Assembly: GCA_029261925.1 (NCBI GenBank)
Contig: JAJDAJ010000015.1
Span: forward strand, 1 to 64,000
Origin: Deltaproteobacteria bacterium
Lineage (GTDB): Bacteria; Myxococcota_A; UBA9160; SZUA-336
Direction of reading: 5' to 3'
DNA length: 64,000 nucleotides
The notes beneath the pieces are model-generated. The model worked only from the letters and a program-made list of their open reading frames with translations. It made no database searches and was not told the DNA's origin. Each line of letters starts with the position of its first letter. Within the stretch, counting starts at the first letter, position 1. Below, piece after piece: positions 1 to 64,000 of the stretch. The translations under genes and the position numbers were made by a program.

Positions 1-1
1 G

Positions 2-46
2 CTGGCGGGCGGCGGCGGCTTCGTGCTGGCGACCTACGTGGTCTGA
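2..46 (+). CDS. C-terminal end of an unidentified protein (partial)
   Basis: The first in-frame stop on the plus strand is a TGA at 44-46. The 14 codons before it read [14 protein letters not shown], every one ending in G or C, which matches the codon bias of the window. The tail is glycine-rich and hydrophobic, as at the end of a membrane segment, but is too short to assign. It converges on the glycosylase gene and overlaps its 3' end by 13 bases. The gene body lies outside the window, so the call rests on codon use and a clean stop only. Confidence 0.4.
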
Positions 47-945
47 TCCGCCCCGCGCAGCGCCTCGAGCTCCTCGAGCGTGCGCGGCCAGTCCTGCTTC
101 ATCAGCCGCGACAGCGCGCGGTCGGCGAGCAGCTTGCCGCCAGTCTGGCAGGTGGCGCAGTAGTTGGTCTCGCTGCGCGCATAGACGATTCGCTGCACGG
201 GCGAGCCGCAGACCGGGCACGGCTGCCGGTGGCGCCCGTGCACGGCCATGTCCTCGCGGAACGCGGTGACCTTCGAGGGGAAGCCCTCGCCGGTCTCGGC
301 GCGGAGCCGCTGCACCCAGGACTCGAGCACCTCGACGCTCGCGCGGTGGAGGCGCTCGACCTCCGCGTCGTCGAGACGCGTGGTCCAGCGCACGGGCGAG
401 AGCCGCGCACGGTGCAGGATCTCGTCGGAGTACGCGTTGCCGATACCCGAGAACAGGCGCGGATCGGTGAGCGCGCGCTTCAGGGTGTGGTTGCGCGCGC
501 GCAGGCGGCGCGCGAAGCCGTCGAGATCGTCCGCGCGCACCTCCATGCCGCCCGGGTCGTGCGCGGCGAGCGCGGCGGCACCGCGGACCACGTGGAGCGA
601 GGCGCGCTTGCGGCTCCCCGCCTCGGTCAGGACCAGGGTGCCGCTGTCGAACTCGAAGGCCGCCAGCGCGCTGCGGCCGGGAGGCCGGGTGCCGGCCTCA
701 CGCCAGCGCAGGCGCCCGGCGATCATCAGGTGCAGCACCAGGAAGAGCTCGTCCTCGAGCTCGAAGACGATGCGCTTGCCCAGCCGGCGCAGCCCCTCGA
801 CACGACGACCGCAGACGTCGTCGAGCGGCGGCTCCACCGAGCGCAGCAGGAAGGGCGAGCCGAGCTTCACCCGCTCGAGGCGCCGCCCGGCCACGCGGCG
901 CTCGAGCGCCTCGATGTACACGGTGACGTCGGGCAGCTCGGGCAC
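34..945 (-). CDS. mutM: Fpg/Nei-family DNA glycosylase (formamidopyrimidine-DNA glycosylase)
   Basis: This is a base-excision repair enzyme that removes oxidised bases and nicks the abasic site. The N-terminus MPELPDV carries the catalytic Pro2 and Glu3 of the family once the initiator Met is removed. LGKRIVFEL near residue 60 supplies the conserved lysine, and [17 protein letters not shown] is the helix-two-turn-helix. The C-terminus has a CPVC...CATC zinc finger. At 303 residues it is slightly longer than the usual 270, with a tail after the zinc finger. Whether it prefers 8-oxoguanine (MutM) or oxidised pyrimidines (Nei) cannot be settled from the sequence. Its 3' end overlaps the convergent partial gene by 13 bases. 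Confidence 0.9.
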
Positions 946-1013
946 GCGACCAGTCTAGTCCAGCGCGTGCCCGCCGCGGCGGGCGCACGGCCGCGGGGCG
1001 GCCGGGTGTGGCC

Positions 1014-1361
1014 TCAGAGTCGGCCGCTGCAGTGGAACACGATCGCGAGCTCGCCGAGCTCGATCCGGTCTCCGTCCTTGAGCTCGGCGCAGCGCACCTC
1101 GCCCCCGTTCACGCGCACGGGATGCGTGGTGTCGACGTCGCGCAGCACGAAGGCCTCGCCCCAGAACTCGATCACGGCGTGCTCGCGAGCGAGCCCTCCC
1201 GCCTCGAGGGCGAGGTCGACGCCCGGCCCACGTCCCAGGGTGATCCGCTGCTGCGAGATCGGGAACTCTCCGCGGGTCACGGCGCCCCGCAGGAACTCCA
1301 CCGAGACGCTGTGGCGATCCAGGTATGACGCCAGCGCGCCTTCCTTCGCCGTGTACGGCAT
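1014..1361 (-). CDS. Stand-alone FHA-domain protein
   Basis: This 115-residue protein is little more than one forkhead-associated domain, which binds phosphothreonine peptides. The core reads ITLGRGPGVDLAL (Gly-Arg of the first loop), then GLAREHAVIEF (the Ser/Arg-His strand) and VNGGEV with DGDRIELGELAIVF. The conserved Arg, His and Asn-Gly positions are visible. About 40 residues precede the core and there is no membrane segment. No kinase is adjacent; the nearest kinase-like gene starts at 6854. The partner is unknown. Confidence 0.8.
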   Translation of the reverse strand: MPYTAKEGALASYLDRHSVSVEFLRGAVTRGEFPISQQRITLGRGPGVDLALEAGGLAREHAVIEFWGEAFVLRDVDTTHPVRVNGGEVRCAELKDGDRIELGELAIVFHCSGRL

Positions 1362-1554
1362 GCCGATACCCTCGTCATGCGGCTCCCCACCGGGCGCGCA
1401 TGTCGTGTTCGTTTCCCTTAGCGGCGCCCGGGATGCGAACTTGACCCGGTGCGTGGCCGTCTCCGTCGACGCGCCGCGTCAGCGCGGGCGCAGCCGGCAC
1501 GCAGCTCGCCGGCAGCTCGCGCCGCAGGCGCCCGCCGCGTCGCGTCGAGTCGCG

Positions 1555-2166
1555 TCAGAAGCCGCGGACGTAGGGCAGGGCGTCGGCCGTGGCGTGGATC
1601 CGCTCGCTCTTCGAGAGCAGCAGACCCAGCGCGTCCCAGTGACCCTGCAGCAGCCGGGTGCGCGCTCCCTCGGGCATGGCCACGTCGATGCTGCCGGCGG
1701 GCCCGGTGAGGCGCAGACTCTCGAGGTCGAGCTCGAGCTCCGCGGCCGGATCGCCCTCGACGGCGTCCATGAGCCGGGCGACGTCGGCGGGCGCAGCGGT
1801 CACGGCGGGCAGGCCGATCGAGACGCAGTTGCCGAAGAAGATCTCGGAGAACGACTCGCCGATCAGCGCCCGGATGCCCCAGCGGCGGAGTCCCTGGGGC
1901 GCGTGCTCCCGCGAGCTGCCGCAGCCGAATCCGGAATTCACGACCAGGATCGAGGCGCCCTGGAACGCGGGCCGATCGAAAGGGTGGTCCCTGCGCTCGC
2001 CGTCCGGACCGAAGCGCACGTCCCGAAAGACGTTCTCCTCGAGACCGGCGAACGTCACCGTCTTCAGGAAGCGCGCCGGCATGATCACGTCGGTGTCGAT
2101 GTCGTTGCCGCGCACGACCACGCCGCGTCCGCGATGGCCGGTGATCTGCTCCAGCGCCTCGCTCAC
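1555..2166 (-). CDS. leuD: 3-isopropylmalate dehydratase small subunit
   Basis: LeuD forms the swivelling small subunit of isopropylmalate isomerase with LeuC, converting 2- to 3-isopropylmalate in leucine synthesis. [15 protein letters not shown] and [14 protein letters not shown] are family signatures, and the 203-residue length is typical. The start is a GTG at 2166 whose GTGA overlaps the leuC stop, so the subunits are translationally coupled. The ORF track shows the same frame as a longer 514-residue ORF, but everything upstream of the GTG is antisense-like, low-complexity sequence under leuC. Confidence 0.93.
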
Positions 2167-3566
2167 GACAGCAGCTCCCGCACGTCGCAGACGCGCCCCT
2201 CGATGGCGGCCGCGGCGACCATGGCCGGGCTCATCAGCAGCGTGCGGCCGGTCGGGCTGCCCTGCCGGCCCTTGAAGTTCCGGTTCGAGCTCGAGGCACA
2301 GACCTCGTTGCCCTGCAGGCGGTCGGGGTTCATGGCCAGGCACATCGAGCAGCCCGGCATGCGCCAGTCGAAGCCCGCGTCGGAGAAGACGCGGTCGAGC
2401 CCCTCGGCCTCGGCCTCCCGGGCCACCTGCTCGGAGCCTGGCACCACCAGCGCGCGCACGCCGTCGGCGACCCTGCGCCCGCGGGCGACGCGCGCCGCCT
2501 CGCGCAGGTCCGACAGCCGGCCGTTGGTGCACGAGCCGATGAAGGCCACGTCCACGTGGAGACCCGCGATCGGCGAGCCGGACGTCAGCTCCATGTAGCG
2601 CAGCGCGTCCTCGGCGGTCCCGCGCTCGGCCTCCGGCAGATCGGCGATCGCCGGCAGCTTCCCGTCCACGGCCACCGACTGCCCGGGATTGGTGCCCCAG
2701 GTGACGTTGGGCGCGATCTGCTCGCCCGCGAGGGTGACGCGATCGTCGTAGGCGGCGTCGGGATCGCTGGCGATCGAGCGCCACCACTCGACGGCCCGGT
2801 CGAAGGCGGGGCCCTGCGGAGCGAAGGGGCGCCCGCGCAGGAAGTCGAAGGTCGTCTGGTCGGGATTGACGTAGCCGACGCGCGCGCCGCCCTCGATCGC
2901 CATGTTGCACAGCGTCATGCGCTCCTCCATGGAGAAGCCGTCGATCACCTCGCCCCCGTACTCGTAGGCGTGACCCGCGCCGCCGTTCACTCCGAGGCGG
3001 CGGATGACCTCCAGGGTCACGTCCTTGGCGTAGACGCCGAAGCCGAGCTTCCCGGTCACGTCGATGCGCCGCACGGCCAGGGATGACAGCGAGATGCACT
3101 GGGTGGCCAGCACGTCGCGCACCTGGCTGGTGCCGATACCGAAGGCGATCGCGCCGAAGGCGCCGTGCGTCGAGGTGTGGCTGTCGCCGCAGGCGATGGT
3201 CATGCCGGGCTGGGTCAGACCCAGCTCGGGACCGATCACGTGGACGATGCCCTGGCGCCCGGAGCCGATGTCGAAGAACGCCAGCCGGTTCTCGCGCACG
3301 TTGCGCTCGAGCGCGACGAGCATCTCCTCGGCCAGGGGGTCACTCAGGGGCCGCGCGACGGAGTCGGTGGGCACGATGTGGTCGACCGTGGCGAAGGTGC
3401 GGTCCGGGCGCAGCACGCTCAGGCCGCGCTCGGCCAGCTCGGCGAACGCCTGGGGCGACGTGACCTCGTGGATCAGATGCAGCCCGACCAGCAGCTGCGT
3501 CTGCCCGCCGGGCAGCTCGCCCACGCTGTGGAGCTCCCAGACCTTCTGCAGGAGGTTGCGGCCCAT
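2163..3566 (-). CDS. leuC: 3-isopropylmalate dehydratase large subunit
   Basis: LeuC is the 4Fe-4S aconitase-type large subunit. The three cluster cysteines are visible at about residues 346 (GSCTNGRL) and 406 and 409 (CSMC), the spacing expected for Leu[14 protein letters not shown] and the terminal [14 protein letters not shown] segment are also conserved. At 467 residues it is full length. It overlaps leuD by four bases. leuA and leuB are not in the window, so the leucine genes are split. No strong Shine-Dalgarno precedes the ATG. A 10-bp palindrome GATCGCGATC lies at 3586-3595 just upstream and could be an operator, but that is speculative. Confidence 0.95.
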
Positions 3567-3629
3567 GCTGGGACCCTAGATAGCAGATCGCGATCCGGGA
3601 CCCAGCGCAGGCCCGCCGGGGGCGGCCCG

Positions 3630-4514
3630 CTAGATCTGGCCGACCAGGATGAACGGGCCCGCCGCCGGGACCGGGGCGTCGACCGGGCCCGCGGCCGCGA
3701 GGTCGTACCCCGGAATCACGCGCAGCTTCTCGAAGCCGGACTCGGCCAGCAGGGCGGCGGCCTGCTGGGGCGGGATGTAGCGCCGGTGGCTGACCAGCTC
3801 CTCCTCGGACTCGTCATCCACCCGGAAGCGCTGCGTGCGGCGCTCCAGGAGGGGCGTGAGCATCTCCCGGAGGTCCCGGACGCGCAGCCGCTGGCCGTCG
3901 ACCGTGTGCTCGATCTCGCGCCAGCCCTCCCCGGCCTCGGGCCGGGCGTAGCTCAGCGGGCAGAACAGGTCCATGGCCAGGACGCCGCCCGGAGCCAGCG
4001 AGCGCAGCAGGTGGCGCAGGAACAGGCGCTGCTCCTCGACGTCGATGAGGTCATTGAAGGCGTACAGGGTCGACAGGATCAGCCCGTAGCGCTCCGGGAG
4101 CGGCTGTCGCCTCAGGTCGAAGTCGGCCACCGACGCGCGCGCCGCCCATGGCTCCAGGTGGCGCCGGGCGATCTCGAGCATCGGTCTGCGCGTGTCGATC
4201 CCGTGGACCTCGAAGCCGGCGGCCGCCAGGTGTCCCGTGACGCGGCCGGTGGCGCAGCCGATCTCGAGCACCGGCCCGGCGCACTTGGCCGCCAGGTCGA
4301 GGTAGATCGCCGCGTCCTTCTTGAAGTCCCTGGTGTACAGACTGTGGAAGCGAGCAAACTTCCGTTCGGTGGTATTGGCGTTCAACATCCTCGGCAACAC
4401 GACGGGGGCAGCAGCATCAACAGGACGCGGATCGTGCGAATCGCCGGCGGCCGCGGCAAGTTCGGCTAAATTCGAGCGCGCCATGGGGGGCCCGCTACAT
4501 CCAGCCGGTGACAC
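3630..4514 (-). CDS. Class I SAM-dependent methyltransferase
   Basis: This is a soluble Rossmann-fold methyltransferase. Motif I reads VLEIGCATGRVTGHL, followed by an acidic strand end at GIDTRRPML and the post-I segment DLILSTLYAFN-like, with LAPGGVLAMDLF as motif III. The substrate is unknown. The ORF opens with GTG at 4514, but about 40 residues before MLNANTTERKF look non-domain. An ATG at 4484 or the ATG opening MLNAN may be the true start. The gene diverges from the acyltransferase at 4578 and has no same-strand neighbour close enough to define a pathway. Confidence 0.75.
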   Translation of the reverse strand: MSPAGCSGPPMARSNLAELAAAAGDSHDPRPVDAAAPVVLPRMLNANTTERKFARFHSLYTRDFKKDAAIYLDLAAKCAGPVLEIGCATGRVTGHLAAAGFEVHGIDTRRPMLEIARRHLEPWAARASVADFDLRRQPLPERYGLILSTLYAFNDLIDVEEQRLFLRHLLRSLAPGGVLAMDLFCPLSYARPEAGEGWREIEHTVDGQRLRVRDLREMLTPLLERRTQRFRVDDESEEELVSHRRYIPPQQAAALLAESGFEKLRVIPGYDLAAAGPVDAPVPAAGPFILVGQI

Positions 4515-4577
4515 GAGTCACGCCCCCGGCGCGGGGCGCGGCGGTTCACCGGATGCGCGCTGCCCGGGGCGCCACAG

Positions 4578-5522
4578 TTGAGCGAGCGCGGCGCACTGAT
4601 CGATCGACTCGCGAAGCTCTTCGCCGAGTGGGGCGGGCCGTCGATCGAGGACGTCCACGGGCTGCTCGACGGCGCCCTGACGGACGTGAGCGACGCAGAG
4701 CTCGGCGAGCTCTTCGTCCGGCTCGAGACGACCGGATCGGACTGGGGATACCACGCCCCGGATCCGGTGGCGCGACGGATCTCGCGGCTCGTGCACCGCA
4801 TCTTCGCCGGCGAGGGCTCGACCCTGCTCGACGACGGCGGAGCGGCTGCGGCGCGGCGCGGTCCGGTCGTGCTCCTGGGCAACCACCTGTCGTTCATCGA
4901 CGCCAACACCGTCGATCACCTCCTGTCCACGCACGGGCTCGACGACGTCACGCGGTCGCTCACCGTGCTCGCGGGTCCCAAGGTGTACTCCGAGCCCGTT
5001 CGCCGGCTCGCGAGCCTGTGCTTCGGCACGATCAAGATGCCGCAGAGCACGAGCCGCGCGTCCGGCGAGGCCGTGCTCTCGCGACGCGAGACCCTGCGCC
5101 TGGCCGCGCTGACCCTCGATGCCACGCGTGAGCGGCGTGCGCGTGGCGGGCACGTGCTGATCTTCAGCGAGGGCACGCGCTCGCGCAGCGCCAGCATGCA
5201 GCGGGTGCTGGCCGCGATCGCGCGCTACGTCGAGGAGCCGTTCGCGACCATCGTTCCCTTCGGCCTGCACGGAACGGAGGCCCTGGTGCCGATCGACGAC
5301 GAGCGGCCGCACCACGCCGACGTGCACGTGCGCTTCGGGGCACCGATCGACGCGCGCGCCCTGTTCGACAGGGCCCGCAACCGGCGTGGCGCGATCGCCG
5401 ACGCGATCGGCTTCCTGACCGCCGACCTGCTGCCCCCCGCCTACCGCGGGATCTACGGCGGCCGCAACGGGGACCTGGCCGCCGCGCGGGAGCTCGCCGA
5501 CGCCGTGCGGGCGGCGGGCTGA
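4578..5522 (+). CDS. PlsC-like glycerolipid acyltransferase family protein
   Basis: The PlsC/LPLAT signature is complete. Motif I is NHLSFID (His103 and Asp108, the HX4D catalytic pair) and motif III is FSEGTRSRS around residues 196-204. This fold moves an acyl chain onto glycerol-phosphate or a related alcohol. No obvious transmembrane helix is seen, and an N-terminal extension of about 95 residues precedes the acyltransferase core. The start is a TTG following a GC-rich divergent region. The gene ends two bases before the exported protein at 5525, suggesting one transcript. The acceptor cannot be named. Confidence 0.8.
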   Translation: MSERGALIDRLAKLFAEWGGPSIEDVHGLLDGALTDVSDAELGELFVRLETTGSDWGYHAPDPVARRISRLVHRIFAGEGSTLLDDGGAAAARRGPVVLLGNHLSFIDANTVDHLLSTHGLDDVTRSLTVLAGPKVYSEPVRRLASLCFGTIKMPQSTSRASGEAVLSRRETLRLAALTLDATRERRARGGHVLIFSEGTRSRSASMQRVLAAIARYVEEPFATIVPFGLHGTEALVPIDDERPHHADVHVRFGAPIDARALFDRARNRRGAIADAIGFLTADLLPPAYRGIYGGRNGDLAAARELADAVRAAG

Positions 5523-5524
5523 GC

Positions 5525-6796
5525 ATGCGGGGCGCGGGCCTCCTGGCAGCGCTGGCGCTGCTGACCGCGGGAAGTGCCGCCGCGGATCCGCTGGCCGCCA
5601 AGGCGCAGCGCTTCCGCGAGGCCATGTACGCGCGGCACGTCAGCCCGGAGGGCCTGCTGCTGTACCGCGTCGACCTGCGGCGAATCGAGGAGCAGCTCGC
5701 GAGCGGCGCATACCCCGACTCCGCCGACGTGCCCACGTTCACGGGCCTGTGGGCGGGCTCCGCATGCGCCCGCGCGGCGAGCACCCGCGGCGCCGAGCGC
5801 GAGCGCGCGCTCGAGGACGCGCGCCGCGCGCTGGACGGCATGGAGCTGCTGATGCGGGTGACGGGCGTGGAGGGGCTCATGGCGCGCTGCGCCCGGCGCG
5901 GGCCCGTCCCGGAGCCGACCGGAAAGCGGCGCTGGTTCCCCGGGGGACCGGGCCACCAGGGCTGGGCCTGGCGCGGGGACGTGTCCCACGACCAGTACGC
6001 CAACGGCCTGCTGCCCGCCGTCGGTCTGTGCCGGGAGCTCTTCCCGGAGCGGGCGCGTGCGCTGATCCTCGCCGCGGCCCGGGGGCTGCTGGCGCGGGAG
6101 ATGCGCCTGGTCGATCCCGACGGGCGACGCACGCGCTACGGCGACCTGGGGCCGCGCTCGGGCTGGGGCTTCAACGGGATCGCCATGCTCGCGGGCTGGG
6201 GAATCATGGCGCTCGCGGCCGAGCTCGACGGCGATCCGCGCCTGGCCAGCGCGCGCGACGAGCTGCGGGACCGGCATCGCGTGGTCTCGCGCGGCGTCCG
6301 GCGCACCAACCTGCGCGTGCTCGGCGTCACCAATCACTCGAACGACCTGATGACCTTCGACCTGCTGCGCGTGCTGATCCCGCTGGCGCGGCGAACCGGC
6401 GACGTGGCGCTGGAGGACCTGATGGACGGTCTCGACCGCGTGGCGCGACGCGTGCGCGGCGATCACAATGCCTACTTCGCGCTGGTCGAGTGCGAGCTGC
6501 GCGGCGCCTGCGATCCCGCAACGCTCGAGTGGGTGGGCCAGATGCTGCGCGCGTTCCCGGACGGCAAGCGCAAGCTGCCGAGGCCGGGGCTGGAAGAGCT
6601 GCCGCGACGCTGGCTCCCCGGCCGGAAGTGGAAGCCGCTGGCCCGCGACCCGGTGCCCATCGAGATGCGCCCCGTCGTCTCGTTCGAGTGGAAGAGCAGC
6701 CCGTACCGGGTGGCGCAGCGTGTCGCGCCCGACACCGAGTACACCGGACTGGACTTCCTCGTCGCCTGGTGGCTCTTCGAGGCGCTCGGCGGCTGA
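5525..6796 (+). CDS. Exported protein of unknown function
   Basis: A clear Sec signal peptide (MRGAGLLAALALLTAGSAAA, cleavage after AAA) opens a 423-residue mature helical protein. Repeated helices with tryptophan and histidine-rich turns (GWAWRGDVSHDQYANGL, GVTNHSNDLMTFD, GDHNAYFALVECEL) suggest an alpha/alpha-toroid of the kind found in glycan-active enzymes, but I do not recognise the family. It follows the acyltransferase by two bases. A short hairpin (CGCTT-gcg-AAGCG, 6804-6816) lies after its stop. An envelope or periplasmic role is inferred from the signal peptide alone. Confidence 0.6.
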   Translation: MRGAGLLAALALLTAGSAAADPLAAKAQRFREAMYARHVSPEGLLLYRVDLRRIEEQLASGAYPDSADVPTFTGLWAGSACARAASTRGAERERALEDARRALDGMELLMRVTGVEGLMARCARRGPVPEPTGKRRWFPGGPGHQGWAWRGDVSHDQYANGLLPAVGLCRELFPERARALILAAARGLLAREMRLVDPDGRRTRYGDLGPRSGWGFNGIAMLAGWGIMALAAELDGDPRLASARDELRDRHRVVSRGVRRTNLRVLGVTNHSNDLMTFDLLRVLIPLARRTGDVALEDLMDGLDRVARRVRGDHNAYFALVECELRGACDPATLEWVGQMLRAFPDGKRKLPRPGLEELPRRWLPGRKWKPLARDPVPIEMRPVVSFEWKSSPYRVAQRVAPDTEYTGLDFLVAWWLFEALGG

Positions 6797-6853
6797 CACG
6801 AGCCGCTTGCGAAGCGACCAGCCCGCTGTACTGTCGAGCGGCGGGGGTCGAGC

Positions 6854-8215
6854 TTGAGTACGGCGATCGGGAGCATCGTGCTTGAGGAGCGCGTGGCCAG
6901 CAGCGCCGCGACCGAGCTCTATCGGGCACAGCAGCCCGGGCTCGATCGCCGCGTGCTCGTGCGCAAGCTGCGCCGCGACCTGCTGGTCCGGCCGGGGCTC
7001 GCCGACGCGTTCCGGCGCGAGGCACGACTGGCCGCCCGCGTGCGTCACCCCAACGTGTCGGGCGTGATCGACCTGTTCGCCCACGGCGGCGATCACTACC
7101 TGGTGCTCGAGGATGCAGACGGTCCGAGCCTGCGGGAGGCGCTCGAGCGGCACGGCCGCCCGCCGCGACGGGCCGCGCTGGCGATCGTGCGCGCCCTGGC
7201 GCGCGCGCTCGATGCGCTGCACGCCGCGGGCCTGGTCCACGCCGACATGCGTCCCGAGCACGTGAGCCTCGGCCGCTGGGGCGTCATCCAGCTGCGCGAC
7301 TGGAGTGCGGCGCGCAGCGTCGACGAGACGGACGCGCCGGCAGCACCGGTCAACCCCTACAGCGCACCCGAGGTCGTCGCCGGCGCCGGCTGTGGCCCCC
7401 CCGCCGACGTGTACGCGTGGGCGACGCTGGCCGCCGAGCTGGTCACCGGCGTCCCGCCGGGCGACCGCCCGGCCCCGCTGCTGCGCATGGACCCGCGCCT
7501 GGCCCTGCTGCTCCGCGCCTGCCTCGACCGCGATCCTGCCCGGCGCCCGCGCGCGGCCGACGTCTGCGCGCGTGTGGAGCGCCTGGTCGCACTGGCCGAC
7601 TCGCGCGCCGGCACCGAGGTGCTCGGCTGGCTCTCGGCCGCGCGACCGGCCGCGAGCGGAGACGCCCGGACGGCGGAGGCAGGCGGCACCACTGCCATGC
7701 CCGCTGTACTCGCCGCGCCGGCACCGCCCGCGGCATCGGCACTCCGCGCCGCTCCCGCGGGGGCCTGGAGCTCCTGGGTGCCCGCGCTGCGGCTGCCAGC
7801 GCTGCCGCGGGCCAGCCTGCGGCCGATGGCGGCAGGCATCGCCGCGGGCGCCCTCGTGGTCGGCGCACTCGAGCTGGCCAGCCAGCACGCCGCCGGCCCC
7901 GCGCCTGCGCCCGACCGATACGCAGAGCTGCGGCTCGAGCCGGCAGCGGTCGACGCGGGCCTCGCGCCCCCGGAGCCGTCCTACCTGCGAGTCAGCGCCT
8001 TCCCGTGGGCGGAGGTCCACGTCAACGGCGTCAGTACCTTCACGACCCCGCGTGCGGCGCCGCTCGAGCTGCCCCCCGGCCGCCACCGCGTGGTCCTCGA
8101 GCATCCCCGCTTCGGCCGCGTCGAGCGCACCATCCGGCTCGCCTCGGGTCAGCACCGCACCGTCCGCCACGTCTTCGATCTGACGCAGGTGCTGACGCAG
8201 GTGCCAGGTACTTGA
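6854..8215 (+). CDS. Degenerate Ser/Thr kinase-like protein with transmembrane segment and PEGA domain
   Basis: Residues 1-250 have a protein-kinase fold: VLVRKLRR carries the candidate VAIK lysine (K38) and FRREAR the alpha-C glutamate. The catalytic loop HADMRPEHV replaces HRDLKPEN, DWS (149-151) replaces DFG, and SAPEV gives the APE motif. The glycine-rich loop is absent (RVASSAATELY). The catalytic and metal Asp residues remain, so activity is uncertain. A Pro/Ala linker leads to a membrane helix near 322-342 and an extracytoplasmic PEGA domain (about 372-445, VHVNG...LPPGRHRVVLEHP). The start is TTG. The 3' end runs into the TGACGC repeat cluster. The LysM gene follows, so envelope sensing is plausible. 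Confidence 0.75.
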   Translation: MSTAIGSIVLEERVASSAATELYRAQQPGLDRRVLVRKLRRDLLVRPGLADAFRREARLAARVRHPNVSGVIDLFAHGGDHYLVLEDADGPSLREALERHGRPPRRAALAIVRALARALDALHAAGLVHADMRPEHVSLGRWGVIQLRDWSAARSVDETDAPAAPVNPYSAPEVVAGAGCGPPADVYAWATLAAELVTGVPPGDRPAPLLRMDPRLALLLRACLDRDPARRPRAADVCARVERLVALADSRAGTEVLGWLSAARPAASGDARTAEAGGTTAMPAVLAAPAPPAASALRAAPAGAWSSWVPALRLPALPRASLRPMAAGIAAGALVVGALELASQHAAGPAPAPDRYAELRLEPAAVDAGLAPPEPSYLRVSAFPWAEVHVNGVSTFTTPRAAPLELPPGRHRVVLEHPRFGRVERTIRLASGQHRTVRHVFDLTQVLTQVPGT

Positions 8216-9208
8216 CGCGCTTTTTGACGCGTTGGGCGCGGTCCATGACGCACGGGCTCGTCGTCCTGCTCCTGGTGCCAGGCGCTTTGACGCATGCGTC
8301 AGAGCTGAGGGCGGTCGCGCGGGAGGGCGAGGACTTCGGCGCGCTCGCGGAGCGCACACTGGGGGACGCGGGACTGGGCGAGCTGCTCTCCAGTCACAAT
8401 GGCGTGCGCAGGCTCGAGGTGGGCTCCGAGGTGAGCCTGCCGGCCGCTCGGCGGCACCGGGTGGTGCCGGGGCAGAGCTGGGAGGACCTGGCGCGGCGCT
8501 ACTGGGGAGATCCGGACCTGGGGGCGTACCTCGCGCTGTTCTCGGGTCACCCGGCCTCCGAGCCGCCGCCGGTGGGGGACGAGATCCTGATCCCCGCACT
8601 GGCCCGCTATCGGCTGCAGCCCGGGGACACGCTGGCAAGACTCGCGCGCGTGTTCCTGCGCGACGTGGCCTTCGCGCAGCCCCTGGCCGGCCTCAATCGC
8701 TTCGAGAATCCGCGCCGCCTCGGGGTGGGGACGCCGGTCCTGGTTCCCGTACGGAACCCGGCACTGCCCCAGCCGGGCTCGGATGACGCAGTGCGCGGGA
8801 CGAGTGACCCGGTTGCGACGCCCGGAGTGAGCGAGAATGACGCGCGTCATGACGCTTCCGTCGAGGTGCCTGGCACCGCGTCAAACACCCCGCCAGTCGG
8901 CGCAGCCGCGTCATCGGAGCACACCGAGAGGCTCCTCCAGGCCGTGAACCTCTATCTAGACGGGGACTTCGAGGTGGCACTGGAGCGCCTCGAGGCGCTG
9001 CGGCAGCCGGTGCTCGAGTCCGGAAGCCAGCTCGACCGGGCGCTGCTGCTGCGGCACCTGATCTACGTATACGTGGCCTTCGACCGGGGGGATGACGCGT
9101 GCGTCATGCACGATGCGCTGCTGGCGGTCGAAGACGAGCCGGAGTGGAACCCGGATCTGGTCTCGCCGCGAATCCTCCAGGCGATCCGGGGCTGCCCGGC
9201 CCGCGTCA
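8181..9208. repeat. TGACGC/GCGTCA repeat cluster with REP-like GTGCCAGGCAC palindromes
   Basis: By eye I count about 16 copies of TGACGC or its complement in roughly 1 kb, including perfect palindromes TGACGCATGCGTCA (8288-8301) and TGACGCGCGTCA (8838-8849). Three also sit beside GTGCCAGGCAC-like palindromes near 8201-8218, 8273-8293 and 8865-8883. The elements lie within the kinase tail, the intergenic gap and the LysM coding sequence, giving the recurring peptide Val-Pro-Gly. This resembles dispersed REP-type palindromes, but no transposase is nearby. Confidence 0.55.
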
Positions 9209-9219
9209 GCGCGCCCTGA
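8245..9219 (+). CDS. Secreted LysM-repeat protein with C-terminal TPR-like region
   Basis: The start is the ATG at 8245, which opens a signal peptide (MTHGLVVLLLVPGALTHAS). Three LysM-like modules follow: an N-terminal degenerate one (GEDFGALAERTLGD), then HRVVPGQSWEDLARRYWGD and YRLQPGDTLARLARVFL. LysM binds peptidoglycan or other GlcNAc glycans, which places the protein in the periplasm. A low-complexity linker rich in the TGACGC repeats precedes a helical segment (LLQAVNLYLDGDFEVALERLEAL) that looks like TPR. The 324-residue product follows the kinase-like gene by 29 bases, suggesting a pair. The longer ORF in the track reads through antisense-like sequence upstream. Confidence 0.75.
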   Translation: MTHGLVVLLLVPGALTHASELRAVAREGEDFGALAERTLGDAGLGELLSSHNGVRRLEVGSEVSLPAARRHRVVPGQSWEDLARRYWGDPDLGAYLALFSGHPASEPPPVGDEILIPALARYRLQPGDTLARLARVFLRDVAFAQPLAGLNRFENPRRLGVGTPVLVPVRNPALPQPGSDDAVRGTSDPVATPGVSENDARHDASVEVPGTASNTPPVGAAASSEHTERLLQAVNLYLDGDFEVALERLEALRQPVLESGSQLDRALLLRHLIYVYVAFDRGDDACVMHDALLAVEDEPEWNPDLVSPRILQAIRGCPARVSAP

Positions 9220-9229
9220 GCGTCCCGGC

Positions 9230-10225
9230 TCAGCTCGCCTGCTCGAGCTCGCGCGCCGCGCTCAGCGGGTCGATGCCGCGCGCCTTGGAGCGCTCGAGCA
9301 CGCGGGCCAGGTTCTCGGGGATGACGGAGAGGGCCTTGTCGAGCCGCGCCGGGCCGCCGCCCTCCAGCGCGACGGCCAGGCGGATCAGGCCGCCGGCGTT
9401 GGCGAGATGGTCGGGCACGTACAGGATGCCGCGACGGGCGAGCGCCGCGGCGACCTCGGGCCCGGTGAGCGGGTTGTTCGCGGCGCCGCAGACGGCGCGG
9501 CAGCGCAGCTGCCCGGCGCGCTCCACGTCGATCACGCCCGGCGGGCCACAGGGCGCGAGCACGTCACAGGCCACGTCGAGGATCTGCCCGGGAGCGACCG
9601 CGTCGAACGCCCGGCCGAGGGCGAGCTGACGCAGGCGGTCGAGCGCCGACGCGCGCGGGTCGGCCACGCTGACGCGAGCACCGGCGTCCAGCAGGCTGAC
9701 TGCCAGCGCGGCACCGACGCTGCCGACGCCCTGGATCGCGACGTGCAGGCGGTCGAGCGCGCTGCCGAGCTCGGCGGCGGTCCCCGCCAGCGCCAGCAGC
9801 ACGCCGCGCGCGGTCCACGGCCCCGGGTCCCCGCAGCCGCCCAGCGACTCGGGCAGACCGACCACGTGACGCGTGCGCTCGGAGATGACGGCCATCTCGG
9901 CGGCACCCGTTCCCATGTCGGCGGCCGTGATGTAGCGGCCCTCCAGGGATTCGACGAGATCGCCGAACGCCAGCAGCTGCTCGCGCGTGCGCGTCGCCGG
10001 ATCGCCGACGACGACCGCCTTGCCCCCGCCGAGCGAGAGCCGGGCGAGCGCGGCCTTGCGCGTCATGGCCGCGGCGAGCGCACACGCATCGCTGCGCGCG
10101 GCCTCGAGGTCGGGGTAGGGCTTCCAGCGACAGCCGCCGAGCGCCGGACCGCGCGCGGTCGAGTCGATCGCGACGATCATCTCGACGCCGGCCTCCCGGC
10201 GCATGTGTACCTCGGGTGCCGCCAC
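9230..10225 (-). CDS. Leucine/phenylalanine dehydrogenase-like amino-acid dehydrogenase
   Basis: The protein belongs to the Glu/Leu/Phe/Val dehydrogenase superfamily, which reversibly deaminates amino acids with NAD(P). Catalytic lysines sit at MTRKAALA (K57) and LSLGGGKAV (K69), the 12-residue spacing seen in leucine dehydrogenase. TAADMGTG follows, and the C-terminal Rossmann domain opens with VAIQGVGSVGAAL. At 331 residues it is slightly short of the usual 350-365, missing some N-terminal length. It converges with the LysM gene, with only 10 bases between. Substrate choice between Leu/Val and Phe is not readable here. Confidence 0.87.
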   Translation of the reverse strand: MAAPEVHMRREAGVEMIVAIDSTARGPALGGCRWKPYPDLEAARSDACALAAAMTRKAALARLSLGGGKAVVVGDPATRTREQLLAFGDLVESLEGRYITAADMGTGAAEMAVISERTRHVVGLPESLGGCGDPGPWTARGVLLALAGTAAELGSALDRLHVAIQGVGSVGAALAVSLLDAGARVSVADPRASALDRLRQLALGRAFDAVAPGQILDVACDVLAPCGPPGVIDVERAGQLRCRAVCGAANNPLTGPEVAAALARRGILYVPDHLANAGGLIRLAVALEGGGPARLDKALSVIPENLARVLERSKARGIDPLSAARELEQAS

Positions 10226-10278
10226 GGCTCACGGGTCGGGCGGTGGCGGCCGGACTTGAGCGGCCCGAGTGGACAAGC

Positions 10279-10821
10279 CTACGCCCCTCCGGGCGCCAGC
10301 ACGAGCTCGAGACCGCTCGCACCGGGCTCGACCGCCTCGAGCGGCGCGGCCACGAGATCGGAGGCGGAGCGGGTCAGCGGATCGCCATCGGCATCCACGC
10401 GCGCGCTGAGGGTCAGGGGCCCGGCGAAGGGCCGGCCCTGGATCATGGCGTGCTCGGGCCCGATCGAGAACTCCAGGGGGAACGGACCGGCCGGCATCCG
10501 GCGCACCGCCAGCGGCGGCCCGCCCTGGCCGCTGCGCGCGATCACGAAGAGCACGCCCCCCGGCGGAACCCGGGCAGCCCCGGCAAGGCGCAGGGTCCCC
10601 TGGATGGGCGCCGCCGCGGCCCCGCGAGCGGGTGCCGACGGGACGGGCTCGGGCGCGGCGGCGAACGGCGCGGGGGCGGGTCGCTCCAGCCCGGGGATCC
10701 GCACCGGCTGCCCGCTGGCTGCGGGCTCCTGGTCGGCGTCGACCCAGGGCTCGAGCCGCCGGTCGCAGCCGACCAGTCCGAGCAGCATCGCAGCGAGGCA
10801 GGGCCAGACGATCGAGCGCAC
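10279..10821 (-). CDS. Lipoprotein carrying a CcmI/CycH-type C-terminal domain
   Basis: A type II signal with lipobox LVGC at residues 16-19 predicts an outer- or inner-membrane lipoprotein. After a Pro/Ala linker the C-terminal part (ARVPPGGVLFVIARSGQGGPPLAVRRMP...FSIGPEHAMIQG) closely resembles the periplasmic C-terminal domain of the cytochrome c maturation protein CcmI/CycH, which handles apocytochromes. The TPR half of CcmI is missing and no other ccm gene is nearby, so this is the domain used alone. The family match is by pattern memory. Its function outside cytochrome maturation is open. Confidence 0.65.
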   Translation of the reverse strand: MRSIVWPCLAAMLLGLVGCDRRLEPWVDADQEPAASGQPVRIPGLERPAPAPFAAAPEPVPSAPARGAAAAPIQGTLRLAGAARVPPGGVLFVIARSGQGGPPLAVRRMPAGPFPLEFSIGPEHAMIQGRPFAGPLTLSARVDADGDPLTRSASDLVAAPLEAVEPGASGLELVLAPGGA

Positions 10822-10870
10822 GCGCCAGACGTTACCGGATGCCGCCGCCTGCGCCGCCTATACTCCGGCC

Positions 10871-11365
10871 ATGCGGCTCGACGGGCTGCGCATCGCCTTG
10901 CTGGCAGCCTGGGGGGCGGCGCTGGTGTCGTACGCGCTGTTCGCGGTCTACCCGGCCTTCCAGGTCGGCATCCCGTCCGACCAGGCCGCGAACCTGCTCG
11001 CCCACGGCTTCGTCGGGCTCGACCGGGCCGGCCTGGTCGCCGGCAGCGCGGCGACCGTGCTGGGGCTGGCGAGCGCTCGCGGCGGCGCCGCCATCGGCCG
11101 GACGCGGGTGCTCCTGCCGCTGCTGGGGGTGGCCGCGCACCTGCTCAGCCTGCTCTGGGTGACTCCCGAGATCGGCGCCCTGCGCGACGCGGCGGGTGGC
11201 GGCATCGCGGGCCTGACGGATCAGGAGGGCATGGCCCGCTTCACGATCCTGCACCAGCTCTCGCGCGGTCTGTACCTGGCGGCCAGCGCCATCGCCCTGT
11301 CCGCACTCGCCTGGGATCTCGTGACGCTGCCCCGGGCGGCGACGGGAAACCGAAAAGTCACATAG
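10871..11365 (+). CDS. Four-helix membrane protein, DUF4149/TMEM205-like
   Basis: The 164-residue protein shows four hydrophobic helices: IALLAAWGAALVSYALFAVY, GLVAGSAATVLGLAS, VLLPLLGVAAHLLSLLWV and GLYLAASAIALSALAW. The spacing, with TPEIGALRDA after helix 3 and a His-Gln before helix 4 (ILHQLSRG), matches the DUF4149/TMEM205-like family of unknown function. The ATG at 10871 is chosen because the much longer ORF upstream is a shadow of the dehydrogenase and lipoprotein genes. It diverges from the lipoprotein with a 49-base gap. Confidence 0.7.
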   Translation: MRLDGLRIALLAAWGAALVSYALFAVYPAFQVGIPSDQAANLLAHGFVGLDRAGLVAGSAATVLGLASARGGAAIGRTRVLLPLLGVAAHLLSLLWVTPEIGALRDAAGGGIAGLTDQEGMARFTILHQLSRGLYLAASAIALSALAWDLVTLPRAATGNRKVT

Positions 11366-11544
11366 ATTCAGCGAGTTCCAAAGCAAATTCTCTCTGGCGC
11401 CGGACCGGGCCTGCGTTATCATCCGGAGCCCTTGCGCGACCGCGCGCATCCGACCCACCCCCGAGGACGACTCGCGGGGCTGCGGGGAGGCGTCAGTCAG
11501 GGCGCGCCCCGACGATCCGAGCTCCGACCAGCCGAGGAATCGAC

Positions 11545-11748
11545 ATGGCCATCGACATCACGCTCCAGGTAAAGCTCTCCGTGGACGAGCAGGATCTCGA
11601 GGACGCCATGGCGGAGTTCGACGAGATCGACGTGGGAAAGCTGATCTCCCAGATCCTCGACAAGTCGATCGCCCTCGATGCGGTCGGCGCCGAGGTGATC
11701 AGCGGGCCCAAGACGCTCGACGAGTACGACCAGGCCAAGGGCGCCTGA
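11545..11748 (+). CDS. Small acidic protein of unknown function
   Basis: A 67-residue acidic protein (MAIDITLQVKLSVDEQDL...) with an amphipathic Asp/Glu-rich centre and no membrane segment. The ATG is preceded by a purine-rich stretch (CGAGGAAT). The 179-base gap upstream is conspicuously less GC-rich (around 11341-11400) than the rest of the window and may hold its promoter. I do not recognise the family. The gene converges on the metallopeptidase at 11750 with a one-base gap. Codon use is normal for the window, supporting a real gene. Confidence 0.6.
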   Translation: MAIDITLQVKLSVDEQDLEDAMAEFDEIDVGKLISQILDKSIALDAVGAEVISGPKTLDEYDQAKGA

Positions 11749-11749
11749 G

Positions 11750-12232
11750 CTAGAAGAGCTCCAGCTGCTCGCCGCCCGGCGGGCGCAGCGGCGGCGCGGG
11801 ACGGCCCGGAGGTCGAGGTCGCGCCCGCGGGGCGGGGCGCTCGGCGACCCGCTGCTCCGGCTCGGGGAAGCGCCAGCGCGACGGCTGGCCGGGTCGGTAC
11901 ACACCGTGGCGACGCGCGTACTCCAGGATCTGCTGGTAGAGCCGCCAGAAGCGCGGCCCGTGATCGAAGTGCCGCAGGTGCGCGAGCTCGTGACAGAGCG
12001 TGTCCACCAGCGAGGACTCGCGCAGCAGCTCGCCGCTGCGCACGCTGCGCAGGCGGATCTTGATCGTGCCGTCGTCGTAGCAGACCCCGTAGCGCCGCTT
12101 GACGCGCGCGCTCTCGGCGTCGACCCGGCGCAGCGGGAGCCGGAACGAGTCGGCGAGTCGCGCGGCGTGGCGGCGCAGCAAGGCCAGCACCACCTGCTCC
12201 TGCTGCCGCTCGGGCGTCAGCCGCTTGGACAC
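11750..12232 (-). CDS. YgjP/SprT-like zinc metallopeptidase
   Basis: The motif CHELAHLRHFDHGPRFW near residue 82 is the HExxH zinc site with the third ligand in the downstream His, as in YgjP-type (DUF45) and SprT-like peptidases. Upstream strands (RYGVCYDDGTIKIRLRSVRSG) are the YgjP beta-sheet. After about residue 125 the protein is a low-complexity Pro/Arg tail ending in LELF. No signal peptide is present, so it is cytoplasmic. It is divergently arranged with the Lon N-domain gene; an AT-rich TAATATA stretch between them (12270-12276) could contain either promoter. Confidence 0.85.
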   Translation of the reverse strand: MSKRLTPERQQEQVVLALLRRHAARLADSFRLPLRRVDAESARVKRRYGVCYDDGTIKIRLRSVRSGELLRESSLVDTLCHELAHLRHFDHGPRFWRLYQQILEYARRHGVYRPGQPSRWRFPEPEQRVAERPAPRARPRPPGRPAPPLRPPGGEQLELF

Positions 12233-12285
12233 GCTCCCTCCGGCGGCCCGGGGGCGGGACCGCAGACGCTAATATAGCCAGCTGG

Positions 12286-12957
12286 ATGTCGGACCCCGAC
12301 CTTCCGTCGCGACTGCCCATATTCCCGCTGCCCAACGTCGTGCTCTTCCCCGGCGTGCCGCTGCCGCTGCACGTCTTCGAGCCCCGCTACCGCCAGATGA
12401 CCACCGACGCGATCGAGGGCGCGGGGCTGATCGGCATGAGCCTGATCCGGCCAGGCGAGTCGCCCATGCAGTCGCGGGCGCCGGTCTTCGATGTGGGCTG
12501 CGCCGGCCGGATGACGCGCGTGAGCGCGCTGCCCGACGGGCGCTACGCCTTCGTGCTGGTGGGGCTGCGGCGCTTCCGGATCGCGCGCGAGCTCGACGTC
12601 GAGCGCCTGTACCGGGTGATCGAGCCCGAGTGGCTGCCCGAGCCGGATCTCGCCGCCCTCGAGCCCGACGAGCAGACCGCGCTCGAGGGCGCGGCGGAGC
12701 ACCTGCGCCTGCAGATGCTCGAGCTCGCGCGCCTGGCCGTGCCCGACCAGGTCGAGAGCCTGCGCCAGCAGATGGCGCGCCTGGATCCCCTGCAGCTCAG
12801 CGCCCAGCTCGCGTTCGGTCTGGACTGCGGCGTGGTCGAGAAGCAGGGCCTGCTCGAGTCCGAGCCGGGTCCGGCCCGGGTCGAGCTGCTGATCCGCCTG
12901 GTCGAGATGCGCCGGGCCGAGCGCGCGGCCGCGGCCGGCTCCCGCAGCCTGAACTGA
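12286..12957 (+). CDS. Lon N-terminal (substrate-binding) domain protein
   Basis: This 223-residue protein consists of the LON substrate-binding domain only: LPIFPLPNVVLFPGVPLPLHVFEPRYRQM is the diagnostic opening strand, followed by the PUA-like core and a helical C-terminal half. It has no AAA or protease domain, so it is not Lon itself but the stand-alone relative of unknown function found in many bacteria. A hairpin at 12980-12998 shortly after the stop may terminate it. It lies directly upstream of the dnaA region. Confidence 0.88.
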   Translation: MSDPDLPSRLPIFPLPNVVLFPGVPLPLHVFEPRYRQMTTDAIEGAGLIGMSLIRPGESPMQSRAPVFDVGCAGRMTRVSALPDGRYAFVLVGLRRFRIARELDVERLYRVIEPEWLPEPDLAALEPDEQTALEGAAEHLRLQMLELARLAVPDQVESLRQQMARLDPLQLSAQLAFGLDCGVVEKQGLLESEPGPARVELLIRLVEMRRAERAAAAGSRSLN

Positions 12958-12979
12958 GGCGCCTGAGGAAACTCCGGAA

Positions 12980-12998
12980 ATCGCAGATTCTCTGCGAT
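12980..12998. repeat. Perfect 8-bp inverted repeat
   Basis: ATCGCAGA-ttc-TCTGCGAT forms a hairpin of eight base pairs with a three-base loop, 22 bases after the Lon-domain stop codon. No T-run follows, so it may be a processed 3' end, a protein-binding palindrome or part of the dnaA upstream region. Confidence 0.55.
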
Positions 12999-13027
12999 AT
13001 GGGTCGATCAGAGGCGTAATCTGGAAA

Positions 13028-13062
13028 TCACCTGACACACGAGTGTGCCATTCGCCAGGTGA
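13028..13062. repeat. Nested inverted repeats upstream of dnaA
   Basis: Outer arms TCACCTG (13028-13034) and CAGGTGA (13056-13062) are perfect complements. Between them lies an inner palindrome CACAC-ga-GTGTG (13036-13047). Such nested symmetry suggests a regulator site or origin element rather than a terminator. Confidence 0.45.
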
Positions 13063-13391
13063 ACGCATGTGCACGCCGCTGTGAAGATCCATACACGCGT
13101 ACGTGACGCGGGTCCGGAATCCGCTCCTGATCTCGGGCGTTTCCGTCGACCCGAAGCAGTTCTGTGTCGCTACCTGCACACTGGGCCCGGGGAACCTCAA
13201 GCGAAAGCTCAGGGCCCGATTCCGGGCGTTGCCGCTGCCTATCGATTCACGCGAAGATCCGCACACGGCGTCAAACGGGGCCACAAAGGGCCAGAACGCC
13301 ACACAGGCCGGAGGATCACCGGGGCGGGGGCGCCGGGGACGCGAGGGCCATGAGGGGCTGAACGCCAGAGAGCACAGGGTCCGAGGGGGCG

Positions 13392-14705
13392 ATGGAAGAA
13401 CTCGGGGGGTGGGAGTTCGTCATCGACGCGGTTCGCGAGCAGATCGGTCCCCACGCCTGGGAGGCGTGGTTCCGCTCGCTCGAGGGCCGGGTCGAGGACG
13501 AGCGTGTGGTGATCCGGTGTCCGGATCGCTTCTGTCGCGACTGGATTCGCGAGCGCTACGGCGACGTGCTCGCGCGCGTCGTGCCGGACGGGAAGACGAT
13601 CGACTTCGAGCTGGGTGAGCCGCGGCGCGAGGCCCCGGCCTCCCCGCCGGCGGCACGGCCGGCTCCCGAGCGTCCGGGGCGCGCCGCGGCGGCTCCGCGG
13701 CCGCGCTCGCGCGCAGCGAGCAGCGACCCGTGGACCTTCGACAGCTTCGTGGCGGGACCGAACAGCGCCCTGGCCCTGGAGGCCGCGCGGGCCATCGCCC
13801 GCGGCGAGGCGGGCCGCTGCAGCCCGCTGTTCCTCCAGGCCAGCGCTGGCCTGGGCAAGACCCACCTGTGCCGCGCGATCCGCCGCGAGCTCGGGGGCGA
13901 GGTCGTCTACCGGTCCAGCGAGGAGTTCACCAGCGAGGTGACCCAGGCGATGCGAAGCGGCGAGATGGCCCGCATCCGGCACCGCTACCGCCGCGCCGCG
14001 AACGTTCTGATCCTCGAGGACGTGCAGTTCCTGGCCGGCAAGCGCGCCACGCAGACGGAGCTCTTCCACACGCTCGACCACCTGCTGTCGCGCGGGCGCT
14101 CCGTCGTGATCAGCTCCGATCGCGGACCGCAGGAGCTCGACGAGCTCGACCCCAAGCTGCGCTCGCGGCTCGCGACCGGCCTGGTCGCGTGCATCGCGCC
14201 CCCCGAGATGCACACCCGCCGCGAGATCCTGCGCGACCGCGCGGCCCGCGGGGGCGTGCGCATCGAGGGCGACTGCCTCGACATGCTGGCCGGTCGCCCG
14301 GTGAGCAGCGTCCGCGACCTCGTGTCGGGGCTGAACCAGGTGATCGCGCGCGCCTCGCTGCTCTCGCGTCCGATCGACGTGGCGCTGGTCGCCGAGTCGC
14401 TGGCCGCGGTCGACGTGCCGGGCGCGCCGCGCACGATCGAGGAGATCATGCGCGTGGTCGCCCGCGCGTACGGGCTCGACACCGAGCAGCTGCGCAGCCG
14501 CTCGCGCCGCCGCCAGATCGTGCGGCCGCGGCAGTTCGCCATGTACATCTGCCGCCACTACACCGAGGCCAGCCTCAAGGACATCGGACGCGCATTCAGC
14601 CGCGACCACACCAGCGTGATGTACGCCGTCGGCGTGGTCGAGAAGCGCGTCGCCGAGCAGCCGCAGCTGCGCTACCAGCTCGAGGCGCTGGCCCGCAAGC
14701 TCTGA
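13392..14705 (+). CDS. dnaA: Chromosomal replication initiator protein DnaA
   Basis: All DnaA parts are present in 437 residues. Domain I is at 7-65 (WEFVIDAVREQIGPHAWEAWF) and a Pro/Ala-rich domain II linker runs to 110. The AAA+ domain III has Walker A ASAGLGKT (150-157), Walker B VLILEDVQFL, sensor ISSDR and LRSRL. Domain IV carries the box-binding DHTSVMYA signature. Walker A opens with Ala-Ser-Ala instead of the usual Gly-Gly-Val. dnaN, recF and gyrB are not adjacent; the Lon-domain gene and a reverse SDR gene flank it. The ATG follows a GAGGGGG ribosome site. I judge it a true DnaA, though a second copy elsewhere cannot be excluded. Confidence 0.92.
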   Translation: MEELGGWEFVIDAVREQIGPHAWEAWFRSLEGRVEDERVVIRCPDRFCRDWIRERYGDVLARVVPDGKTIDFELGEPRREAPASPPAARPAPERPGRAAAAPRPRSRAASSDPWTFDSFVAGPNSALALEAARAIARGEAGRCSPLFLQASAGLGKTHLCRAIRRELGGEVVYRSSEEFTSEVTQAMRSGEMARIRHRYRRAANVLILEDVQFLAGKRATQTELFHTLDHLLSRGRSVVISSDRGPQELDELDPKLRSRLATGLVACIAPPEMHTRREILRDRAARGGVRIEGDCLDMLAGRPVSSVRDLVSGLNQVIARASLLSRPIDVALVAESLAAVDVPGAPRTIEEIMRVVARAYGLDTEQLRSRSRRRQIVRPRQFAMYICRHYTEASLKDIGRAFSRDHTSVMYAVGVVEKRVAEQPQLRYQLEALARKL

Positions 14706-14709
14706 GTCC

Positions 14710-14731
14710 AGCCGGGGCGGGCGCCCCGGCT
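14710..14731. terminator. Bidirectional hairpin between convergent dnaA and SDR genes
   Basis: AGCCGGGGCG-gg-CGCCCCGGCT is a perfect 10-bp inverted repeat starting five bases after the dnaA stop and touching the stop of the opposing SDR gene. Its position between convergent genes suggests a shared terminator, though it has no T-run. Confidence 0.45.
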
Positions 14732-15477
14732 CAGGGCATCCAGAGGCCGCCGTTCACGTTGAGGATCGCACCGTGGATCCCGCGCGCCGCATCGGAGCAG
14801 AGGAAGACGATCGCGTCGGCAATCTCGTCTGGCGTGCGCCAGTCCTCGGTCGCGATGGCGTCGGCGACCGCCTCGCGCTGTGCATCGGGCCTGCTGGCGG
14901 CGGTGCCCTCGGTCCGGGTCGGTCCGGGCGCGACCACGTTGATGCGCACGTCCGTCCGCGCCGTCTCCAGCGCGAGCACCCGCGTCGCGCCCACCAGCCC
15001 GGACTTCGACGACGAGTAGGCGGCCATGCCGGGCAGGGGGGAAAATGCGGCGCCCGACGCGATGTTCACGATCGCTCCGCCGCCGTGATCGAGCATCAGG
15101 CGGATCGCCTCCTGGCAGGCGAAGAACACGCCGCGCAGGTTCAGATCCATCACGCGATCCCAGTGCTCGGGCGTGACCTCGAGCGTGGGCATGCCGGGGT
15201 AGATCGCCGCGACGTTGGCCAGCACGTCGAGCCGGCCGTGACGCTTCACGAGCTCGCGAAGCAGCGTGCGGACCGCATCCACGTCGGACAGATCGGCCGC
15301 GTGCGCACTGGCGAGACCGCCTCCGGCCTCGATGCCCGCGGCCACGCGGCCCGCGCCGGCGACGTCGAGGTCCACCAGCGCAACCTCGGCTCCGACGCGC
15401 GCGAAGGCCTGCGCGGTCTCGCGACCGATCCCCGATGCCGCCCCCGTCACGACCGCCAGCTTGCCCTCGAAGCCCAT
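14731..15477 (-). CDS. Short-chain dehydrogenase/reductase
   Basis: A classical SDR of 248 residues: nucleotide motif TGAASGIG near the N-terminus, Asp at the end of strand 2 (LVDLD, favouring NAD), catalytic Ser (NIASGAAF) and YSSSK. The C-terminal FLCSDAARGIHGAILNVNGG is typical of FabG-like members. The start is the ATG at 15477 with the stop of rmlB four bases before it; the 37 residues upstream in the track are rmlB shadow. It is the last gene of the cofG-cofH-rmlB-SDR run, so it may act on a sugar or an F420-linked substrate, but that is a guess. Confidence 0.85.
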   Translation of the reverse strand: MGFEGKLAVVTGAASGIGRETAQAFARVGAEVALVDLDVAGAGRVAAGIEAGGGLASAHAADLSDVDAVRTLLRELVKRHGRLDVLANVAAIYPGMPTLEVTPEHWDRVMDLNLRGVFFACQEAIRLMLDHGGGAIVNIASGAAFSPLPGMAAYSSSKSGLVGATRVLALETARTDVRINVVAPGPTRTEGTAASRPDAQREAVADAIATEDWRTPDEIADAIVFLCSDAARGIHGAILNVNGGLWMP

Positions 15478-15481
15478 CGCC

Positions 15482-16507
15482 TCAGCTCCCGGAGCCGTAC
15501 AGCTCCTCGTAGAACTTCCGGTACTCGCCCGACTTGATGGGCTCCCACCAGTCCCGGCGCTCGCGATACCACGCCACGGTCTCGGCAATGCCGTCGGAGA
15601 GGTCGAGGCGCGGGCTCCAGCCCAGCGCGCGGATCTTCGCCGTGTCGACGGCGTAGCGCTGGTCGTGCCCGGGCCGCAGGCCCTCGACCGGACGGATCAG
15701 CGACGCCGGCTTGCCGCAGGCCTCGAGGATCATCGCGGTCAGGTCCTTGTTGGGCACCTCGGGATCCTGGTTGGCGCCGATGTTGTAGACCTCGCCGCTC
15801 GCCCCCCGGCGCAGCAGCAGGAGCAGCGCGCGGCAGTGATCCTCCACCCGCAGCCAGTCGCGCACCTGCGTGCCGCCGTCGTACAGCGGCAGCGGCTCGT
15901 CGGCGAGCGCGTTGGTGACGAAGAGCGGGATCATCTTCTCGGGGTACTGGTAGGCGCCGTAGTTGTTCGTGCAGCGCGAGACGATCACGTCGAGCCCGTG
16001 CGTGCGCGCGAACGCCAGGGCCACGTGATCGGCACCCGCCTTGGCCGCGGAGTACGGGCTCGAGGGGTGCAGCGGCGCCTGCTCGTCGGGAAACCCGGGC
16101 CACGCCACGTCGCCGTAGACCTCGTCGGTACCGACCTGCAGGAAGCGCGCTCCGGGCGCGTGCCGGCGCGTCATCTCGAGCACGACGTAGGCGCCCAGCA
16201 CGTTGGTCTCGATGAACTCGCCCGCGCGCTCCGAGGTGGAGCGGTCCACGTGCGACTCCGCGGCGAAGTTGACCACCCAGTCCGCGCCCTCGACCAGCCG
16301 GGCCACGAGCGCCTCGTCGCGGATGTCGCCGTGCTCGAAGCGGTAGCGCGGCGAGCCAGCCACGGCCTCCACGTTGCGCGGGTTGCCCGCGTAGGTCAGG
16401 GCATCGAGATTCATGACCTCGACGTCGGATTCCTCGTCGATCAGCAGGCGCACGAAGCACGAGCCGATGAAGCCGCAGCCTCCGGTGACCAGGACGCGTG
16501 TGGTCAT
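15482..16507 (-). CDS. rmlB: dTDP-glucose 4,6-dehydratase
   Basis: RmlB converts dTDP-glucose to dTDP-4-keto-6-deoxyglucose, the entry to rhamnose and other deoxysugars. VTGGCGFIG is the NAD motif, TDEVYGD carries the catalytic Thr-Asp-Glu, and YSAAKAGAD the Tyr-Lys pair; NNYGAYQYPEKMIPLF is diagnostic. At 341 residues it is full length. Its ATGA overlaps the cofH stop. rmlA, rmlC and rmlD are not in the window. Finding it inside an Fo biosynthesis operon is unusual; it may feed the polysaccharide locus 17 kb away. Confidence 0.92.
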   Translation of the reverse strand: MTTRVLVTGGCGFIGSCFVRLLIDEESDVEVMNLDALTYAGNPRNVEAVAGSPRYRFEHGDIRDEALVARLVEGADWVVNFAAESHVDRSTSERAGEFIETNVLGAYVVLEMTRRHAPGARFLQVGTDEVYGDVAWPGFPDEQAPLHPSSPYSAAKAGADHVALAFARTHGLDVIVSRCTNNYGAYQYPEKMIPLFVTNALADEPLPLYDGGTQVRDWLRVEDHCRALLLLLRRGASGEVYNIGANQDPEVPNKDLTAMILEACGKPASLIRPVEGLRPGHDQRYAVDTAKIRALGWSPRLDLSDGIAETVAWYRERRDWWEPIKSGEYRKFYEELYGSGS

Positions 16508-17697
16508 GCCGACGCGATGACGGGGAGCTCGGTCGGGGCGGTCGGCTGCGGCGCGCGCGACAGCCAGGGCGGCGTACGCCGGCCGTACGTGGTCGTGCGC
16601 TCGTAGGGCGTGCGGCCCAGGTCGCGGATCAGCCGCTCGATCTCCTCGGGATCGATGTGGTCGCCGTGCTCCGAGCCCGCGGCGTTGCTGATCGACTCCT
16701 CCATCAGCGTGCCGCCGAAGTCGTTGGCGCCGCAGGTGAGCGCGACCTGCGCCATCTTCTTGCCCATCTTCACCCAGGACATCTGCACGTTGGTGATCCA
16801 CGGACGCAGGAACAGGCGCGCGATCGCGATCATGCGCACGTCCTCGGGCATGGTCGCGCCGGGCCGCGCCCCGTGATCGCGGTACAGGGCGGTCTGGTGG
16901 TGGATGAAGCCCAGCGGCACGAACTCCGTGAAGCCGCCCGTGCGCTTCTGGATCGAGCGGATCAGGTCCAGGTGGTGCGCCACGTGCTCCGGCTGCTCCA
17001 CGTGCCCGTACATGATCGTGGATGTGGAGCGCAGCCCGATCTCGTGCGCCGCGGTCACGATCTCGACCCAGCGATCGCTCATGATCTTGCGCGGCGCGAT
17101 GATGCGGCGCACGTCATCGTGCAGGATCTCTGCCGCCGTGCCCGGGATCGTGCCCACCCCGGAGTCGCGCAGCGAGATCAGGTAGTCGCGCAGGCCCATG
17201 CCGCCGGAGCTGCGATGACCCCAGTCGATCTCCTCGGGCGAGAAGGCGTGCAGGTGCATCTCGGGCAGGGCGCTCTTGACGGCCCGCGCGATCTCGCGGT
17301 ACCAGGCGCCGTCCCGGTTGGGATGGATCCCGCCCTGGATGCAGACCTCGGAGGCGCCGCGGCCCCAGGCCTCGAGCGAGCGCTCCACGATGTCGTCGAG
17401 CCCGCGGTCGTAGGCGTCGGCGTCCTGCTTGTGGCGCGAGAAGCCACAGTAGGTGCAGCCCACGTAGCAGACGTTGGTGAAGTTGATGTTGCGGCAGATG
17501 ACGTAGGAGACCTCGTCACCGCAGTCGTCGGCGCGCGCCAGGTCGGCCACCGTGCACAGCGCGTGCAGGTCCCGCCCCTGCGTGCCGAGCAGCGTCACGA
17601 CGTCGTCGCGATGCAGCTCGCGCCCCTCCAGCGCCCGCTCGAGCGCGTCGCGCACCGGGTGGCTCACGTCGCGCATCAGGTGGTCGGCGAGGTTCAT
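16504..17697 (-). CDS. cofH: Fo synthase subunit CofH (radical SAM)
   Basis: CofH joins tyrosine to 5-amino-6-ribitylaminouracil, the first radical step towards the F420 chromophore Fo. The radical-SAM cluster motif is CYVGCTYCGF (CX3CX2C) near residue 75, followed by EVCIQGGIHP and HAFSPEEI, typical of the CofH/MqnE/MqnC group. FVPLGFIHHQT favours CofH over the menaquinone enzymes, and the adjacent cofG confirms it. The protein is 397 residues and overlaps both cofG upstream and rmlB downstream by ATGA, so the three are tightly coupled. Confidence 0.9.
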   Translation of the reverse strand: MNLADHLMRDVSHPVRDALERALEGRELHRDDVVTLLGTQGRDLHALCTVADLARADDCGDEVSYVICRNINFTNVCYVGCTYCGFSRHKQDADAYDRGLDDIVERSLEAWGRGASEVCIQGGIHPNRDGAWYREIARAVKSALPEMHLHAFSPEEIDWGHRSSGGMGLRDYLISLRDSGVGTIPGTAAEILHDDVRRIIAPRKIMSDRWVEIVTAAHEIGLRSTSTIMYGHVEQPEHVAHHLDLIRSIQKRTGGFTEFVPLGFIHHQTALYRDHGARPGATMPEDVRMIAIARLFLRPWITNVQMSWVKMGKKMAQVALTCGANDFGGTLMEESISNAAGSEHGDHIDPEEIERLIRDLGRTPYERTTTYGRRTPPWLSRAPQPTAPTELPVIASA

Positions 17698-18899
17698 TCG
17701 GGGTCTCCGTGCGCGGGTCGCGCGTAGCCTTCGGGATCCGATGCGTCGCGCAGCCGGCGCAGCATCTCCGGGTCGAACATCTCCGGTCGGCCGGTGATGT
17801 ACTCCGGGTACACGCAGAGCCGCTCGCGCAGCTCGTAGCCCGCCGCCTCGGTGCGCCGGCGCAGGTCGTCGAGCTCGGGCCAGGGGGCCTCGGGATTGAT
17901 GAAGTCGATCGTGAGCGGCGACACCCCGCCCCAGTCGTTCAGCCCCGAGCGGACCAGCAGCTCGAGCGACGTGGGCGAGAGGTTCGGCGGCGCCTGCAGG
18001 TTCATGGCGGGCCCGAGCACCAGGCGTGCGAGCGCGACGGTCCCGGCCATCAGCGCGTCGGAGGGCTGGGGCACGTCGGCCATGAGCGTGTCGGGCTTGG
18101 GGTGGAAGTTCTGGACGATCACCTCCTGCACGTGGCCGCCGGCCGCGTGCAGGTCGCGGATCGCCTCGAGCGTGTCGACGCGCTCGGCCGGCGTCTCGCC
18201 GATACCGATCAGGATCCCGCTGGTGAACGGGATGCGCAGCTCGCCGGCCTCGCGGGTCATGCGCAGGCGCGTGGCGGGCTCCTTGTCGGGCGCCCAGTAG
18301 TGCGCCTGGCCGCGCTCGCGCAGGCGCCGGCTCGTGGTCTCGAGCATCAGCCCCATGCTGGCGTTGAAGGGGCGCAGCGCCGCCAGCTCCTCGGCGCTCA
18401 TGATGCCGGCGTTCGTGTGCGGGAAGGTGCCCTCGTCGTACGCGACGCGGCAGGCATCGACCAGGTACTCGCTGGTGCTCGCGTAGCCGCGCTCCTGGAG
18501 CCAGCCGCGGTAGCCCCGGTAGGCGACCTCGGGCTTGTCGCCCAGGCAGAACAGCGCCTCGAGGCAGCCCGCGCGCCGCGCGCCGCGCGCGGTCTCGCGC
18601 ACCTCCTCGAGCACGTAGGTGCGCGCCGCGGGGGAGTCGGGCTGGACGGCGAAGGTGCAGTAGCTGCAGCGGTTCCGGCACAGGTTGGTCAGCGGGATGA
18701 AGACGTTGCGCGAGACCGTGATCACGCGGCCGTGGCCGCGCTCGCCGAGCTCGCGGCCGGCCTCGAGCAGCGGCTCGAGGATCGAGGCGGCGTCGTGCTC
18801 CAGCCGCTCCGCGATCGCCACCGCGTCCGCGTACGTCAGCGGCTCGGCGTCGACGGCCTTGCGAATGCGCTCGAGGAGCTCGGCGCGGCTGGGGGCCAA
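17694..18899 (-). CDS. cofG: Fo synthase subunit CofG (radical SAM)
   Basis: CofG closes the deazaflavin ring to give 7,8-didemethyl-8-hydroxy-5-deazariboflavin. The cluster motif CRNRCSYCTF sits near residue 76, and CLFCLGDKPE-like, FPHTNAGIMS and SGILIGIGET motifs match the family. The 401-residue protein starts at a TTG with AGGAG eight bases upstream. The stop overlaps cofH. Two separate subunits, rather than the fused FbiC of actinobacteria, are used. cofC, cofD and cofE are not in this window, so polyglutamyl F420 completion must be encoded elsewhere if made. Confidence 0.9.
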   Translation of the reverse strand: MAPSRAELLERIRKAVDAEPLTYADAVAIAERLEHDAASILEPLLEAGRELGERGHGRVITVSRNVFIPLTNLCRNRCSYCTFAVQPDSPAARTYVLEEVRETARGARRAGCLEALFCLGDKPEVAYRGYRGWLQERGYASTSEYLVDACRVAYDEGTFPHTNAGIMSAEELAALRPFNASMGLMLETTSRRLRERGQAHYWAPDKEPATRLRMTREAGELRIPFTSGILIGIGETPAERVDTLEAIRDLHAAGGHVQEVIVQNFHPKPDTLMADVPQPSDALMAGTVALARLVLGPAMNLQAPPNLSPTSLELLVRSGLNDWGGVSPLTIDFINPEAPWPELDDLRRRTEAAGYELRERLCVYPEYITGRPEMFDPEMLRRLRDASDPEGYARPAHGDPE

Positions 18900-18983
18900 C
18901 AGGGCACTCCTGTCCTGGGAGGAGCCCCGGATGCTAGCACTCGCGAGCCCCGCAGCGTCGGCTCCGGGCGCGGCGCGCCCGCT

Positions 18984-19826
18984 TCAGGGCCCGCCGGGCG
19001 CCTCCACGATCTCGGGGTCCGCGAAGGCCAGGCGCTTGCGCATGACCTCGATCGCCTCGGGGCTGGAGTCGATCAGCAGGAAGCGGCGCCCCTCGCGCGC
19101 GGCGGCCTCGCCCAGGGTCCCGCTGCCCGCGAAGAAGTCCACGCAGAGGTCGCCGGGCCGGCTGTGCACGCGCACGATCCGGCGCACCACGCCCAGGGGC
19201 TTCTGGGTGGCATAGCCGGTCCGCTCCCGCGACCCCGTGGGCACGATGGTGTGCCACCAGACGTCGGTCGGGGTCTTGCCGCGGGCGGCCTTCTCGGCCC
19301 CGACGAGGCCCGGGGCCATGTACGGGATGCGGTCGATGGCGTCGTGGTCGAACAGGTAGGTCTCCGGGTCGCGGGCGTACCAGAGGATGGTGTCGTGCTT
19401 GGCCGGCCAGCGGCGCCGCGAGCGGCCCCCGAAGTCGTAGGCCCAGATGATCTCGTTCATGAAGCAGTCGCGCCCGAAGATGCCGTCGAGCAGCAGCCGG
19501 CAGTGGTGCGACTCGCGGGGGTCCACGTGCAGGAAGAGCGACCCCTCGGGCGCCAGGATGCGATGGGCCTCGAGCAGGCGCGGCTCCAGGAAGGCCAGGT
19601 AGTCGTCGAAGCGATCGGAGAAGGCGCTCTCGCCCAGCACCTGGCTGCGGTAGCGCTGGCCCCCGAAGCCGGTGCGATCCCCGTCCGGGTCGCGGGTGGT
19701 CCGCAGGCGCCGGCGCCGCTGGGTGCGGCCCGTGTTGAAGGGCGGGTCGGCGTAGATCAGCGCCACGCCGCCGGCGGGCAGCGACGGCAGCACCCGCAGG
19801 TTGTCGCCGAGCACGATGCGGTTCAC
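18984..19826 (-). CDS. DNA adenine/cytosine-N4 methyltransferase (orphan)
   Basis: The protein is a site-specific DNA methyltransferase of the N4/N6 type with the catalytic motif DPPFNTG (motif IV) near the N-terminus and the SAM motif FFAGSGTLGEAA (motif I) near the C-terminus, a beta-class order. GYATQKPLG precedes motif I as usual. At 280 residues it is compact. No restriction endonuclease gene neighbours it, so it looks like an orphan methylase. The GTG at 19826 is the first start upstream of the conserved NRIVLGDNLRVL. It diverges from the HAD gene. Confidence 0.87.
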   Translation of the reverse strand: MNRIVLGDNLRVLPSLPAGGVALIYADPPFNTGRTQRRRRLRTTRDPDGDRTGFGGQRYRSQVLGESAFSDRFDDYLAFLEPRLLEAHRILAPEGSLFLHVDPRESHHCRLLLDGIFGRDCFMNEIIWAYDFGGRSRRRWPAKHDTILWYARDPETYLFDHDAIDRIPYMAPGLVGAEKAARGKTPTDVWWHTIVPTGSRERTGYATQKPLGVVRRIVRVHSRPGDLCVDFFAGSGTLGEAAAREGRRFLLIDSSPEAIEVMRKRLAFADPEIVEAPGGP

Positions 19827-19844
19827 GCGGCTACCCTGCTGCGC

Positions 19845-20606
19845 GTGACGGTGCAGGCGATCTGCTTCGACCTGTTCGACACGCTGGTGGACCTCCACAT
19901 GGATCGTCTGCCGGTCGTCGAGATCGCCGGGCGGCGTGTCCCGTCGACCCTGGGCGCGCTGCACGAGGCGCTCGAGGCCTTCGAGCGGCTGCCCTTCGAC
20001 GAGTTCGTATCGGAGCTGCGCGCATCCGACAAGGCGCTGTACCGCAGCCACCACGGCGAGGGGCTCGAGCTGCCCACGCTGCGCCGCTTCGAGGCCTTCT
20101 GCGCGCGCATCGGCGTGGGCGATCCCGCCGCGCCCGCGCTGCTCACGGAGACCCACATGGGCCGGCTGCGCGAGCAGGTGCGGATCCTGCCCCACCATCG
20201 CGACGTGCTCGGCGGGCTGCGGGAGCGCTACCGGCTCGCGGTGGTCTCGAACTTCAGCCACACCCCGCTGGCGCTCCAGGTGCTCGACGAGGCCGGCCTG
20301 CGGGGCGACCTGGACCCGATCGTGATCTCCGAGGACGTGGGCATCCGCAAGCCCCGACCCGAGATCTTCCAGGCCGCGCTCGACGCGCTCGACCTGCCCG
20401 CCGCGCAGGTCGTGCACGTGGGCGACAACCTCGGGGCCGACATCGAGGGCGCAGCGGCCCTGGGCATGCGCACGGTCTGGCTCACGCGGCGCGTGCCCGA
20501 TCCCGCCGACGCCCTCGACGCGCACCCGGGCAAGCCGCCCGACGGCGTGATCGCCGACCTGCGCGAGCTGGCGGACTGGCTGCACGGCCGGCCGCCGGTC
20601 CGATGA
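19845..20606 (+). CDS. HAD-family hydrolase
   Basis: A haloacid-dehalogenase superfamily phosphatase. The nucleophile motif is FDLFDTLVD at residues 8-16, motif II VVSNFSH, motif III Lys in GIRKPRPEIF, and motif IV VHVGDNLGADIEGA. The helical cap after motif I identifies subfamily I. The 253-residue product starts at a GTG 18 bases from the divergent methylase start. Its stop overlaps the AbgT start (ATGA), forming an operon of three. The substrate is unknown. Confidence 0.88.
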   Translation: MTVQAICFDLFDTLVDLHMDRLPVVEIAGRRVPSTLGALHEALEAFERLPFDEFVSELRASDKALYRSHHGEGLELPTLRRFEAFCARIGVGDPAAPALLTETHMGRLREQVRILPHHRDVLGGLRERYRLAVVSNFSHTPLALQVLDEAGLRGDLDPIVISEDVGIRKPRPEIFQAALDALDLPAAQVVHVGDNLGADIEGAAALGMRTVWLTRRVPDPADALDAHPGKPPDGVIADLRELADWLHGRPPVR

Positions 20607-22132
20607 GCTGGATCCTGCGCGTCCTGACGCGCCTGGCGGAGCTCGGCAACCGCCTGCCCGACCCCGTGACCCTGTTCGCGCTGCTCACCCTGGCGGTGGT
20701 GCTGATCTCGGCGCTGGCCGCGGGGGTGAGCGAGGAGGTGATCCAGCGCGACGGCGGCGTGCTGGAGCGCAGCGTACGCAGCCTGCTGTCGCGCGAGGGC
20801 GTGCGCTGGTTCTTCGACTCGGCCGTCACCAACTTCACCGGCTTCGCCCCGCTGGGCAAGGTGCTCACCGTGATGCTCGGCATCGGCGTGGCCGAGCGCA
20901 CCGGGCTGGTGACCGCCGCGCTGCGCCTGCTGGTGCAGAGCGTCCCCGCGAGCGCGATCACCGCGGCCGTGGTCTTCGCCGGCGTGATGAGCTCGATGGC
21001 GGCCGACGCCGGCTACGTGGTCCTCACGCCGCTGGGCGGGGTGCTCTTCGCCGGGCTCGGCCGCCACCCGCTGGCGGGCCTCGCCGCCGCGTTCGCGGGC
21101 GTGTCCGGCGGCTACAGCGCCAACCTGCTGCTGACCGGCCTCGACCCGATGCTCGCCGGACTGACGCAGGAGGCGGCGCGCGCGATCGACCCGGCGTACG
21201 TCGTGCACGCCACGGCCAACTACTACTTCATGCTCGCGTCGACGTTCCTGGTGACGGGGCTCGGCACGCTGGTGACCGTGCGCGTGGTCGAGCCCATGCT
21301 GGGCACCTGGGACCGCTCGCGCGCACGCGGGGCGCCCGAGCTCCCCGATGCGATCGGCGCCGAGGAGCGCGCCGGGCTGCGCGCCGCGGCGCTCGGCGCG
21401 GGCGTCGTCGCGCTGGGCATGGCGGCGCTCGCGCTCTGGCCCGGCTCACCGCTGCGCGATCCCGTGCCCGAGGGCGCCCCCGCGATCGGCGCGCTGGCCC
21501 CGTTCTTCGGCGCGATCGAGATCCAGATCGCTGCGCTGTTCTTCGTGCCCGGCGTGATCCACGGCTGGCGCACGGGGCAGATCCGCAGCGACCGCGACGT
21601 GGCCGCGATGACCTCGGACACCATGGCGACCATGGGCGCCTACATCGTGCTGGCCTTCGTGGCCGCGCAGTTCGTGGCCGCGTTCAACTGGACGCACCTG
21701 GGTGCGATCACGGCGGTGAAGGGGGCCGGCCTGCTGCAGGCGATCGGGCTCGGCGGCGTGCCGCTGCTGATCGCGTTCCTCGCGGTCTCGGCCACCATGA
21801 ACCTGTTCGTGGGCAGCGCCTCGGCCAAGTGGGCCTTCATGGCGCCGATCTTCGTCCCGATGCTGATGCTGACCGGCTTCAGCCCCGAGGCGGCGCAGGC
21901 CACGTACCGCGTGGGCGACTCGGTCACCAACATCATCTCGCCGCTGATGCCCTACCTGCCGATCATCATCGTGTTCGCGCAGAAGTACGACCGCGACGCC
22001 GGGCTCGGGACGCTGATGGCCGCCATGCTCCCGTACTCGATCGCCTTCGGGCTCGGCTGGAGCGTGCTGCTGGCCGTCTGGGCGAGCGCCGGCTGGGCGC
22101 TCGGGCCGGGTGCGGGGATCGCGTACCCGTGA
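20603..22132 (+). CDS. AbgT-family transporter
   Basis: A polytopic inner-membrane protein of 509 residues with about a dozen helices, belonging to the AbgT family of p-aminobenzoyl-glutamate/antimetabolite transporters. Family features include NRLPDPVTLF near the N-terminus, SSMAADAGYVVLTPLGG, FAGVSGGYSANLL and the C-terminal GDSVTNIISPLMPYLP. It is translationally coupled to the HAD hydrolase and to the lipase-like gene. Transported substrate is not predictable; family members act as importers of folate catabolites or as sulfonamide efflux pumps. Confidence 0.9.
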   Translation: MSWILRVLTRLAELGNRLPDPVTLFALLTLAVVLISALAAGVSEEVIQRDGGVLERSVRSLLSREGVRWFFDSAVTNFTGFAPLGKVLTVMLGIGVAERTGLVTAALRLLVQSVPASAITAAVVFAGVMSSMAADAGYVVLTPLGGVLFAGLGRHPLAGLAAAFAGVSGGYSANLLLTGLDPMLAGLTQEAARAIDPAYVVHATANYYFMLASTFLVTGLGTLVTVRVVEPMLGTWDRSRARGAPELPDAIGAEERAGLRAAALGAGVVALGMAALALWPGSPLRDPVPEGAPAIGALAPFFGAIEIQIAALFFVPGVIHGWRTGQIRSDRDVAAMTSDTMATMGAYIVLAFVAAQFVAAFNWTHLGAITAVKGAGLLQAIGLGGVPLLIAFLAVSATMNLFVGSASAKWAFMAPIFVPMLMLTGFSPEAAQATYRVGDSVTNIISPLMPYLPIIIVFAQKYDRDAGLGTLMAAMLPYSIAFGLGWSVLLAVWASAGWALGPGAGIAYP

Positions 22133-22926
22133 CGCGCATGCGCCGCGGCGCAGGGCAGCGCGCTCGAAGGCGGTATCCCGTGCGCGCGGTGCGGCGGCTG
22201 GGCGCGGCCTCCCTGGCGCTGGCGACGGCCCTGGCCGCCGGGCCGGCGCCGGCCGCGCCGGGCGACGAGGTGGTCGTGCTGCTGCACGGCCTGTTCCGCA
22301 GCGAGCGCGCCATGGCGCCGCTGGCGCGACACCTCGAGCAGGCGGGCTGGACCACGCTCTCGATCGACTACCCCTCGACCCGCGAGCCGATCGAGACGCT
22401 CGCCGCGCGCGTGCGCCGCGAGATCGTCGAGCGCGCGCCCGCCGCTGCGACCGTGCACGCGGTCACGCACTCGCTCGGCGGCGTGCTGCTGCGCCAGCTC
22501 ATGGCCCGCGACCCGCTGCCGCGCTTCGGCCGCGCCGTGCTGCTGGCGCCCCCGAGCGGCGGCAGCGAGGTCGTCGACGCGCTCGACGCCTGGGGCCTCG
22601 CCTGGTCGCTGGGCCCCGCCGGCCGCGCGCTGGGCACGGGCCCCGACAGCGCTCCCCGGCGCCTGCCCCCGCCCGGCTTCGAGCTCGGCGTGATCGCCGG
22701 CAGCGCCTCGTTCAACCCCCTGAGCTCCTGGCTGATCCCCGGACCCGACGACGGCCGCGTCTCCGTGGACAGCGCGCGGATCGAGGGCATGCGCGACTTC
22801 CTCGTCGTCGAGCGCACGCACACCTTCATCATGCGCGGCGACGAGGTGAAGCGGCAGGTCGTGCACTTCCTGCGCTCGGGGGCGTTCGTGCGGCAGGGGG
22901 TGGAGGACGCGGGGGCTGGCAGGTGA
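22129..22926 (+). CDS. Exported alpha/beta-hydrolase (lipase-like)
   Basis: VVVLLHGLFRSERAM carries the oxyanion-hole HG motif and THSLGGVL the nucleophile elbow (Ser in HSLGG), as in PGAP1/DUF676-type lipases. An arginine-rich start followed by LGAASLALATALAAGPAPAAPG looks like a twin-arginine or Sec signal peptide. The GTG at 22129 overlaps the transporter stop (GTGA); an ATG nine bases later is equally possible. The C-terminal His is probably in RTHTFIM. The 265-residue protein is likely periplasmic. Its relation to the transporter is unclear. Confidence 0.8.
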   Translation: MTRMRRGAGQRARRRYPVRAVRRLGAASLALATALAAGPAPAAPGDEVVVLLHGLFRSERAMAPLARHLEQAGWTTLSIDYPSTREPIETLAARVRREIVERAPAAATVHAVTHSLGGVLLRQLMARDPLPRFGRAVLLAPPSGGSEVVDALDAWGLAWSLGPAGRALGTGPDSAPRRLPPPGFELGVIAGSASFNPLSSWLIPGPDDGRVSVDSARIEGMRDFLVVERTHTFIMRGDEVKRQVVHFLRSGAFVRQGVEDAGAGR

Positions 22927-23042
22927 CCGGGGGCGGCCCCTGCAGCCCGGCTGCGCGCGGGCTGCGCGTCCGGCCTCCCGCCGCCAGGGCTTCTCGATCC
23001 TGTACCATGCGCCGCCCCCCCAGGTGACGGCGACCGAGTGCG

Positions 23043-24044
23043 ATGCAGCTGACCCGGATTCCAGCCCTCTGGCCCGCGCTTGCGGCGCTCCTGCTGGCGA
23101 GCGTGCTCGCGATCTGGTCTCACGGCGTTTCCCGGACGACCCGGCTCTCCAACCTGGACCTCGAGTCGACCGGCATCGCCGAGACCTATCTGATGACCGA
23201 CAAGTCGGAGCCCGGCCGCGGCTACATCGTGGGCAGGCGCGCCTCGACGGTGCGTCGCTCGGACTCGGCGCAGCAGGGGGACAGGTGGCGCCTCGACCGG
23301 ATCCCGGGTGCGTCCGGCGATACGTGGATCGCGCAGTCGAAGCGCAAGGGCAAGGGCACCGTGTTCTACGTGCCTTACCCCGACGTTCCCGATCCCGTGT
23401 ACCCGTACTACTACCGTTTCGTTCGCGAGCTCAGGCGCGAGCTCGAGCTCCCGCAGGTGAGCTGGACGAGTCTGTTCGTGAACCGCGTGTACCAGGGTCT
23501 CTACCTGCGCGTATCCCTCCCCTTCGACCCCCGGAAGAAGGACGGTGGCAGCGGGATACTGCGCGAGATCCTCGCGGTCGAGGGCGACCGTCTGATGGGC
23601 ATCGACTCGCGCTTCGACGACGCACCCGGCGTCTACGTCGACTCGATCGCGAGCGGAGTGTTTCCCCGGCTACGGGAGCCCGCACCGGCGCTGGCCTGGC
23701 TGGCCCGTCGCGCACCCACGGCCGAGACCACGCTGTTGATCCAGAACGTGGAGCCCTGGAGCGTGAGCCTGCTGCCCCTACCTGTGTCGCTGCCGGCGCT
23801 CTTCAGGGCGCGCTACGGGCGCGCTCCCGCGAGCTTTCACGACGCGCGCTACGCGCGCTGGGTGAACGCCGGATGGCGCGAGGGCGAGGAGCTCGAGCCC
23901 TTCGATGCAGCCGAGCGCGAGGCCCTGGAAGCCGGGCTGGAAGCCTATGCGTCCAGGCTCCGGGCCGGACTGAGGGCACACGTCACGCTCCACCAGAGCG
24001 GGGATCTGCTCGCCAGCCTGGATCGACGCCTGGGGGAGCTCTGA
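23043..24044 (+). CDS. Membrane-anchored CotH-like protein lacking kinase core
   Basis: A single N-terminal membrane helix (PALWPALAALLLASVLAIW) precedes a 310-residue extracytoplasmic region. The segment SLFVNRVYQGLYLRVSLP resembles the VN-x-Q/Y-G-LY strand of CotH kinases, and a similar segment occurs in the CotH gene three positions downstream. The DGDN and PWD motifs needed for catalysis are absent, so this looks like a degenerate or partner relative. It begins the four-gene unit and ends five bases before the VTC gene. I could not match the remainder to a known family. Confidence 0.55.
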   Translation: MQLTRIPALWPALAALLLASVLAIWSHGVSRTTRLSNLDLESTGIAETYLMTDKSEPGRGYIVGRRASTVRRSDSAQQGDRWRLDRIPGASGDTWIAQSKRKGKGTVFYVPYPDVPDPVYPYYYRFVRELRRELELPQVSWTSLFVNRVYQGLYLRVSLPFDPRKKDGGSGILREILAVEGDRLMGIDSRFDDAPGVYVDSIASGVFPRLREPAPALAWLARRAPTAETTLLIQNVEPWSVSLLPLPVSLPALFRARYGRAPASFHDARYARWVNAGWREGEELEPFDAAEREALEAGLEAYASRLRAGLRAHVTLHQSGDLLASLDRRLGEL

Positions 24045-24049
24045 GACCC

Positions 24050-24775
24050 ATGCGTCCGTTCAGACAGGAGCTGAAGTTCCGCGTGCATCACAGCGTGAAG
24101 ACGATGCTGCTCGAGCGCTGGCGGCGGTACCTGGTGCGCGCACCGTTCACCAACGCACACGCCGTGACACCGATCCTCAGTCAGTACTACGACTCCCCGG
24201 AGCTGGCCTTCTACTACGAGAAGCTGGACGGCATAGCGCTGCGCAACAAGGTACGCCTCCGCGTCTACAGTCAGCGCTTCACACCCGGGCAAACCGCGTT
24301 CCTCGAGATCAAGCATCGTCAGAACGATCTCGTCCGGAAGTACCGCCAGCAGATCTCCGACTTCGGCCCGGAGTGGCTCGATCCGTCGCACTGGCGCTTC
24401 GACGACCCGCAGATGGAGTCCGCCTTCCTGACCCTGCTGGAGCGACACAGGCTCCGGGCCTCCGCGCAGGTCTACTATCAGCGCGAGGCATACGAGGGTG
24501 CGGTCGAGAGCGACATCCGCGTCACGTTCGACACCTGCCTCACGGGGCTGCACCCGGGAGAGGTCGTGACGGGCACGCTCCTCCGCGACCACATGCGAAG
24601 CCTGATGCCCGACACGCTCGAGATCCTCGAGGTGAAGGCGACCCGCGGTATCCCTCGCTGGGTTCACGACGGCATCGTCGCGGCCGAACTCCAGCAGCAG
24701 ACCATTCCCAAGTACATCACCGCGGTCGAGGTCCTGGGCCTGCCCGGACTCGCGCCCGCCGGAGCCTACGCATGA
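24050..24775 (+). CDS. VTC-domain polyphosphate polymerase
   Basis: The VTC fold makes inorganic polyphosphate from ATP inside a basic tunnel barrel. The tunnel residues are all visible: ELKFRV (Glu7, Lys9), NKVRLRVY, FLEIKHR, VRKYRQQI, VYYQREAYEG, DIRVTFDT and LEVKATRGIPRWV. At 241 residues it is the VTC domain alone, without SPX or membrane segments, as is usual in bacteria. The ATG lies five bases after the CotH-like gene, and its stop overlaps the DUF4956 start. Function is by family knowledge; product has not been shown for this gene. Confidence 0.87.
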   Translation: MRPFRQELKFRVHHSVKTMLLERWRRYLVRAPFTNAHAVTPILSQYYDSPELAFYYEKLDGIALRNKVRLRVYSQRFTPGQTAFLEIKHRQNDLVRKYRQQISDFGPEWLDPSHWRFDDPQMESAFLTLLERHRLRASAQVYYQREAYEGAVESDIRVTFDTCLTGLHPGEVVTGTLLRDHMRSLMPDTLEILEVKATRGIPRWVHDGIVAAELQQQTIPKYITAVEVLGLPGLAPAGAYA

Positions 24776-25467
24776 ACGACTACTTCCTCGACAAGCTGTT
24801 CCGACCGTCCGAGACCGACATCTTCACCTTTCCCGATCTGATGCTCGCAATGACGATCTCGACGCTGCTGGCGTACGTGCTCGCCCACGCCTACCGCTAC
24901 ACGCACAGGGGTACGAGCTACTCGCAGTCGTTCCTCGTGACCCTGTTCATCATGGCAGTGGCGACCAGCGTCGTGATGATGATCATCGGCAGCAACATCG
25001 CGCGGGCGTTCAGCCTCGTCGGCGCACTCTCGATCATTCGCTTCCGCACGGCGGTCAAGGACGCCCGCGACACCGGCTACCTCTTCGCCGCGATGATTGC
25101 CGGGATGGGCTGCGGGACACAGTTCTACCTGGCCTCGATCAGCCTGACCGCGTTCATCTCGGTTCTCGTGATCGTTCTGTACGCGACCGACTTCGGGATC
25201 AAGCAGAAGCTCGAGAGCATCCTGCGGGTGACCTACCGGGTGGGCGAAGGCACTCTCGAGCAGATCGAGCGCGAGCTCGAGGGATCGTTTCGTGAGTTCA
25301 AGCTGATCAACCGCGTGCTGGACTTCGGTGAGGACCACGAGACCAACGTCTACGTCGTCCGACCGGCCCGGAACAAGGACCCCCACGAGATCGAGAGCCG
25401 GCTCCGCGAGATCGAGGGGGTCTCCAACCTCGCGATCTACCAGAGCGACCAGCATGCCCCGTTCTGA
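24772..25467 (+). CDS. DUF4956 membrane protein
   Basis: Four transmembrane helices in the first 145 residues (LMLAMTISTLLAYVLAHAY, FLVTLFIMAVATSVVMMII, YLFAAMIAGMGCGTQFYLA, LTAFISVLVIVLY) bracket the diagnostic ALSIIRFRTAVKDARDTGYLF loop of DUF4956. A cytoplasmic ferredoxin-like domain follows. DUF4956 proteins recur beside VTC and CotH genes, and exactly that order is seen here. ATGA coupling to the VTC gene implies a membrane platform for it. The 231-residue gene overlaps the CotH start by 14 bases. Confidence 0.87.
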   Translation: MNDYFLDKLFRPSETDIFTFPDLMLAMTISTLLAYVLAHAYRYTHRGTSYSQSFLVTLFIMAVATSVVMMIIGSNIARAFSLVGALSIIRFRTAVKDARDTGYLFAAMIAGMGCGTQFYLASISLTAFISVLVIVLYATDFGIKQKLESILRVTYRVGEGTLEQIERELEGSFREFKLINRVLDFGEDHETNVYVVRPARNKDPHEIESRLREIEGVSNLAIYQSDQHAPF

Positions 25468-27985
25468 CCTGTTCTCGGACAGCTACACGGGGGAGCCGCG
25501 CCGTCGCGGGCCTCTGGCCAGCATCTCCCTCGTGATCGCCCTGATCGGGTTCGGTATCGGCCTCTTCTTCGTCGGCGAGTACTTCCAGCGCTACGCGACG
25601 TACCGACAGGAGCGCGCCTCGGACCCGGGCCTGCCGCCCGTATCGCCGCTGGAGCCGGTGCGAAACATCGCGCTCAACACGCTCTACGAGCTGCCCCGCC
25701 CGATCGGCAACCAGGCGCTGCTCGAAAGCGGACTGCGTGTCTACGATCTGCAGATCGCCACGAAGCATCTGGCGACGATCCAGCAGACGGCCGAGCGGGT
25801 GACCGCGAGGACCGTGGCGGTCGGAGTCCCCAGGGAGTACGTGCCGGCCCGTTTCCGCTCCGGGAACGAGAGCTGGCCGGTGCAGGTGAAGCTGCGCGGG
25901 CTGATGAGCCTGCACTACCTGAAGATGCGGCCCTCGCTCAGGGTCAAGTTCCCGCGGGATCGTCTCTTCGAGGGCAAGCGGCAGATCAACCTGTCGGACC
26001 CCTACGACAAGGGCCTGACCATCGACGCGACCACCAACCGGGAGCTGGAGCGGTACGGCATCCTGACCTGGGACAGCCGCTTCGTGATCGTTCGCGTCAA
26101 CGACGAGCTGCAGGGACTCTTCCAGGAGATCGAGCAGTTCGGCCGCAGCATGGCGGATCGGACCGGCCGGCCGGAGGGCTTCATCTTCTCGGGCGACGGC
26201 CAGCTCTTCGGCAGCGAGGGGCCGGGATACGACAAGGCGCGCGGAGCCATCGAGCGCGTCATGGCCTGTCGCCAGGGTGGAGAGCCGGGCGCCGACGGCT
26301 GTGGCTGGGACTTCTTCAGCAGCTACTTCGACGTGGATCGCTGGGCCTGGGCGGGGGCGATGATCGCGCTGCTGCACTCGGCGCACGCCTGGGATGGCGA
26401 CAACCTGCGTCTGTTCTGGGATCCGGCGCGCGGAAAGTTCGAGCCGGTGCCGTGGGACTACTTCTACTACCCACTCGACCCCGGAAGCGCGGACGGCGAG
26501 CCCCGACTCGGCGGCGATTACGCGGCTGCCTTCTACGGCATCGACCGGTACCGGCAGGAGCGGGATTCGCGCCTCTGGATCCTGCTGAACGAGCGCGTGG
26601 ACCCGATGATCGAGCGGGCGAGGAGCCACTTCGAAGAGCTGGCCCCCGCCCTGATCGGGGACGTGCGTCATCCATCGTTCGAGCTCGACCGCGAGCGCCA
26701 GAGACAGTTCGAGACGACGCTGGACGGGAACCGGCGCCAGCTCCGCGCGCTGCTCGAGCGCGATGATCTGCGCGCGCGCACCTGGCGCACCAGCGCCGGG
26801 CTCGTCGTCCAGATCGAGAACCACGCCAAGGCCTTCGCCGAGGTCACGGGTCTCGTCGCGAGCAGCGCGCGGGGTCGGGTGAGCGTGCCGATCGACCCGT
26901 TGATCGTCGATGGCACCTGGGGAGGCGCACCGGGCCGCGCGACCCTCGTGATCGAGCTCCCGCCCGGCCTCCGGCCGGGCGCCCTCGAGGCGACCAACGG
27001 TGTCACCGGAGCGCCGGTGGATCCAGGGGCGATACGGATCGAAGCCGGTAGCGGTCCAGCGCCCGGACTGACGGCCACACCCGCTCCCGCGCTGCAGATC
27101 GCTCTCGACAACGTCCGGGTCGATGCGGATCAGGTCACGTTCGGCCCGGGAATCGTGCATCTGGCCCGGGCCCTGGAAGTTCCCTCCAGTCACGACGTCG
27201 TGTTCGCGCCGGGCCTGGACCTGCGGATGGGCCCCGGCGCGACGCTGGGGATCTACGGCGATCTGGAGTCGGTCGGACGGGCCGACGCTCCGGTCCGGAT
27301 CTCCGGAGCGGCGAAGGCACCGTGGGGCGGAATCTTCGTACAGGGAACGCGTACCGAGCCGCGCCAGGTCCACCTCGAGCATACGCTCGTGGTCGGGGGC
27401 AGCGGCGCACAGAACGCCCGGACCTGGTTCACGGCCCCGTTCGCCGTGCACGACGGCCGGGTGCGCATCCGCGAGAGCGAGTTCCGGGATGCCGGCGCGG
27501 ACGACGGCATCAACCTGAAGTACTGCGAGGTCGAGATCGACGACAGCCGCTTCGTGCGGGCACTGGACGACGCGGTCGACTGCGACTTCTGTCGCGGAGT
27601 GCTCCGGAACAACTGGATCGAGGACGCCGGTGGTGACGGGCTCGACTTCAGCGGCTCCGACGTCGACGTCGAGGGAAACCGGATCGAGGGGTGTGGCGAC
27701 AAGGGCATGAGCGTCGGCGAGCGAACCGTGGCCAGGATCTCGGGCAACCGGATCCGCGGCTGCCGCACCGGAATCGCCGTCAAGGATCTCTCGAACGCGA
27801 CGATCCAGGACACACGCCTCGAGGACCTGGAGGTCGGCCTCGCCCTGTACGTGAAGAAGCCCACCTTCGGTCCCAGCCACGCCCGCCTCGAGCGGGTGGA
27901 GATGAACAACGTCGCCACGACGCTTGTCCGGGACGCCTCCTGCACTCTCGAGGGGGCCGCGCACCTGGAGCCAGGCGGGGCTTGA
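25454..27985 (+). CDS. Membrane-anchored CotH kinase fused to right-handed beta-helix
   Basis: Residues 22-42 form one membrane helix, placing the rest outside the cytoplasm. The CotH protein-kinase-like domain spans about 70-480, with VQVKLRG, the strand VRVNDELQGLF, HAWDGDNLRLFWDP (DGDN at 314-317) and PVPWDYFYY (PWD at 333-335), the conserved ATP/metal motifs of the family. From roughly 630 to 820 there are right-handed parallel beta-helix repeats (NNWIEDAGGDGLDFSGSDVDVEGNRIEG), usual in glycan-binding or -cleaving proteins. The 843-residue fusion closes the CotH-like/VTC/DUF4956 unit. CotH kinases phosphorylate proteins in spores; the target here is unknown. Confidence 0.85.
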   Translation: MPRSDLFSDSYTGEPRRRGPLASISLVIALIGFGIGLFFVGEYFQRYATYRQERASDPGLPPVSPLEPVRNIALNTLYELPRPIGNQALLESGLRVYDLQIATKHLATIQQTAERVTARTVAVGVPREYVPARFRSGNESWPVQVKLRGLMSLHYLKMRPSLRVKFPRDRLFEGKRQINLSDPYDKGLTIDATTNRELERYGILTWDSRFVIVRVNDELQGLFQEIEQFGRSMADRTGRPEGFIFSGDGQLFGSEGPGYDKARGAIERVMACRQGGEPGADGCGWDFFSSYFDVDRWAWAGAMIALLHSAHAWDGDNLRLFWDPARGKFEPVPWDYFYYPLDPGSADGEPRLGGDYAAAFYGIDRYRQERDSRLWILLNERVDPMIERARSHFEELAPALIGDVRHPSFELDRERQRQFETTLDGNRRQLRALLERDDLRARTWRTSAGLVVQIENHAKAFAEVTGLVASSARGRVSVPIDPLIVDGTWGGAPGRATLVIELPPGLRPGALEATNGVTGAPVDPGAIRIEAGSGPAPGLTATPAPALQIALDNVRVDADQVTFGPGIVHLARALEVPSSHDVVFAPGLDLRMGPGATLGIYGDLESVGRADAPVRISGAAKAPWGGIFVQGTRTEPRQVHLEHTLVVGGSGAQNARTWFTAPFAVHDGRVRIRESEFRDAGADDGINLKYCEVEIDDSRFVRALDDAVDCDFCRGVLRNNWIEDAGGDGLDFSGSDVDVEGNRIEGCGDKGMSVGERTVARISGNRIRGCRTGIAVKDLSNATIQDTRLEDLEVGLALYVKKPTFGPSHARLERVEMNNVATTLVRDASCTLEGAAHLEPGGA

Positions 27986-28000
27986 GTCCCGCCGGGCTCC
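27967..28000 (+). terminator. Hairpin at end of the VTC/CotH operon
   Basis: GGAGCC-ag-GCGGG-gcttgagt-CCCGC-cg-GGCTCC folds into an 11-bp stem with one symmetric two-base internal loop; the CotH stop codon sits in the apical loop. There is no T-run, so termination is inferred from position. Confidence 0.4.
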
Positions 28001-28016
28001 GCGGGCACAATCCCAC

Positions 28017-31000
28017 ATGCTCCGGAATCCCGGCACGCAGGGCCTGATCCTCCAGGCCGTACTCTGCGCCTGTCTGCTCTGCGCGGATGCGGGTGCGGAG
28101 ACGGTCAGCTTCCAGCAGGGGGTGGACGGCTACGCGGGGACGGAGGATCTCCACCTGGCGATCCCGGCGAACGACACGGGCAACGGGCACGGGGAGAGCG
28201 AGTTCCAGACCGACCCCGAGAACCCCCGCTGGGAGTGGGACGGCGAGGACACCTGGGGAGAGGGCAGCGTCGTCTTCAGCTCGGGTGCGTCCCGGGTCGG
28301 CTCGGGCGACAACGTCGGGCTGCTGCGCTTCCGTGACGTCTTCGGGGACGGCCCGGGCCAGGTCCCTCCGGGCGCGCAGATCAGCTCCGCGATGCTGGAG
28401 CTCGAGGCTGCCCACGCCCTCGAGGGAGACCCGGGGAACCTGCACCGGGTGCTGGTGGACTGGGACGAGTCGACACGCTGGAGCAGCTTCGGCCCGCTGC
28501 CAGGGCCCGGGATGGGGACCGACTACGCCGGCGACATCGAGGCCACGACCGGCACCTCGCCGCCGGGCGGGGGGCCGATCCAGCTCGACGTCACCGCGAG
28601 CCTGCAGGCCTGGTCAGACGCGCCGGAAGCGAACCGGGGATGGGCCTTCCTGCCGGTCGGAGCCCAGGACACGATCTCGATCCAGGGCTCGGATCTGGAC
28701 AGCGTGACCCGCGTGAGCGTCGACCTCGAGATCCTCACGCCCGCGCGCGGCGAGCTGGTGGTCACGCTCCGGAAGGGCAGCTACCTGGCGGTTCTGCTCG
28801 ACCGCATCGGGCGGAGCGGCTGCACCAGCAGCTCGGGCATCACGTCGGACGACCTCGACATCACGCTCGACGACGCGGCCGTGGCCGACGTTCACGACTC
28901 GGGACCCGGCAACGGTCTCACGGGCAGCTGGAGGCCCGACGCCTCCTGCGTCGATCTGCCCCTGTGCACGGACAGCGGGACCGGTGGCCTCTGCGGGGGA
29001 CCCGCCAGCGGCGCCTGGGTGCTGACGGTCACCGACGAGTGGATCGGGGGTGGCTCCGCGGCTCGGCTGGTGTCCTGGGGCCTGACGCTGGGCGACGGCA
29101 TTCATCCAGACGAGTCCTACACATCGTCGCCCCAGCTCACGATCCCCAAGCGCCACCAGGGAGCGAACGAGACCCGCGTCCACTCCAGCGAATCGCCCGT
29201 GACGCAGGATCGGCCCAGGCTGACGGTCACGTTCGAGCCCACCGTGGCGTTCTCCCCGGTCTCGCTCGAGGCGTCCCCGGCCGGCGGGACGCAGAGCGTC
29301 GAGGTCCGCATTCCGCCGGGCTCGAATGCGCTCGGCCCGGTGAGTGTGAGCGTGGCCAGCGATGCGCCGGGCGTGGCGAGCCCAGTCGGCAGCCCGCTGC
29401 TCTTCCCGCAGGGCGGGGTGACCGCGCAGCTCCTGCAGCTCGCGATCGGCTCCGCGGGCTCGGCCACGCTCACCACGCAGAACGATGCGGGCATCGACGA
29501 CGCGGCGCTTCCGGTGACCATCGCGACGGGCTCCGTGACGCTCGGTCCCGCGGCGGTGTACCTCGGCGTGGGCAATCCGGGCACCAGCATCGATGTCGCG
29601 ATCCCGCCCGGCAGCAACGCCGCCGACGACGTCAGCATCAGCCTGGCGAGCTCCGATCCCACGGTCGCGAACCCCACCGGGGCGGTCGGGGGCCTGCTCC
29701 CGCTCGTGTTCGCGGCGGGCGCGGCGAACGTGCAGCCCGTCTCGCTGGAGCTCGGGGGCGCGCCGGGGAGCGCGACGCTCGCGGCGATCGATGACGCAGG
29801 AACGCTGGGACCCGGACTCGGGCAGGTCGTCCTGAGCCCCTTGCCCCCGATCGAGTACGACGTGAACGTCGAGCCGTACGTGCAGATCGGAGATCCGGCA
29901 GCGGGCGCTCCCGGCGATCAGCTCGTGATCGCCTGGCAGACCATCACGCGTGCGGCGGGTGGCCCGAACGCCGATGCCTTCGAGCTCGAGTACCGGCAGG
30001 CGGGCGACAGCTCCTGGATTGCGGTGCCACTCGAACCGCCGATCGAGTACGGCTCCACGTCGCGCCTCAATCACTCCGGGATCCTCAGCGACCTGGCGCT
30101 CGATACGCAGTACGAGTACCGCCTCGCGCAGCTGCGAAACGGCGCCGTGCTGGCGAGTCACTCGGCGTTCGTCGATACGCGACCCGCGGCGGAGGACCTG
30201 CGCTTCACGGCGTTCGGAAACTCCGGGCAGGGCAGCCCGAACGCACATCTGATCGGGGAGCGGCTGGCGCTGCTGGATCCGGACCTGCACCTGCTGCTGG
30301 GGGACATGGTCTACAACCTGGGCGAGTACGAGCACCACAAGCCGCGCATCAACCTGGTCTATGGCGACACCATGAAGTCCCGGCCGTTCGTCGCCACCGT
30401 GGGCAACCACGAGCAGCTGACCGACGCCGGGCGACCCGTGCTCGATCACTTCTACCTGCCCCGCAACGGGCCTCCCGGCCTCGACGAGCAGCACTACTCC
30501 TTCGACCGCGGAGGGGTCCACTTCGCGAGCATCAACTCGGCGCTCGAGCCCGGCGACATCCAGGCTGCCGGGGCCTGGGGCGTGGCGGCTGTGGGCGCCT
30601 CGGGCCCGCGCAGGAAGGTGGTGTAAACCCACGAGCCACCCCTCACCCTGGATCCGTACGGGATCGACCGGCAGCAGAGCGCGGCGGTTCGCGACCACAT
30701 CCTCTCGGTTGCGGTGGAGCAGGGCGCCGACCTCTTCCTGGCCGGAGCCGTGCACTCGTACCAGCGCTACCTGCCCGTGACCTCCGTGCTCGCGCAGGAT
30801 CCCTGGGTCGACTGGAGCAGCTGTCCCGCCGGTCCGGGCACGACCCTGATCTATCCCGGAACCGGGGCCTGGACACGCCTCCCGCCGGGCCCGGTGCCGC
30901 TGTCGCTGGAAGCGCCCATGCAGATCTACGAGCCCCGGATCGGGATCGGCCTGTTCCAGGCCAGTACGGACACCCTCACTGCGACCTTCCTGGGCGCCGA

Positions 31001-31580
31001 CGGCAGCGCGATCGACTCGGTCGTCCTGCGCAAGTGCCCGACCCCACAGGACTGCCCGTGCATCGCCAGCTGCGGCGACGGCTTCGCCCAGGCCCCCGAG
31101 GAGGAGTGCGACGATGCGAACATGCTCGACGGCGACGGCTGCTCGGCAAGCTGCCGCTACGAGACCACCGTGCCCCTGTTCGGGACGGCGGCCCTCGGCG
31201 GGACCGTGCAGGTCACGCTCGGAGGCGCATCGGTGACGGTCACCACCACCCCGGGGCAGCTGCCCGCAGAGGTCGCCGCCGCGATCGCTCTGGCCGTGCG
31301 CTTCGATCCCTCGATGATCGCCCTGGGCATCGACGCGATCGCGCTGGGCAACGAGGTCCGGACGGGTGGGGCACTCGGCGGGCTGGTCATCACCGATCCC
31401 GGGCTCTCGGGCGACCTCCCGCCACGCGCGATCCCGTTGCTGTCCCTCTGGGCGCGCCTGGCGCTCGGCGTGCTGCTCGTCGCTGGCACGCTCGCCGGCG
31501 TCAGCCGGGCTCGAGCTCGAGACCGACGATCGGCAGGTAGATCGCCGGCACGTCGGGCGGGTCCTGCAGCGCACCCGTGA
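28017..31580 (+). pseudogene. Secreted metallophosphoesterase interrupted by an in-frame TAA
   Basis: One frame of 1187 codons is cut by TAA at 30624-30626 (after 869 residues). Before it come a signal peptide, a DNRLRE-type domain split by a proprotein-convertase P-like domain (residues about 240-360), Calx-like repeats, and a purple-acid-phosphatase fold with FGNSG (normally FGDSG), LLLGDMVYNL and TVGNHEQ. Immediately after the stop the same frame resumes with THEPPL and GAVHSYQRY, the missing metal-site histidines. It then gives a Myxococcus Cys-rich repeat (CGDGFAQAPEEECDDANMLD) and an IPTL-CTERM-like tail (IPLLSLWARLALGVLLVAG, then Arg cluster). A single base change from TAC would restore it. 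The 3' end overlaps the convergent gene by 80 bases. Mutation, readthrough and assembly error are all possible. Confidence 0.72.
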
Positions 31581-33150
31581 AGCGGTACACCGCCACCATG
31601 TGCGGGCGCTGCTTCGAGTAGAGCACGTCGAACACCGCCAGACGCTCGAAATCCGGGCCCGCCACGGTCTCTCGGAGCATCCGATCTACGGGCGTCTGGT
31701 CGCGCATGTCCTCCTCGATCACCAGGAAGCGGATGCCGTGGCGGCCGATGGCCTCGCGGATCTCGGCCGCCGAGCCGACCTTGGCCTCGACTCCCCAGTG
31801 CTGGTGCACCATGCGGCTCTCGAAGATCTTGGACGAGCGGTAGATCACGAGCTCCCGGTCGCGGTCGAGCGAGCGCAGGCGGAAGATCAGCGCGCCCTCG
31901 TGCTCGAGGCTGACCAGCAGCGGCGTGCCGTCGCGCTGCTCCCAGGCACGCAGCGCCACCTCGCGCAGCCCCTCGCTCCACGTCATGTGCGCGCGCGACA
32001 GTGATCCGCCGAGCAGCAGCGCGCCGAGGCCCAGCACCGCAGCCCAGCGGAGCCCTCCGTGCGCCGGTCGCAGCCGCAGGAGCTCGTCGACCCCGCGCGC
32101 GGCGAGCACCGCGAACACGGGCACCCAGAGCAGGCCGTGCCGCGGCTCCTTCATCAGCAGCGTCACGCTCACCCAGCCCACGACGAGCCAGGCGCCGATC
32201 AGCCGCCGCTCGCCCGCGGGATCGCCCTCGCCCCGCTCCCGCCACCAGGCGCGCAGTCCCACGGCCGACAGGGCGAGCACCGGCCAGCCCACGCTGCCGG
32301 GGAGATGCGCGAGGTGGAAGCCCAGGTGGCCCGCCAGGGAGAGCTGCACGCTGTCGACCTGACCGAACGCCTGTCCCAGGTTGACCGATCCCCAGCGCAG
32401 CGTGACGTAGGCCAGCGGGACCCCGGCCAGAGCGGCAGCGGCCAGCCCGACGAGCACGCGCCGGTCCAGCGCGCGGCGCCAGCCCGATAGCAACAGCGCC
32501 GCGGCGCCGATCGCGAACACGAAGACGAAGTTCTGCTTCGTGTACGGCACCAGGACCGCCAGACCCAGCGCGAGCACCAGGTCGCGCGTCGCCTCCCCGA
32601 CGATGAAGCGCCGCAGGTACACCAGGCTCCACACGCTCAGGGCGATCGCCGCCGGCTCGAGCATCACGTAGCGGCTCCACTCGACGACCAGCGGCATGCC
32701 CAGGAAGAGCAGCCCCGCCGCTGCCCCCATCAGGCGCCCGCCGAGATCACCCGCCAGCCGCACCAGGCCCAGCGCCCCCGCGAGCAGGAAGAGCGTCACG
32801 GTCACGCGCGCGACCCAGGGTGCGATGCCGAGCAGGCCGTACATCAGACCCTCGACCAGCGCGAAGAGCGGGGGGTACATCGCGGGCGCGATGGCCGGGT
32901 ACCGGGCGTAGTAGCGCTGCGCGTAGGCGAACGGATCGAGCCAGCCGCCGTCGCGCAGCAGGTCGAGGTAGAAGGCGCCGTCCATGGCGTGGCGGCTGGC
33001 ATCCCACCAGCCCGGGTCCGCGTCCCACGGCACCGAGAGGAGCACCGCAGCGCTGCCGATCAGGCACGCGCAGACCGCCGGCAGGTTCCGGGCGAGGGCG
33101 CCCCGGTCTCGCGCGGCGGGCGGAGGCTGACTGGCCGGCTGGCGATCCAC
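31501..33150 (-). CDS. Polytopic GT39/ArnT-like glycosyltransferase
   Basis: An inner-membrane protein with about ten helices in the first 400 residues and an extracytoplasmic C-terminal domain. The first loop holds DADPGWWDASRHAMDGAFY and RYPAIAPAMYPPLFAL, resembling the acidic loop and Tyr-Pro-Pro-Leu of the GT39/ArnT/PMT family, which transfers sugars from polyprenyl phosphates. The start is set at GTG 33150, with AGGGA nine bases upstream. The track ORF extends 90 codons further without domain sense. It diverges from the polysaccharide operon and overlaps the phosphoesterase gene at its 3' end. Confidence 0.75.
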   Translation of the reverse strand: MDRQPASQPPPAARDRGALARNLPAVCACLIGSAAVLLSVPWDADPGWWDASRHAMDGAFYLDLLRDGGWLDPFAYAQRYYARYPAIAPAMYPPLFALVEGLMYGLLGIAPWVARVTVTLFLLAGALGLVRLAGDLGGRLMGAAAGLLFLGMPLVVEWSRYVMLEPAAIALSVWSLVYLRRFIVGEATRDLVLALGLAVLVPYTKQNFVFVFAIGAAALLLSGWRRALDRRVLVGLAAAALAGVPLAYVTLRWGSVNLGQAFGQVDSVQLSLAGHLGFHLAHLPGSVGWPVLALSAVGLRAWWRERGEGDPAGERRLIGAWLVVGWVSVTLLMKEPRHGLLWVPVFAVLAARGVDELLRLRPAHGGLRWAAVLGLGALLLGGSLSRAHMTWSEGLREVALRAWEQRDGTPLLVSLEHEGALIFRLRSLDRDRELVIYRSSKIFESRMVHQHWGVEAKVGSAAEIREAIGRHGIRFLVIEEDMRDQTPVDRMLRETVAGPDFERLAVFDVLYSKQRPHMVAVYRFTGALQDPPDVPAIYLPIVGLELEPG

Positions 33151-33481
33151 GCTGGGCGTCCCTCGCGCAGACCCCCTGCGCCCGGATACGATACCGGTGC
33201 GTCCCGGTCGCAGACAGCGGCGGGACGGAGGCATCCTCCAGAGAATCGGTAGGCGAGTTCCGCATCTGGCAGCCCCGGGCGCGGATCGTGCCGCGCTCCG
33301 GCCCGCGCCGTGGCACGCCGATTGCTTCCTCTCCTCCGGACAGCGGTCCCATGAACTGCCCCCCAGACTCCAGCAGCGCGCCACACCCGGCGCAGTTCCC
33401 CGCGCCTCGTTGCGTGGCAAGTCATCCCTGCGGACGGCGTGAGGCCTTCCGGGCGGGGCGGATCGGCACGGGAGACCGCTG
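33151..33481. other. Divergent intergenic region of the polysaccharide locus
   Basis: The 331 bases between the GT39-like gene and the GT2-GT4 fusion contain the sigma-54 promoter listed at 33311-33326 and no recognisable gene. If the upstream GT39 start is longer (ATG at 33237), part of this would be coding. Confidence 0.5.
33311..33326 (+). promoter_or_regulatory. Sigma-54 (-24/-12) promoter
   Basis: TGGCACG-ccga-TTGCT matches the sigma-54 consensus at every conserved base, with GG and GC separated by the required ten bases. Initiation would fall near 33337, giving a leader of about 145 bases before the fusion gene at 33482. An enhancer-binding activator would be needed; none is encoded in the window. 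Confidence 0.72.
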
Positions 33482-35932
33482 ATGTCCTGGGATGTGGCCT
33501 TCGCCCTGTTCGCTCTGCCCCTGCTGGCCTCCTACGTGGGCTACCCGGCCGTCCTGTGGCTGCTGATCCGGGTCCGGCGCCTCGCGGGAGAGGACACACC
33601 CGAGCACGTAGCCGGCGGCCCGGCGACCGTCTCGGTGATCGTTGCCGCGCACAACGAGTCGCTGGTCATCGAGCAGAAGATCCGCAACTTCCTCGCCCTC
33701 GACTACCCCGCCTCGGCGCTCGACCTCACCATCGTCTCGGACGGATCCTCCGATCGAACCTGTGAGCTGGCGCGAGCGCTGGTGGCCGAGCAATCGCCCG
33801 AGGACCAGGGGCGTATCCGGATCCTCGAGCGGACAGAGCGAAGCGGAAAGACCGTGGCGATCTCCGCCGCGGTGCCCGATGCGCCGGGCGAGATCATCGT
33901 CTTCTCCGATGCGAACACCATGTTCCGGCCCGATGCCCTCGCGGCGCTGGTTGCGCCTCTCGCGAGCCCCGACGTGGGCCTGGCCTGCGGGCATCTGAGC
34001 TACGTGGTCGAGGACCGTGCGACCAGCACGGGCGAGATCTTCTACTGGCGCTACGAGAACCTGCTCAAGGCGCTCGAGGGAGCCCTGGGCGAGCTCCTCG
34101 TCGCCAACGGCAGTATCTACGCGCTGCGCAAGGAGCTCTTCGAGCCGGTTCCCGCTCCCGTCGCAGACGACATGGTCGTGCCGATTCGTATCTCGATGCG
34201 CGGCTTCGCCCGCGTGTACGTCGACGACGCGGTCGCCGAGGAACGTCTGCCGACCGAGGCGTCCGAGGAGTTCAGGGCAAAGGCCCGGATCGTCGCCCAG
34301 GGCTTCGAGGCCCTGCGAGCGCTGCGCCCCGAGCTGATGCGCTCGAGGCCTCTACTGCTGGCTCAGGTCCTGCTGCACAAGGTCATCCGGTGGTTCGCTG
34401 CACCCCTGATGATGCTGCTGCTGCTGACGTCGATGCTGGGCACGAGCCGGTTCCTCGGCTGGATGCTCGGCGCGCAGCTGGTCTTCTACGCTCTGGTCCC
34501 GCTCGCCGCATTGCTGCGCAATCGAGCCCCCAGTCTCGTGCTTCTGCCCTTCTACTTCACCATGGTCAACTTCGCGGCCTTGAAGGGCTTCTGGGACTTC
34601 CTGCGCGGCCGCTCTCATGCGACCTGGGAGAAGTCGGCGACCACGCGCGTCGCGCACGCCGACGAGGAGCTGAAGATCCTCTTCCTGTCTCACTACTTCC
34701 CGCCGGAGAGCAACGCCCCCGCCACCCGCGTGCACGAGACCTGCCGCTGCTGGGCGCAGGCCGGGCACAGGGTGCAGGTCATCACGTGTGCGCCGAACGT
34801 ACCGGACGGCAAGGTCTACGAGGGCTATCGCAACCGCTGGCTGCACCGCGAGGTGGTCGATGGCATCGAGGTCCTGCGGGTCTGGAGCATCCTGACCCCG
34901 AACGAGGGCCTGGCGCGTACCGTCATGTTCATCTCCTTCATGCTCACGGCGACGCTGCGTGCGCTCCTGGTCGAGCGTCCCGACGTGATCGTCGCCACCA
35001 GCCCCCAGTTCTTCTGCGGCTGGGCCGGGGTGCTCACGAAGTGGCTACGCCGGAGACCCCTGATCCTCGAGATTCGCGATCCGTGGCCGGAGGCCGTGGT
35101 TGCCGTCGGCGTGATCCAGAACCCGACGCTGATCAGCACGCTGGAGTGGCTCGAGAAGCGAATGTATTCCGCCGCCGATCACATCGTCACCGTAGGTGAG
35201 GGATGCGTCGAGATCATCACTGCCAAGGGCGTACCGCCCGAGAAGATCACGCTGATCACACACGGCGTGGACCGCTCACTGTTCCGGCCCCAGCCACCTG
35301 ACCAGGACCTGATTCGCCGACTGGAGCTCGAGGGGAAGTTCGTCTGCTCGTTCGTCGGGACCATCGGCCTCTCGTGTGGGCTCGATATCGTCCTGAGGGC
35401 TGCGCGGTCCCTCCAGGAGAAGGGAATCGACGACGTCGTGTTCCTGCTCGTCGGGGACGGTGCCACGCGCGACGAGCTGGAGAGCCAGGCACGGTCCCAG
35501 GGACTCGACGAGCTGGTGTTCATGGGCCGTCAGGACAAGTCGAAGATCCCGGCGATCATGTCGGTGTCCGATTGCTGCCTGGTCCACATGATCGGAGCGG
35601 ACTGGTTCCAGAAGGTCGTGCCCTCCAAGACCGCCGAGGCGATGTCGATGGCGCGGCCGATCATCATGGGCGGGGGGCCCGCTGCCGCCCGGGTGATCGA
35701 GGAGTCCGGGGGTGGGATCTCCATCGAGCGCGAGAACGACGCCGAGCTCGTCGAGGCGCTCCTGCAGCTACGCCAGGACCCGGCCCTGTGCGAGCGCCTG
35801 GGCCAGAATGGCGCCAGGTACGCCGAGATTCACCACGACCGGACCATGCTCGCGACGCGCTACCTGGAGCTGGTCCGTCGGATGTCGCCGACGACGGAGC
35901 AGAACAGCAGCCAGGATCTGGGCGTCGCCTGA
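33482..35932 (+). CDS. Fused GT2-GT4 glycosyltransferase
   Basis: Two full glycosyltransferases share one 816-residue chain. Residues 1-400 are a membrane GT2: an N-terminal helix, VSVIVAAHNES, the nucleotide site IVSDGSSDRT, FSDANTMF (DxD-like) and three C-terminal helices (VIRWFAAPLMMLLLL onward). From about 405 to the end runs a GT4 of the WbuB type: ILFLSHYFPPESNAPATRVHE, EIRDPWPEA, SFVGTIGLSCGLDIVLRA and PSKTAEAMSMARPII. Both usually occur as separate genes. It is the first gene after the sigma-54 promoter and likely assembles two linkages of the surface glycan. Confidence 0.88.
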   Translation: MSWDVAFALFALPLLASYVGYPAVLWLLIRVRRLAGEDTPEHVAGGPATVSVIVAAHNESLVIEQKIRNFLALDYPASALDLTIVSDGSSDRTCELARALVAEQSPEDQGRIRILERTERSGKTVAISAAVPDAPGEIIVFSDANTMFRPDALAALVAPLASPDVGLACGHLSYVVEDRATSTGEIFYWRYENLLKALEGALGELLVANGSIYALRKELFEPVPAPVADDMVVPIRISMRGFARVYVDDAVAEERLPTEASEEFRAKARIVAQGFEALRALRPELMRSRPLLLAQVLLHKVIRWFAAPLMMLLLLTSMLGTSRFLGWMLGAQLVFYALVPLAALLRNRAPSLVLLPFYFTMVNFAALKGFWDFLRGRSHATWEKSATTRVAHADEELKILFLSHYFPPESNAPATRVHETCRCWAQAGHRVQVITCAPNVPDGKVYEGYRNRWLHREVVDGIEVLRVWSILTPNEGLARTVMFISFMLTATLRALLVERPDVIVATSPQFFCGWAGVLTKWLRRRPLILEIRDPWPEAVVAVGVIQNPTLISTLEWLEKRMYSAADHIVTVGEGCVEIITAKGVPPEKITLITHGVDRSLFRPQPPDQDLIRRLELEGKFVCSFVGTIGLSCGLDIVLRAARSLQEKGIDDVVFLLVGDGATRDELESQARSQGLDELVFMGRQDKSKIPAIMSVSDCCLVHMIGADWFQKVVPSKTAEAMSMARPIIMGGGPAAARVIEESGGGISIERENDAELVEALLQLRQDPALCERLGQNGARYAEIHHDRTMLATRYLELVRRMSPTTEQNSSQDLGVA

Positions 35933-35952
35933 GCGGCGGCGAGAGGGACTCC

Positions 35953-37290
35953 ATGGGAATCCACACACTGCATCGGATCGCGCTCTTCGTCGCCGGGCTC
36001 TCCATCCTGAGTGGCGGAATCGCGCTGATCCCGGGCCTGGTGGGCGTCTCGAAGCCCGCGACCGCTCTCCTGGGCGTCACGACCGTGATGACCCTCGCCG
36101 TCCGGCGCGCACGCATCCGCCTCAGTGCAAAGCACCTGTGGGTGACTCTCTTCAGCGTCATGCTGCTGGCGAGCTTCGTGTACTCCCTGACGCAGGGTCT
36201 CCCGTGGCGCTTCCTCAATCTGCTCGCGCTCTCCTACTTCTCGGTCATCGCCTTCTACTTCCTCCTGTCGCTGGCGGTCGCATCACTCGAGGACGCGACT
36301 GCGCTGGTGTGGGGCGTGATCGCCGGTGGGACCATCGCCTCCGTGTCGGTGCTGCTGGGCTACGGGGCCAGCGAGTTCGGGGTGACTGGCGAGGAGCAGC
36401 GCACCGGTGGCCTGTCGGGAGACCCCAACTACTTCGCCATGGGCGCTGCCGCGAGCGCGATGATCGCGATCTATCCGCTGATCCGTTCTCGCTCGCTCGC
36501 CGTGCGGGTGGCGCTGGTCGGCGCGATCGCGATCATGATCGCGGGCTCCCTCTCCAGCCTGTCCCGCGGCGGCTTCATCGCCCTGGGCGCGGCGAGCCTC
36601 TTCCTCGTCTACCGGCTGGTGCGCTGGGGCCACCATCTGGTGCTGGTGCCGGCTCTCATGGTGGTTCTCGCATTGCCGTTCGCACTCCCCCAGGATGTCC
36701 GCGAGCGGATCCTGACGCTGACCACGACGAGCATCCAGCTCGACGGATCGGTCCAGAGCCGTCTGGCCCAGTACGACCGTGCCCTGGGGATGTTCGGCAG
36801 CAATCCCGTACTCGGTGTGGGTGCCGGTCGCAGTCACCTGTCCGAGGCATTCGGCGGGGCGATCTCGCGCACGGATCTGAGAGCCATCTCGGGCCGGACG
36901 CAGCGCCACCAGGTGATTCACAACACTTTCCTGATCGTCCTGGTGGAGACCGGCCTCCTGGGGATGATCCCCTTCGCCATGATCTACCTGCTGACCTGGG
37001 TGGAGCTCTCACGCGTCGCTCGCCTGCGTCGATCGCGCGACTATCGAGCAGACTCGAGCCTGCGCAGCCTGGTGTGGCTGGGAGGAATGCTGCAGGCCGG
37101 CTTCATCGCCTTGACGGTGGCTGGACTCTTCCTGAGCGGGGCCAGGTACAAGCCGATGTGGATGGTCTTCGGACTGTCGACCGCCCTGCTCGCGATCGCG
37201 CGGGCACGCCAGCCCAGCACCTCCACGGCCGAGACGCCCGATCCGCAACCGGTGCTCGATGCCGTGACCGTACCCCCTCTGCACGGCTAG
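35953..37290 (+). CDS. O-antigen ligase/polymerase family protein
   Basis: About eleven membrane helices and the Wzy_C/WaaL-type periplasmic loop identify the family: RTGGLSGDPNYFAMG, SSLSRGGFIALG, NPVLGVGAGRSHLSEAF and HNTFLIVLVETGLLGM, the last carrying the conserved His-Asn. Such proteins polymerise or ligate lipid-linked oligosaccharides on the outer face of the inner membrane. The ATG at 35953 follows GAGAGGGA, 20 bases after the fusion gene. Whether it is a polymerase or a ligase cannot be told by sequence; the presence of flippases in the operon favours a Wzx/Wzy route. Confidence 0.87.
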   Translation: MGIHTLHRIALFVAGLSILSGGIALIPGLVGVSKPATALLGVTTVMTLAVRRARIRLSAKHLWVTLFSVMLLASFVYSLTQGLPWRFLNLLALSYFSVIAFYFLLSLAVASLEDATALVWGVIAGGTIASVSVLLGYGASEFGVTGEEQRTGGLSGDPNYFAMGAAASAMIAIYPLIRSRSLAVRVALVGAIAIMIAGSLSSLSRGGFIALGAASLFLVYRLVRWGHHLVLVPALMVVLALPFALPQDVRERILTLTTTSIQLDGSVQSRLAQYDRALGMFGSNPVLGVGAGRSHLSEAFGGAISRTDLRAISGRTQRHQVIHNTFLIVLVETGLLGMIPFAMIYLLTWVELSRVARLRRSRDYRADSSLRSLVWLGGMLQAGFIALTVAGLFLSGARYKPMWMVFGLSTALLAIARARQPSTSTAETPDPQPVLDAVTVPPLHG

Positions 37291-37302
37291 GACGGACGCC
37301 CC

Positions 37303-38610
37303 GTGCTGCCCGGTGGGGAGGCTCGCGGTCAGCCGCGCGGGATCGCCGGCACGCTCTACGGAGGCTCCGCGACTCTTCTGATCATCCAGGGGGCCGGCGC
37401 CGCCCTCAGCTTCGGGCTCCACGCGCTGCTCGTCCGGATCTCCGGAGCCGAGCAGTACGGCCACTTCGCATACGCACTGAACTGGCTCGCCATCTTGCTG
37501 CTGCTGGGTCACCTCGGACTCAACACCGCGAGTCTGCGATTCGTGCCGGCCTACCACGCGCACAACGACTGGCCCAGGCTGCGCGGCTTCCTGCGGCTCA
37601 CGCGACGCGCGGTCTTGATGGCATCGGTCGCGGTGGGTGCGGCGACGGCGAGCTTGCTCGCTCTCGCGGCCGAGGGACTCGATCGGGATTTCGCCGGGGC
37701 ACTGTCGACGCTGGCCCTCGGTCTGGCCCCGATCGCACTGCTCACGGTCTGGGGTACGCAGCTCCGTGCGCTCCAGAGGGTCGCTGCCTCGCAGCTCCCT
37801 CTGAGCATCCTGTTCCCGCTCGCAGCAGGCGCGATCGCGCTGGGCATGAGCCGCTCCGAGACCAGAGCGGCAGATCTCGCGCTGCTCTACGTGATCTCGA
37901 TGGGGATCGCAGCGGCCGTGAGCGGCACCCTGCTGCTTCGGGCAACGCCGCTGCCTGCGCGGAGCAGCACATCGGTGTACGAGCGGGGGGAGTGGAGGCA
38001 GGTCACCAGCCGGATGCTGGGCATCGCCCTCCTCCAGGTGCTGCAGCTCCGGCTCGCGACCACGATCCTGGGCCTCGTAGCACCAGCAGAGGAGGTCGCC
38101 CGCTACGCCGTAGCACTCCGACTCTCCACACTGGTGTCCTTCGGTTTCGTCGCCGTGTCGGCCTGGGCCTCGCCCCTGATCGCACAGCGTGAGTCCGTCG
38201 GGGACCGCGAGGGCATGGCGCGCATCTCCAGGCTGGGAGCTCGCGCGACCCTCGCCTTCGCACTCGTCGTCACCGCCATCCTCGCAGTCTGGGGAGACTG
38301 GCTGCTCGCGTTGTTCGACCCTGGCTTCACCGATACCTTCGTGTCCCTGATGATCCTCGCGATTGCCGAGTGCCTGACGTGTTTCACCGGGACCGCAGCG
38401 AGCCTGCTCATCATGACCGGGCACGAGTGGGTCGCGAGGCGCATCGAGGCGGCGGTCGCCGTGGTACTCATCCTGGCCGCTGCGGTGCTGGTTCCGGCAT
38501 ACGGCATTCTGGGGGCAGCGGGCGCCACCCTGGCGACGTCGATCTTCCGCAACACCACTCTCGCGGTCCTGGTCTGGCGCAGGCTGGGCATCCGCTGCGG
38601 GCCGCTCTGA
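37303..38610 (+). CDS. Wzx-like polysaccharide flippase 1
   Basis: A MATE/MOP-superfamily exporter of 435 residues with about twelve helices. LYGGSATLLIIQGAGAALSFGLHALLVRISGAEQYGHFAYALNW is the typical N-terminal Wzx pattern, and ASLRFVPAYHAHNDW and YGILGAAGATLATSIFRN are further family segments. It flips undecaprenyl-linked repeat units across the inner membrane. The GTG start is 12 bases after the ligase/polymerase stop. A second, different flippase follows, separated by a small ORF. Confidence 0.85.
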   Translation: MLPGGEARGQPRGIAGTLYGGSATLLIIQGAGAALSFGLHALLVRISGAEQYGHFAYALNWLAILLLLGHLGLNTASLRFVPAYHAHNDWPRLRGFLRLTRRAVLMASVAVGAATASLLALAAEGLDRDFAGALSTLALGLAPIALLTVWGTQLRALQRVAASQLPLSILFPLAAGAIALGMSRSETRAADLALLYVISMGIAAAVSGTLLLRATPLPARSSTSVYERGEWRQVTSRMLGIALLQVLQLRLATTILGLVAPAEEVARYAVALRLSTLVSFGFVAVSAWASPLIAQRESVGDREGMARISRLGARATLAFALVVTAILAVWGDWLLALFDPGFTDTFVSLMILAIAECLTCFTGTAASLLIMTGHEWVARRIEAAVAVVLILAAAVLVPAYGILGAAGATLATSIFRNTTLAVLVWRRLGIRCGPL

Positions 38611-38618
38611 GCAGTCGT

Positions 38619-38768
38619 ATGAGTACGGCGATGCGCAGAGCCCCGCTGTACGGGCAGACTCCGCGACGCTCGGACAGCGGCGCAGAGCATCCGCGCCCTG
38701 CGGCGATCGACCCCGGACCCGGCGACGCACACTTGTCGCTGGCGCTGCTCTTCGACCCCGATGACTGA
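38619..38768 (+). CDS. Possible 49-residue protein between two flippases
   Basis: An ATG eight bases after flippase 1 opens a 49-residue ORF (MSTAMRRAPLYGQTP...LLFDPDD) whose TGA overlaps the next gene's start. This fills the only gap in an otherwise tightly packed operon and uses typical codons. The product is Arg/Pro-rich with an acidic hydrophobic tail and matches nothing I recognise. It may instead be leader sequence. Confidence 0.35.
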   Translation: MSTAMRRAPLYGQTPRRSDSGAEHPRPAAIDPGPGDAHLSLALLFDPDD

Positions 38769-40077
38769 GGCTCCGGGACGCGTGCATCGCCGCGGCGGGC
38801 ACGAGGTGGCGATCCTGCTCGCGACCCGCGGGTGGATGCTCCTGGCCGGGCTCCTCACGCAGGCTCTCCTCGCGCGCATCCTGGCGCCAGAGGGTAGAGG
38901 CGTCTTCGCGGCGTGTACCGTGTTTGGAACCGTCTTCGGCGTATTGTTCGCCCTGGGCAGTGACCGCGGCGCCCAGTACCAGATGATGTCGGGCAAGCAG
39001 AGCCTCAGCCGTTCGACGTCTGTAGGGCTCGTCATCAACCTGGTGGCATCCCTGGTCGCGATCATCATCGCGATCCCGCTGAGCCGGAGCGGCCTGAGCT
39101 TCTTCGACAACACGGAGCCCCGGGCGCTGGCGATCGCGCTCGTGCTGATCCCGGTGACCCTCGGCGGCACCCTGGTGGACCTGCAGCTCGCCGGAGTCCG
39201 CAGCTTCGGGCGCCTCGGGGTCGCCACCATTCTCCAGTCCGCCGTCTACCTCACGGGGCTGGTCTACCTCGTGTGGTTCCGGGAACTCGGAGTCGAGGGC
39301 GCCATCGTCGCGGTGGTCATCGCCTCGGCTCTCAGGGCGGCCTACGGAGCGTACTGCCTGTTCCGCAACGACGGGCTGCGTCTGACGCCACCGACCCGGC
39401 AGGACTTCCGCGACGTCCTGACCTACGGCATCGCCTACTACCCAGCGCGGATCGGGACCCAGATCGACCTCCAGTCGGGCAGCCTCTTCCTGGCGGCCAT
39501 CGGCACGCGTGCGGAGATCGGCTTCTTCGCGGCGGCAGCCGCACTCACGCTGAGGCTCTTCATGATCTCGGACAGCCTCGAGGTGGCGATTCTTCCCCGG
39601 ATCGCCTCTGGACCGGGCGTGCAAGCCGAGCTGGTCGGCAGGAGCCTCAGGATCTCCGGCCTCGCCACGGGGGTCGGCGCGATCGCCCTGGCCGGCCTGG
39701 CCTGGCCCATCGTCCAGCTGCTGCTGTCCGAGGCCTTCCTCCCCGCGGTACCGCTGATCTGGATCCTGGCGCCGGGAGTCGCCGTGTACGGCGCCGCCAA
39801 GCCCCTGATGTCGTACTTCCGCGGGACGGATCGCGCGGCCGTATGCTCGTGGGCGATCTGGCTCGGGCTCATCGTCAACGCGGCGGTCCTCCTCGGACTC
39901 TACCCCCGGCTCGGTGCCGCGGCGGGCGCGTGGGGAATGACGGCGGGATTCACCGTACGCAGCGCCTATCTCGCGCTGACCTACCGGCGGATTGCCGGAT
40001 GCACGTTCGCGGATACCTGGTGCCCGCAGCGCGCTGATCTCAGCTGGGTCATCGCGCAGATTCGACGGACCCGATGA
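38761..40077 (+). CDS. Wzx-like polysaccharide flippase 2
   Basis: Another MATE/MOP-superfamily membrane protein, 438 residues, about twelve helices, but divergent from flippase 1. Its opening (LLATRGWMLLAGLLTQALLARILAPEGRGVFA) and PEGRG motif are typical of oligosaccharide flippases. EAFLPAVPLIWILAPGVAVYGAAKPLMSYFRG is the characteristic late segment. Coupling to the APH-like gene is by ATGA. Two flippases in a single operon suggest two lipid-linked substrates, or one that has taken another transport job. Confidence 0.85.
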   Translation: MTEAPGRVHRRGGHEVAILLATRGWMLLAGLLTQALLARILAPEGRGVFAACTVFGTVFGVLFALGSDRGAQYQMMSGKQSLSRSTSVGLVINLVASLVAIIIAIPLSRSGLSFFDNTEPRALAIALVLIPVTLGGTLVDLQLAGVRSFGRLGVATILQSAVYLTGLVYLVWFRELGVEGAIVAVVIASALRAAYGAYCLFRNDGLRLTPPTRQDFRDVLTYGIAYYPARIGTQIDLQSGSLFLAAIGTRAEIGFFAAAAALTLRLFMISDSLEVAILPRIASGPGVQAELVGRSLRISGLATGVGAIALAGLAWPIVQLLLSEAFLPAVPLIWILAPGVAVYGAAKPLMSYFRGTDRAAVCSWAIWLGLIVNAAVLLGLYPRLGAAAGAWGMTAGFTVRSAYLALTYRRIAGCTFADTWCPQRADLSWVIAQIRRTR

Positions 40078-40850
40078 CCAGCCCCGGCTCCGAGACGACT
40101 GAGGAACATCGGATGCAGCACATCGAGTTCACGCCGACCCAGGTGATCAAGCGGCAATCGCTGGACGCCGCCGTGCGCGAACGCGAGCGCACGGAGGTCG
40201 GACGCCGGATCGGAACGGCCTCGGGGTGCTTCAGTGTTCCCAGAATCGAGGGCTTCGATCCAGCCAGCGGTACGCTCACGTTCGAGCGCGTACTGGATGC
40301 GGAGCGGATGACCGAGCTGCTGCCCACGCTCACGGCCGTGGAGACGTCGCGCATCTCGGGACGCTGCGGCGCCGCGCTCGCGGCGATTCACGATGCCGCG
40401 GAGTCGTGCCCCCGGGACGATGCGGCCGCGGGACAGGTGAGCCTCCACGGCGACTTCGCCCTCGGTAACCTCCTGTTCAGCCGAGCCCGGGACAAGCTGT
40501 TCGTCATCGACTGGAGCGGAGCGCGGTGGCTTGAAGAGGCCCGGACCGGGCACGGCCCGGCAGCCATCGATCTCTCGATCTTCCTGCTGTCCCTGTTCTA
40601 CCGTCGACCGCTGGACACAGTCCGCGTCATCGATCCCGCGCGCGTCGCTCGCGCATTCCTGGCAAGCTACAATGACGCGCGAGCCGCAGAGTACGACTTC
40701 CTGGAGCTGCGGAGATCGTTCCCCGGCATACTGCGGCGCTACGCGGCGGATCGCTGGCGGGCCCGGGGCGCTCTCCGGATGCTGGTGCGGCTCGACGCTC
40801 TGTGCCACGTCCGCCGCTTCGTACTGAACCTGCCAGAAGGCCTGGAGTGA
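40074..40850 (+). CDS. Aminoglycoside-phosphotransferase-like kinase
   Basis: The catalytic motif VSLHGDFALGNLLFSRARDKLFVIDWSGA (HGDxxxxN and the metal Asp of IDWS) places this 258-residue protein in the APH/choline-kinase/fructosamine-kinase fold. The N-lobe is short (VIKRQSLDAAVRERERTEV with a candidate Lys-Glu pair). Within a polysaccharide operon it more probably phosphorylates a sugar, lipid or small alcohol than an antibiotic. It overlaps flippase 2 and the methyltransferase (ATGA and GTGA). The substrate is unknown. Confidence 0.78.
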   Translation: MTSPGSETTEEHRMQHIEFTPTQVIKRQSLDAAVRERERTEVGRRIGTASGCFSVPRIEGFDPASGTLTFERVLDAERMTELLPTLTAVETSRISGRCGAALAAIHDAAESCPRDDAAAGQVSLHGDFALGNLLFSRARDKLFVIDWSGARWLEEARTGHGPAAIDLSIFLLSLFYRRPLDTVRVIDPARVARAFLASYNDARAAEYDFLELRRSFPGILRRYAADRWRARGALRMLVRLDALCHVRRFVLNLPEGLE

Positions 40851-41584
40851 TCCGAACAGTGAGCCAGAGCTACCGGGACTCCCACAGGGAGAAGGGCCCC
40901 GAATACCAGGAGCTGTTCACCGCGCCGCACACGGCGATGGTCTGGCGCATGGAGCGGACCGTGCTGCAGCGGATCGTCGACGAGTTCCTGGACTCGGGTA
41001 TCGATGACTATCTCGATTTCGCGTGCGGAACGGGTCGTGTTCTGGGATTCCTGTCAGCTCGCGCACGATCGGCGACGGGCGTCGACGTCTCCGAGAGCAT
41101 GCTCGAGGTCGCCCGGAAGAATGCTCCGGGTGCGGAGCTGATCTGTGCCGACATCACGCGCGATCACGTCCTGCGCGAGCGCAGCTTCGATCTCATAACG
41201 GCTTTCCGCTTTTTCCCCAACGCCGAGGACGACCTTAGGGTCGGTGCACTCCGGGAGCTGGCGAGCCGGCTCAGGAGCGATGGGGTGCTCGTCTTCAACA
41301 ACCACATCAATGCGGGCAGCCTCGCGATTCGCCTGGCCCGGTTGCGCGGTCGCGAGAGTGCCGATCCGACCACCCGGATCATGTCGCGCCGGGAGGTCGA
41401 GAACCTGGTTGCGGCTGCCGGGCTCGGGATCGTTCGCGAGTACCCGATCGCCAGCTTGCCCCTCAGCAACCGGCACATGATCCGTCCGGTCGCCGTCGTC
41501 GAGTCCGTCGAGCGCGTGCTGGGGCGCATCCCGATGACGCGCTCGATCGCCCAGAACATCGTCTACGTGTGCCGGGCCTCCTGA
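40847..41584 (+). CDS. Class I SAM-dependent methyltransferase of the polysaccharide operon
   Basis: A 245-residue Rossmann methyltransferase: motif I DYLDFACGTGRVLGFL, acidic loop GVDVSESMLEVAR, motif II FDLITAFRFFPNAEDD and motif III LRSDGVLVFNNHINAG. It starts with GTG overlapping the kinase stop. As the last gene of the sigma-54 operon it may methylate a glycan residue, perhaps capping the chain, since kinase plus methyltransferase pairs modify non-reducing ends of some O antigens. That role is inference from position only. Confidence 0.82.
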   Translation: MIRTVSQSYRDSHREKGPEYQELFTAPHTAMVWRMERTVLQRIVDEFLDSGIDDYLDFACGTGRVLGFLSARARSATGVDVSESMLEVARKNAPGAELICADITRDHVLRERSFDLITAFRFFPNAEDDLRVGALRELASRLRSDGVLVFNNHINAGSLAIRLARLRGRESADPTTRIMSRREVENLVAAAGLGIVREYPIASLPLSNRHMIRPVAVVESVERVLGRIPMTRSIAQNIVYVCRAS

Positions 41585-41597
41585 GGCGAGACTCCGA

Positions 41598-42710
41598 TCA
41601 GCCGCGAGCGGCAACCTCGCGATAGACCTCCGCCGTGCGCTGGGCCACCCGGGAGGCACGGAAGCGATCGTCGGCGATGCGGCGCGAGCGCTCGGAGAGG
41701 CGGTCGCGCAGAGGTGCATCGCCGAGTACCCGTGCGAGCTTCTCGGCGATCTCGTCCGGTCGCTGCGGATCGAAGAGGAATCCCGTCGCGCCGTCCTCGA
41801 TCATGTACGGGATTCCGAAGGCACGAGATGCCAGGGCCGGGACTCCCGCGGCCATGGCCTCCTCGATCACGAGGGGCGCGGTCTCCTGGAACGAGGGGAG
41901 TACCAGGGCACTGGCCCCGGCGAGCAGCTCGCGAACGCGTTCGATGGGAAGCGAGCCCAGGAAGTGAACGCGGCCCTTGAGAGCTGCGCTCGCCTCGACA
42001 CGTGCGCGACATGCGCCGTCATAGGCCTGCGTCTCGGCATCGCCCGCCACGTGGAGCTCTGCCTCGGGATAACGTGGTGCGACCTGCTCGAAGGCCTCGA
42101 GAAGCCCGAGCAGGTTCTTGCGCGGGCCGATCCGGCCGACGAACAGGATCCGTCCGGGGATCTCCCGCCGCTCGATCTCGAAGAAGCGATCGTCGATCGG
42201 ATTCTCGATGTCCCAGACCCGGCCACGCAGCTGATCTGCGAGCAGCTCGGTGATGTACGGACTGATGCAGATGACGTCCGTTGCCCGGCGTCGCGCTCGC
42301 GCCTCCACGCGGGCCATCACGGCGGAGCGAAGGCCCCGCAGCGGGCCGTCGGAATACAGCACGTCGCGCTCGCCCAGCCCGTGGATGGTCAGGAGCCAGG
42401 GATAGGGGCACCCGAGGGCCCAGCCGCCGGCTCCCTGAACGTGCACCACCTGGGGCCGGAAGTCCTCGAGCACCCTGCGGATGCGGCGAGGCTCGAGTGC
42501 CCAGTAGGAGAGGAAGCCCGGGCCGGGCGGCCGGGCCAGGTGGCAGACCCGGAACCCCTGCTGCTCCCGGAGGCCGGGCGGGCCGGCACCCGGCGCCACG
42601 ACCAGGAGCTCGACATCACCGGTCGCCGCGAGCTGCGGAGCGAGGTATCGCGCCACGCCCGCGACCCCGCCGACGATACGGGAGGAGTCGGCGGGAAAGG
42701 GAGTCACCAT
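41598..42710 (-). CDS. GT4-family glycosyltransferase (divergent from the next GT4)
   Basis: A GT-B fold retaining glycosyltransferase. The N-terminal strand reads MVTPFPADSSRIVGGVAGVARYLA, the Gly-rich acceptor loop. The donor half begins at ILFVGRIGPRKNLLGLLEAF, with VLPSFQETAPLVIEEAMAAGVPALAS holding the Glu-x7-Glu nucleotide-sugar motif. The ATG at 42710 is chosen because the 77 residues the track adds upstream have no domain sense; the product is 370 residues. It is oppositely oriented to both flanking glycan operons. Confidence 0.82.
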   Translation of the reverse strand: MVTPFPADSSRIVGGVAGVARYLAPQLAATGDVELLVVAPGAGPPGLREQQGFRVCHLARPPGPGFLSYWALEPRRIRRVLEDFRPQVVHVQGAGGWALGCPYPWLLTIHGLGERDVLYSDGPLRGLRSAVMARVEARARRRATDVICISPYITELLADQLRGRVWDIENPIDDRFFEIERREIPGRILFVGRIGPRKNLLGLLEAFEQVAPRYPEAELHVAGDAETQAYDGACRARVEASAALKGRVHFLGSLPIERVRELLAGASALVLPSFQETAPLVIEEAMAAGVPALASRAFGIPYMIEDGATGFLFDPQRPDEIAEKLARVLGDAPLRDRLSERSRRIADDRFRASRVAQRTAEVYREVAARG

Positions 42711-42740
42711 GGCGACGCGAAGTGGCAGGGCTGTCCTCCC

Positions 42741-42781
42741 GGGTTTCCGGATCGTTCTCGGGGTTCCGCCGATCCGGACCC
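42741..42781. repeat. Inverted repeat in the divergent GT4 intergenic region
   Basis: CCGGATCG (42747-42754) and CGATCCGG (42770-42777) are perfect complements, extended by GGGT/ACCC with a two-base bulge. It lies 31 bases upstream of the minus-strand GT4 start, so it could be a leader hairpin or an operator shared by the divergent genes. Confidence 0.4.
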
Positions 42782-43000
42782 GGCCAGAAATCTCGCGGTG
42801 ATCTGCCCTCCGGTCAACAGGGCGGGCACCCGAGCGTGGCGTGTCGTCGCGTACGCCGCAGGTCGATGAGAGGATTGGAGAGGGTTGACCAGCGGGAGAG
42901 CCGGTGAGACCTTCCGCCGATCGACCTGCTCGAGATCTCACACGCCGGACTCACCCACGTCCGCGCCTACCTCACCTTCTTCGCGGCGCGCGGACACCGG

Positions 43001-44032
43001 GTGCGATGGGTCGCGTTCGGCGGCGAGCCGGCCGATCCCCCGCCGGGAGTCGATGTCATCCCCCTGGCGCCCGCGTGGCCGGGGCGGGGCATCTCCTGGC
43101 GGAAGCTGGCGCGCGTCGGCGCGTTCCGGGAGCTGCGCAGGATCGTCGCCCGCGTCGCGCCCGGGGTGATCCACGCGCACTTCCTCAGCAGCGCGGGCCT
43201 GCTGGCGGCGCTGGCCGGGGTAGGTCCACTCGCGGTGACGGTGCACGGCTCCGACCTCATGGGGCCGCCCCGCTGGATGCGCCGCCGGATCGCCGGCTTC
43301 GTCGCGCGGCGCGCGGCGCTGCTGAACCCGGTGTCTCACGAGCTCGAGGACACGCTTCGGGCCTGCGGGATCCCGGAGCCGAAGCTGCTGCGCGTGGGCA
43401 TGGGCGTCGACGTCGGGCGCTTCCCGTTCCGGCCGCGGGACGACGCCGCGGATGTGCCGCGCCTGCTGTGCACGCGCTATCTCGAGGAGGTCTACGATCC
43501 GGGGACGATCGTCGGCGCACTGGAGATTCTCCGGACGGCCGGGCGAGACGTGCACCTGACCTTCGCCGCGGGCGGGGGGCTGGGGCCCGGGCTGGAGCAG
43601 CGGATCCACGATTCGGGCCTCTCCGGGAGCGTGGACATGCTCGGCGGCTACGACGCCGATCGGCTCGGTGCGCTGATGGCCACCAGCGACGTGTACGTAT
43701 CGGCCTCGCACCGCGACGGCACGTCGGTCTCCCTGCTCGAGGCCATGGCGGGCGGCCTGTATCCGATCGTGTCGGACATCGCGGCCAACCGGCCCTGGAT
43801 CCGACCCGGCAAAGGCGGTCAGCTCTTCCCTCCGGGCAGCGCCAGCGAGCTGGCCGGCGCAATCGAGCGTGCCCTCGACGACCCGGACCGTGCGGGCGTC
43901 CTGCTCCGGAACCGTGCGCTCGTGGAGGAGCAGGGCGATCGATCCGGTGGCTTCGCGCGGCTGGAGGCAAGGCTCGAGCAGATCGCGGCCCGCGGCCAGG
44001 GCCCCGGCCACGAATCACCCCCGCTACCCTGA
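43001..44032 (+). CDS. GT4-family glycosyltransferase with disturbed 5' end
   Basis: A GT4 enzyme: VIHAHFLSSAGLLAAL, TVHGSDLMGP, then YVSASHRDGTSVSLLEAMAGGLYPIVSD with the Glu-rich donor site. The first usable start in frame is GTG at 43001, yet the reading frame upstream (42908-43000) encodes the expected first strand and helix, LLEISHAGLTHVRAYLTFFAARGHRV, after a TGA at 42905 with no ATG, GTG or TTG. A GTG at 42904 with GGGAG upstream lies in another frame and would join after losing one base. The gene is therefore either frameshifted or starts at an unusual codon. Confidence 0.75.
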   Translation: MRWVAFGGEPADPPPGVDVIPLAPAWPGRGISWRKLARVGAFRELRRIVARVAPGVIHAHFLSSAGLLAALAGVGPLAVTVHGSDLMGPPRWMRRRIAGFVARRAALLNPVSHELEDTLRACGIPEPKLLRVGMGVDVGRFPFRPRDDAADVPRLLCTRYLEEVYDPGTIVGALEILRTAGRDVHLTFAAGGGLGPGLEQRIHDSGLSGSVDMLGGYDADRLGALMATSDVYVSASHRDGTSVSLLEAMAGGLYPIVSDIAANRPWIRPGKGGQLFPPGSASELAGAIERALDDPDRAGVLLRNRALVEEQGDRSGGFARLEARLEQIAARGQGPGHESPPLP

Positions 44033-44158
44033 GGTGGCATTCCCGGGGAGCTGCTCCTCCGGGCCGCGATCCGCAGTCCGCGCGTATCAGAGCGCGGAAG
44101 CCCCCGCGTGCCTGCAGGTTTCCGGAGGACGCAGCGCGGCGTCCAGCCGGCCCGGGAA

Positions 44159-44175
44159 TTGGCAGGCCTCGTGCA
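44159..44175 (+). promoter_or_regulatory. Possible sigma-54 promoter before the wlb-type operon
   Basis: TTGGCAGgcctcGTGCA has GG and GC with the correct ten-base gap and seven flanking consensus matches, differing from TGGCACG-N4-TTGC at two positions. It sits about 75 bases before the oxidoreductase start. This is weaker than the 33311 site. Confidence 0.35.
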
Positions 44176-44250
44176 TGCAATGCATCATGCGCGGCGGGGC
44201 CCGTCCCGCTGCGCCAGGGGTTCCGCGGCCACGGGACACAGGAGCAGACC

Positions 44251-45252
44251 ATGCGCGACATCGCCCTGATCGGGGCCGGCTACTGGGGCAAGAACCTGGC
44301 GCGGGTCCTCAGCGAGGCCGGCCGTCTGGCCGTGATCTGCGACCCGGGCCTGCCGGCCGCGGAGGTGGCCGCCCGGCACGGGGTCGAGCGCGTCGACTCC
44401 CTCGACCAGATCCTCTCGGACGCCTCGATCCGCGCGGCGCTGGTGGCCACGCCGGCGGTCACGCACTACGAGGTGACCCGCCAGCTCCTGGAGTCGGGTC
44501 GCGACGTCTTCGTGGAGAAGCCCCTCTCGCTGCGCGCCCACGAGGCGCGCCACCTGTGCACGATCGCCGAGCGCGAGCGCCGGGTGCTCATGGTGGGCCA
44601 CCTGCTGCAGTACCACCCCGGGTACGTGCGCCTGCGTCAGCTCGCCGCCGACGGCAGGCTCGGCAAGCTCCAGTACGTGTACTCGCACCGGCTGAACTTC
44701 GGGCGCATCCGCACGGAGGAGAACATCCTGTGGAGCTTCGCGCCGCACGACATCTCGATGATCCTCGGGCTCGCGGGGCAGCTCCCGGTGCGCGTCGGCG
44801 CGATCGGTCACCACTCGCTCTCCGGTGACGTCGCCGACGTGACCACCACGCACTTCGAGTTCGCCGACGGGCTGCGGGCGCACGTGTTCGTGTCCTGGCT
44901 GCACCCGAGCAAGGAGCAGCGGCTGGTGGTGGTGGGCGACCGCGGCATGGCCGTCTTCGACGACACGCAGCCGCTCGCCGAAAAGCTGATCTTCTACCCC
45001 TACAAGGTCGAGTGGGAGGGCAGCGCGCCCCAGTCCATCAAGGGCACGCCGGAGCCCATCGAGATCGACGACGCCGAGCCGCTGCGTCTCGAGGTCGAGC
45101 ACTTTCTCGAGCGCGTCGAGGATCGCAAGACGCCGCGGACCGACGGCGAGGAGGGCCTGCGCGTGATCGAGGTGCTCAACGCCGCGCAGGCCGACCTCGA
45201 CGCGGCGCGCGCCGCGCACGCCCTGGCCGAGGCCAGCCGCGACCGCCGCTGA
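44251..45252 (+). CDS. WlbA/WbpB-type UDP-sugar 3-dehydrogenase (Gfo/Idh/MocA)
   Basis: An NAD-dependent oxidoreductase: IALIGAGYWGKNLAR binds the cofactor and VFVEKPLSL holds the catalytic EKP. SHRLNFGRIRTEENILWSFAPHDIS is characteristic of WlbA/WbpB, which oxidise C3 of UDP-GlcNAc-uronic acid before transamination. The protein has 333 residues and a good ribosome site (GGAGCA) eight bases before ATG. It leads the set aminotransferase, epimerase and GT4, so the assignment is supported by neighbours. A different UDP-sugar substrate is possible. Confidence 0.85.
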   Translation: MRDIALIGAGYWGKNLARVLSEAGRLAVICDPGLPAAEVAARHGVERVDSLDQILSDASIRAALVATPAVTHYEVTRQLLESGRDVFVEKPLSLRAHEARHLCTIAERERRVLMVGHLLQYHPGYVRLRQLAADGRLGKLQYVYSHRLNFGRIRTEENILWSFAPHDISMILGLAGQLPVRVGAIGHHSLSGDVADVTTTHFEFADGLRAHVFVSWLHPSKEQRLVVVGDRGMAVFDDTQPLAEKLIFYPYKVEWEGSAPQSIKGTPEPIEIDDAEPLRLEVEHFLERVEDRKTPRTDGEEGLRVIEVLNAAQADLDAARAAHALAEASRDRR

Positions 45253-45274
45253 GCGAGCGCGCAGAGGAGCGAGC

Positions 45275-46399
45275 ATGGCGAACATTCCCTTCGTGGATCT
45301 CGCCGCGCAGTACCGCGAGCTCAAGCCGCGGATCGACGCGCGCATCCAGGCCGTGCTCGACCACGGCCAGTTCATCATGGGCCCCGAGGTCGGTGAGCTG
45401 GAGCGCGAGCTGGCACGCTTCACCGGTGCGCCGCACGCGATCAGCGTCTCGAGCGGCACCGACGCCCTGCTGATGGCCCTGATGGCGCTCGAGATCGGAC
45501 CGGGCGACGCCGTCTTCCTGCCGGCGTTCACGTTCACTGCCACCGCGGAGGTCGCGGTCCTGGCCGGCGCCTCGCCGGTCTTCGTCGACGTGGATCCCGA
45601 CACCTTCAACGTCGATCCGGGGTCGCTCCGCGCGGCCGTCCAGCGGACGCTTTCGGCGGGAGAGCTGCGCCCCCGCGCGCTGATCGCGGTCGACCTGTTC
45701 GGGCTTCCGGCCGACTACGCCGCACTGGGCAAGATCGCGGACGAGTTCTCGATCGAGATCATCGCCGACGCCGCGCAGTCGTTCGGCGCCAGGGCGGGCG
45801 AGACCCGCGTCGGGAGCCTGGCTCGCGTCACGGCCACCAGCTTCTTCCCCGCCAAGCCGCTGGGCGCCTACGGGGACGGCGGGGCGATCTTCACCACCGA
45901 CGACGAGCTCGCGGAGGTGCTGCGCTCGATCCGGGCCCACGGCAAGGGCACCGAGAAGTACGAGATCGTGCGCCTGGGTCTCAACGGCCGCCTCGACACC
46001 CTGCAGGCGGCGATCCTCCTGCCCAAGCTCGAGGCCTTTCCGGCCGAGCTCGAGGCTCGCGATCGCCTGGCGCGCACCTACGACGCCGCACTCTCGGAGG
46101 CCGTACGCACGCCCGTACGCATCGACGGCGTGCGCAGTGCCTGGGCGCAGTACTCGGTCCTGGTCGACGATCGCGACGGGCTCGCCGCGTCGCTCCAGGC
46201 GGCCGGGATCCCGTTCGCGATCTACTACCCGGTACCGATGCACCTGCAGGAGGCCTACCGCGAGCACGGCCACGGGGAAGGCTCGCTGCCCGTCAGCGAA
46301 TCGCTCAGCCGGCGGATCCTGAGCCTGCCGATGCACCCGTACATGGACGACGCCACCGCCGCCCGCATCTGCGACGCCGTCGTCGGGGCTGCCCGCTGA
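45275..46399 (+). CDS. WbpE/WlbC-type sugar aminotransferase (DegT/DnrJ/EryC1)
   Basis: A PLP-dependent aminotransferase that installs an amino group on the 3-keto sugar made by the preceding enzyme. VSSGTDALLMALMAL binds the phosphate, IADAAQSFGA supplies the PLP Asp, and SFFPAKPLGAYGDGGA carries the Schiff-base Lys. The opening IPFVDLAAQYRELKPRID and GQFIMGPEVGELE are the usual N-terminal family segments. At 374 residues it is full length. Spacing to the oxidoreductase is 22 bases and to the epimerase three. Confidence 0.88.
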   Translation: MANIPFVDLAAQYRELKPRIDARIQAVLDHGQFIMGPEVGELERELARFTGAPHAISVSSGTDALLMALMALEIGPGDAVFLPAFTFTATAEVAVLAGASPVFVDVDPDTFNVDPGSLRAAVQRTLSAGELRPRALIAVDLFGLPADYAALGKIADEFSIEIIADAAQSFGARAGETRVGSLARVTATSFFPAKPLGAYGDGGAIFTTDDELAEVLRSIRAHGKGTEKYEIVRLGLNGRLDTLQAAILLPKLEAFPAELEARDRLARTYDAALSEAVRTPVRIDGVRSAWAQYSVLVDDRDGLAASLQAAGIPFAIYYPVPMHLQEAYREHGHGEGSLPVSESLSRRILSLPMHPYMDDATAARICDAVVGAAR

Positions 46400-46402
46400 T
46401 CG

Positions 46403-47518
46403 ATGACCGACCGGGCGCGCATCCTGCACGTGGTCGGCTCGCGTCCCCAGTTTCCCAAGCTCGCGGCGCTGCGGCGTGCCCTGCGCGAGCACCCCGACCG
46501 CGTCGAGGAGCGCGTGGTCCACTCGGGCCAGCACTACGACCGGGAGCTGAGCGAGGTCTTCTTCGAGGAGCTCGAGATCCCGCTACCCGACTACAACCTC
46601 GGCGTGGGAAGCGGATCCCACGCGCATCAGATCGGGGCCACGCTGAAGGGCGTGACCGGAGTCATCGAGGACTGGCGGCCCGACCAGGTCGTGGTCTACG
46701 GCGACACGAACGCGACGCTGGCCGGGGCGCTCGCGGCCACCCAGTGCCGCGTTCCCGTCGCACACGTCGAGGCGGGGGTACGCACCGGCAACCTGTTCCA
46801 GACCGAGGAGCTCAACCGCGTCGTCACGGACCGCATCTCGACCTCGCGATTCTGCTGCACCGAGCTCAACCTCCGGACCCTGGAGGGCGAGGCACTCGGT
46901 GACGGCAGCCTGTTCTCGGGGGACACGATGCTCGACAACTACAGGCACTTCCTGGCGCGCATGGACGTGGGCATCCTCGAGCGCGCCGGGCTGCGCGAGA
47001 ATGCGTACGTGCTGTGCACGGTTCACCGGGCCGAGAACACCGACGAGGACACCCGCCTGGCCGAGGTGATCGACTCGATCGAGGCCGTGCAGCGCGAGAT
47101 CGAACAGGTCGTCTTCCCGGTGCACCCGCGAACGCGCAGCGCCATCGGGCGGATCGGCCGCCAGGGCAAGCTCGAGGCGGCCGGCGTGAAGGTGATCGAC
47201 TCGCTGGGGTTCCAGGCGCTGCAGGCGCTGGTCGAGCACTCGCGCCTGGTCCTCAGCGACAGCGGTGGCCTGCAGCGCGAGGCGTACTTCGGCGGCCGAC
47301 GCTGCGTGGTGCCCTGGGAGTACGCGTCCTGGCCGGAGCTGGTCGAGGCGGGTGCCGCGCTACCGGGTCCGGTCGACCCCGCCTCGGTGCTCTCCCGGGT
47401 GAACGCCGCGCTCGACGCCTCCCCGCTGTCCGCCGGCCCGGCAGGCCTGTTCGGCGACGGGCACGCGGGCCGCAGGATCGCGCAGCGCCTGCTCGAGGCA
47501 CTCGACGCCGCGCCATGA
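46403..47518 (+). CDS. UDP-GlcNAc 2-epimerase family (WecB/WbpI-like)
   Basis: A GT-B-fold epimerase: HVVGSRPQFPKLAAL, VHSGQHYDRELSEVFF, VYGDTNATLAGALAA, VAHVEAGVRTGN and the C-terminal SDSGGLQREAYFGGRRC are all family signatures with the catalytic Asp, Glu and His residues. In company with WlbA and WbpE types it most likely acts like WbpI, epimerising the diacetamido-glucuronate to the manno form. A simple UDP-ManNAc-forming WecB is the alternative. The 371-residue product overlaps the next GT4 gene by ATGA. Confidence 0.88.
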   Translation: MTDRARILHVVGSRPQFPKLAALRRALREHPDRVEERVVHSGQHYDRELSEVFFEELEIPLPDYNLGVGSGSHAHQIGATLKGVTGVIEDWRPDQVVVYGDTNATLAGALAATQCRVPVAHVEAGVRTGNLFQTEELNRVVTDRISTSRFCCTELNLRTLEGEALGDGSLFSGDTMLDNYRHFLARMDVGILERAGLRENAYVLCTVHRAENTDEDTRLAEVIDSIEAVQREIEQVVFPVHPRTRSAIGRIGRQGKLEAAGVKVIDSLGFQALQALVEHSRLVLSDSGGLQREAYFGGRRCVVPWEYASWPELVEAGAALPGPVDPASVLSRVNAALDASPLSAGPAGLFGDGHAGRRIAQRLLEALDAAP

Positions 47519-48678
47519 GCGCGCCGCACGTCGCGATCGTCTGCACGCAGCACCGGGTCGACGACACGCGGATGTTCTCGCGCTGGACGCGCGGTCTCGC
47601 GGGCAGGGGCTGGCGCGTCACGCACATCGCGCCACGGACCGGCTTCGTGCCCGACTTCCCACCCGGCGCGGAGCACGTGCCGGTGGACCTATGCGAGAGC
47701 TACGTGGAGCGCTTGCGACGGCTGGACCGCGTGCTCCCCGCCCTGGAGCGCGCGCGCCCCGACCTGATCCTCTTTCCCGACCCGGAGCTGCTGCTGCTGC
47801 TGCCGCGCTACGGGCGCCGCCACGGCATCCCGGTGGTCTTCGATCGCCACGAGAACTTCGAGGAGCCGGGGAGCCTCGTGCAGCACGGGGGCGTTTCCAG
47901 CCTGGTCGCCCGGGCGTACCGCCACTACGAGCGCTGGATCGCCCCGCGCCTGGACGGCGTGATCGTCGTGCTCGAGGAGATGATCGAGAACCTGCATCCG
48001 CGAACGGTGACCCGCGTGGCGCACAACTATCCGACGCGCGAGACCGTCGAGGCGCTCGGCCGCGCGCCCGACGCCGGCACGAGACGATACACCTGCGTGA
48101 ACGTCGGTGCGGTCCACGTCGAGCGGGGCCTGTACCAGCAGCTCGACGTCGCGCGCGCCATGGTCCGGGAGCGCGGGCGCGACGACTTCACCCTTTGCTT
48201 CGGCGGCCATTTCCCGGCGGGCGCGCTCGAACGCTCGCGCGAGTTCGTGCACGAGCACGACCTGCAGGCGAACGTCCACCTGGTCGAGTCGTACCTGCCG
48301 CACGAGGAGGTTCTGGAGCTGTTCCGCGCGGCGCGGATCGGTTTCAGCCCGTATCTCGACAATCGCACGGCCCAGATCACCCTGCAGAACAAGGTGCTCG
48401 AGTTCATGGGCGCCGGGCTGCCCGTCATCACCAGCCCGTCCTCGGCGAACGGGCGCGTTATCGCGCAGAGCGGCGGCGGGGCGCTGTTCTGGGCCGACCA
48501 GACCGACGCCATCTGCGACCAGATCGAGGCCTGGATGGACGATCCGGAGGAGGCGAAGCGCATCGGGGCGCGCGGCCGTACCTACCTGCTCGAGAACCTG
48601 GTCTGGGAGGTGGATCTCGAGCGCATCGACGCCTGGCTGCGCGAGCTGGTCCGCGGCAGAAGAGCGCGCGCGGCCTAG
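47515..48678 (+). CDS. GT4-family glycosyltransferase of the wlb-type operon
   Basis: A 387-residue GT-B enzyme: VAIVCTQHRVDDTRMFSRWTRGLAGRGWRVTHIA for the acceptor domain, FDRHENFEEPG, and a donor half from TCVNVGAVHVERG through FSPYLDNRTAQITLQNKVLEFMGAGLPVITS. As it is coupled to the epimerase, it probably transfers the sugar made by this operon. Its TAG stop lies in the same CTAG as the stop of the opposing gene. A CGCGGC-cta-GCCGCG hairpin spans that point. Confidence 0.84.
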   Translation: MSAPHVAIVCTQHRVDDTRMFSRWTRGLAGRGWRVTHIAPRTGFVPDFPPGAEHVPVDLCESYVERLRRLDRVLPALERARPDLILFPDPELLLLLPRYGRRHGIPVVFDRHENFEEPGSLVQHGGVSSLVARAYRHYERWIAPRLDGVIVVLEEMIENLHPRTVTRVAHNYPTRETVEALGRAPDAGTRRYTCVNVGAVHVERGLYQQLDVARAMVRERGRDDFTLCFGGHFPAGALERSREFVHEHDLQANVHLVESYLPHEEVLELFRAARIGFSPYLDNRTAQITLQNKVLEFMGAGLPVITSPSSANGRVIAQSGGGALFWADQTDAICDQIEAWMDDPEEAKRIGARGRTYLLENLVWEVDLERIDAWLRELVRGRRARAA

Positions 48679-48683
48679 CCGCG
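48669..48683. terminator. Hairpin spanning the shared convergent stop
   Basis: CGCGGC-cta-GCCGCG is a six-bp stem with the CTAG of both stop codons at its loop. Position between convergent glycosyltransferases suggests a bidirectional terminator. No T-run is present. Confidence 0.35.
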
Positions 48684-49871
48684 GGCGACCCGCTCCCGCA
48701 GTGCCCCGGCCAGCCGCCGTGCCTCCGCGGCGGGATCGAAGTGCTCGCGGGCGCGCTCGAGCCCGGCGCGGCCCAGGCGCTCGCGCAGCGCCGGGTCGCC
48801 GGTCATGCGCTCGATCTCCGCGCGCAGCTGCTCGGGGGCACGCGGCTCGATCAGGATGCCGGTCTCGCCGTCGACCACGGCCTCGGGGATCCCGCCGACG
48901 CGCGTGGCGATCACCGGCAGGCCGCAGTTCATGGCCTCGAGCACGGCCTGGGGCAGGCCCTCGCTGTGCGAGGGAAAGACCAGGAAGTCGGCGGCCTGCA
49001 GGTAGCGCGGCACCTCGATCGGCGGCACGTGTCCCGGCAGCAGCAGCGCGTCGGGCCGCCCGGCGGCGGCGGCCGCAGCTCGTAGCGCCGGCGCGGCCTC
49101 GCCCTGGCCGACGCAGACCAGGCGCAGCTCCGGGCTCGCACGCAGCAGCCCGGGCATGACCTGCGCCAGCTCGTCCATGCCCTTGCCGCGCCAGAGCGCA
49201 CCGACGAACGCGCCGACCACGTCGCCCGGGGCCCAGCCGAGCTCGCGGCGCAGCGCCTCGCGATCCTCGGCGGGCCGGAACAGCGCGGTGTCGCGGCCCA
49301 GGCACACACGCAGCGGATCGCGCGCACCGGCGGCGCGCAGGCGCTCGCAGAGCATCTCGCTCACGCCCACGCAGAGCGCTGCGCGTGCGGCGATCCGCTG
49401 CAGACGCTGCTGCAGGTACGGGGCGCGATCCGTCATCACCATCACGTCGCTCCCCACCGCCATGGCCGCGAGCGGAATTCCCAGCGCCTCGGCCACGCCG
49501 CAGGACGCCTCGGCCGACGGGAAGATCCCGATCGCCAGCACCAGGTCGAACGCCCGCTCGCGGTGTGCGCGCCGGGCGGCCGCGCGCAGGGCCGGCGCCA
49601 GGACCGCGCCCTCCAGGCGCCGGAAGCCGAAGCCGGGCAGGCGCGGGTAGCGGACGACGCGGGCGGGGATCGCCGCCGGACCCGCCAGCCGGTTGGACGC
49701 CGCGTACTGGCGCCAGCGGCCCAGCCGGCTCAGCGGCCAGGGCGCCCAGGGTCGCGGCACGAGCACCTCGAACTCGAGCCCGTGCGGCGCCAGGTCGCCG
49801 AGCTCCCGCGTCACGAAGATCCCGAGACCCGGCTCGCGCTCGAGCGGGTACAGGTGGCTGACGACGAGCAC
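48675..49871 (-). CDS. GT4-family glycosyltransferase, reversed within the wlb-type set
   Basis: A GT4 enzyme: LVVSHLYPLEREPGLGIFVTREL for the N-terminal strand, AIGIFPSAEASCGVAEALGIPLAAMAVGSDV, the donor start VGAFVGALWRGKGMDEL and FPSHSEGLPQAVLEAMNCGLPVIATRVGG with the conserved Glu residues. GTG 49871 is chosen, as GGGAG lies ten bases upstream and sequence further up has no sense; the product is 398 residues. It separates the acetyltransferase from the rest of its pathway and shares its stop position with the opposing gene. Confidence 0.84.
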   Translation of the reverse strand: MLVVSHLYPLEREPGLGIFVTRELGDLAPHGLEFEVLVPRPWAPWPLSRLGRWRQYAASNRLAGPAAIPARVVRYPRLPGFGFRRLEGAVLAPALRAAARRAHRERAFDLVLAIGIFPSAEASCGVAEALGIPLAAMAVGSDVMVMTDRAPYLQQRLQRIAARAALCVGVSEMLCERLRAAGARDPLRVCLGRDTALFRPAEDREALRRELGWAPGDVVGAFVGALWRGKGMDELAQVMPGLLRASPELRLVCVGQGEAAPALRAAAAAAGRPDALLLPGHVPPIEVPRYLQAADFLVFPSHSEGLPQAVLEAMNCGLPVIATRVGGIPEAVVDGETGILIEPRAPEQLRAEIERMTGDPALRERLGRAGLERAREHFDPAAEARRLAGALRERVARG

Positions 49872-50003
49872 GCGCAGGGTGCTCCCGCCGTGCTCTTGCG
49901 TCGATCCTGCCGGCACCGGGATGGCGGAGCTTGACCCCGGCCGCGGTCGCCGGTCAAATGCGGCACCCCGAGCCCGGAAACCCGCAGCCCCAGGATCCGC
50001 TCC

Positions 50004-50603
50004 ATGCCCGACTTCGATCCCGACCTGCACCCCGGCGTGCAGATCCACCCCAGCGTGTACATCGACGAGCCCTGCGAGATCGGCGCGGGCACGCGCATCT
50101 GGCACTTCTCGCACATCATGGCGAACAGCCGCATCGGCGAGCGCTGCAACCTGGGCCAGAACGTGGTCGTGTCGCCGCAGGTCGTGATCGGGAGCAACGT
50201 CAAGATCCAGAACAATGTGTCGGTGTACGAGGGCGTGGTGCTCGAGGACGACGTGTTCTGCGGGCCGAGCATGGTCTTCACCAACGTGGTCACGCCGCGA
50301 TCGGCGTTCCCGCGCAACACCGGCGACGACTACGCCGCCACGCTCGTGCGGCGCGGCGCGTCGATGGGCGCGAACTCGACCATCCTGGCCGGGATCACGA
50401 TCGGCGAGTGCGCCCTGGTGGGGGCGGGCGCGGTGGTCACCCGCGACGTGCCCGCGCAGGCGATCGTGGTCGGCACGCCGGCGCGGCGCATCGGCTGGGC
50501 GTGCGCCTGCGGCCTGACGCTGGAGCTCGCCGGCGCCGCGGCGACCTGCAGCTGCGGACGGGCGTACCGCGAGCAGGCCCCGGACCGGCTCGAGGCGGTC
50601 TGA
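50004..50603 (+). CDS. WlbB/WbpD-type UDP-sugar N-acetyltransferase
   Basis: A left-handed beta-helix acetyltransferase (hexapeptide repeats such as [31 protein letters not shown]). [14 protein letters not shown] and the [19 protein letters not shown] turn are diagnostic of the WbpD/WlbB group that acetylates the 3-amino group of UDP-2-acetamido-3-aminoglucuronate. With the oxidoreductase, aminotransferase and epimerase it gives a nearly complete UDP-ManNAc3NAcA route; the UDP-GlcNAc 6-dehydrogenase (WbpA) is missing. The last 35 residues include CACGL and CSCG, a small zinc-ribbon-like tail. Length 199. Confidence 0.9.
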
Positions 50604-50625
50604 GACGAGCGCCGCGCCGGGCCGC

Positions 50626-51000
50626 TCAGTCCCGGCCGCGCTCGATCTCGACGCCCGCGGTGCGCAGCGCGGCCGCGAACGGCGCGATCTTGCGCACGCG
50701 GATCCCCACGCGCTCCACGTCGGGAAAGGTGCCGAGCAGGGCGTCGCAGATACGCTGCGCCAGGGCCTCGATCAGCAGGTGCTCGCGCCCCGAGGCGATC
50801 TTGGCCACGACCTCGTACACCTGCGCGTAGTCGGCGGTGTCCTCGAGCGCGTCGCTGGTGCCCGGGCGGCGCAGGTCGGCGTGCAGGCGCAGGTCGATCT
50901 CGACCGGGCGCCGCAGGGCGCGCTCGCCCGCGGTCACGCCGAGCGCGGCCGGCACCTGGAGGCCCTCGAGCAGGATGGCGTCGCTCACGGGTCCGAGCAT
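50626..51000 (-). CDS. folB: Dihydroneopterin aldolase
   Basis: FolB cleaves dihydroneopterin to 6-hydroxymethyl-dihydropterin in folate synthesis. ILLEGLQVPAALGVTAGERA is the family N-terminus with the conserved Glu, VEIDLRL follows, DYAQVYEVV and HLLIEALAQRICDALL hold the pterin-binding Glu, and IRVRKIAPF is the conserved Lys-Pro strand, with Ala for the proline neighbour. At 124 residues it is typical. No other folate gene is adjacent. It diverges from the hydrolase promoter at 51031. Confidence 0.88.
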   Translation of the reverse strand: MLGPVSDAILLEGLQVPAALGVTAGERALRRPVEIDLRLHADLRRPGTSDALEDTADYAQVYEVVAKIASGREHLLIEALAQRICDALLGTFPDVERVGIRVRKIAPFAAALRTAGVEIERGRD

Positions 51001-51030
51001 ATCGCCTGGCGGGCGGGCTGTCGGTTGCCG

Positions 51031-51059
51031 TTGACAGCGGCGCCGGACGTGCGCATTCT
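51031..51059 (+). promoter_or_regulatory. Sigma-70-type promoter for the hydrolase-aminotransferase pair
   Basis: A perfect -35 TTGACA (51031-51036) is followed after exactly 17 bases by CATTCT (51054-51059), a weak -10. The leader to the hydrolase at 51253 would be about 185 bases and includes a 14-bp perfect palindrome CCCCGGCGCCGGGG at 51117-51130. Confidence 0.45.
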
Positions 51060-51252
51060 CCGCCGCCCATGTTCACGGCACAGGCACGAGCCCCCCGACG
51101 CTCCCGTACCGGGCCCCCCCGGCGCCGGGGCTCCGTCCGCCTGGACTGAGCGGCACCCGCGCCGGTCGGGGATCCACCTCGGAGCCTCCACCGGAACGAA
51201 CGCGGCGAACCCGCCCCCTGACCGCGCACACGCGCGGCGACGGAACCCGAAG

Positions 51253-52080
51253 ATGACGACCTCCACCCGGCCGGTCCTGCCCCCGTGGCAAGCCCACGGC
51301 GACGGACCCCCGCTGCTGCTGCTCTCGGGCCTCGGTGCCAAGGGCACCAGCTGGCGACCTTTCCTGGGCAGCGCGGCGCGGCACTTCTGCGTGCTGACGC
51401 TCGACAACCGCGGCGCCGGCGCGGCGGCCGCCGCCCGCCCGGGCCTCACGATCCGCGACCTGGCGCTCGACGTGATCGCGCTGCTCGATCACCTGGAGCT
51501 CGAGCGCGTGCCGGTGGTCGGCCGCAGCATGGGCGGCATGATCGCCCAGGAGCTGGCGCTGCTGGAGCCCGCGCGCATCGAGCGCCTGGTGCTGGCCTCG
51601 ACCACGGGCCGCTGCGACGCGCACCTGGCGGCCATCTTCGAGCACTGGGCGCGGCTGGCCGAGGCCGGCGTTCCCGCCCGGCTGCGCCACCACGCGTCGA
51701 TGCTCTGGTGCCTGGGCAGTGCCGCCATGGCCGATCGCGAGCTCGTCGAGCCGTACCTGCGCGCCCGGCTCGCCGGCGACCGGCCGGCGGACTACGCGCA
51801 CCAGGCGCGGGCCTGTGCCGCGCACGACGCCCTCGACCGGCTGCGCACGCTGCACGTGCCCGCGCTGGTCGTCGCGGGCACGGACGATCGCCTCATGCCG
51901 CCGGCCCACGCGCACGCGCTGGCCGCAGCGCTGCCGCTGGCGCGCCTGGCGCGGGTACCGGGTGCCGGGCACATGGCTTACCTTGAAGCTCCGGCCGCGT
52001 TCGCCCGAGAAGTGCTGGAGTTCCTCGGCGCGCCCGACGCGGCGCGCCACGCGGAGGTCACCGATGTCCTCACGGCATGA
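51253..52080 (+). CDS. Alpha/beta-fold hydrolase
   Basis: The nucleophile elbow is GRSMGGMIAQ (Ser), the oxyanion loop LLLSGLGAKGTSW, the acid VVAGTDDRLMPP and the catalytic His GAGHMAYLEAP, so the full triad is visible. This resembles 3-oxoadipate enol-lactonase and related esterases, but the substrate is not fixed. The ATG at 51253 gives 275 residues; the longer ORF runs back through the leader. Its 3' end overlaps the aminotransferase by 17 bases, pointing to joint action on one pathway. Confidence 0.85.
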   Translation: MTTSTRPVLPPWQAHGDGPPLLLLSGLGAKGTSWRPFLGSAARHFCVLTLDNRGAGAAAAARPGLTIRDLALDVIALLDHLELERVPVVGRSMGGMIAQELALLEPARIERLVLASTTGRCDAHLAAIFEHWARLAEAGVPARLRHHASMLWCLGSAAMADRELVEPYLRARLAGDRPADYAHQARACAAHDALDRLRTLHVPALVVAGTDDRLMPPAHAHALAAALPLARLARVPGAGHMAYLEAPAAFAREVLEFLGAPDAARHAEVTDVLTA

Positions 52081-53257
52081 CGCCCTGGTCAGCCTCGAGA
52101 AGCAGGTCTTCATGCCCACGGTGCGCCGCTGGCCGCTGTCGATCGTGCGCGGCGACGGCTCGCGCGTCTGGGACGTGGACGGCAACGAGTACCTCGACCT
52201 GACGGCGGGCTGGGGCGTGACGTCGATCGGCCACTGCCACCCGGCGCTGGTCGAGGCCATCAGCGACCAGGCGCGCACCCTGATGCAGACCACCAACGTG
52301 GTCTACACCGAGCCCCAGCTGGAGCTCGCGCGCCGCCTCGCCCGCGTCGCGCCGGGCGGCATCCACCGCTCGTTCTTCACCAGCAGCGGCGCCGAGGCCA
52401 ACGAGGGCGCGCTGAAGCTCGCCGCGCGGCGCACGGGTCGCAGCCGCTTCGTGGCGACGCTCGGCAGCTTCCACGGCCGCACGCTCGGCGCCCTGGGCTG
52501 TCTGGGCCAGGACAAGTACCGCCAGCCCTGGAGCGAGCTGGTGCGCGAGGCGCGCTTCGTGCCCTATGGCGACGCCGGCGCGGCGCGCGCGGCGCTGGGC
52601 GACGACGTGGCCGCCATGATCGTGGAGCCGGTCCAGGGCGAGGGAGGAGTCCACGTGCCGCCCCCGGGCTACCTCGCGGAGCTGGCCCGCGCCTGCCACG
52701 AGGCGGGCGCGCTGCTGATCGCCGACGAGGTGCAGACCTGCATGGGCCGCACGGGGCGCTGGCTGGCGGTCGAGCACGACGACGTGACGCCCGACATCGT
52801 GACGCTGGGCAAGGGTCTGGGCGGCGGCGTGCCGATCGCCGGCTTCATGGCGACCGATGACGTGATGAACGCGATCGTTCCCGGCGATCACGGCGGCACC
52901 TACGCGGGCAACCCGCTGTCGTGCCGGGCGGCGATGGCCGTCTTCGACGTGATCGAGCAGGACGGACTGGTCGAGCGCGCGGCTCACCTGGGTCAGCAGG
53001 TCTCGGGCCGGCTCGACGCCTTCGCCAAGCTCGAGTCCGAGCGCGTCGAGGGCGTGCGCGGGCGCGGCCTGCTGATCGGCCTGGTGCTGCGCGAGCCCGC
53101 GCTGGCGGCGCGCGTGCACGCGGACGTGCGCGAGCGCGGCGTGCTGGTCAACCTGACCGCGGAGCGCGTGCTGCGCCTGTTCCCCGCGCTGAACATCGAC
53201 GAGGCGGATCTGGATCGCGCGGTCGACGTGATCGAGTCGGCGATCGAGGCGGCCTGA
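52064..53257 (+). CDS. Class III aminotransferase (ArgD/GabT-like)
   Basis: A PLP-dependent fold-type I aminotransferase of 397 residues. SSGAEANEGALKLAARRTGR is the phosphate-binding region, GSFHGRTLGAL follows, IADEVQTCMGRTG holds the PLP Asp and TLGKGLGGGVPIAG the Schiff-base Lys. WDVDGNEYLDLTAGWGVTSIGHCHP is the usual class III opening. ArgD (acetylornithine) and GabT (4-aminobutyrate) types both fit. No arginine genes are nearby, and coupling to a hydrolase leaves the role open. Confidence 0.85.
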   Translation: MSSRHDALVSLEKQVFMPTVRRWPLSIVRGDGSRVWDVDGNEYLDLTAGWGVTSIGHCHPALVEAISDQARTLMQTTNVVYTEPQLELARRLARVAPGGIHRSFFTSSGAEANEGALKLAARRTGRSRFVATLGSFHGRTLGALGCLGQDKYRQPWSELVREARFVPYGDAGAARAALGDDVAAMIVEPVQGEGGVHVPPPGYLAELARACHEAGALLIADEVQTCMGRTGRWLAVEHDDVTPDIVTLGKGLGGGVPIAGFMATDDVMNAIVPGDHGGTYAGNPLSCRAAMAVFDVIEQDGLVERAAHLGQQVSGRLDAFAKLESERVEGVRGRGLLIGLVLREPALAARVHADVRERGVLVNLTAERVLRLFPALNIDEADLDRAVDVIESAIEAA

Positions 53258-53278
53258 GCTGCCCGCACGGCGCGGCGG

Positions 53279-53731
53279 CTACTCGACGCGGATCGTGATC
53301 CGCTCCGAGACCACCGGCGGGTCGTGCGGCACGTGATTGTGGTCGCCGATCAGGAGCTGCAGCGTGTGCTCGCCGGGCTCGAGCTCGAGCGTGACCTCGG
53401 TCTGTCCCCTGCCGAAGTGGCGGTGGCGGTCGTCGTCGGGGATCGCGGCGTTGCCCGACGGCGTGTCGGCGTCGATGATCAGGTGGTGGTGGCCGGTGGC
53501 CTGCGCCGGAACGCCGGCGGGCGCGATGCCCATGCCCGAGAGCCCGAAGCGCACCTTGACCGGGCTCGAGACGACCTCGCCGTCGGCCGGCGAGATGATG
53601 TACGCGCTCGCCCCCGCGGGCGCGGGCGTGCGCGGGATCTCCGACCCCTCGTGGTGCGCGGCGCGCAGCGCGTGGGGTGCGGCCAGTACAGCGAGAAGTG
53701 CGGCGGCGAGTGCGGGGCGGAGACGGCGCAT
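53279..53731 (-). CDS. Periplasmic DUF4399 protein
   Basis: A signal peptide (RPALAAALLAVLAAPHALRAAH) precedes a compact 125-residue domain. SPADGEVVSSPVKVRFGLSGMGIAPAG, TGHHHLIID and GEHTLQLLIGDHNHVPHDPPV are the hallmarks of DUF4399, a His-rich beta-sandwich of unknown role. The repeated histidines could bind copper or another metal. The start is backed by an excellent AAGGAGGATCCG ribosome site. It converges with the aminotransferase and is separately transcribed from the genes behind it. Confidence 0.85.
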   Translation of the reverse strand: MRRLRPALAAALLAVLAAPHALRAAHHEGSEIPRTPAPAGASAYIISPADGEVVSSPVKVRFGLSGMGIAPAGVPAQATGHHHLIIDADTPSGNAAIPDDDRHRHFGRGQTEVTLELEPGEHTLQLLIGDHNHVPHDPPVVSERITIRVE

Positions 53732-53767
53732 CGGATCCTCCTTGCGGTCCGGAAGCAGCTTAGCGAC

Positions 53768-54478
53768 TCAGCCGACGGCCGCGCGGTAGGCCTCGACCGC
53801 CGCCGCGCCGGTGGCGCCCGTGCGCTCGAGCCAGTATCGGGCGGTCCGCGCCAGCGCGGTCGCCACCTCGCCGCGCCAGGCCCGCACCAGCAGCTCCGGC
53901 CTGCCGTCGGGACCGGGCGCCGCGTACGCGAAGTGCAGCTCGCGGAGCGCGTGCGGGGGCAGCGCCAGGCGCACGTCGAGCGCGAGCCCGCGGCGCGGCG
54001 GCGGCTCGGGCACGCGCGCGCGCACGGCGATCCCGGCGTCGGCCAGGGCGCGCGGACCCTCCGCGGTCACGCGCAGGCAGGCGCCCGTGCCCGCGGCGAA
54101 GTCGGCGCCGTCCACCTCCCAGATCTCCGTGTAGTCCACGATGAGCGGCTCGGCGGAGTCGTTGCGCAGCCGGGCCAGGCCCAGCAGCAGCGGCCGCGCC
54201 TCGGACGGCGCGAAGACCACGTGCAGCAGCCGCAGCGGACCGCCGCTCGCCAGGCGCCGCACCTGCGCCAGCCCCACGTGCGTGGACGACGCGAGCGACG
54301 TCCGCGCCATGCCCAGCTCGCAGCGCGCCAGGGCGTCGATCCGGCCGGCCGAGAGGAAGACGCCGTCGCGCGTGGCGTAGCCGTCGACCGCGCCGTTGCG
54401 CAGGGGCAGGCCCGGTCCGGCGGCGCCCGGATCGACGGACGGGCCCCAGGCCGGATCGTCGACCCGGGGGTCGCTCAC
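53768..54478 (-). CDS. Protein of unknown function coupled to a ThDP enzyme
   Basis: A 236-residue soluble protein with a beta-rich pattern (PLRLLHVVFAPSEARPLLLGLARLRNDSAEPLIVDYTEIWEVDG) that resembles the N-terminal sandwich of some carbohydrate-active enzymes, then a short helical end. I do not recognise the family. The GTG start overlaps the ThDP gene stop (GTGA), so it is translated with that enzyme. The 811-residue ORF in the track that includes it is otherwise a shadow of the ThDP gene. Confidence 0.55.
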   Translation of the reverse strand: MSDPRVDDPAWGPSVDPGAAGPGLPLRNGAVDGYATRDGVFLSAGRIDALARCELGMARTSLASSTHVGLAQVRRLASGGPLRLLHVVFAPSEARPLLLGLARLRNDSAEPLIVDYTEIWEVDGADFAAGTGACLRVTAEGPRALADAGIAVRARVPEPPPRRGLALDVRLALPPHALRELHFAYAAPGPDGRPELLVRAWRGEVATALARTARYWLERTGATGAAAVEAYRAAVG

Positions 54479-56121
54479 GCGTAGGTGCTGCCCTTCATCG
54501 CGCCCTCGTCCTTGCGGATCTTCACGTTGACCAGGGCCGGCTTCCCGGAGGCGAAGGCGCGCTCGAGCGCCGGCCGGATCTCCTCGGGCCGCTCGCAGTA
54601 CTCGCCGTGGCCCCCGAGCGCCTCGACCACGCGGTCGTAGCGCGTGTAGGCGAGGTCGACGGCCACGCGTCGCTCGTTGCCGTACAGCCCGATGTACGGG
54701 CGCAGCATCTGTCCCCAGGCGGCGTCGTTGCCCACGATCCCGACGATGGGCAGGCCGAAGCGCACGGCGGTGTCGTACTCGAAGCCGTTGAGCCCGAACG
54801 AGCCGTCGCCGTAGATGATCAGCACCTTCTTGTCGGGGAAGCTGTGCTGCGCCGCCAGCGCGAAGGGCATGCCCACGCCCAGGGTTCCCAGCGGCCCCGG
54901 GTCCATCCAGCAGTTCTCCTTCATCACGGGCACGACCTTGGCCGCCTGCGCGACGATGTCGCCGCCGTCGCCGATCAGGATCGTGTCCTCGTCGATGAAG
55001 TCGCGGATCTCGCGACACAGCCGCAGCGGGTCCACCGGGCTCTCGTCGGAGTTCAGCTGGGACTCGAAGCCCGCCTCGATCTCGTTCTCCCGCGCGCGCA
55101 GCTCGTCGCGCCAGCCCGTGAAGTCGAGCCCGATCGACTCGTCCTTGGCCGCGCGCAGCAGCTCGTCGAACGCCACGCCCAGGTTGCCCACGATGGCCGC
55201 GTCGGCGGAGCGATTCTGCCCCACCAGCGTGGCGTCCATCTCCAGCTGCACGATCTTGGCGTCGGCGGGGATCGACGCGCCGAAGCGCAGCCGGAAGTCG
55301 AGCGGCGAGCCCGCCAGGACGAAGACGTCGCAGCGCTCCATGGCCTCCTTGCGCACGCGGTTGAAGAACTGCGGGTCGTCGAAGCGCAGCTGCCCGCGCC
55401 CCATGCCGTTGAGGAACGTCGGCAGCCGCGTCTCGGCGACGAAGCGCTGCAGGGATGCCGAGCCCTGCGACCACTTGACCGCCGTGCCCGCCATCATCAC
55501 GGGGCGCTCGGCGCCCTCCAGGATGCGCAGTGCCTCGAGCACGTCGGCGCGCTCGGGGATCGAGCGCGACGGGCGCGTGCGGAAGCGCGGCATGCGCACG
55601 CTGTCCTGCTCGACGCGACCGAGCAGCACGTCCATCGGGATCTCGAGGAACGCCGGCCCGGGCACGCCCGAGACCGCGTGGCGCACGGCCAGCTCCACGT
55701 ACTCCGGGATGCGCTCGGTCTGGTAGCAGGCGTCGGCCCACTTGCTGATCGGGCGCACCATGCCCACGTGGTCCATCTCCTGGAGCGACCCGCGGCGCAG
55801 GTTCGCGAACGGCCCCTGACCCCCGATCACCACGATCGGGCTGTTCGCGCGCCAGGCGTTGGCGATGCCCGTCACGCCGTCGGTCACGCCCGGACCGGCG
55901 GTCACCACGGCGCAGCCGATGCGGCCCGGATTCAGGCGGCTGTAGGCGTCCGCCGCGTGCACGGCGGCCTGCTCGTGGCGCACGTCGATGATCGGGATGC
56001 CCTCGTCGAGCGCCCCGTCGTGGACCGCCATCACGTGGCCGCCCGTGAGCGTGAAGATGCAGCCGACCCCGGCCTCGCGCAGCGCCCGCGCCGCCAGCCG
56101 ACCCCCGTGGACCTCGCTCAT
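54475..56121 (-). CDS. Thiamine-diphosphate enzyme (acetolactate synthase / 2-hydroxyacyl-CoA lyase family)
   Basis: All three domains of the family occur in 548 residues. The N-terminal pyrimidine-binding domain has DVRHEQAAVHAADAYSR with the catalytic Glu. A middle domain carries VMMAGTAVKWSQ and VLAGSPLDFRLRFG. The C-terminal ThDP motif is YGDGSFGLNGFE...VGNDAAWG. ADAKIVQLEMDATLVG is typical of 2-hydroxyacyl-CoA lyases and oxalyl-CoA decarboxylases as well as of ALS. GAGGAGCTCC sits before the ATG. It diverges from an acyl-CoA dehydrogenase, consistent with an acyl-CoA substrate, but this is not proven. Confidence 0.85.
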   Translation of the reverse strand: MSEVHGGRLAARALREAGVGCIFTLTGGHVMAVHDGALDEGIPIIDVRHEQAAVHAADAYSRLNPGRIGCAVVTAGPGVTDGVTGIANAWRANSPIVVIGGQGPFANLRRGSLQEMDHVGMVRPISKWADACYQTERIPEYVELAVRHAVSGVPGPAFLEIPMDVLLGRVEQDSVRMPRFRTRPSRSIPERADVLEALRILEGAERPVMMAGTAVKWSQGSASLQRFVAETRLPTFLNGMGRGQLRFDDPQFFNRVRKEAMERCDVFVLAGSPLDFRLRFGASIPADAKIVQLEMDATLVGQNRSADAAIVGNLGVAFDELLRAAKDESIGLDFTGWRDELRARENEIEAGFESQLNSDESPVDPLRLCREIRDFIDEDTILIGDGGDIVAQAAKVVPVMKENCWMDPGPLGTLGVGMPFALAAQHSFPDKKVLIIYGDGSFGLNGFEYDTAVRFGLPIVGIVGNDAAWGQMLRPYIGLYGNERRVAVDLAYTRYDRVVEALGGHGEYCERPEEIRPALERAFASGKPALVNVKIRKDEGAMKGSTYA

Positions 56122-56252
56122 CGGAGCTCCTCTCGTCGCGTCGCGCGGCCGCCGCTCGACGGCGCCGCTGCGAGCGCGACCCCAGTCTACATGCGCGGCG
56201 CACCCGGTTGGTTCACCATGGCCGCAGTCTACACGCAGCCCCCGGAGAGCCC

Positions 56253-57449
56253 GTGCCGTACCCCTTCCCCGACGAGCCGCTGGCCGGAGACCCGCTGGCG
56301 GAGCCGCCCGAGCGGGCGGAGCTGCGGCGGACGCTGCGCGAGCTGATCGCGCGCGAGTCGCCGCCCGAACGCGTGCACGAGCTGGACGAGGCGGAGCGCT
56401 TCGACGACGCGCTGCACGCCCGGCTGGCGGAGCTGGGCCTGCTGGGGATCGATGCGCCGGAGGAGCTCGGGGGCAGCGGCGACGTGCGCGACCAGCTCGT
56501 GGTGGTCGAGGAGCTGGCGGCGGGCCCCACGTCGATGGCGGCGTTCGTGATCGCACAGTTCGCCGTGGTGCAGGTGCTCGCGGGCTTCGGTCGCGAGGAG
56601 ACCCAGCGCGCCGTGCTGCGGGAGCTGATCGACGGGTCGGTGCGGGTGTCTTTCGCGCTCTCGGAGCCCGGCGGCGGGACCGACGTGGCGCGCGCCATGC
56701 GCACCCGCGCGCAGCGGACCGCCTCGGGCGACTGGCGCCTCGACGGTCAGAAGACCTGGACGTCGGGGGCGGCGGCGGCGCGCTGGATCGTGGTGCTCGC
56801 GCGCACGTCGCCGGTGGAGCGCTCGCCGGTGCACGGCATCAGCATGTTCCTGGTGCCGGCGGACGCCCCGGGCGTCGAGGTGCGGCCGATCGACACCTTC
56901 GGGATCCACGGACTCTCGACCTGCGACGTCTTCCTCGACGGCGTGACCGTGCCCGCCGACGCCGTTCTCGGCGACGTGGACCGGGGCATGCGGCAGGTCT
57001 TCGCCACGGTGAATCGCGAGGGTCTCAACGCCGCCGCGGCCACGCTGGGCGTGGGTCGCGCGGCGCTGGAGCTCGCCGTGCGCCACGCCGGCGAGCGCGA
57101 GGTCTTCGGCAAGCCCATCGGCGCGTTCCAGGTGCCGCAGCACTGGATGGTGGACGGCGCCGTGGCGCTCGAGTCCGCCCGCAGCCTGATGCTGCGCGCG
57201 GCCGCGCTCGAGGTCGCGGGCACCGACTCGGGGCTGCTGGCCTCGATGGCGAAGCTGGTCGCGTCCGAGGCCGCGGTCCGCATCAGCGAGCAGGGCATGC
57301 AGCTGATGGGCGGCCTCGGATACACGCGTGGCGTCGCCATGCAGAGGTTCTTCCGCGATGGTCGGCTCTGGAGCTTCTCGCCGCTGACCAACGAGATGGT
57401 CCGCAACCGTATCGGGGAGCAGCTACTCGGCCTGCCCCGCTCGTACTAG
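56253..57449 (+). CDS. Acyl-CoA dehydrogenase family protein lacking the usual catalytic Glu
   Basis: The FAD-binding core is clear: FALSEPGGGTDVARAM, DGQKTWTSGAAAARWIVVLAR, DTFGIHGLSTCDVFLDGVTVP and MQLMGGLGYTRGVAMQRFFRD. At the usual C-terminal base position (IYEGT) it has LWSFSPLTNEMVRN, so the canonical Glu is replaced. Either the base is elsewhere or the reaction differs. The GTG at 56253 with GGAGA upstream gives 398 residues; the track start is a TTG 45 bases earlier. It diverges from the ThDP enzyme with about 130 bases between. Confidence 0.83.
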   Translation: MPYPFPDEPLAGDPLAEPPERAELRRTLRELIARESPPERVHELDEAERFDDALHARLAELGLLGIDAPEELGGSGDVRDQLVVVEELAAGPTSMAAFVIAQFAVVQVLAGFGREETQRAVLRELIDGSVRVSFALSEPGGGTDVARAMRTRAQRTASGDWRLDGQKTWTSGAAAARWIVVLARTSPVERSPVHGISMFLVPADAPGVEVRPIDTFGIHGLSTCDVFLDGVTVPADAVLGDVDRGMRQVFATVNREGLNAAAATLGVGRAALELAVRHAGEREVFGKPIGAFQVPQHWMVDGAVALESARSLMLRAAALEVAGTDSGLLASMAKLVASEAAVRISEQGMQLMGGLGYTRGVAMQRFFRDGRLWSFSPLTNEMVRNRIGEQLLGLPRSY

Positions 57450-57465
57450 GTCGACGCGGTCAACG

Positions 57466-57753
57466 TCAGCGGCGATCGTCGCGCGAGCGACCACCTCCGC
57501 CGCCGTCGCGCTGGCGCTCCTGTGCCTCGTTCACGCGGATCGCGCGGCCACCGAAGTCGGTGCCGTCCAGCTCGCGGACCGCGTCGCCGGCGCTGGACTC
57601 GTCCAGCTCGACGAAGCCGAATCCCCGCGAGCGTCCCGTCTCCCGGTCGGTGATGACCTTCGAGCTGTGAACAGCACCGAAGCGGGAGAAGAGATCCTCG
57701 AGATCGCTGTCGGTCATGCTCCAGGGGAGGTTGCCGACATACAGCTTCTTCAT
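57466..57753 (-). CDS. Single-RRM RNA-binding protein
   Basis: One RNA-recognition motif fills residues 1-80: RNP2 is LYVGNL and RNP1 is RGFGFVEL, with aromatic RNA-stacking residues. A short Gly/Arg/Asp tail (RDGGGGGRSRDDRR) follows, typical of bacterial RRM proteins in cyanobacteria and deltaproteobacteria. The product is 95 residues. It has its own promoter and a structured leader upstream (see 57803 and 57857). It converges on the dehydrogenase. Confidence 0.92.
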   Translation of the reverse strand: MKKLYVGNLPWSMTDSDLEDLFSRFGAVHSSKVITDRETGRSRGFGFVELDESSAGDAVRELDGTDFGGRAIRVNEAQERQRDGGGGGRSRDDRR

Positions 57754-57802
57754 GCTCTCATTCCTGACCCGGGAGCCGGCTCTTCCGGCGGGGCCCTCGA
57801 AC

Positions 57803-57845
57803 GGGCCTCGAGAGGCCCTCGAAACCGGGCCCCCGCGTGGGGCCC
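57803..57845 (-). promoter_or_regulatory. Structured 5' leader of the RRM gene
   Basis: Two strong hairpins lie in the transcribed leader: GGGCCT-cgag-AGGCCC (57803-57818) and GGGCCCC-cgcgt-GGGGCCC (57827-57845). The gene product binds RNA, so autoregulation or temperature-sensed folding is a reasonable idea. Confidence 0.45.
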
Positions 57846-57856
57846 AACGATCGGGA

Positions 57857-57886
57857 ATCTTACGCCAGCCCGGGGCCTCCGGACAA
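57857..57886 (-). promoter_or_regulatory. Sigma-70-type promoter of the RRM gene
   Basis: Read on the minus strand, TTGTCC (57886-57881), 18 bases and TAAGAT (57862-57857) match four of six bases in each box. The start would be near 57850, leaving a leader of almost 100 bases. Confidence 0.4.
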
Positions 57887-57993
57887 TCTCCGGGTGCAGC
57901 TGCGCACCCTCCACACGGCTGCGTCCCGGACGCCCTGCGGGAGCCGGCCCGGGGTGAAACGGACTTTCGCTGCGCGGCGCCGCTGCCCGGGCG

Positions 57994-58869
57994 TCAGCGC
58001 CGCGCGGCGCTCTCGAGTCCCGGAAAGCGCAGGCCCCGGGCGCGGGCGCGCGCGAGCGCGGCGCGCACCGCGTCGCGATCCCCCTGCTCGATCAGCGCGA
58101 CCAGCCGGTTGTAGTGCGCGGCGCGCAGCTCGTCGGCCGTGCAGCGCGCCCCGTCGCAGGGCGCCAGGCCGTCGTACACGTCGACGGCGCGGGTATAGGC
58201 CCCACCCGCCTCGGGGTAGTTGCGGTGCTCGGCGCGCTCGTCCCCGAGCCGCACCAGCGCCTGCGCCAGCAGTCGCGCCACGTCGGCGCGTCCGGGATGG
58301 TCCGCGTGCAGCGCCTCCAGGCGCCGCACCCCGGCGGCCAGCTGCCCGCGACCGATCAGCTCGAAGGCCAGGTCCAGGCGGCGCTCCACGCCCAGGCTGC
58401 GGTGCGGCGAGGCGGCGACGAGCTCGGGATCGAGCTCCGCGGCCTCCGCTCGCGCGGCCGCGGCCAGCTCCGGCTCGGTCTCGAGCCGCGCCAGCTCGAC
58501 GAGCACCACCGCGAGGTTGCGCCCGAAGGTGGGATCTCCGGGATCGATCTCGCGTGCGCGCCGCAGGTCGGCGGCCGCAGCGGCCAGCCCGTCGCGGCCA
58601 CCCGCAGCGCGCTGCTGGGCCGCGCGCTCGGCGTGCGAGACCGCGAGCAGGCGCTCGAAGCGCGTGTTCCAGGGCGTGCGCTCCAGCGCCTCGCCGTACG
58701 CGGCGATCGCCGCGGTGTAGTCGCCGGACTGCGCGGCCACCTCGGCGCGACGCACCACGGGCGCGACGCCGGGATCGAGTCCGCCCTCGTCGGCGGGTGG
58801 CGGGCCCGCGCAGGCCAGGGCCAGCGACAGTGCCGCGACGAGCGCCAGCGCAGCCCGGGTTCGCCTCAT
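57994..58869 (-). CDS. TPR lipoprotein
   Basis: A lipobox LACA (Cys20) predicts a lipoprotein, exported by the signal MRRTRAALALVAALSLALACAG. The mature 270 residues are helical repeats of TPR type (SGDYTAAIAAYGEALERTPWNTRFERLLAV, AAADLRRAREIDPGDPTFGRNLAVVL). TPR modules bind partner proteins, so an envelope scaffold is likely. The family is not otherwise identified. It diverges from the YbjQ-like gene and is not obviously in an operon. Confidence 0.75.
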   Translation of the reverse strand: MRRTRAALALVAALSLALACAGPPPADEGGLDPGVAPVVRRAEVAAQSGDYTAAIAAYGEALERTPWNTRFERLLAVSHAERAAQQRAAGGRDGLAAAAADLRRAREIDPGDPTFGRNLAVVLVELARLETEPELAAAARAEAAELDPELVAASPHRSLGVERRLDLAFELIGRGQLAAGVRRLEALHADHPGRADVARLLAQALVRLGDERAEHRNYPEAGGAYTRAVDVYDGLAPCDGARCTADELRAAHYNRLVALIEQGDRDAVRAALARARARGLRFPGLESAARR

Positions 58870-58972
58870 GCTCGGCCGTCCTCTCGTTGCACTCCGAGCT
58901 TATCGGCCCGGGCGCGCAGCGCCTGCGCGCTCGCGATACAGGTCCCGGAGGGGCGAACCGATAGGCCCTTCG

Positions 58973-59308
58973 ATGGGTCGGCCGAATCCGGAGAGCGAGC
59001 CCGAGCAGGACGTCGAGCTGTACACGTCCCCCTGGGTGAGCGGCACGCGCGCTGCCGCGTACTTCGGCCCCATCAGCTCGGAGCTCTTCCTGCCCGACGA
59101 CGAGGTCGAGGACCGCACGGCGGCCTGGACCAAGGCCGAGCGCGAGCTGCTCGAGTCGCTGCGCGACAAGGCCCGCGTGCTCGGCGCCAACGCCGTGGTG
59201 GGCCTCGAGGTGACCCTGGATCCCTTCGCCCATGCGCCCGAGGGCGAGGCCACGGGCCTGCGCCTGCACGCCGTGGGCACCGCCGCGAAGCTCGAGCCGC
59301 TCTTCTAG
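58973..59308 (+). CDS. YbjQ/UPF0145-like protein
   Basis: A 111-residue cytoplasmic protein. KARVLGANAVVGLEVTLDPF matches the core of the YbjQ/UPF0145 family, in which that turn is the most conserved feature, and LHAVGTAAKLEPL is the closing strand. The first 30 residues (MGRPNPESEPEQDVELYTS) are disordered. The ATG at 58973 is the first after a clear gap. Members form pentamers of unknown role; heavy-metal binding has been suggested but not seen here. Confidence 0.72.
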   Translation: MGRPNPESEPEQDVELYTSPWVSGTRAAAYFGPISSELFLPDDEVEDRTAAWTKAERELLESLRDKARVLGANAVVGLEVTLDPFAHAPEGEATGLRLHAVGTAAKLEPLF

Positions 59309-59427
59309 CAGGCCAGGGGCCCCGGAGCCGGTCTCCGGCGCCCGGAGAGCCCCGCGGCGGGCCCCCACGAGCTCGCCCGGGCCGCTCGGTTGTGGGGCGG
59401 CGCCGCGTCCCATATCCTGCGTCGGCC

Positions 59428-59553
59428 ATGAGGAAATCCGCCAAGCTGCCGCATCGCAACCGGCGCAAGACCAAGCGCTACCGGGCAAAGCTCAGGGCGA
59501 AGCACCGCCGCGCGCGGCTGCGCCGCAGCCGGGGCGAGACCGGACGTCCGTAG
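59428..59553 (+). CDS. 41-residue highly basic protein
   Basis: MRKSAKLPHRNRRKTKRYRAKLR... contains about half Arg, Lys or His and no acidic run except near the tail, like small ribosomal or nucleoid proteins. The ATG has normal spacing to the purM start, with nine bases between stop and GTG. It does not match bL34 or bTHX that I can recall. Codon use is normal. Its position before purM suggests co-transcription. Confidence 0.5.
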   Translation: MRKSAKLPHRNRRKTKRYRAKLRAKHRRARLRRSRGETGRP

Positions 59554-59562
59554 GGGCCCCGC

Positions 59563-60636
59563 GTGGGCACCAACGCCTACTCGCGGGCCGGCGTCGACAC
59601 CGATCAGGCCGACCGGGCGCTCGCGCGCCTGCTGCTCGAGGTCTCGCCCACGCTGGCCTACGGCGCCGAGAGCACCGTGGGCGTGGGTCACTTCGCCGCG
59701 GTGGTCCGCATCGGGCCGGTCCAGCTGGCGCTGACGACCGACGGGGTCGGTACCAAGCTGCTGATCGCCGAGCTGGCCGAGCGCTACGACACGGTCGGGA
59801 TCGACTGCGTGGCGATGAACGTCAACGACCTGATCTGCGTCGGCGCCACGCCCGCGGCCATGCTCGACTACATCGCGGTCGAGCGAACGGATCCCGAGGT
59901 CTTCGCGCAGCTCGGCCGCGGCCTGGCCGAGGGCGCCAAGCAGGCGGGCGTGAGCATCGTGGGCGGCGAGACCGCGCAGGTGCCCGAGATGCTCCGCGGC
60001 GTGCGCGAGGGCAGCGGGCTGGACCTGGTCGGCATGGCCGTGGGCATCGTGCCCGAGGACGCCCTGCTCGACGGCTCCACCATCGCACCCGGCGACGCGG
60101 TGATCGGGGTGGCGTCGAGCGGCGTGCACTCCAACGGGCTCTCGCTGGCGCGTCGCGTGCTGCTGTCGAAGTTCCGCCCCGGCGACTACGTCGAGGAGCT
60201 GGGCACCACGGTGGTCGACGAGCTGCTGCGGCCCACGCAGATCTACGTGCCGCAGACCGTTGCACTGGCCGCGGCGGGCGTGCGCCCGCGGGCGATCGCA
60301 CACATCACCGGCGACGGGCTGCTCAACCTGCGCCGCGTCGAGGCAGCGGTGGGCTTCGAGATCACCCGGCTGCCCGATCCTCCGGCCGTGTTCGAGCTGA
60401 TCGAGCGCGTGGGCGAGATCGGCCGCGGCGAGATGCGCACGGTCTTCAACATGGGCATCGGCCTGTGCGTGGTGGTCGCGGACGCCGACGCCGACAAGGC
60501 GATCGACGCGCTGCGCGCCACGGGTCTGGAGGCGTGGCGCCTCGGCCACGCCGTGGACGACCCCGAGCGCCGCGTGCGCATCTCCGGCGAGGGCCTGATC
60601 GGCCACTCGAAGCACTTCACTTCCGAGGACGCGTGA
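59563..60636 (+). CDS. purM: Phosphoribosylformylglycinamidine cyclo-ligase
   Basis: PurM closes the imidazole ring to give AIR in purine synthesis. YSRAGVDTDQADRA opens the family, followed by TTDGVGTKL, DCVAMNVNDLICVGATPAAMLDY, VGGETAQVPEM and HITGDGLLNL, all conserved ATP and substrate sites. The 357-residue length is typical. GTG is the start. The stop overlaps tgt (GTGA), coupling purine and tRNA-modification genes. Other pur genes are outside. Confidence 0.95.
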   Translation: MGTNAYSRAGVDTDQADRALARLLLEVSPTLAYGAESTVGVGHFAAVVRIGPVQLALTTDGVGTKLLIAELAERYDTVGIDCVAMNVNDLICVGATPAAMLDYIAVERTDPEVFAQLGRGLAEGAKQAGVSIVGGETAQVPEMLRGVREGSGLDLVGMAVGIVPEDALLDGSTIAPGDAVIGVASSGVHSNGLSLARRVLLSKFRPGDYVEELGTTVVDELLRPTQIYVPQTVALAAAGVRPRAIAHITGDGLLNLRRVEAAVGFEITRLPDPPAVFELIERVGEIGRGEMRTVFNMGIGLCVVVADADADKAIDALRATGLEAWRLGHAVDDPERRVRISGEGLIGHSKHFTSEDA

Positions 60637-61733
60637 TCCGCTGGATCCCCGAGGCGACGGACCGCGGCAGCGCGGCCCGCGCCGGGCGTCTGCAGACGGA
60701 TCGGGGCGAGGTCGAGACGCCGGTCTTCATGCCGGTCGGCACGCAGGCCGCGGTGCGCGCCATGACCCCCGGGCAGGTCGCGGCCACGGGCGCGCGCATC
60801 GTGCTCGCCAACACCTACCACCTGGCCCTGCGCCCCGGCGAGGAGCTGGTGCGCAAGGCGGGCGGCCTGCACGCGTTCATGCAGTGGCAGGGCCCGATCC
60901 TCACCGACTCGGGCGGCTTCCAGGTGTTCAGCCTGAAGGGCCGCGAGATCACGCCCGACGGCGTGCGCTTCCGCAACGAGGTCGACGGCAGCAGCGTCAT
61001 GCTCACGCCCGAGCGCACCGTGGAGATCCAGCACGCGCTCGGCGCCGACATCATCATGGCCTTCGACGAGTGCACGCCGTACCCGGCCGATCCCGACCTG
61101 GCCGAGCGCGGCGTGCGCAACACGCTCGACTGGCTGGAGCGCTGCATCGCCGCGCACGGCGACTCGAGCCAGGCCCTGTTCGGGATCGTGCAGGGCTCGG
61201 TCTACCCGCAGCTCCGCAAGCAATGCGCCCGTGCGATCGTCAAGCACGACCTGCCCGGCTACGCGATCGGCGGCGTCTCGGTGGGCGAGGGGCTCGACGA
61301 GCTCAAGCACATCGTCTCGGTGACCGCACCGCTGCTGCCCGAGGACCGGCCGCGCTACCTGATGGGCGTGGGCCTGCCCGAGGACCTGATCGAGAGCGTG
61401 CAGCGGGGCATCGACATGTTCGACTGCGTGATCCCCACGCGCTACGCGCGCAGCGCCACGCTGTTCACGCGGCGCGGCCGCATCCGCATCAACGCGCGCC
61501 GCTACCGGCGCGACTTCTTCCCGATCGATCCGTCGTGCGACTGCGAGGCGTGCAGCGGCTTCACCCGGGCCTACGTGCACCATCTCTACCAGTCCAACGA
61601 GATCCTGGGGACGATCCTCGGTGCCATCCACAACGTGCGCTTCTACCAGCGCCTGATGGCGGACATGCGCCAGGCGATCGTCGCGAGCGACTTCGCGGGC
61701 TGGAAGCGGGAGTTCCTCGAGGGCTACGCCTGA
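60633..61733 (+). CDS. tgt: tRNA-guanine transglycosylase (queuine tRNA-ribosyltransferase)
   Basis: Tgt exchanges guanine-34 for preQ1 in tRNAs with GUN anticodons. LTDSGGFQVFSL holds the catalytic Asp region, GIDMFDCVIPTRYARSATLFT the nucleophile Asp, and CDCEACSGFTRAYVHHLY the zinc site. PEDLIESVQRG and LMGVG are further family motifs. The protein has 366 residues from a GTG overlapping purM. No queA, yajC or secD follows, unlike the common arrangement. Confidence 0.95.
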   Translation: MIRWIPEATDRGSAARAGRLQTDRGEVETPVFMPVGTQAAVRAMTPGQVAATGARIVLANTYHLALRPGEELVRKAGGLHAFMQWQGPILTDSGGFQVFSLKGREITPDGVRFRNEVDGSSVMLTPERTVEIQHALGADIIMAFDECTPYPADPDLAERGVRNTLDWLERCIAAHGDSSQALFGIVQGSVYPQLRKQCARAIVKHDLPGYAIGGVSVGEGLDELKHIVSVTAPLLPEDRPRYLMGVGLPEDLIESVQRGIDMFDCVIPTRYARSATLFTRRGRIRINARRYRRDFFPIDPSCDCEACSGFTRAYVHHLYQSNEILGTILGAIHNVRFYQRLMADMRQAIVASDFAGWKREFLEGYA

Positions 61734-61779
61734 GCTTGGCCCGCGGCCCCCTGGAGGGGCGTCCGCGACGGCCTGGAGT

Positions 61780-61793
61780 GGCGCCGCGGCGCC
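61780..61793. terminator. Palindrome between convergent tgt and DUF3604 genes
   Basis: GGCGCCGCGGCGCC is a perfect 14-bp palindrome in the 85-base gap between convergent genes. It may end both transcripts; no T-run is present. Confidence 0.25.
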
Positions 61794-61818
61794 GAGCGAC
61801 GCCCGCCGGGTCAGCGGC

Positions 61819-63819
61819 TCAGGGCCGGTACCAGATCGGCGAGGTCCAGGCCCGCTCCTGGATCACGTCGGGCAGGGCGGGGTCGTCGCAGCCCGCGGGG
61901 CGCTCTTCACCCGCCAGTCCCACGCACTCGGCGGCCTGCCAGCGGCAGCTCGGCGCCTCGACCACGCGCGCGTAGTAGACGGCGGGCCGCGCGGGATCGA
62001 AGTCGGGATCGGTCCAGCGCGCGCAGAGCGAGTCGAAGGCGCTGCCCTGCGGCGTGCAGGTCCGGGGGTCGACACCGCCGGCGCCCGCGGCGCCCGCGAC
62101 GTCGTGGACCTCCTGGTGGAAGGCACCGTCGTCGCCGACGAAGCCCTTGATCACCTGCAGGCGCTGGAGCTGCGTGCCCGGCAGGCCCTCGCTGCCGGCA
62201 TCGCGCAGTGCCGAGACCACGAATGCCGGGGGCCCGGCGCCCGGCAGGCGCTCGCGCAGCTCCCCGCCCATGGGCACGCCCTCGGCGTAGCCGCGCTCGA
62301 CGAGATCGGCGCGCGTGCAGATGTCCGCGGGATAGCCCCAGCCCGCGAAGAAGCGCGGGGCGATTCGCGGTCCGCTGGTGGCGAACGTCTCGCGGCGCCT
62401 GATCGCATCGAAGATCGCGTCGCGCGTGTTCTCCTCCGCCCAGACCCCCGCCAGGCCCCCGGGATTGCGCAGCGCGGGGCGCATGCTGGTCCCGCCGACC
62501 TTGCCATCGAGCCGGTCCGCCAGCGTCGCGTCGCGCGCGGCGTTGCCGCCCAGGTAGCGCCGCTCGTTCACGCTCCCCGGCGCCGCGCTGTGGTTGTCGG
62601 TGCTGCCGATGAAGCCGAGGCGATACGGGTTCACGCCCGTGCGCTGCTGTTCGCGCAGGCCCTCGAGGAGCGCGTAGCGCACGAAGTCCAGGCGCGAGAT
62701 GCAGCCCTCGCCCATCAGCGCGCCCTCGCCCGAGCCCTCCCCGCAGTCGGGTGGGGACGCGGCACCGAGCCCGCGCGCCTTCTCGAAGTCGCAGAGCTCG
62801 TCCGCGCCGCCGACCACGCCGTACATGCCGTTGCGGCACTCCGACTCGCCCTTGTGCTGCATCATCTCGACGACCGGCTCCATCTCGGCGCGCAGCCGCG
62901 CGCGCTCGCGCTGCTCCGCGAGCGGCGCGTCCCGCCAGGGGATCGAGAACATCTGGCCGTTGGACAGGTTGGGATTGTGCGGGATCGCCAGCGCCTCGCA
63001 GCCCGTGCCGGTGTCGTTACACAGTGCCCGCAGGCGCGCCCACATCTGCTCCGCGTCGGGCACGTCGAGCCACGAGATCGGCAGCTCGGGCGCGAGCTCG
63101 TTGCGCAGGATCACGTTGCGGTGGACCTTGCTGCGCCCCGGCGAGGCGCTGTACTCCCAGGCCGCGAAGGTGGTGAAGCGACACTCCGAGGTGCGGTCGT
63201 ACCAGCGCTCGGCCGCGGCCCGCGTCAGCTCCCAGGCGCTGCGCAGCTCGGCCCGGCAGATGCCGCCGTCGCGCCCGCAGAGCGCCGCCGGCCGGCCCTC
63301 GCTCAGGCTGATGATTCCCATCATGCGCGCGTTCATCCCGCCCACACCGGGGATTGCCGAGCTCGCCTCGCCGCGGAACTGGCGGCAGCGGCGCGTGGCG
63401 TACATCGACGAGCCCGGCCGCATGCAGAGCGACACCTCGCCCATCCACTCGGCGTGGTCGGTGGCCGCGGCGAAGTCCAGCGGACGGTCGATGCGCACGC
63501 GGCGCGTGCCGACGCCGCGCGCGTCGTAGGGCGGCAGCGAGACCTCGTGGCCGCTGGCGAAGCGGTACGCGAAGTCGGGCCCCTCCTTCGCCAGCCCGCG
63601 CGCGCTGGCGTCCATGGAGAAGCGCGTGTGCACGTGCAGGTCGCCGAACAGCGGCTGGCGCAGCGGCTCGCGATGCGCGCAGGGCTCGCGCCCGACGAGC
63701 GCGGCCGCGAGCGCCGGCGCGGCGGGGGGTGTCCACGACGAGGACCCCGGCCCGATCGAGGCGGGGATGCACGCCAGCGCGAGCGCCGCGCCCAGCAGAG
63801 CCGCAGGGGAGCGGCGCAT
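61819..63819 (-). CDS. DUF3604 lipoprotein (PHP-like metallohydrolase)
   Basis: A 666-residue exported protein with signal and lipobox (LALAC). The DUF3604 metal motifs are FGDLHVHTRFSMDA (HxH), AATDHAEWMGE (TDH), IPHNPN and STDNHSAAPG (DxH), which resemble the PHP phosphoesterase site. SKVHRNVILRN is the diagnostic family segment. The substrate is unknown. The start at 63819 is chosen because its ATG overlaps the aldehyde dehydrogenase stop (TGATG), showing coupling; the track ORF begins four codons earlier. Confidence 0.87.
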   Translation of the reverse strand: MRRSPAALLGAALALACIPASIGPGSSSWTPPAAPALAAALVGREPCAHREPLRQPLFGDLHVHTRFSMDASARGLAKEGPDFAYRFASGHEVSLPPYDARGVGTRRVRIDRPLDFAAATDHAEWMGEVSLCMRPGSSMYATRRCRQFRGEASSAIPGVGGMNARMMGIISLSEGRPAALCGRDGGICRAELRSAWELTRAAAERWYDRTSECRFTTFAAWEYSASPGRSKVHRNVILRNELAPELPISWLDVPDAEQMWARLRALCNDTGTGCEALAIPHNPNLSNGQMFSIPWRDAPLAEQRERARLRAEMEPVVEMMQHKGESECRNGMYGVVGGADELCDFEKARGLGAASPPDCGEGSGEGALMGEGCISRLDFVRYALLEGLREQQRTGVNPYRLGFIGSTDNHSAAPGSVNERRYLGGNAARDATLADRLDGKVGGTSMRPALRNPGGLAGVWAEENTRDAIFDAIRRRETFATSGPRIAPRFFAGWGYPADICTRADLVERGYAEGVPMGGELRERLPGAGPPAFVVSALRDAGSEGLPGTQLQRLQVIKGFVGDDGAFHQEVHDVAGAAGAGGVDPRTCTPQGSAFDSLCARWTDPDFDPARPAVYYARVVEAPSCRWQAAECVGLAGEERPAGCDDPALPDVIQERAWTSPIWYRP

Positions 63820-64000
63820 CAGCGGACCCACACGGACTTGAGATTCACGAACTCGCGGATCCCGTACGGACCGAGCTCGCGGCCGTAGCCCGACTCCTTG
63901 ATGCCGCCGAAGGGCAGGCGCGGATCGGACTTGACCATCCCGTTGACGAAGCAGCAGCCCGCATCGAGGTGGCGGGCGGCGATCTGCTCACCGCGCTCGA
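63819..64000 (-). CDS. Aldehyde dehydrogenase C-terminal end (partial)
   Basis: Translating the window edge on the minus strand gives [32 protein letters not shown] and [18 protein letters not shown], ending NLKSVWVR. This is the closing segment of NAD(P)-dependent aldehyde dehydrogenases, closest to succinate-semialdehyde types ([13 protein letters not shown]). The catalytic Cys and Glu lie beyond the window. Its TGA overlaps the DUF3604 start, so both are in one transcript. Confidence 0.9.

Follow-up and report, generated by a model that had tools for sequence, protein, structure and literature searches.

A conserved P0001–VTC–DUF4956–CotH-beta-helix cassette and its possible link between polyphosphate chemistry and surface polysaccharide

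Four adjacent genes in a 64,000-nucleotide stretch of a deltaproteobacterial contig (JAJDAJ010000015.1; hereafter the window) raise the question of what a VTC domain, a DUF4956 membrane protein and a CotH domain fused to a beta-helix may do together. An earlier note on this DNA proposed a membrane system that makes and uses polyphosphate, or that phosphorylates surface glycan or protein. The features relevant to this question are as follows.

23043..24044, + strand: P0001 (gene 1), 333 aa, family unassigned by Pfam
24050..24775, + strand: VTC domain protein (gene 2), 241 aa, Pfam 8e-28
24772..25467, + strand: DUF4956 membrane protein (gene 3), 231 aa, Pfam 8e-15
25454..27985, + strand: CotH-beta-helix protein (gene 4), 843 aa, Pfam CotH 3e-6 and Beta_helix 2e-12; membrane helix at aa 22-40, CotH domain at ~aa 91-430, beta-helix at ~aa 591-830 (hydropathy, Pfam and profile)
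26384..26386, + strand: codon of H311, at the catalytic-Asp position of canonical CotH (alignment of 38 CotH domains)
26402..26404, + strand: codon of N317, at the metal-site Asn position (CotH alignment)
26456..26458, + strand: codon of D335, the metal-site Asp in the PWD motif (CotH alignment)
28017..31580, + strand: possible fifth gene, for a secreted metallophosphoesterase that includes a P-domain-like part; weak Pfam matches in the window copy
31501..47518, no strand assigned: polysaccharide locus with glycosyltransferases, two Wzx-like flippases, a DegT aminotransferase and a UDP-GlcNAc 2-epimerase

The four genes are tightly packed on the same strand, as the earlier note described, with a 5-bp gap between P0001 and the VTC gene, a 4-bp overlap between the VTC and DUF4956 genes and a 14-bp overlap between the DUF4956 and CotH-beta-helix genes. 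The assignments of a VTC protein, a DUF4956 protein and a membrane-anchored CotH-beta-helix protein were likewise borne out by Pfam and hydropathy. All three domains exceed their Pfam cut-offs (98.1 bits vs 23 for VTC, 55.4 vs 30.6 for DUF4956 and 27.5 vs 23.8 for CotH), as does Beta_helix, and hydropathy places one N-terminal membrane helix in each of P0001 and the CotH-beta-helix protein, several helices in the DUF4956 protein and none in the VTC protein. A scan for promoters and terminators found none and is uninformative at this GC content. The GC content is lower across the 24–44 kb stretch of the window.

Distribution and genomic neighbourhood of the cassette

The four-gene order, which the earlier note had suggested seeking in other genomes, is not unique to the window. 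It is complete in five further genomes, from two classes of the phylum and a Rokubacteriota-labelled MAG: one from the same family as the window genome (L010, G009), one labelled Myxococcales (L008 = DUCN01000119, also G029), the Rokubacteriota-labelled MAG (L009) and two from another class of the phylum (L095 and L101). A partial copy, on a sequence that begins inside DUF4956, occurs in a Planctomycetota-labelled MAG (L007); the taxonomic labels of these MAGs may stem from mis-binning. Judging by the label of L008, the phylum is probably Myxococcota. Because the gene order is conserved elsewhere, it is not a matter of chance, and P0001 lies immediately upstream of VTC in every complete locus found. 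Searches with the P0001 profile gave matches in 3 of the 91 class genomes, in 4 of 284 genomes sampled from the phylum and in 2 of the 52 from the other class. This patchy spread, together with the lower GC content noted above, would fit horizontal transfer.

The VTC-DUF4956 pair is much more widespread than the full cassette. Among the 91 class genomes, VTC is present in 34, DUF4956 in 35 and both in 33. A DUF4956 gene lies within 8 kb and on the same strand at 40 of the 46 VTC sites in the class, and both DUF4956 and CotH genes are found near 22 of the 46. Three layouts recur. One is the P0001-VTC-DUF4956-CotH-beta-helix order of the window; another is DUF4956-CotH-beta-helix-VTC, and the third is VTC-DUF4956-HlyD-like-outer-membrane-factor-like, in which the outer-membrane-factor-like identity was judged by eye, Pfam having given no match. 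The CotH-beta-helix fusion, which the earlier note counted among the unusual features, recurs elsewhere in the class.

The second layout includes a second locus of the window genome (L003, 5477-9506), where DUF4956, CotH-beta-helix and VTC genes lie within a polysaccharide cluster without P0001. The CotH domain encoded there likewise carries His in place of the catalytic Asp, and the Trp of its PWD motif is replaced by Phe. The VTC-DUF4956-HlyD-like operon was observed in L076, L077, L078, L080-L084, L086 and L087, where an outer-membrane-factor-like lipoprotein gene frequently comes next. This operon may be a sign that the VTC product is exported across the envelope. In L090 (2919-9616), VTC is located between two CotH-like genes, one of which lacks the active-site residues, so that a degenerate CotH partner is seen here as well.

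Ten CotH-beta-helix loci together have 82 neighbours; 7 of these are flippase-like, and glycosyltransferases, SGNH proteins, carbamoyltransferases and GDPD enzymes also feature. Among the 56 neighbours of the HlyD type, neither flippases nor glycosyltransferases appear in the 25 most frequent families. No polysaccharide genes were found near the cassette in L095 and L101. The possible fifth gene contains an in-frame TGA (30624-30626) at the position of a Phe in the L009 homologue, and its reading frame goes on past the TGA. Its homologues carry Pfam Metallophos and adjoin the cassette in L009 and L095. The C-terminal end of its product resembles a sorting signal. GDPD-type phosphodiesterase genes were also seen near DUF4956-CotH-beta-helix-VTC loci in L089 (13206-16294) and L092 (10756-11757), the latter confirmed by Pfam and the L089 pair grouped with it by clustering.

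Conserved and altered residues in the four proteins

A single-sequence search of the PDB with the VTC protein was uninformative; a profile built from five homologues succeeded, matching Vtc4 structures at 3e-8. We anchored on the aligned Vtc4 chains the positions that we take to be the tunnel and metal residues of Vtc4. All ten mapped positions are kept in the window protein: K9, R69, R71, K88 and K97 align with Vtc4 K200, R264, R266, K281 and K294, and R145, R157, E194, K196 and K221 align with Vtc4 R361, R373, E426, K428 and K458. The same ten are kept in three close homologues. The claim that all tunnel residues are present is therefore upheld at the mapped positions, and the loss of VTC tunnel residues, which the earlier note had named as counting against its proposal, was not seen. 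In the alignment used, the VTC protein of the second locus (L003) has Ser at the Vtc4 K200 position. We infer that the window VTC polymerises phosphate from ATP. The genome also encodes PPK1, so VTC is not its sole polyphosphate maker.

At 241 aa the window protein consists of the VTC domain alone, with neither an SPX domain nor a membrane helix by Pfam and hydropathy. It shares the catalytic tunnel residues of yeast Vtc4 but differs from it in this respect, as Vtc4 has SPX and membrane domains of its own. DUF4956 may stand in for the membrane domain. Hydropathy indicates that the DUF4956 protein has a cytosolic C-terminal domain after its hydrophobic helices, and a homologue has been described as a 4-TM MgtC-like protein plus an ACT domain (PMC12345266). 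The DUF4956 profile gave a single chance-level match in the PDB.

The CotH domain matches the B. cereus CotH structure (5jd9) at 3e-14 by profile. CotH retains equivalents of PKA D166, N171 and D184 (review, PMC12189002). When we aligned 38 CotH domains, the position of the catalytic Asp was occupied by Asp in each of the 14 canonical proteins and by His in each of the 17 that belong to the window group or are closely related to it. As the two groups were delimited after viewing the alignment, this is a pattern rather than a test. In seven more distant or degenerate proteins the position is taken by Pro, Tyr, Ala, Ser or Asp. The equivalent of PKA D166 is thus absent from the window protein, which has H311 instead; the equivalents of N171 and D184 (N317 and D335) are kept in all 17 His-bearing proteins, and the active-site Trp is also kept in the window protein. 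Part of the CotH active site has accordingly been lost, namely the catalytic Asp, and the metal site retained. The DGDN motif, to which the earlier note had assigned the catalytic role, does not fill it. Its D314 is variable and was rejected as the catalytic Asp; D316 was rejected as well, as it directly precedes the metal-site Asn and the sister group lacks it. Because the catalytic aspartate is missing, the label "CotH kinase" is unsupported as it was given.

Invariant residues make up their highest share in the beta-helix (34 of 240 positions, compared with 34 of 340 in the CotH lobes), which argues that the beta-helix is probably a working part. A search of the PDB with its profile returned nothing up to E 0.1, and therefore no enzyme class is assignable.

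P0001 has a single N-terminal membrane helix, and its bulk is predicted to be periplasmic. Neither Pfam nor a profile search of the PDB gave a match. Comparison of its profile with canonical CotH gave a score of 30.3, above all 40 column-shuffled controls (maximum 20.9), at a match probability of 9%; this is a weak lead, far from proof of kinship. The likeness comprises one beta-hairpin and a motif after it, and a hairpin resembling that of the CotH N-lobe is possible. AlphaFold2 models were poor, with pLDDT 47 from 4 sequences and again 47 from 6. The description of gene 1 as CotH-like and as a degenerate CotH partner thus retains one marginal profile match in its favour, against the missing Pfam match and the poor models.

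Possible roles and known relatives

The grouping of CotH, VTC and DUF4956 genes has been recorded among pel-cluster accessory genes, with no mechanism given (PMC7112168), and is known as pel-accessory in streptococci, clostridia and bifidobacteria. The earlier note's statement that it knew of no defined function for the set holds for mechanism, but the core triad itself had been described. The S. intermedius mutant lacking the DUF4956 gene had more Pel and the mutant lacking the CotH gene had less; in one medium, aggregation of either mutant fell by over half, and no aggregation defect was reported for the VTC deletion (PMC12345266).

The best-supported reading, which we put forward tentatively, is one envelope module linking polyphosphate chemistry to surface polysaccharide. 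VTC would polymerise phosphate from ATP in the cytoplasm while sitting on DUF4956, which would anchor it and possibly pass polyphosphate across the inner membrane; by analogy, the HlyD-like and outer-membrane-factor-like genes of the related VTC-DUF4956 operon hint at such export. P0001 and the CotH-beta-helix protein, each held by a single helix with its bulk in the periplasm, would receive or sense the polyphosphate. With His in place of Asp, the CotH domain would be something other than a canonical protein kinase, the beta-helix would bind surface polysaccharide, and the module would phosphorylate that polysaccharide or tune its production. The adjoining secreted phosphatase, where present, could undo phosphorylation of the polymer. 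The conserved four-gene order, the joint presence of VTC and DUF4956 in 33 genomes, the intact VTC site and the N-terminal anchors speak for this module, as do the flippase, glycosyltransferase, carbamoyltransferase and SGNH neighbours, the placement of L003 in a polysaccharide cluster, the nearby phosphoesterases and the changes in Pel amount and aggregation on deletion of homologues (PMC12345266). Against it stand the missing catalytic Asp, the lack of polysaccharide genes at L095 and L101 and the S. intermedius VTC deletion. The membrane and surface-glycan system of the earlier note survives in this form, less its CotH kinase. A more specific version, in which exported polyphosphate serves as donor outside the cytoplasm and the His-type CotH transfers it, perhaps via phosphohistidine, onto polysaccharide held by the beta-helix, strikes us as improbable.

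Nearly as likely as the envelope module, and itself doubtful, is a regulatory module. Here VTC-DUF4956 would produce or sense polyphosphate or ATP within the cell, a CotH-like pseudokinase with its beta-helix would read the polymer outside, and the two would jointly set the amount of polysaccharide without transferring phosphate to it. Loss of the catalytic Asp across the whole clade agrees with this, as do the opposite Pel phenotypes of the S. intermedius deletions and the ACT-like domain in the DUF4956 homologue (PMC12345266); a pure sensor, however, would need neither the strictly kept VTC catalytic residues nor the CotH metal site, and an invariant His is not what random drift would leave. 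That the CotH domain is after all a canonical protein kinase, phosphorylating secreted or surface proteins with ATP or with polyphosphate supplied by the VTC pair, we consider unlikely: the Pfam score, the structure match and the retained Asn, Trp and Asp would suit it, but His replaces Asp throughout the clade. In addition, ATP is not expected in the periplasm. About equally unlikely is simple phosphate storage, with intracellular polyphosphate as the sole product and incidental polysaccharide neighbours. The large conserved periplasmic beta-helix and the PPK1 already in the genome argue against storage, and polysaccharide genes recur beside several such loci and are absent from the most frequent families of the HlyD type, even though the VTC site is intact, L095 and L101 sit among unrelated genes, and phosphatase and GDPD genes are found close to loci of this kind.

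The triad, still without a mechanism, turns up repeatedly next to polysaccharide genes in distant bacteria, and the window variant extends it beyond pel and adds a conserved fourth partner, P0001. H311, N317, D335 and the VTC tunnel offer precise residues for probing polyphosphate use at the cell surface.

A 2025 paper found no such arrangement outside pel (PMC12345266). The loci described here are cases of the triad outside pel, with a different order and different fusions; PelG has no match anywhere in the window genome, and the cassette is not contiguous with pel. As in the Gram-positive pel sets (cotH-PPP(VTC)-DUF4956, PMC7112168; SIR_1592-1594, PMC12345266), the same three families are adjacent and lie beside polysaccharide genes. 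The window cassette differs in its extra gene P0001 and in its CotH protein, which has a membrane anchor, a beta-helix where the S. intermedius protein has FN3, and His for the catalytic Asp. In NELoc-2 of C. perfringens (PMC2879425), a hypothetical cell-wall protein, VTC, a DUF4956-like gene and CotH are close together with a glycosyltransferase nearby, as beside the window cassette, but the VTC pair is duplicated and the membrane gene is labelled tubulin/FtsZ. With the CotH spore-coat kinase (5jd9/5jda) the window protein shares the fold by profile over the whole domain, the metal-site Asn and Asp and the Trp; it differs in its His for the catalytic Asp, its membrane anchor and its beta-helix fusion.
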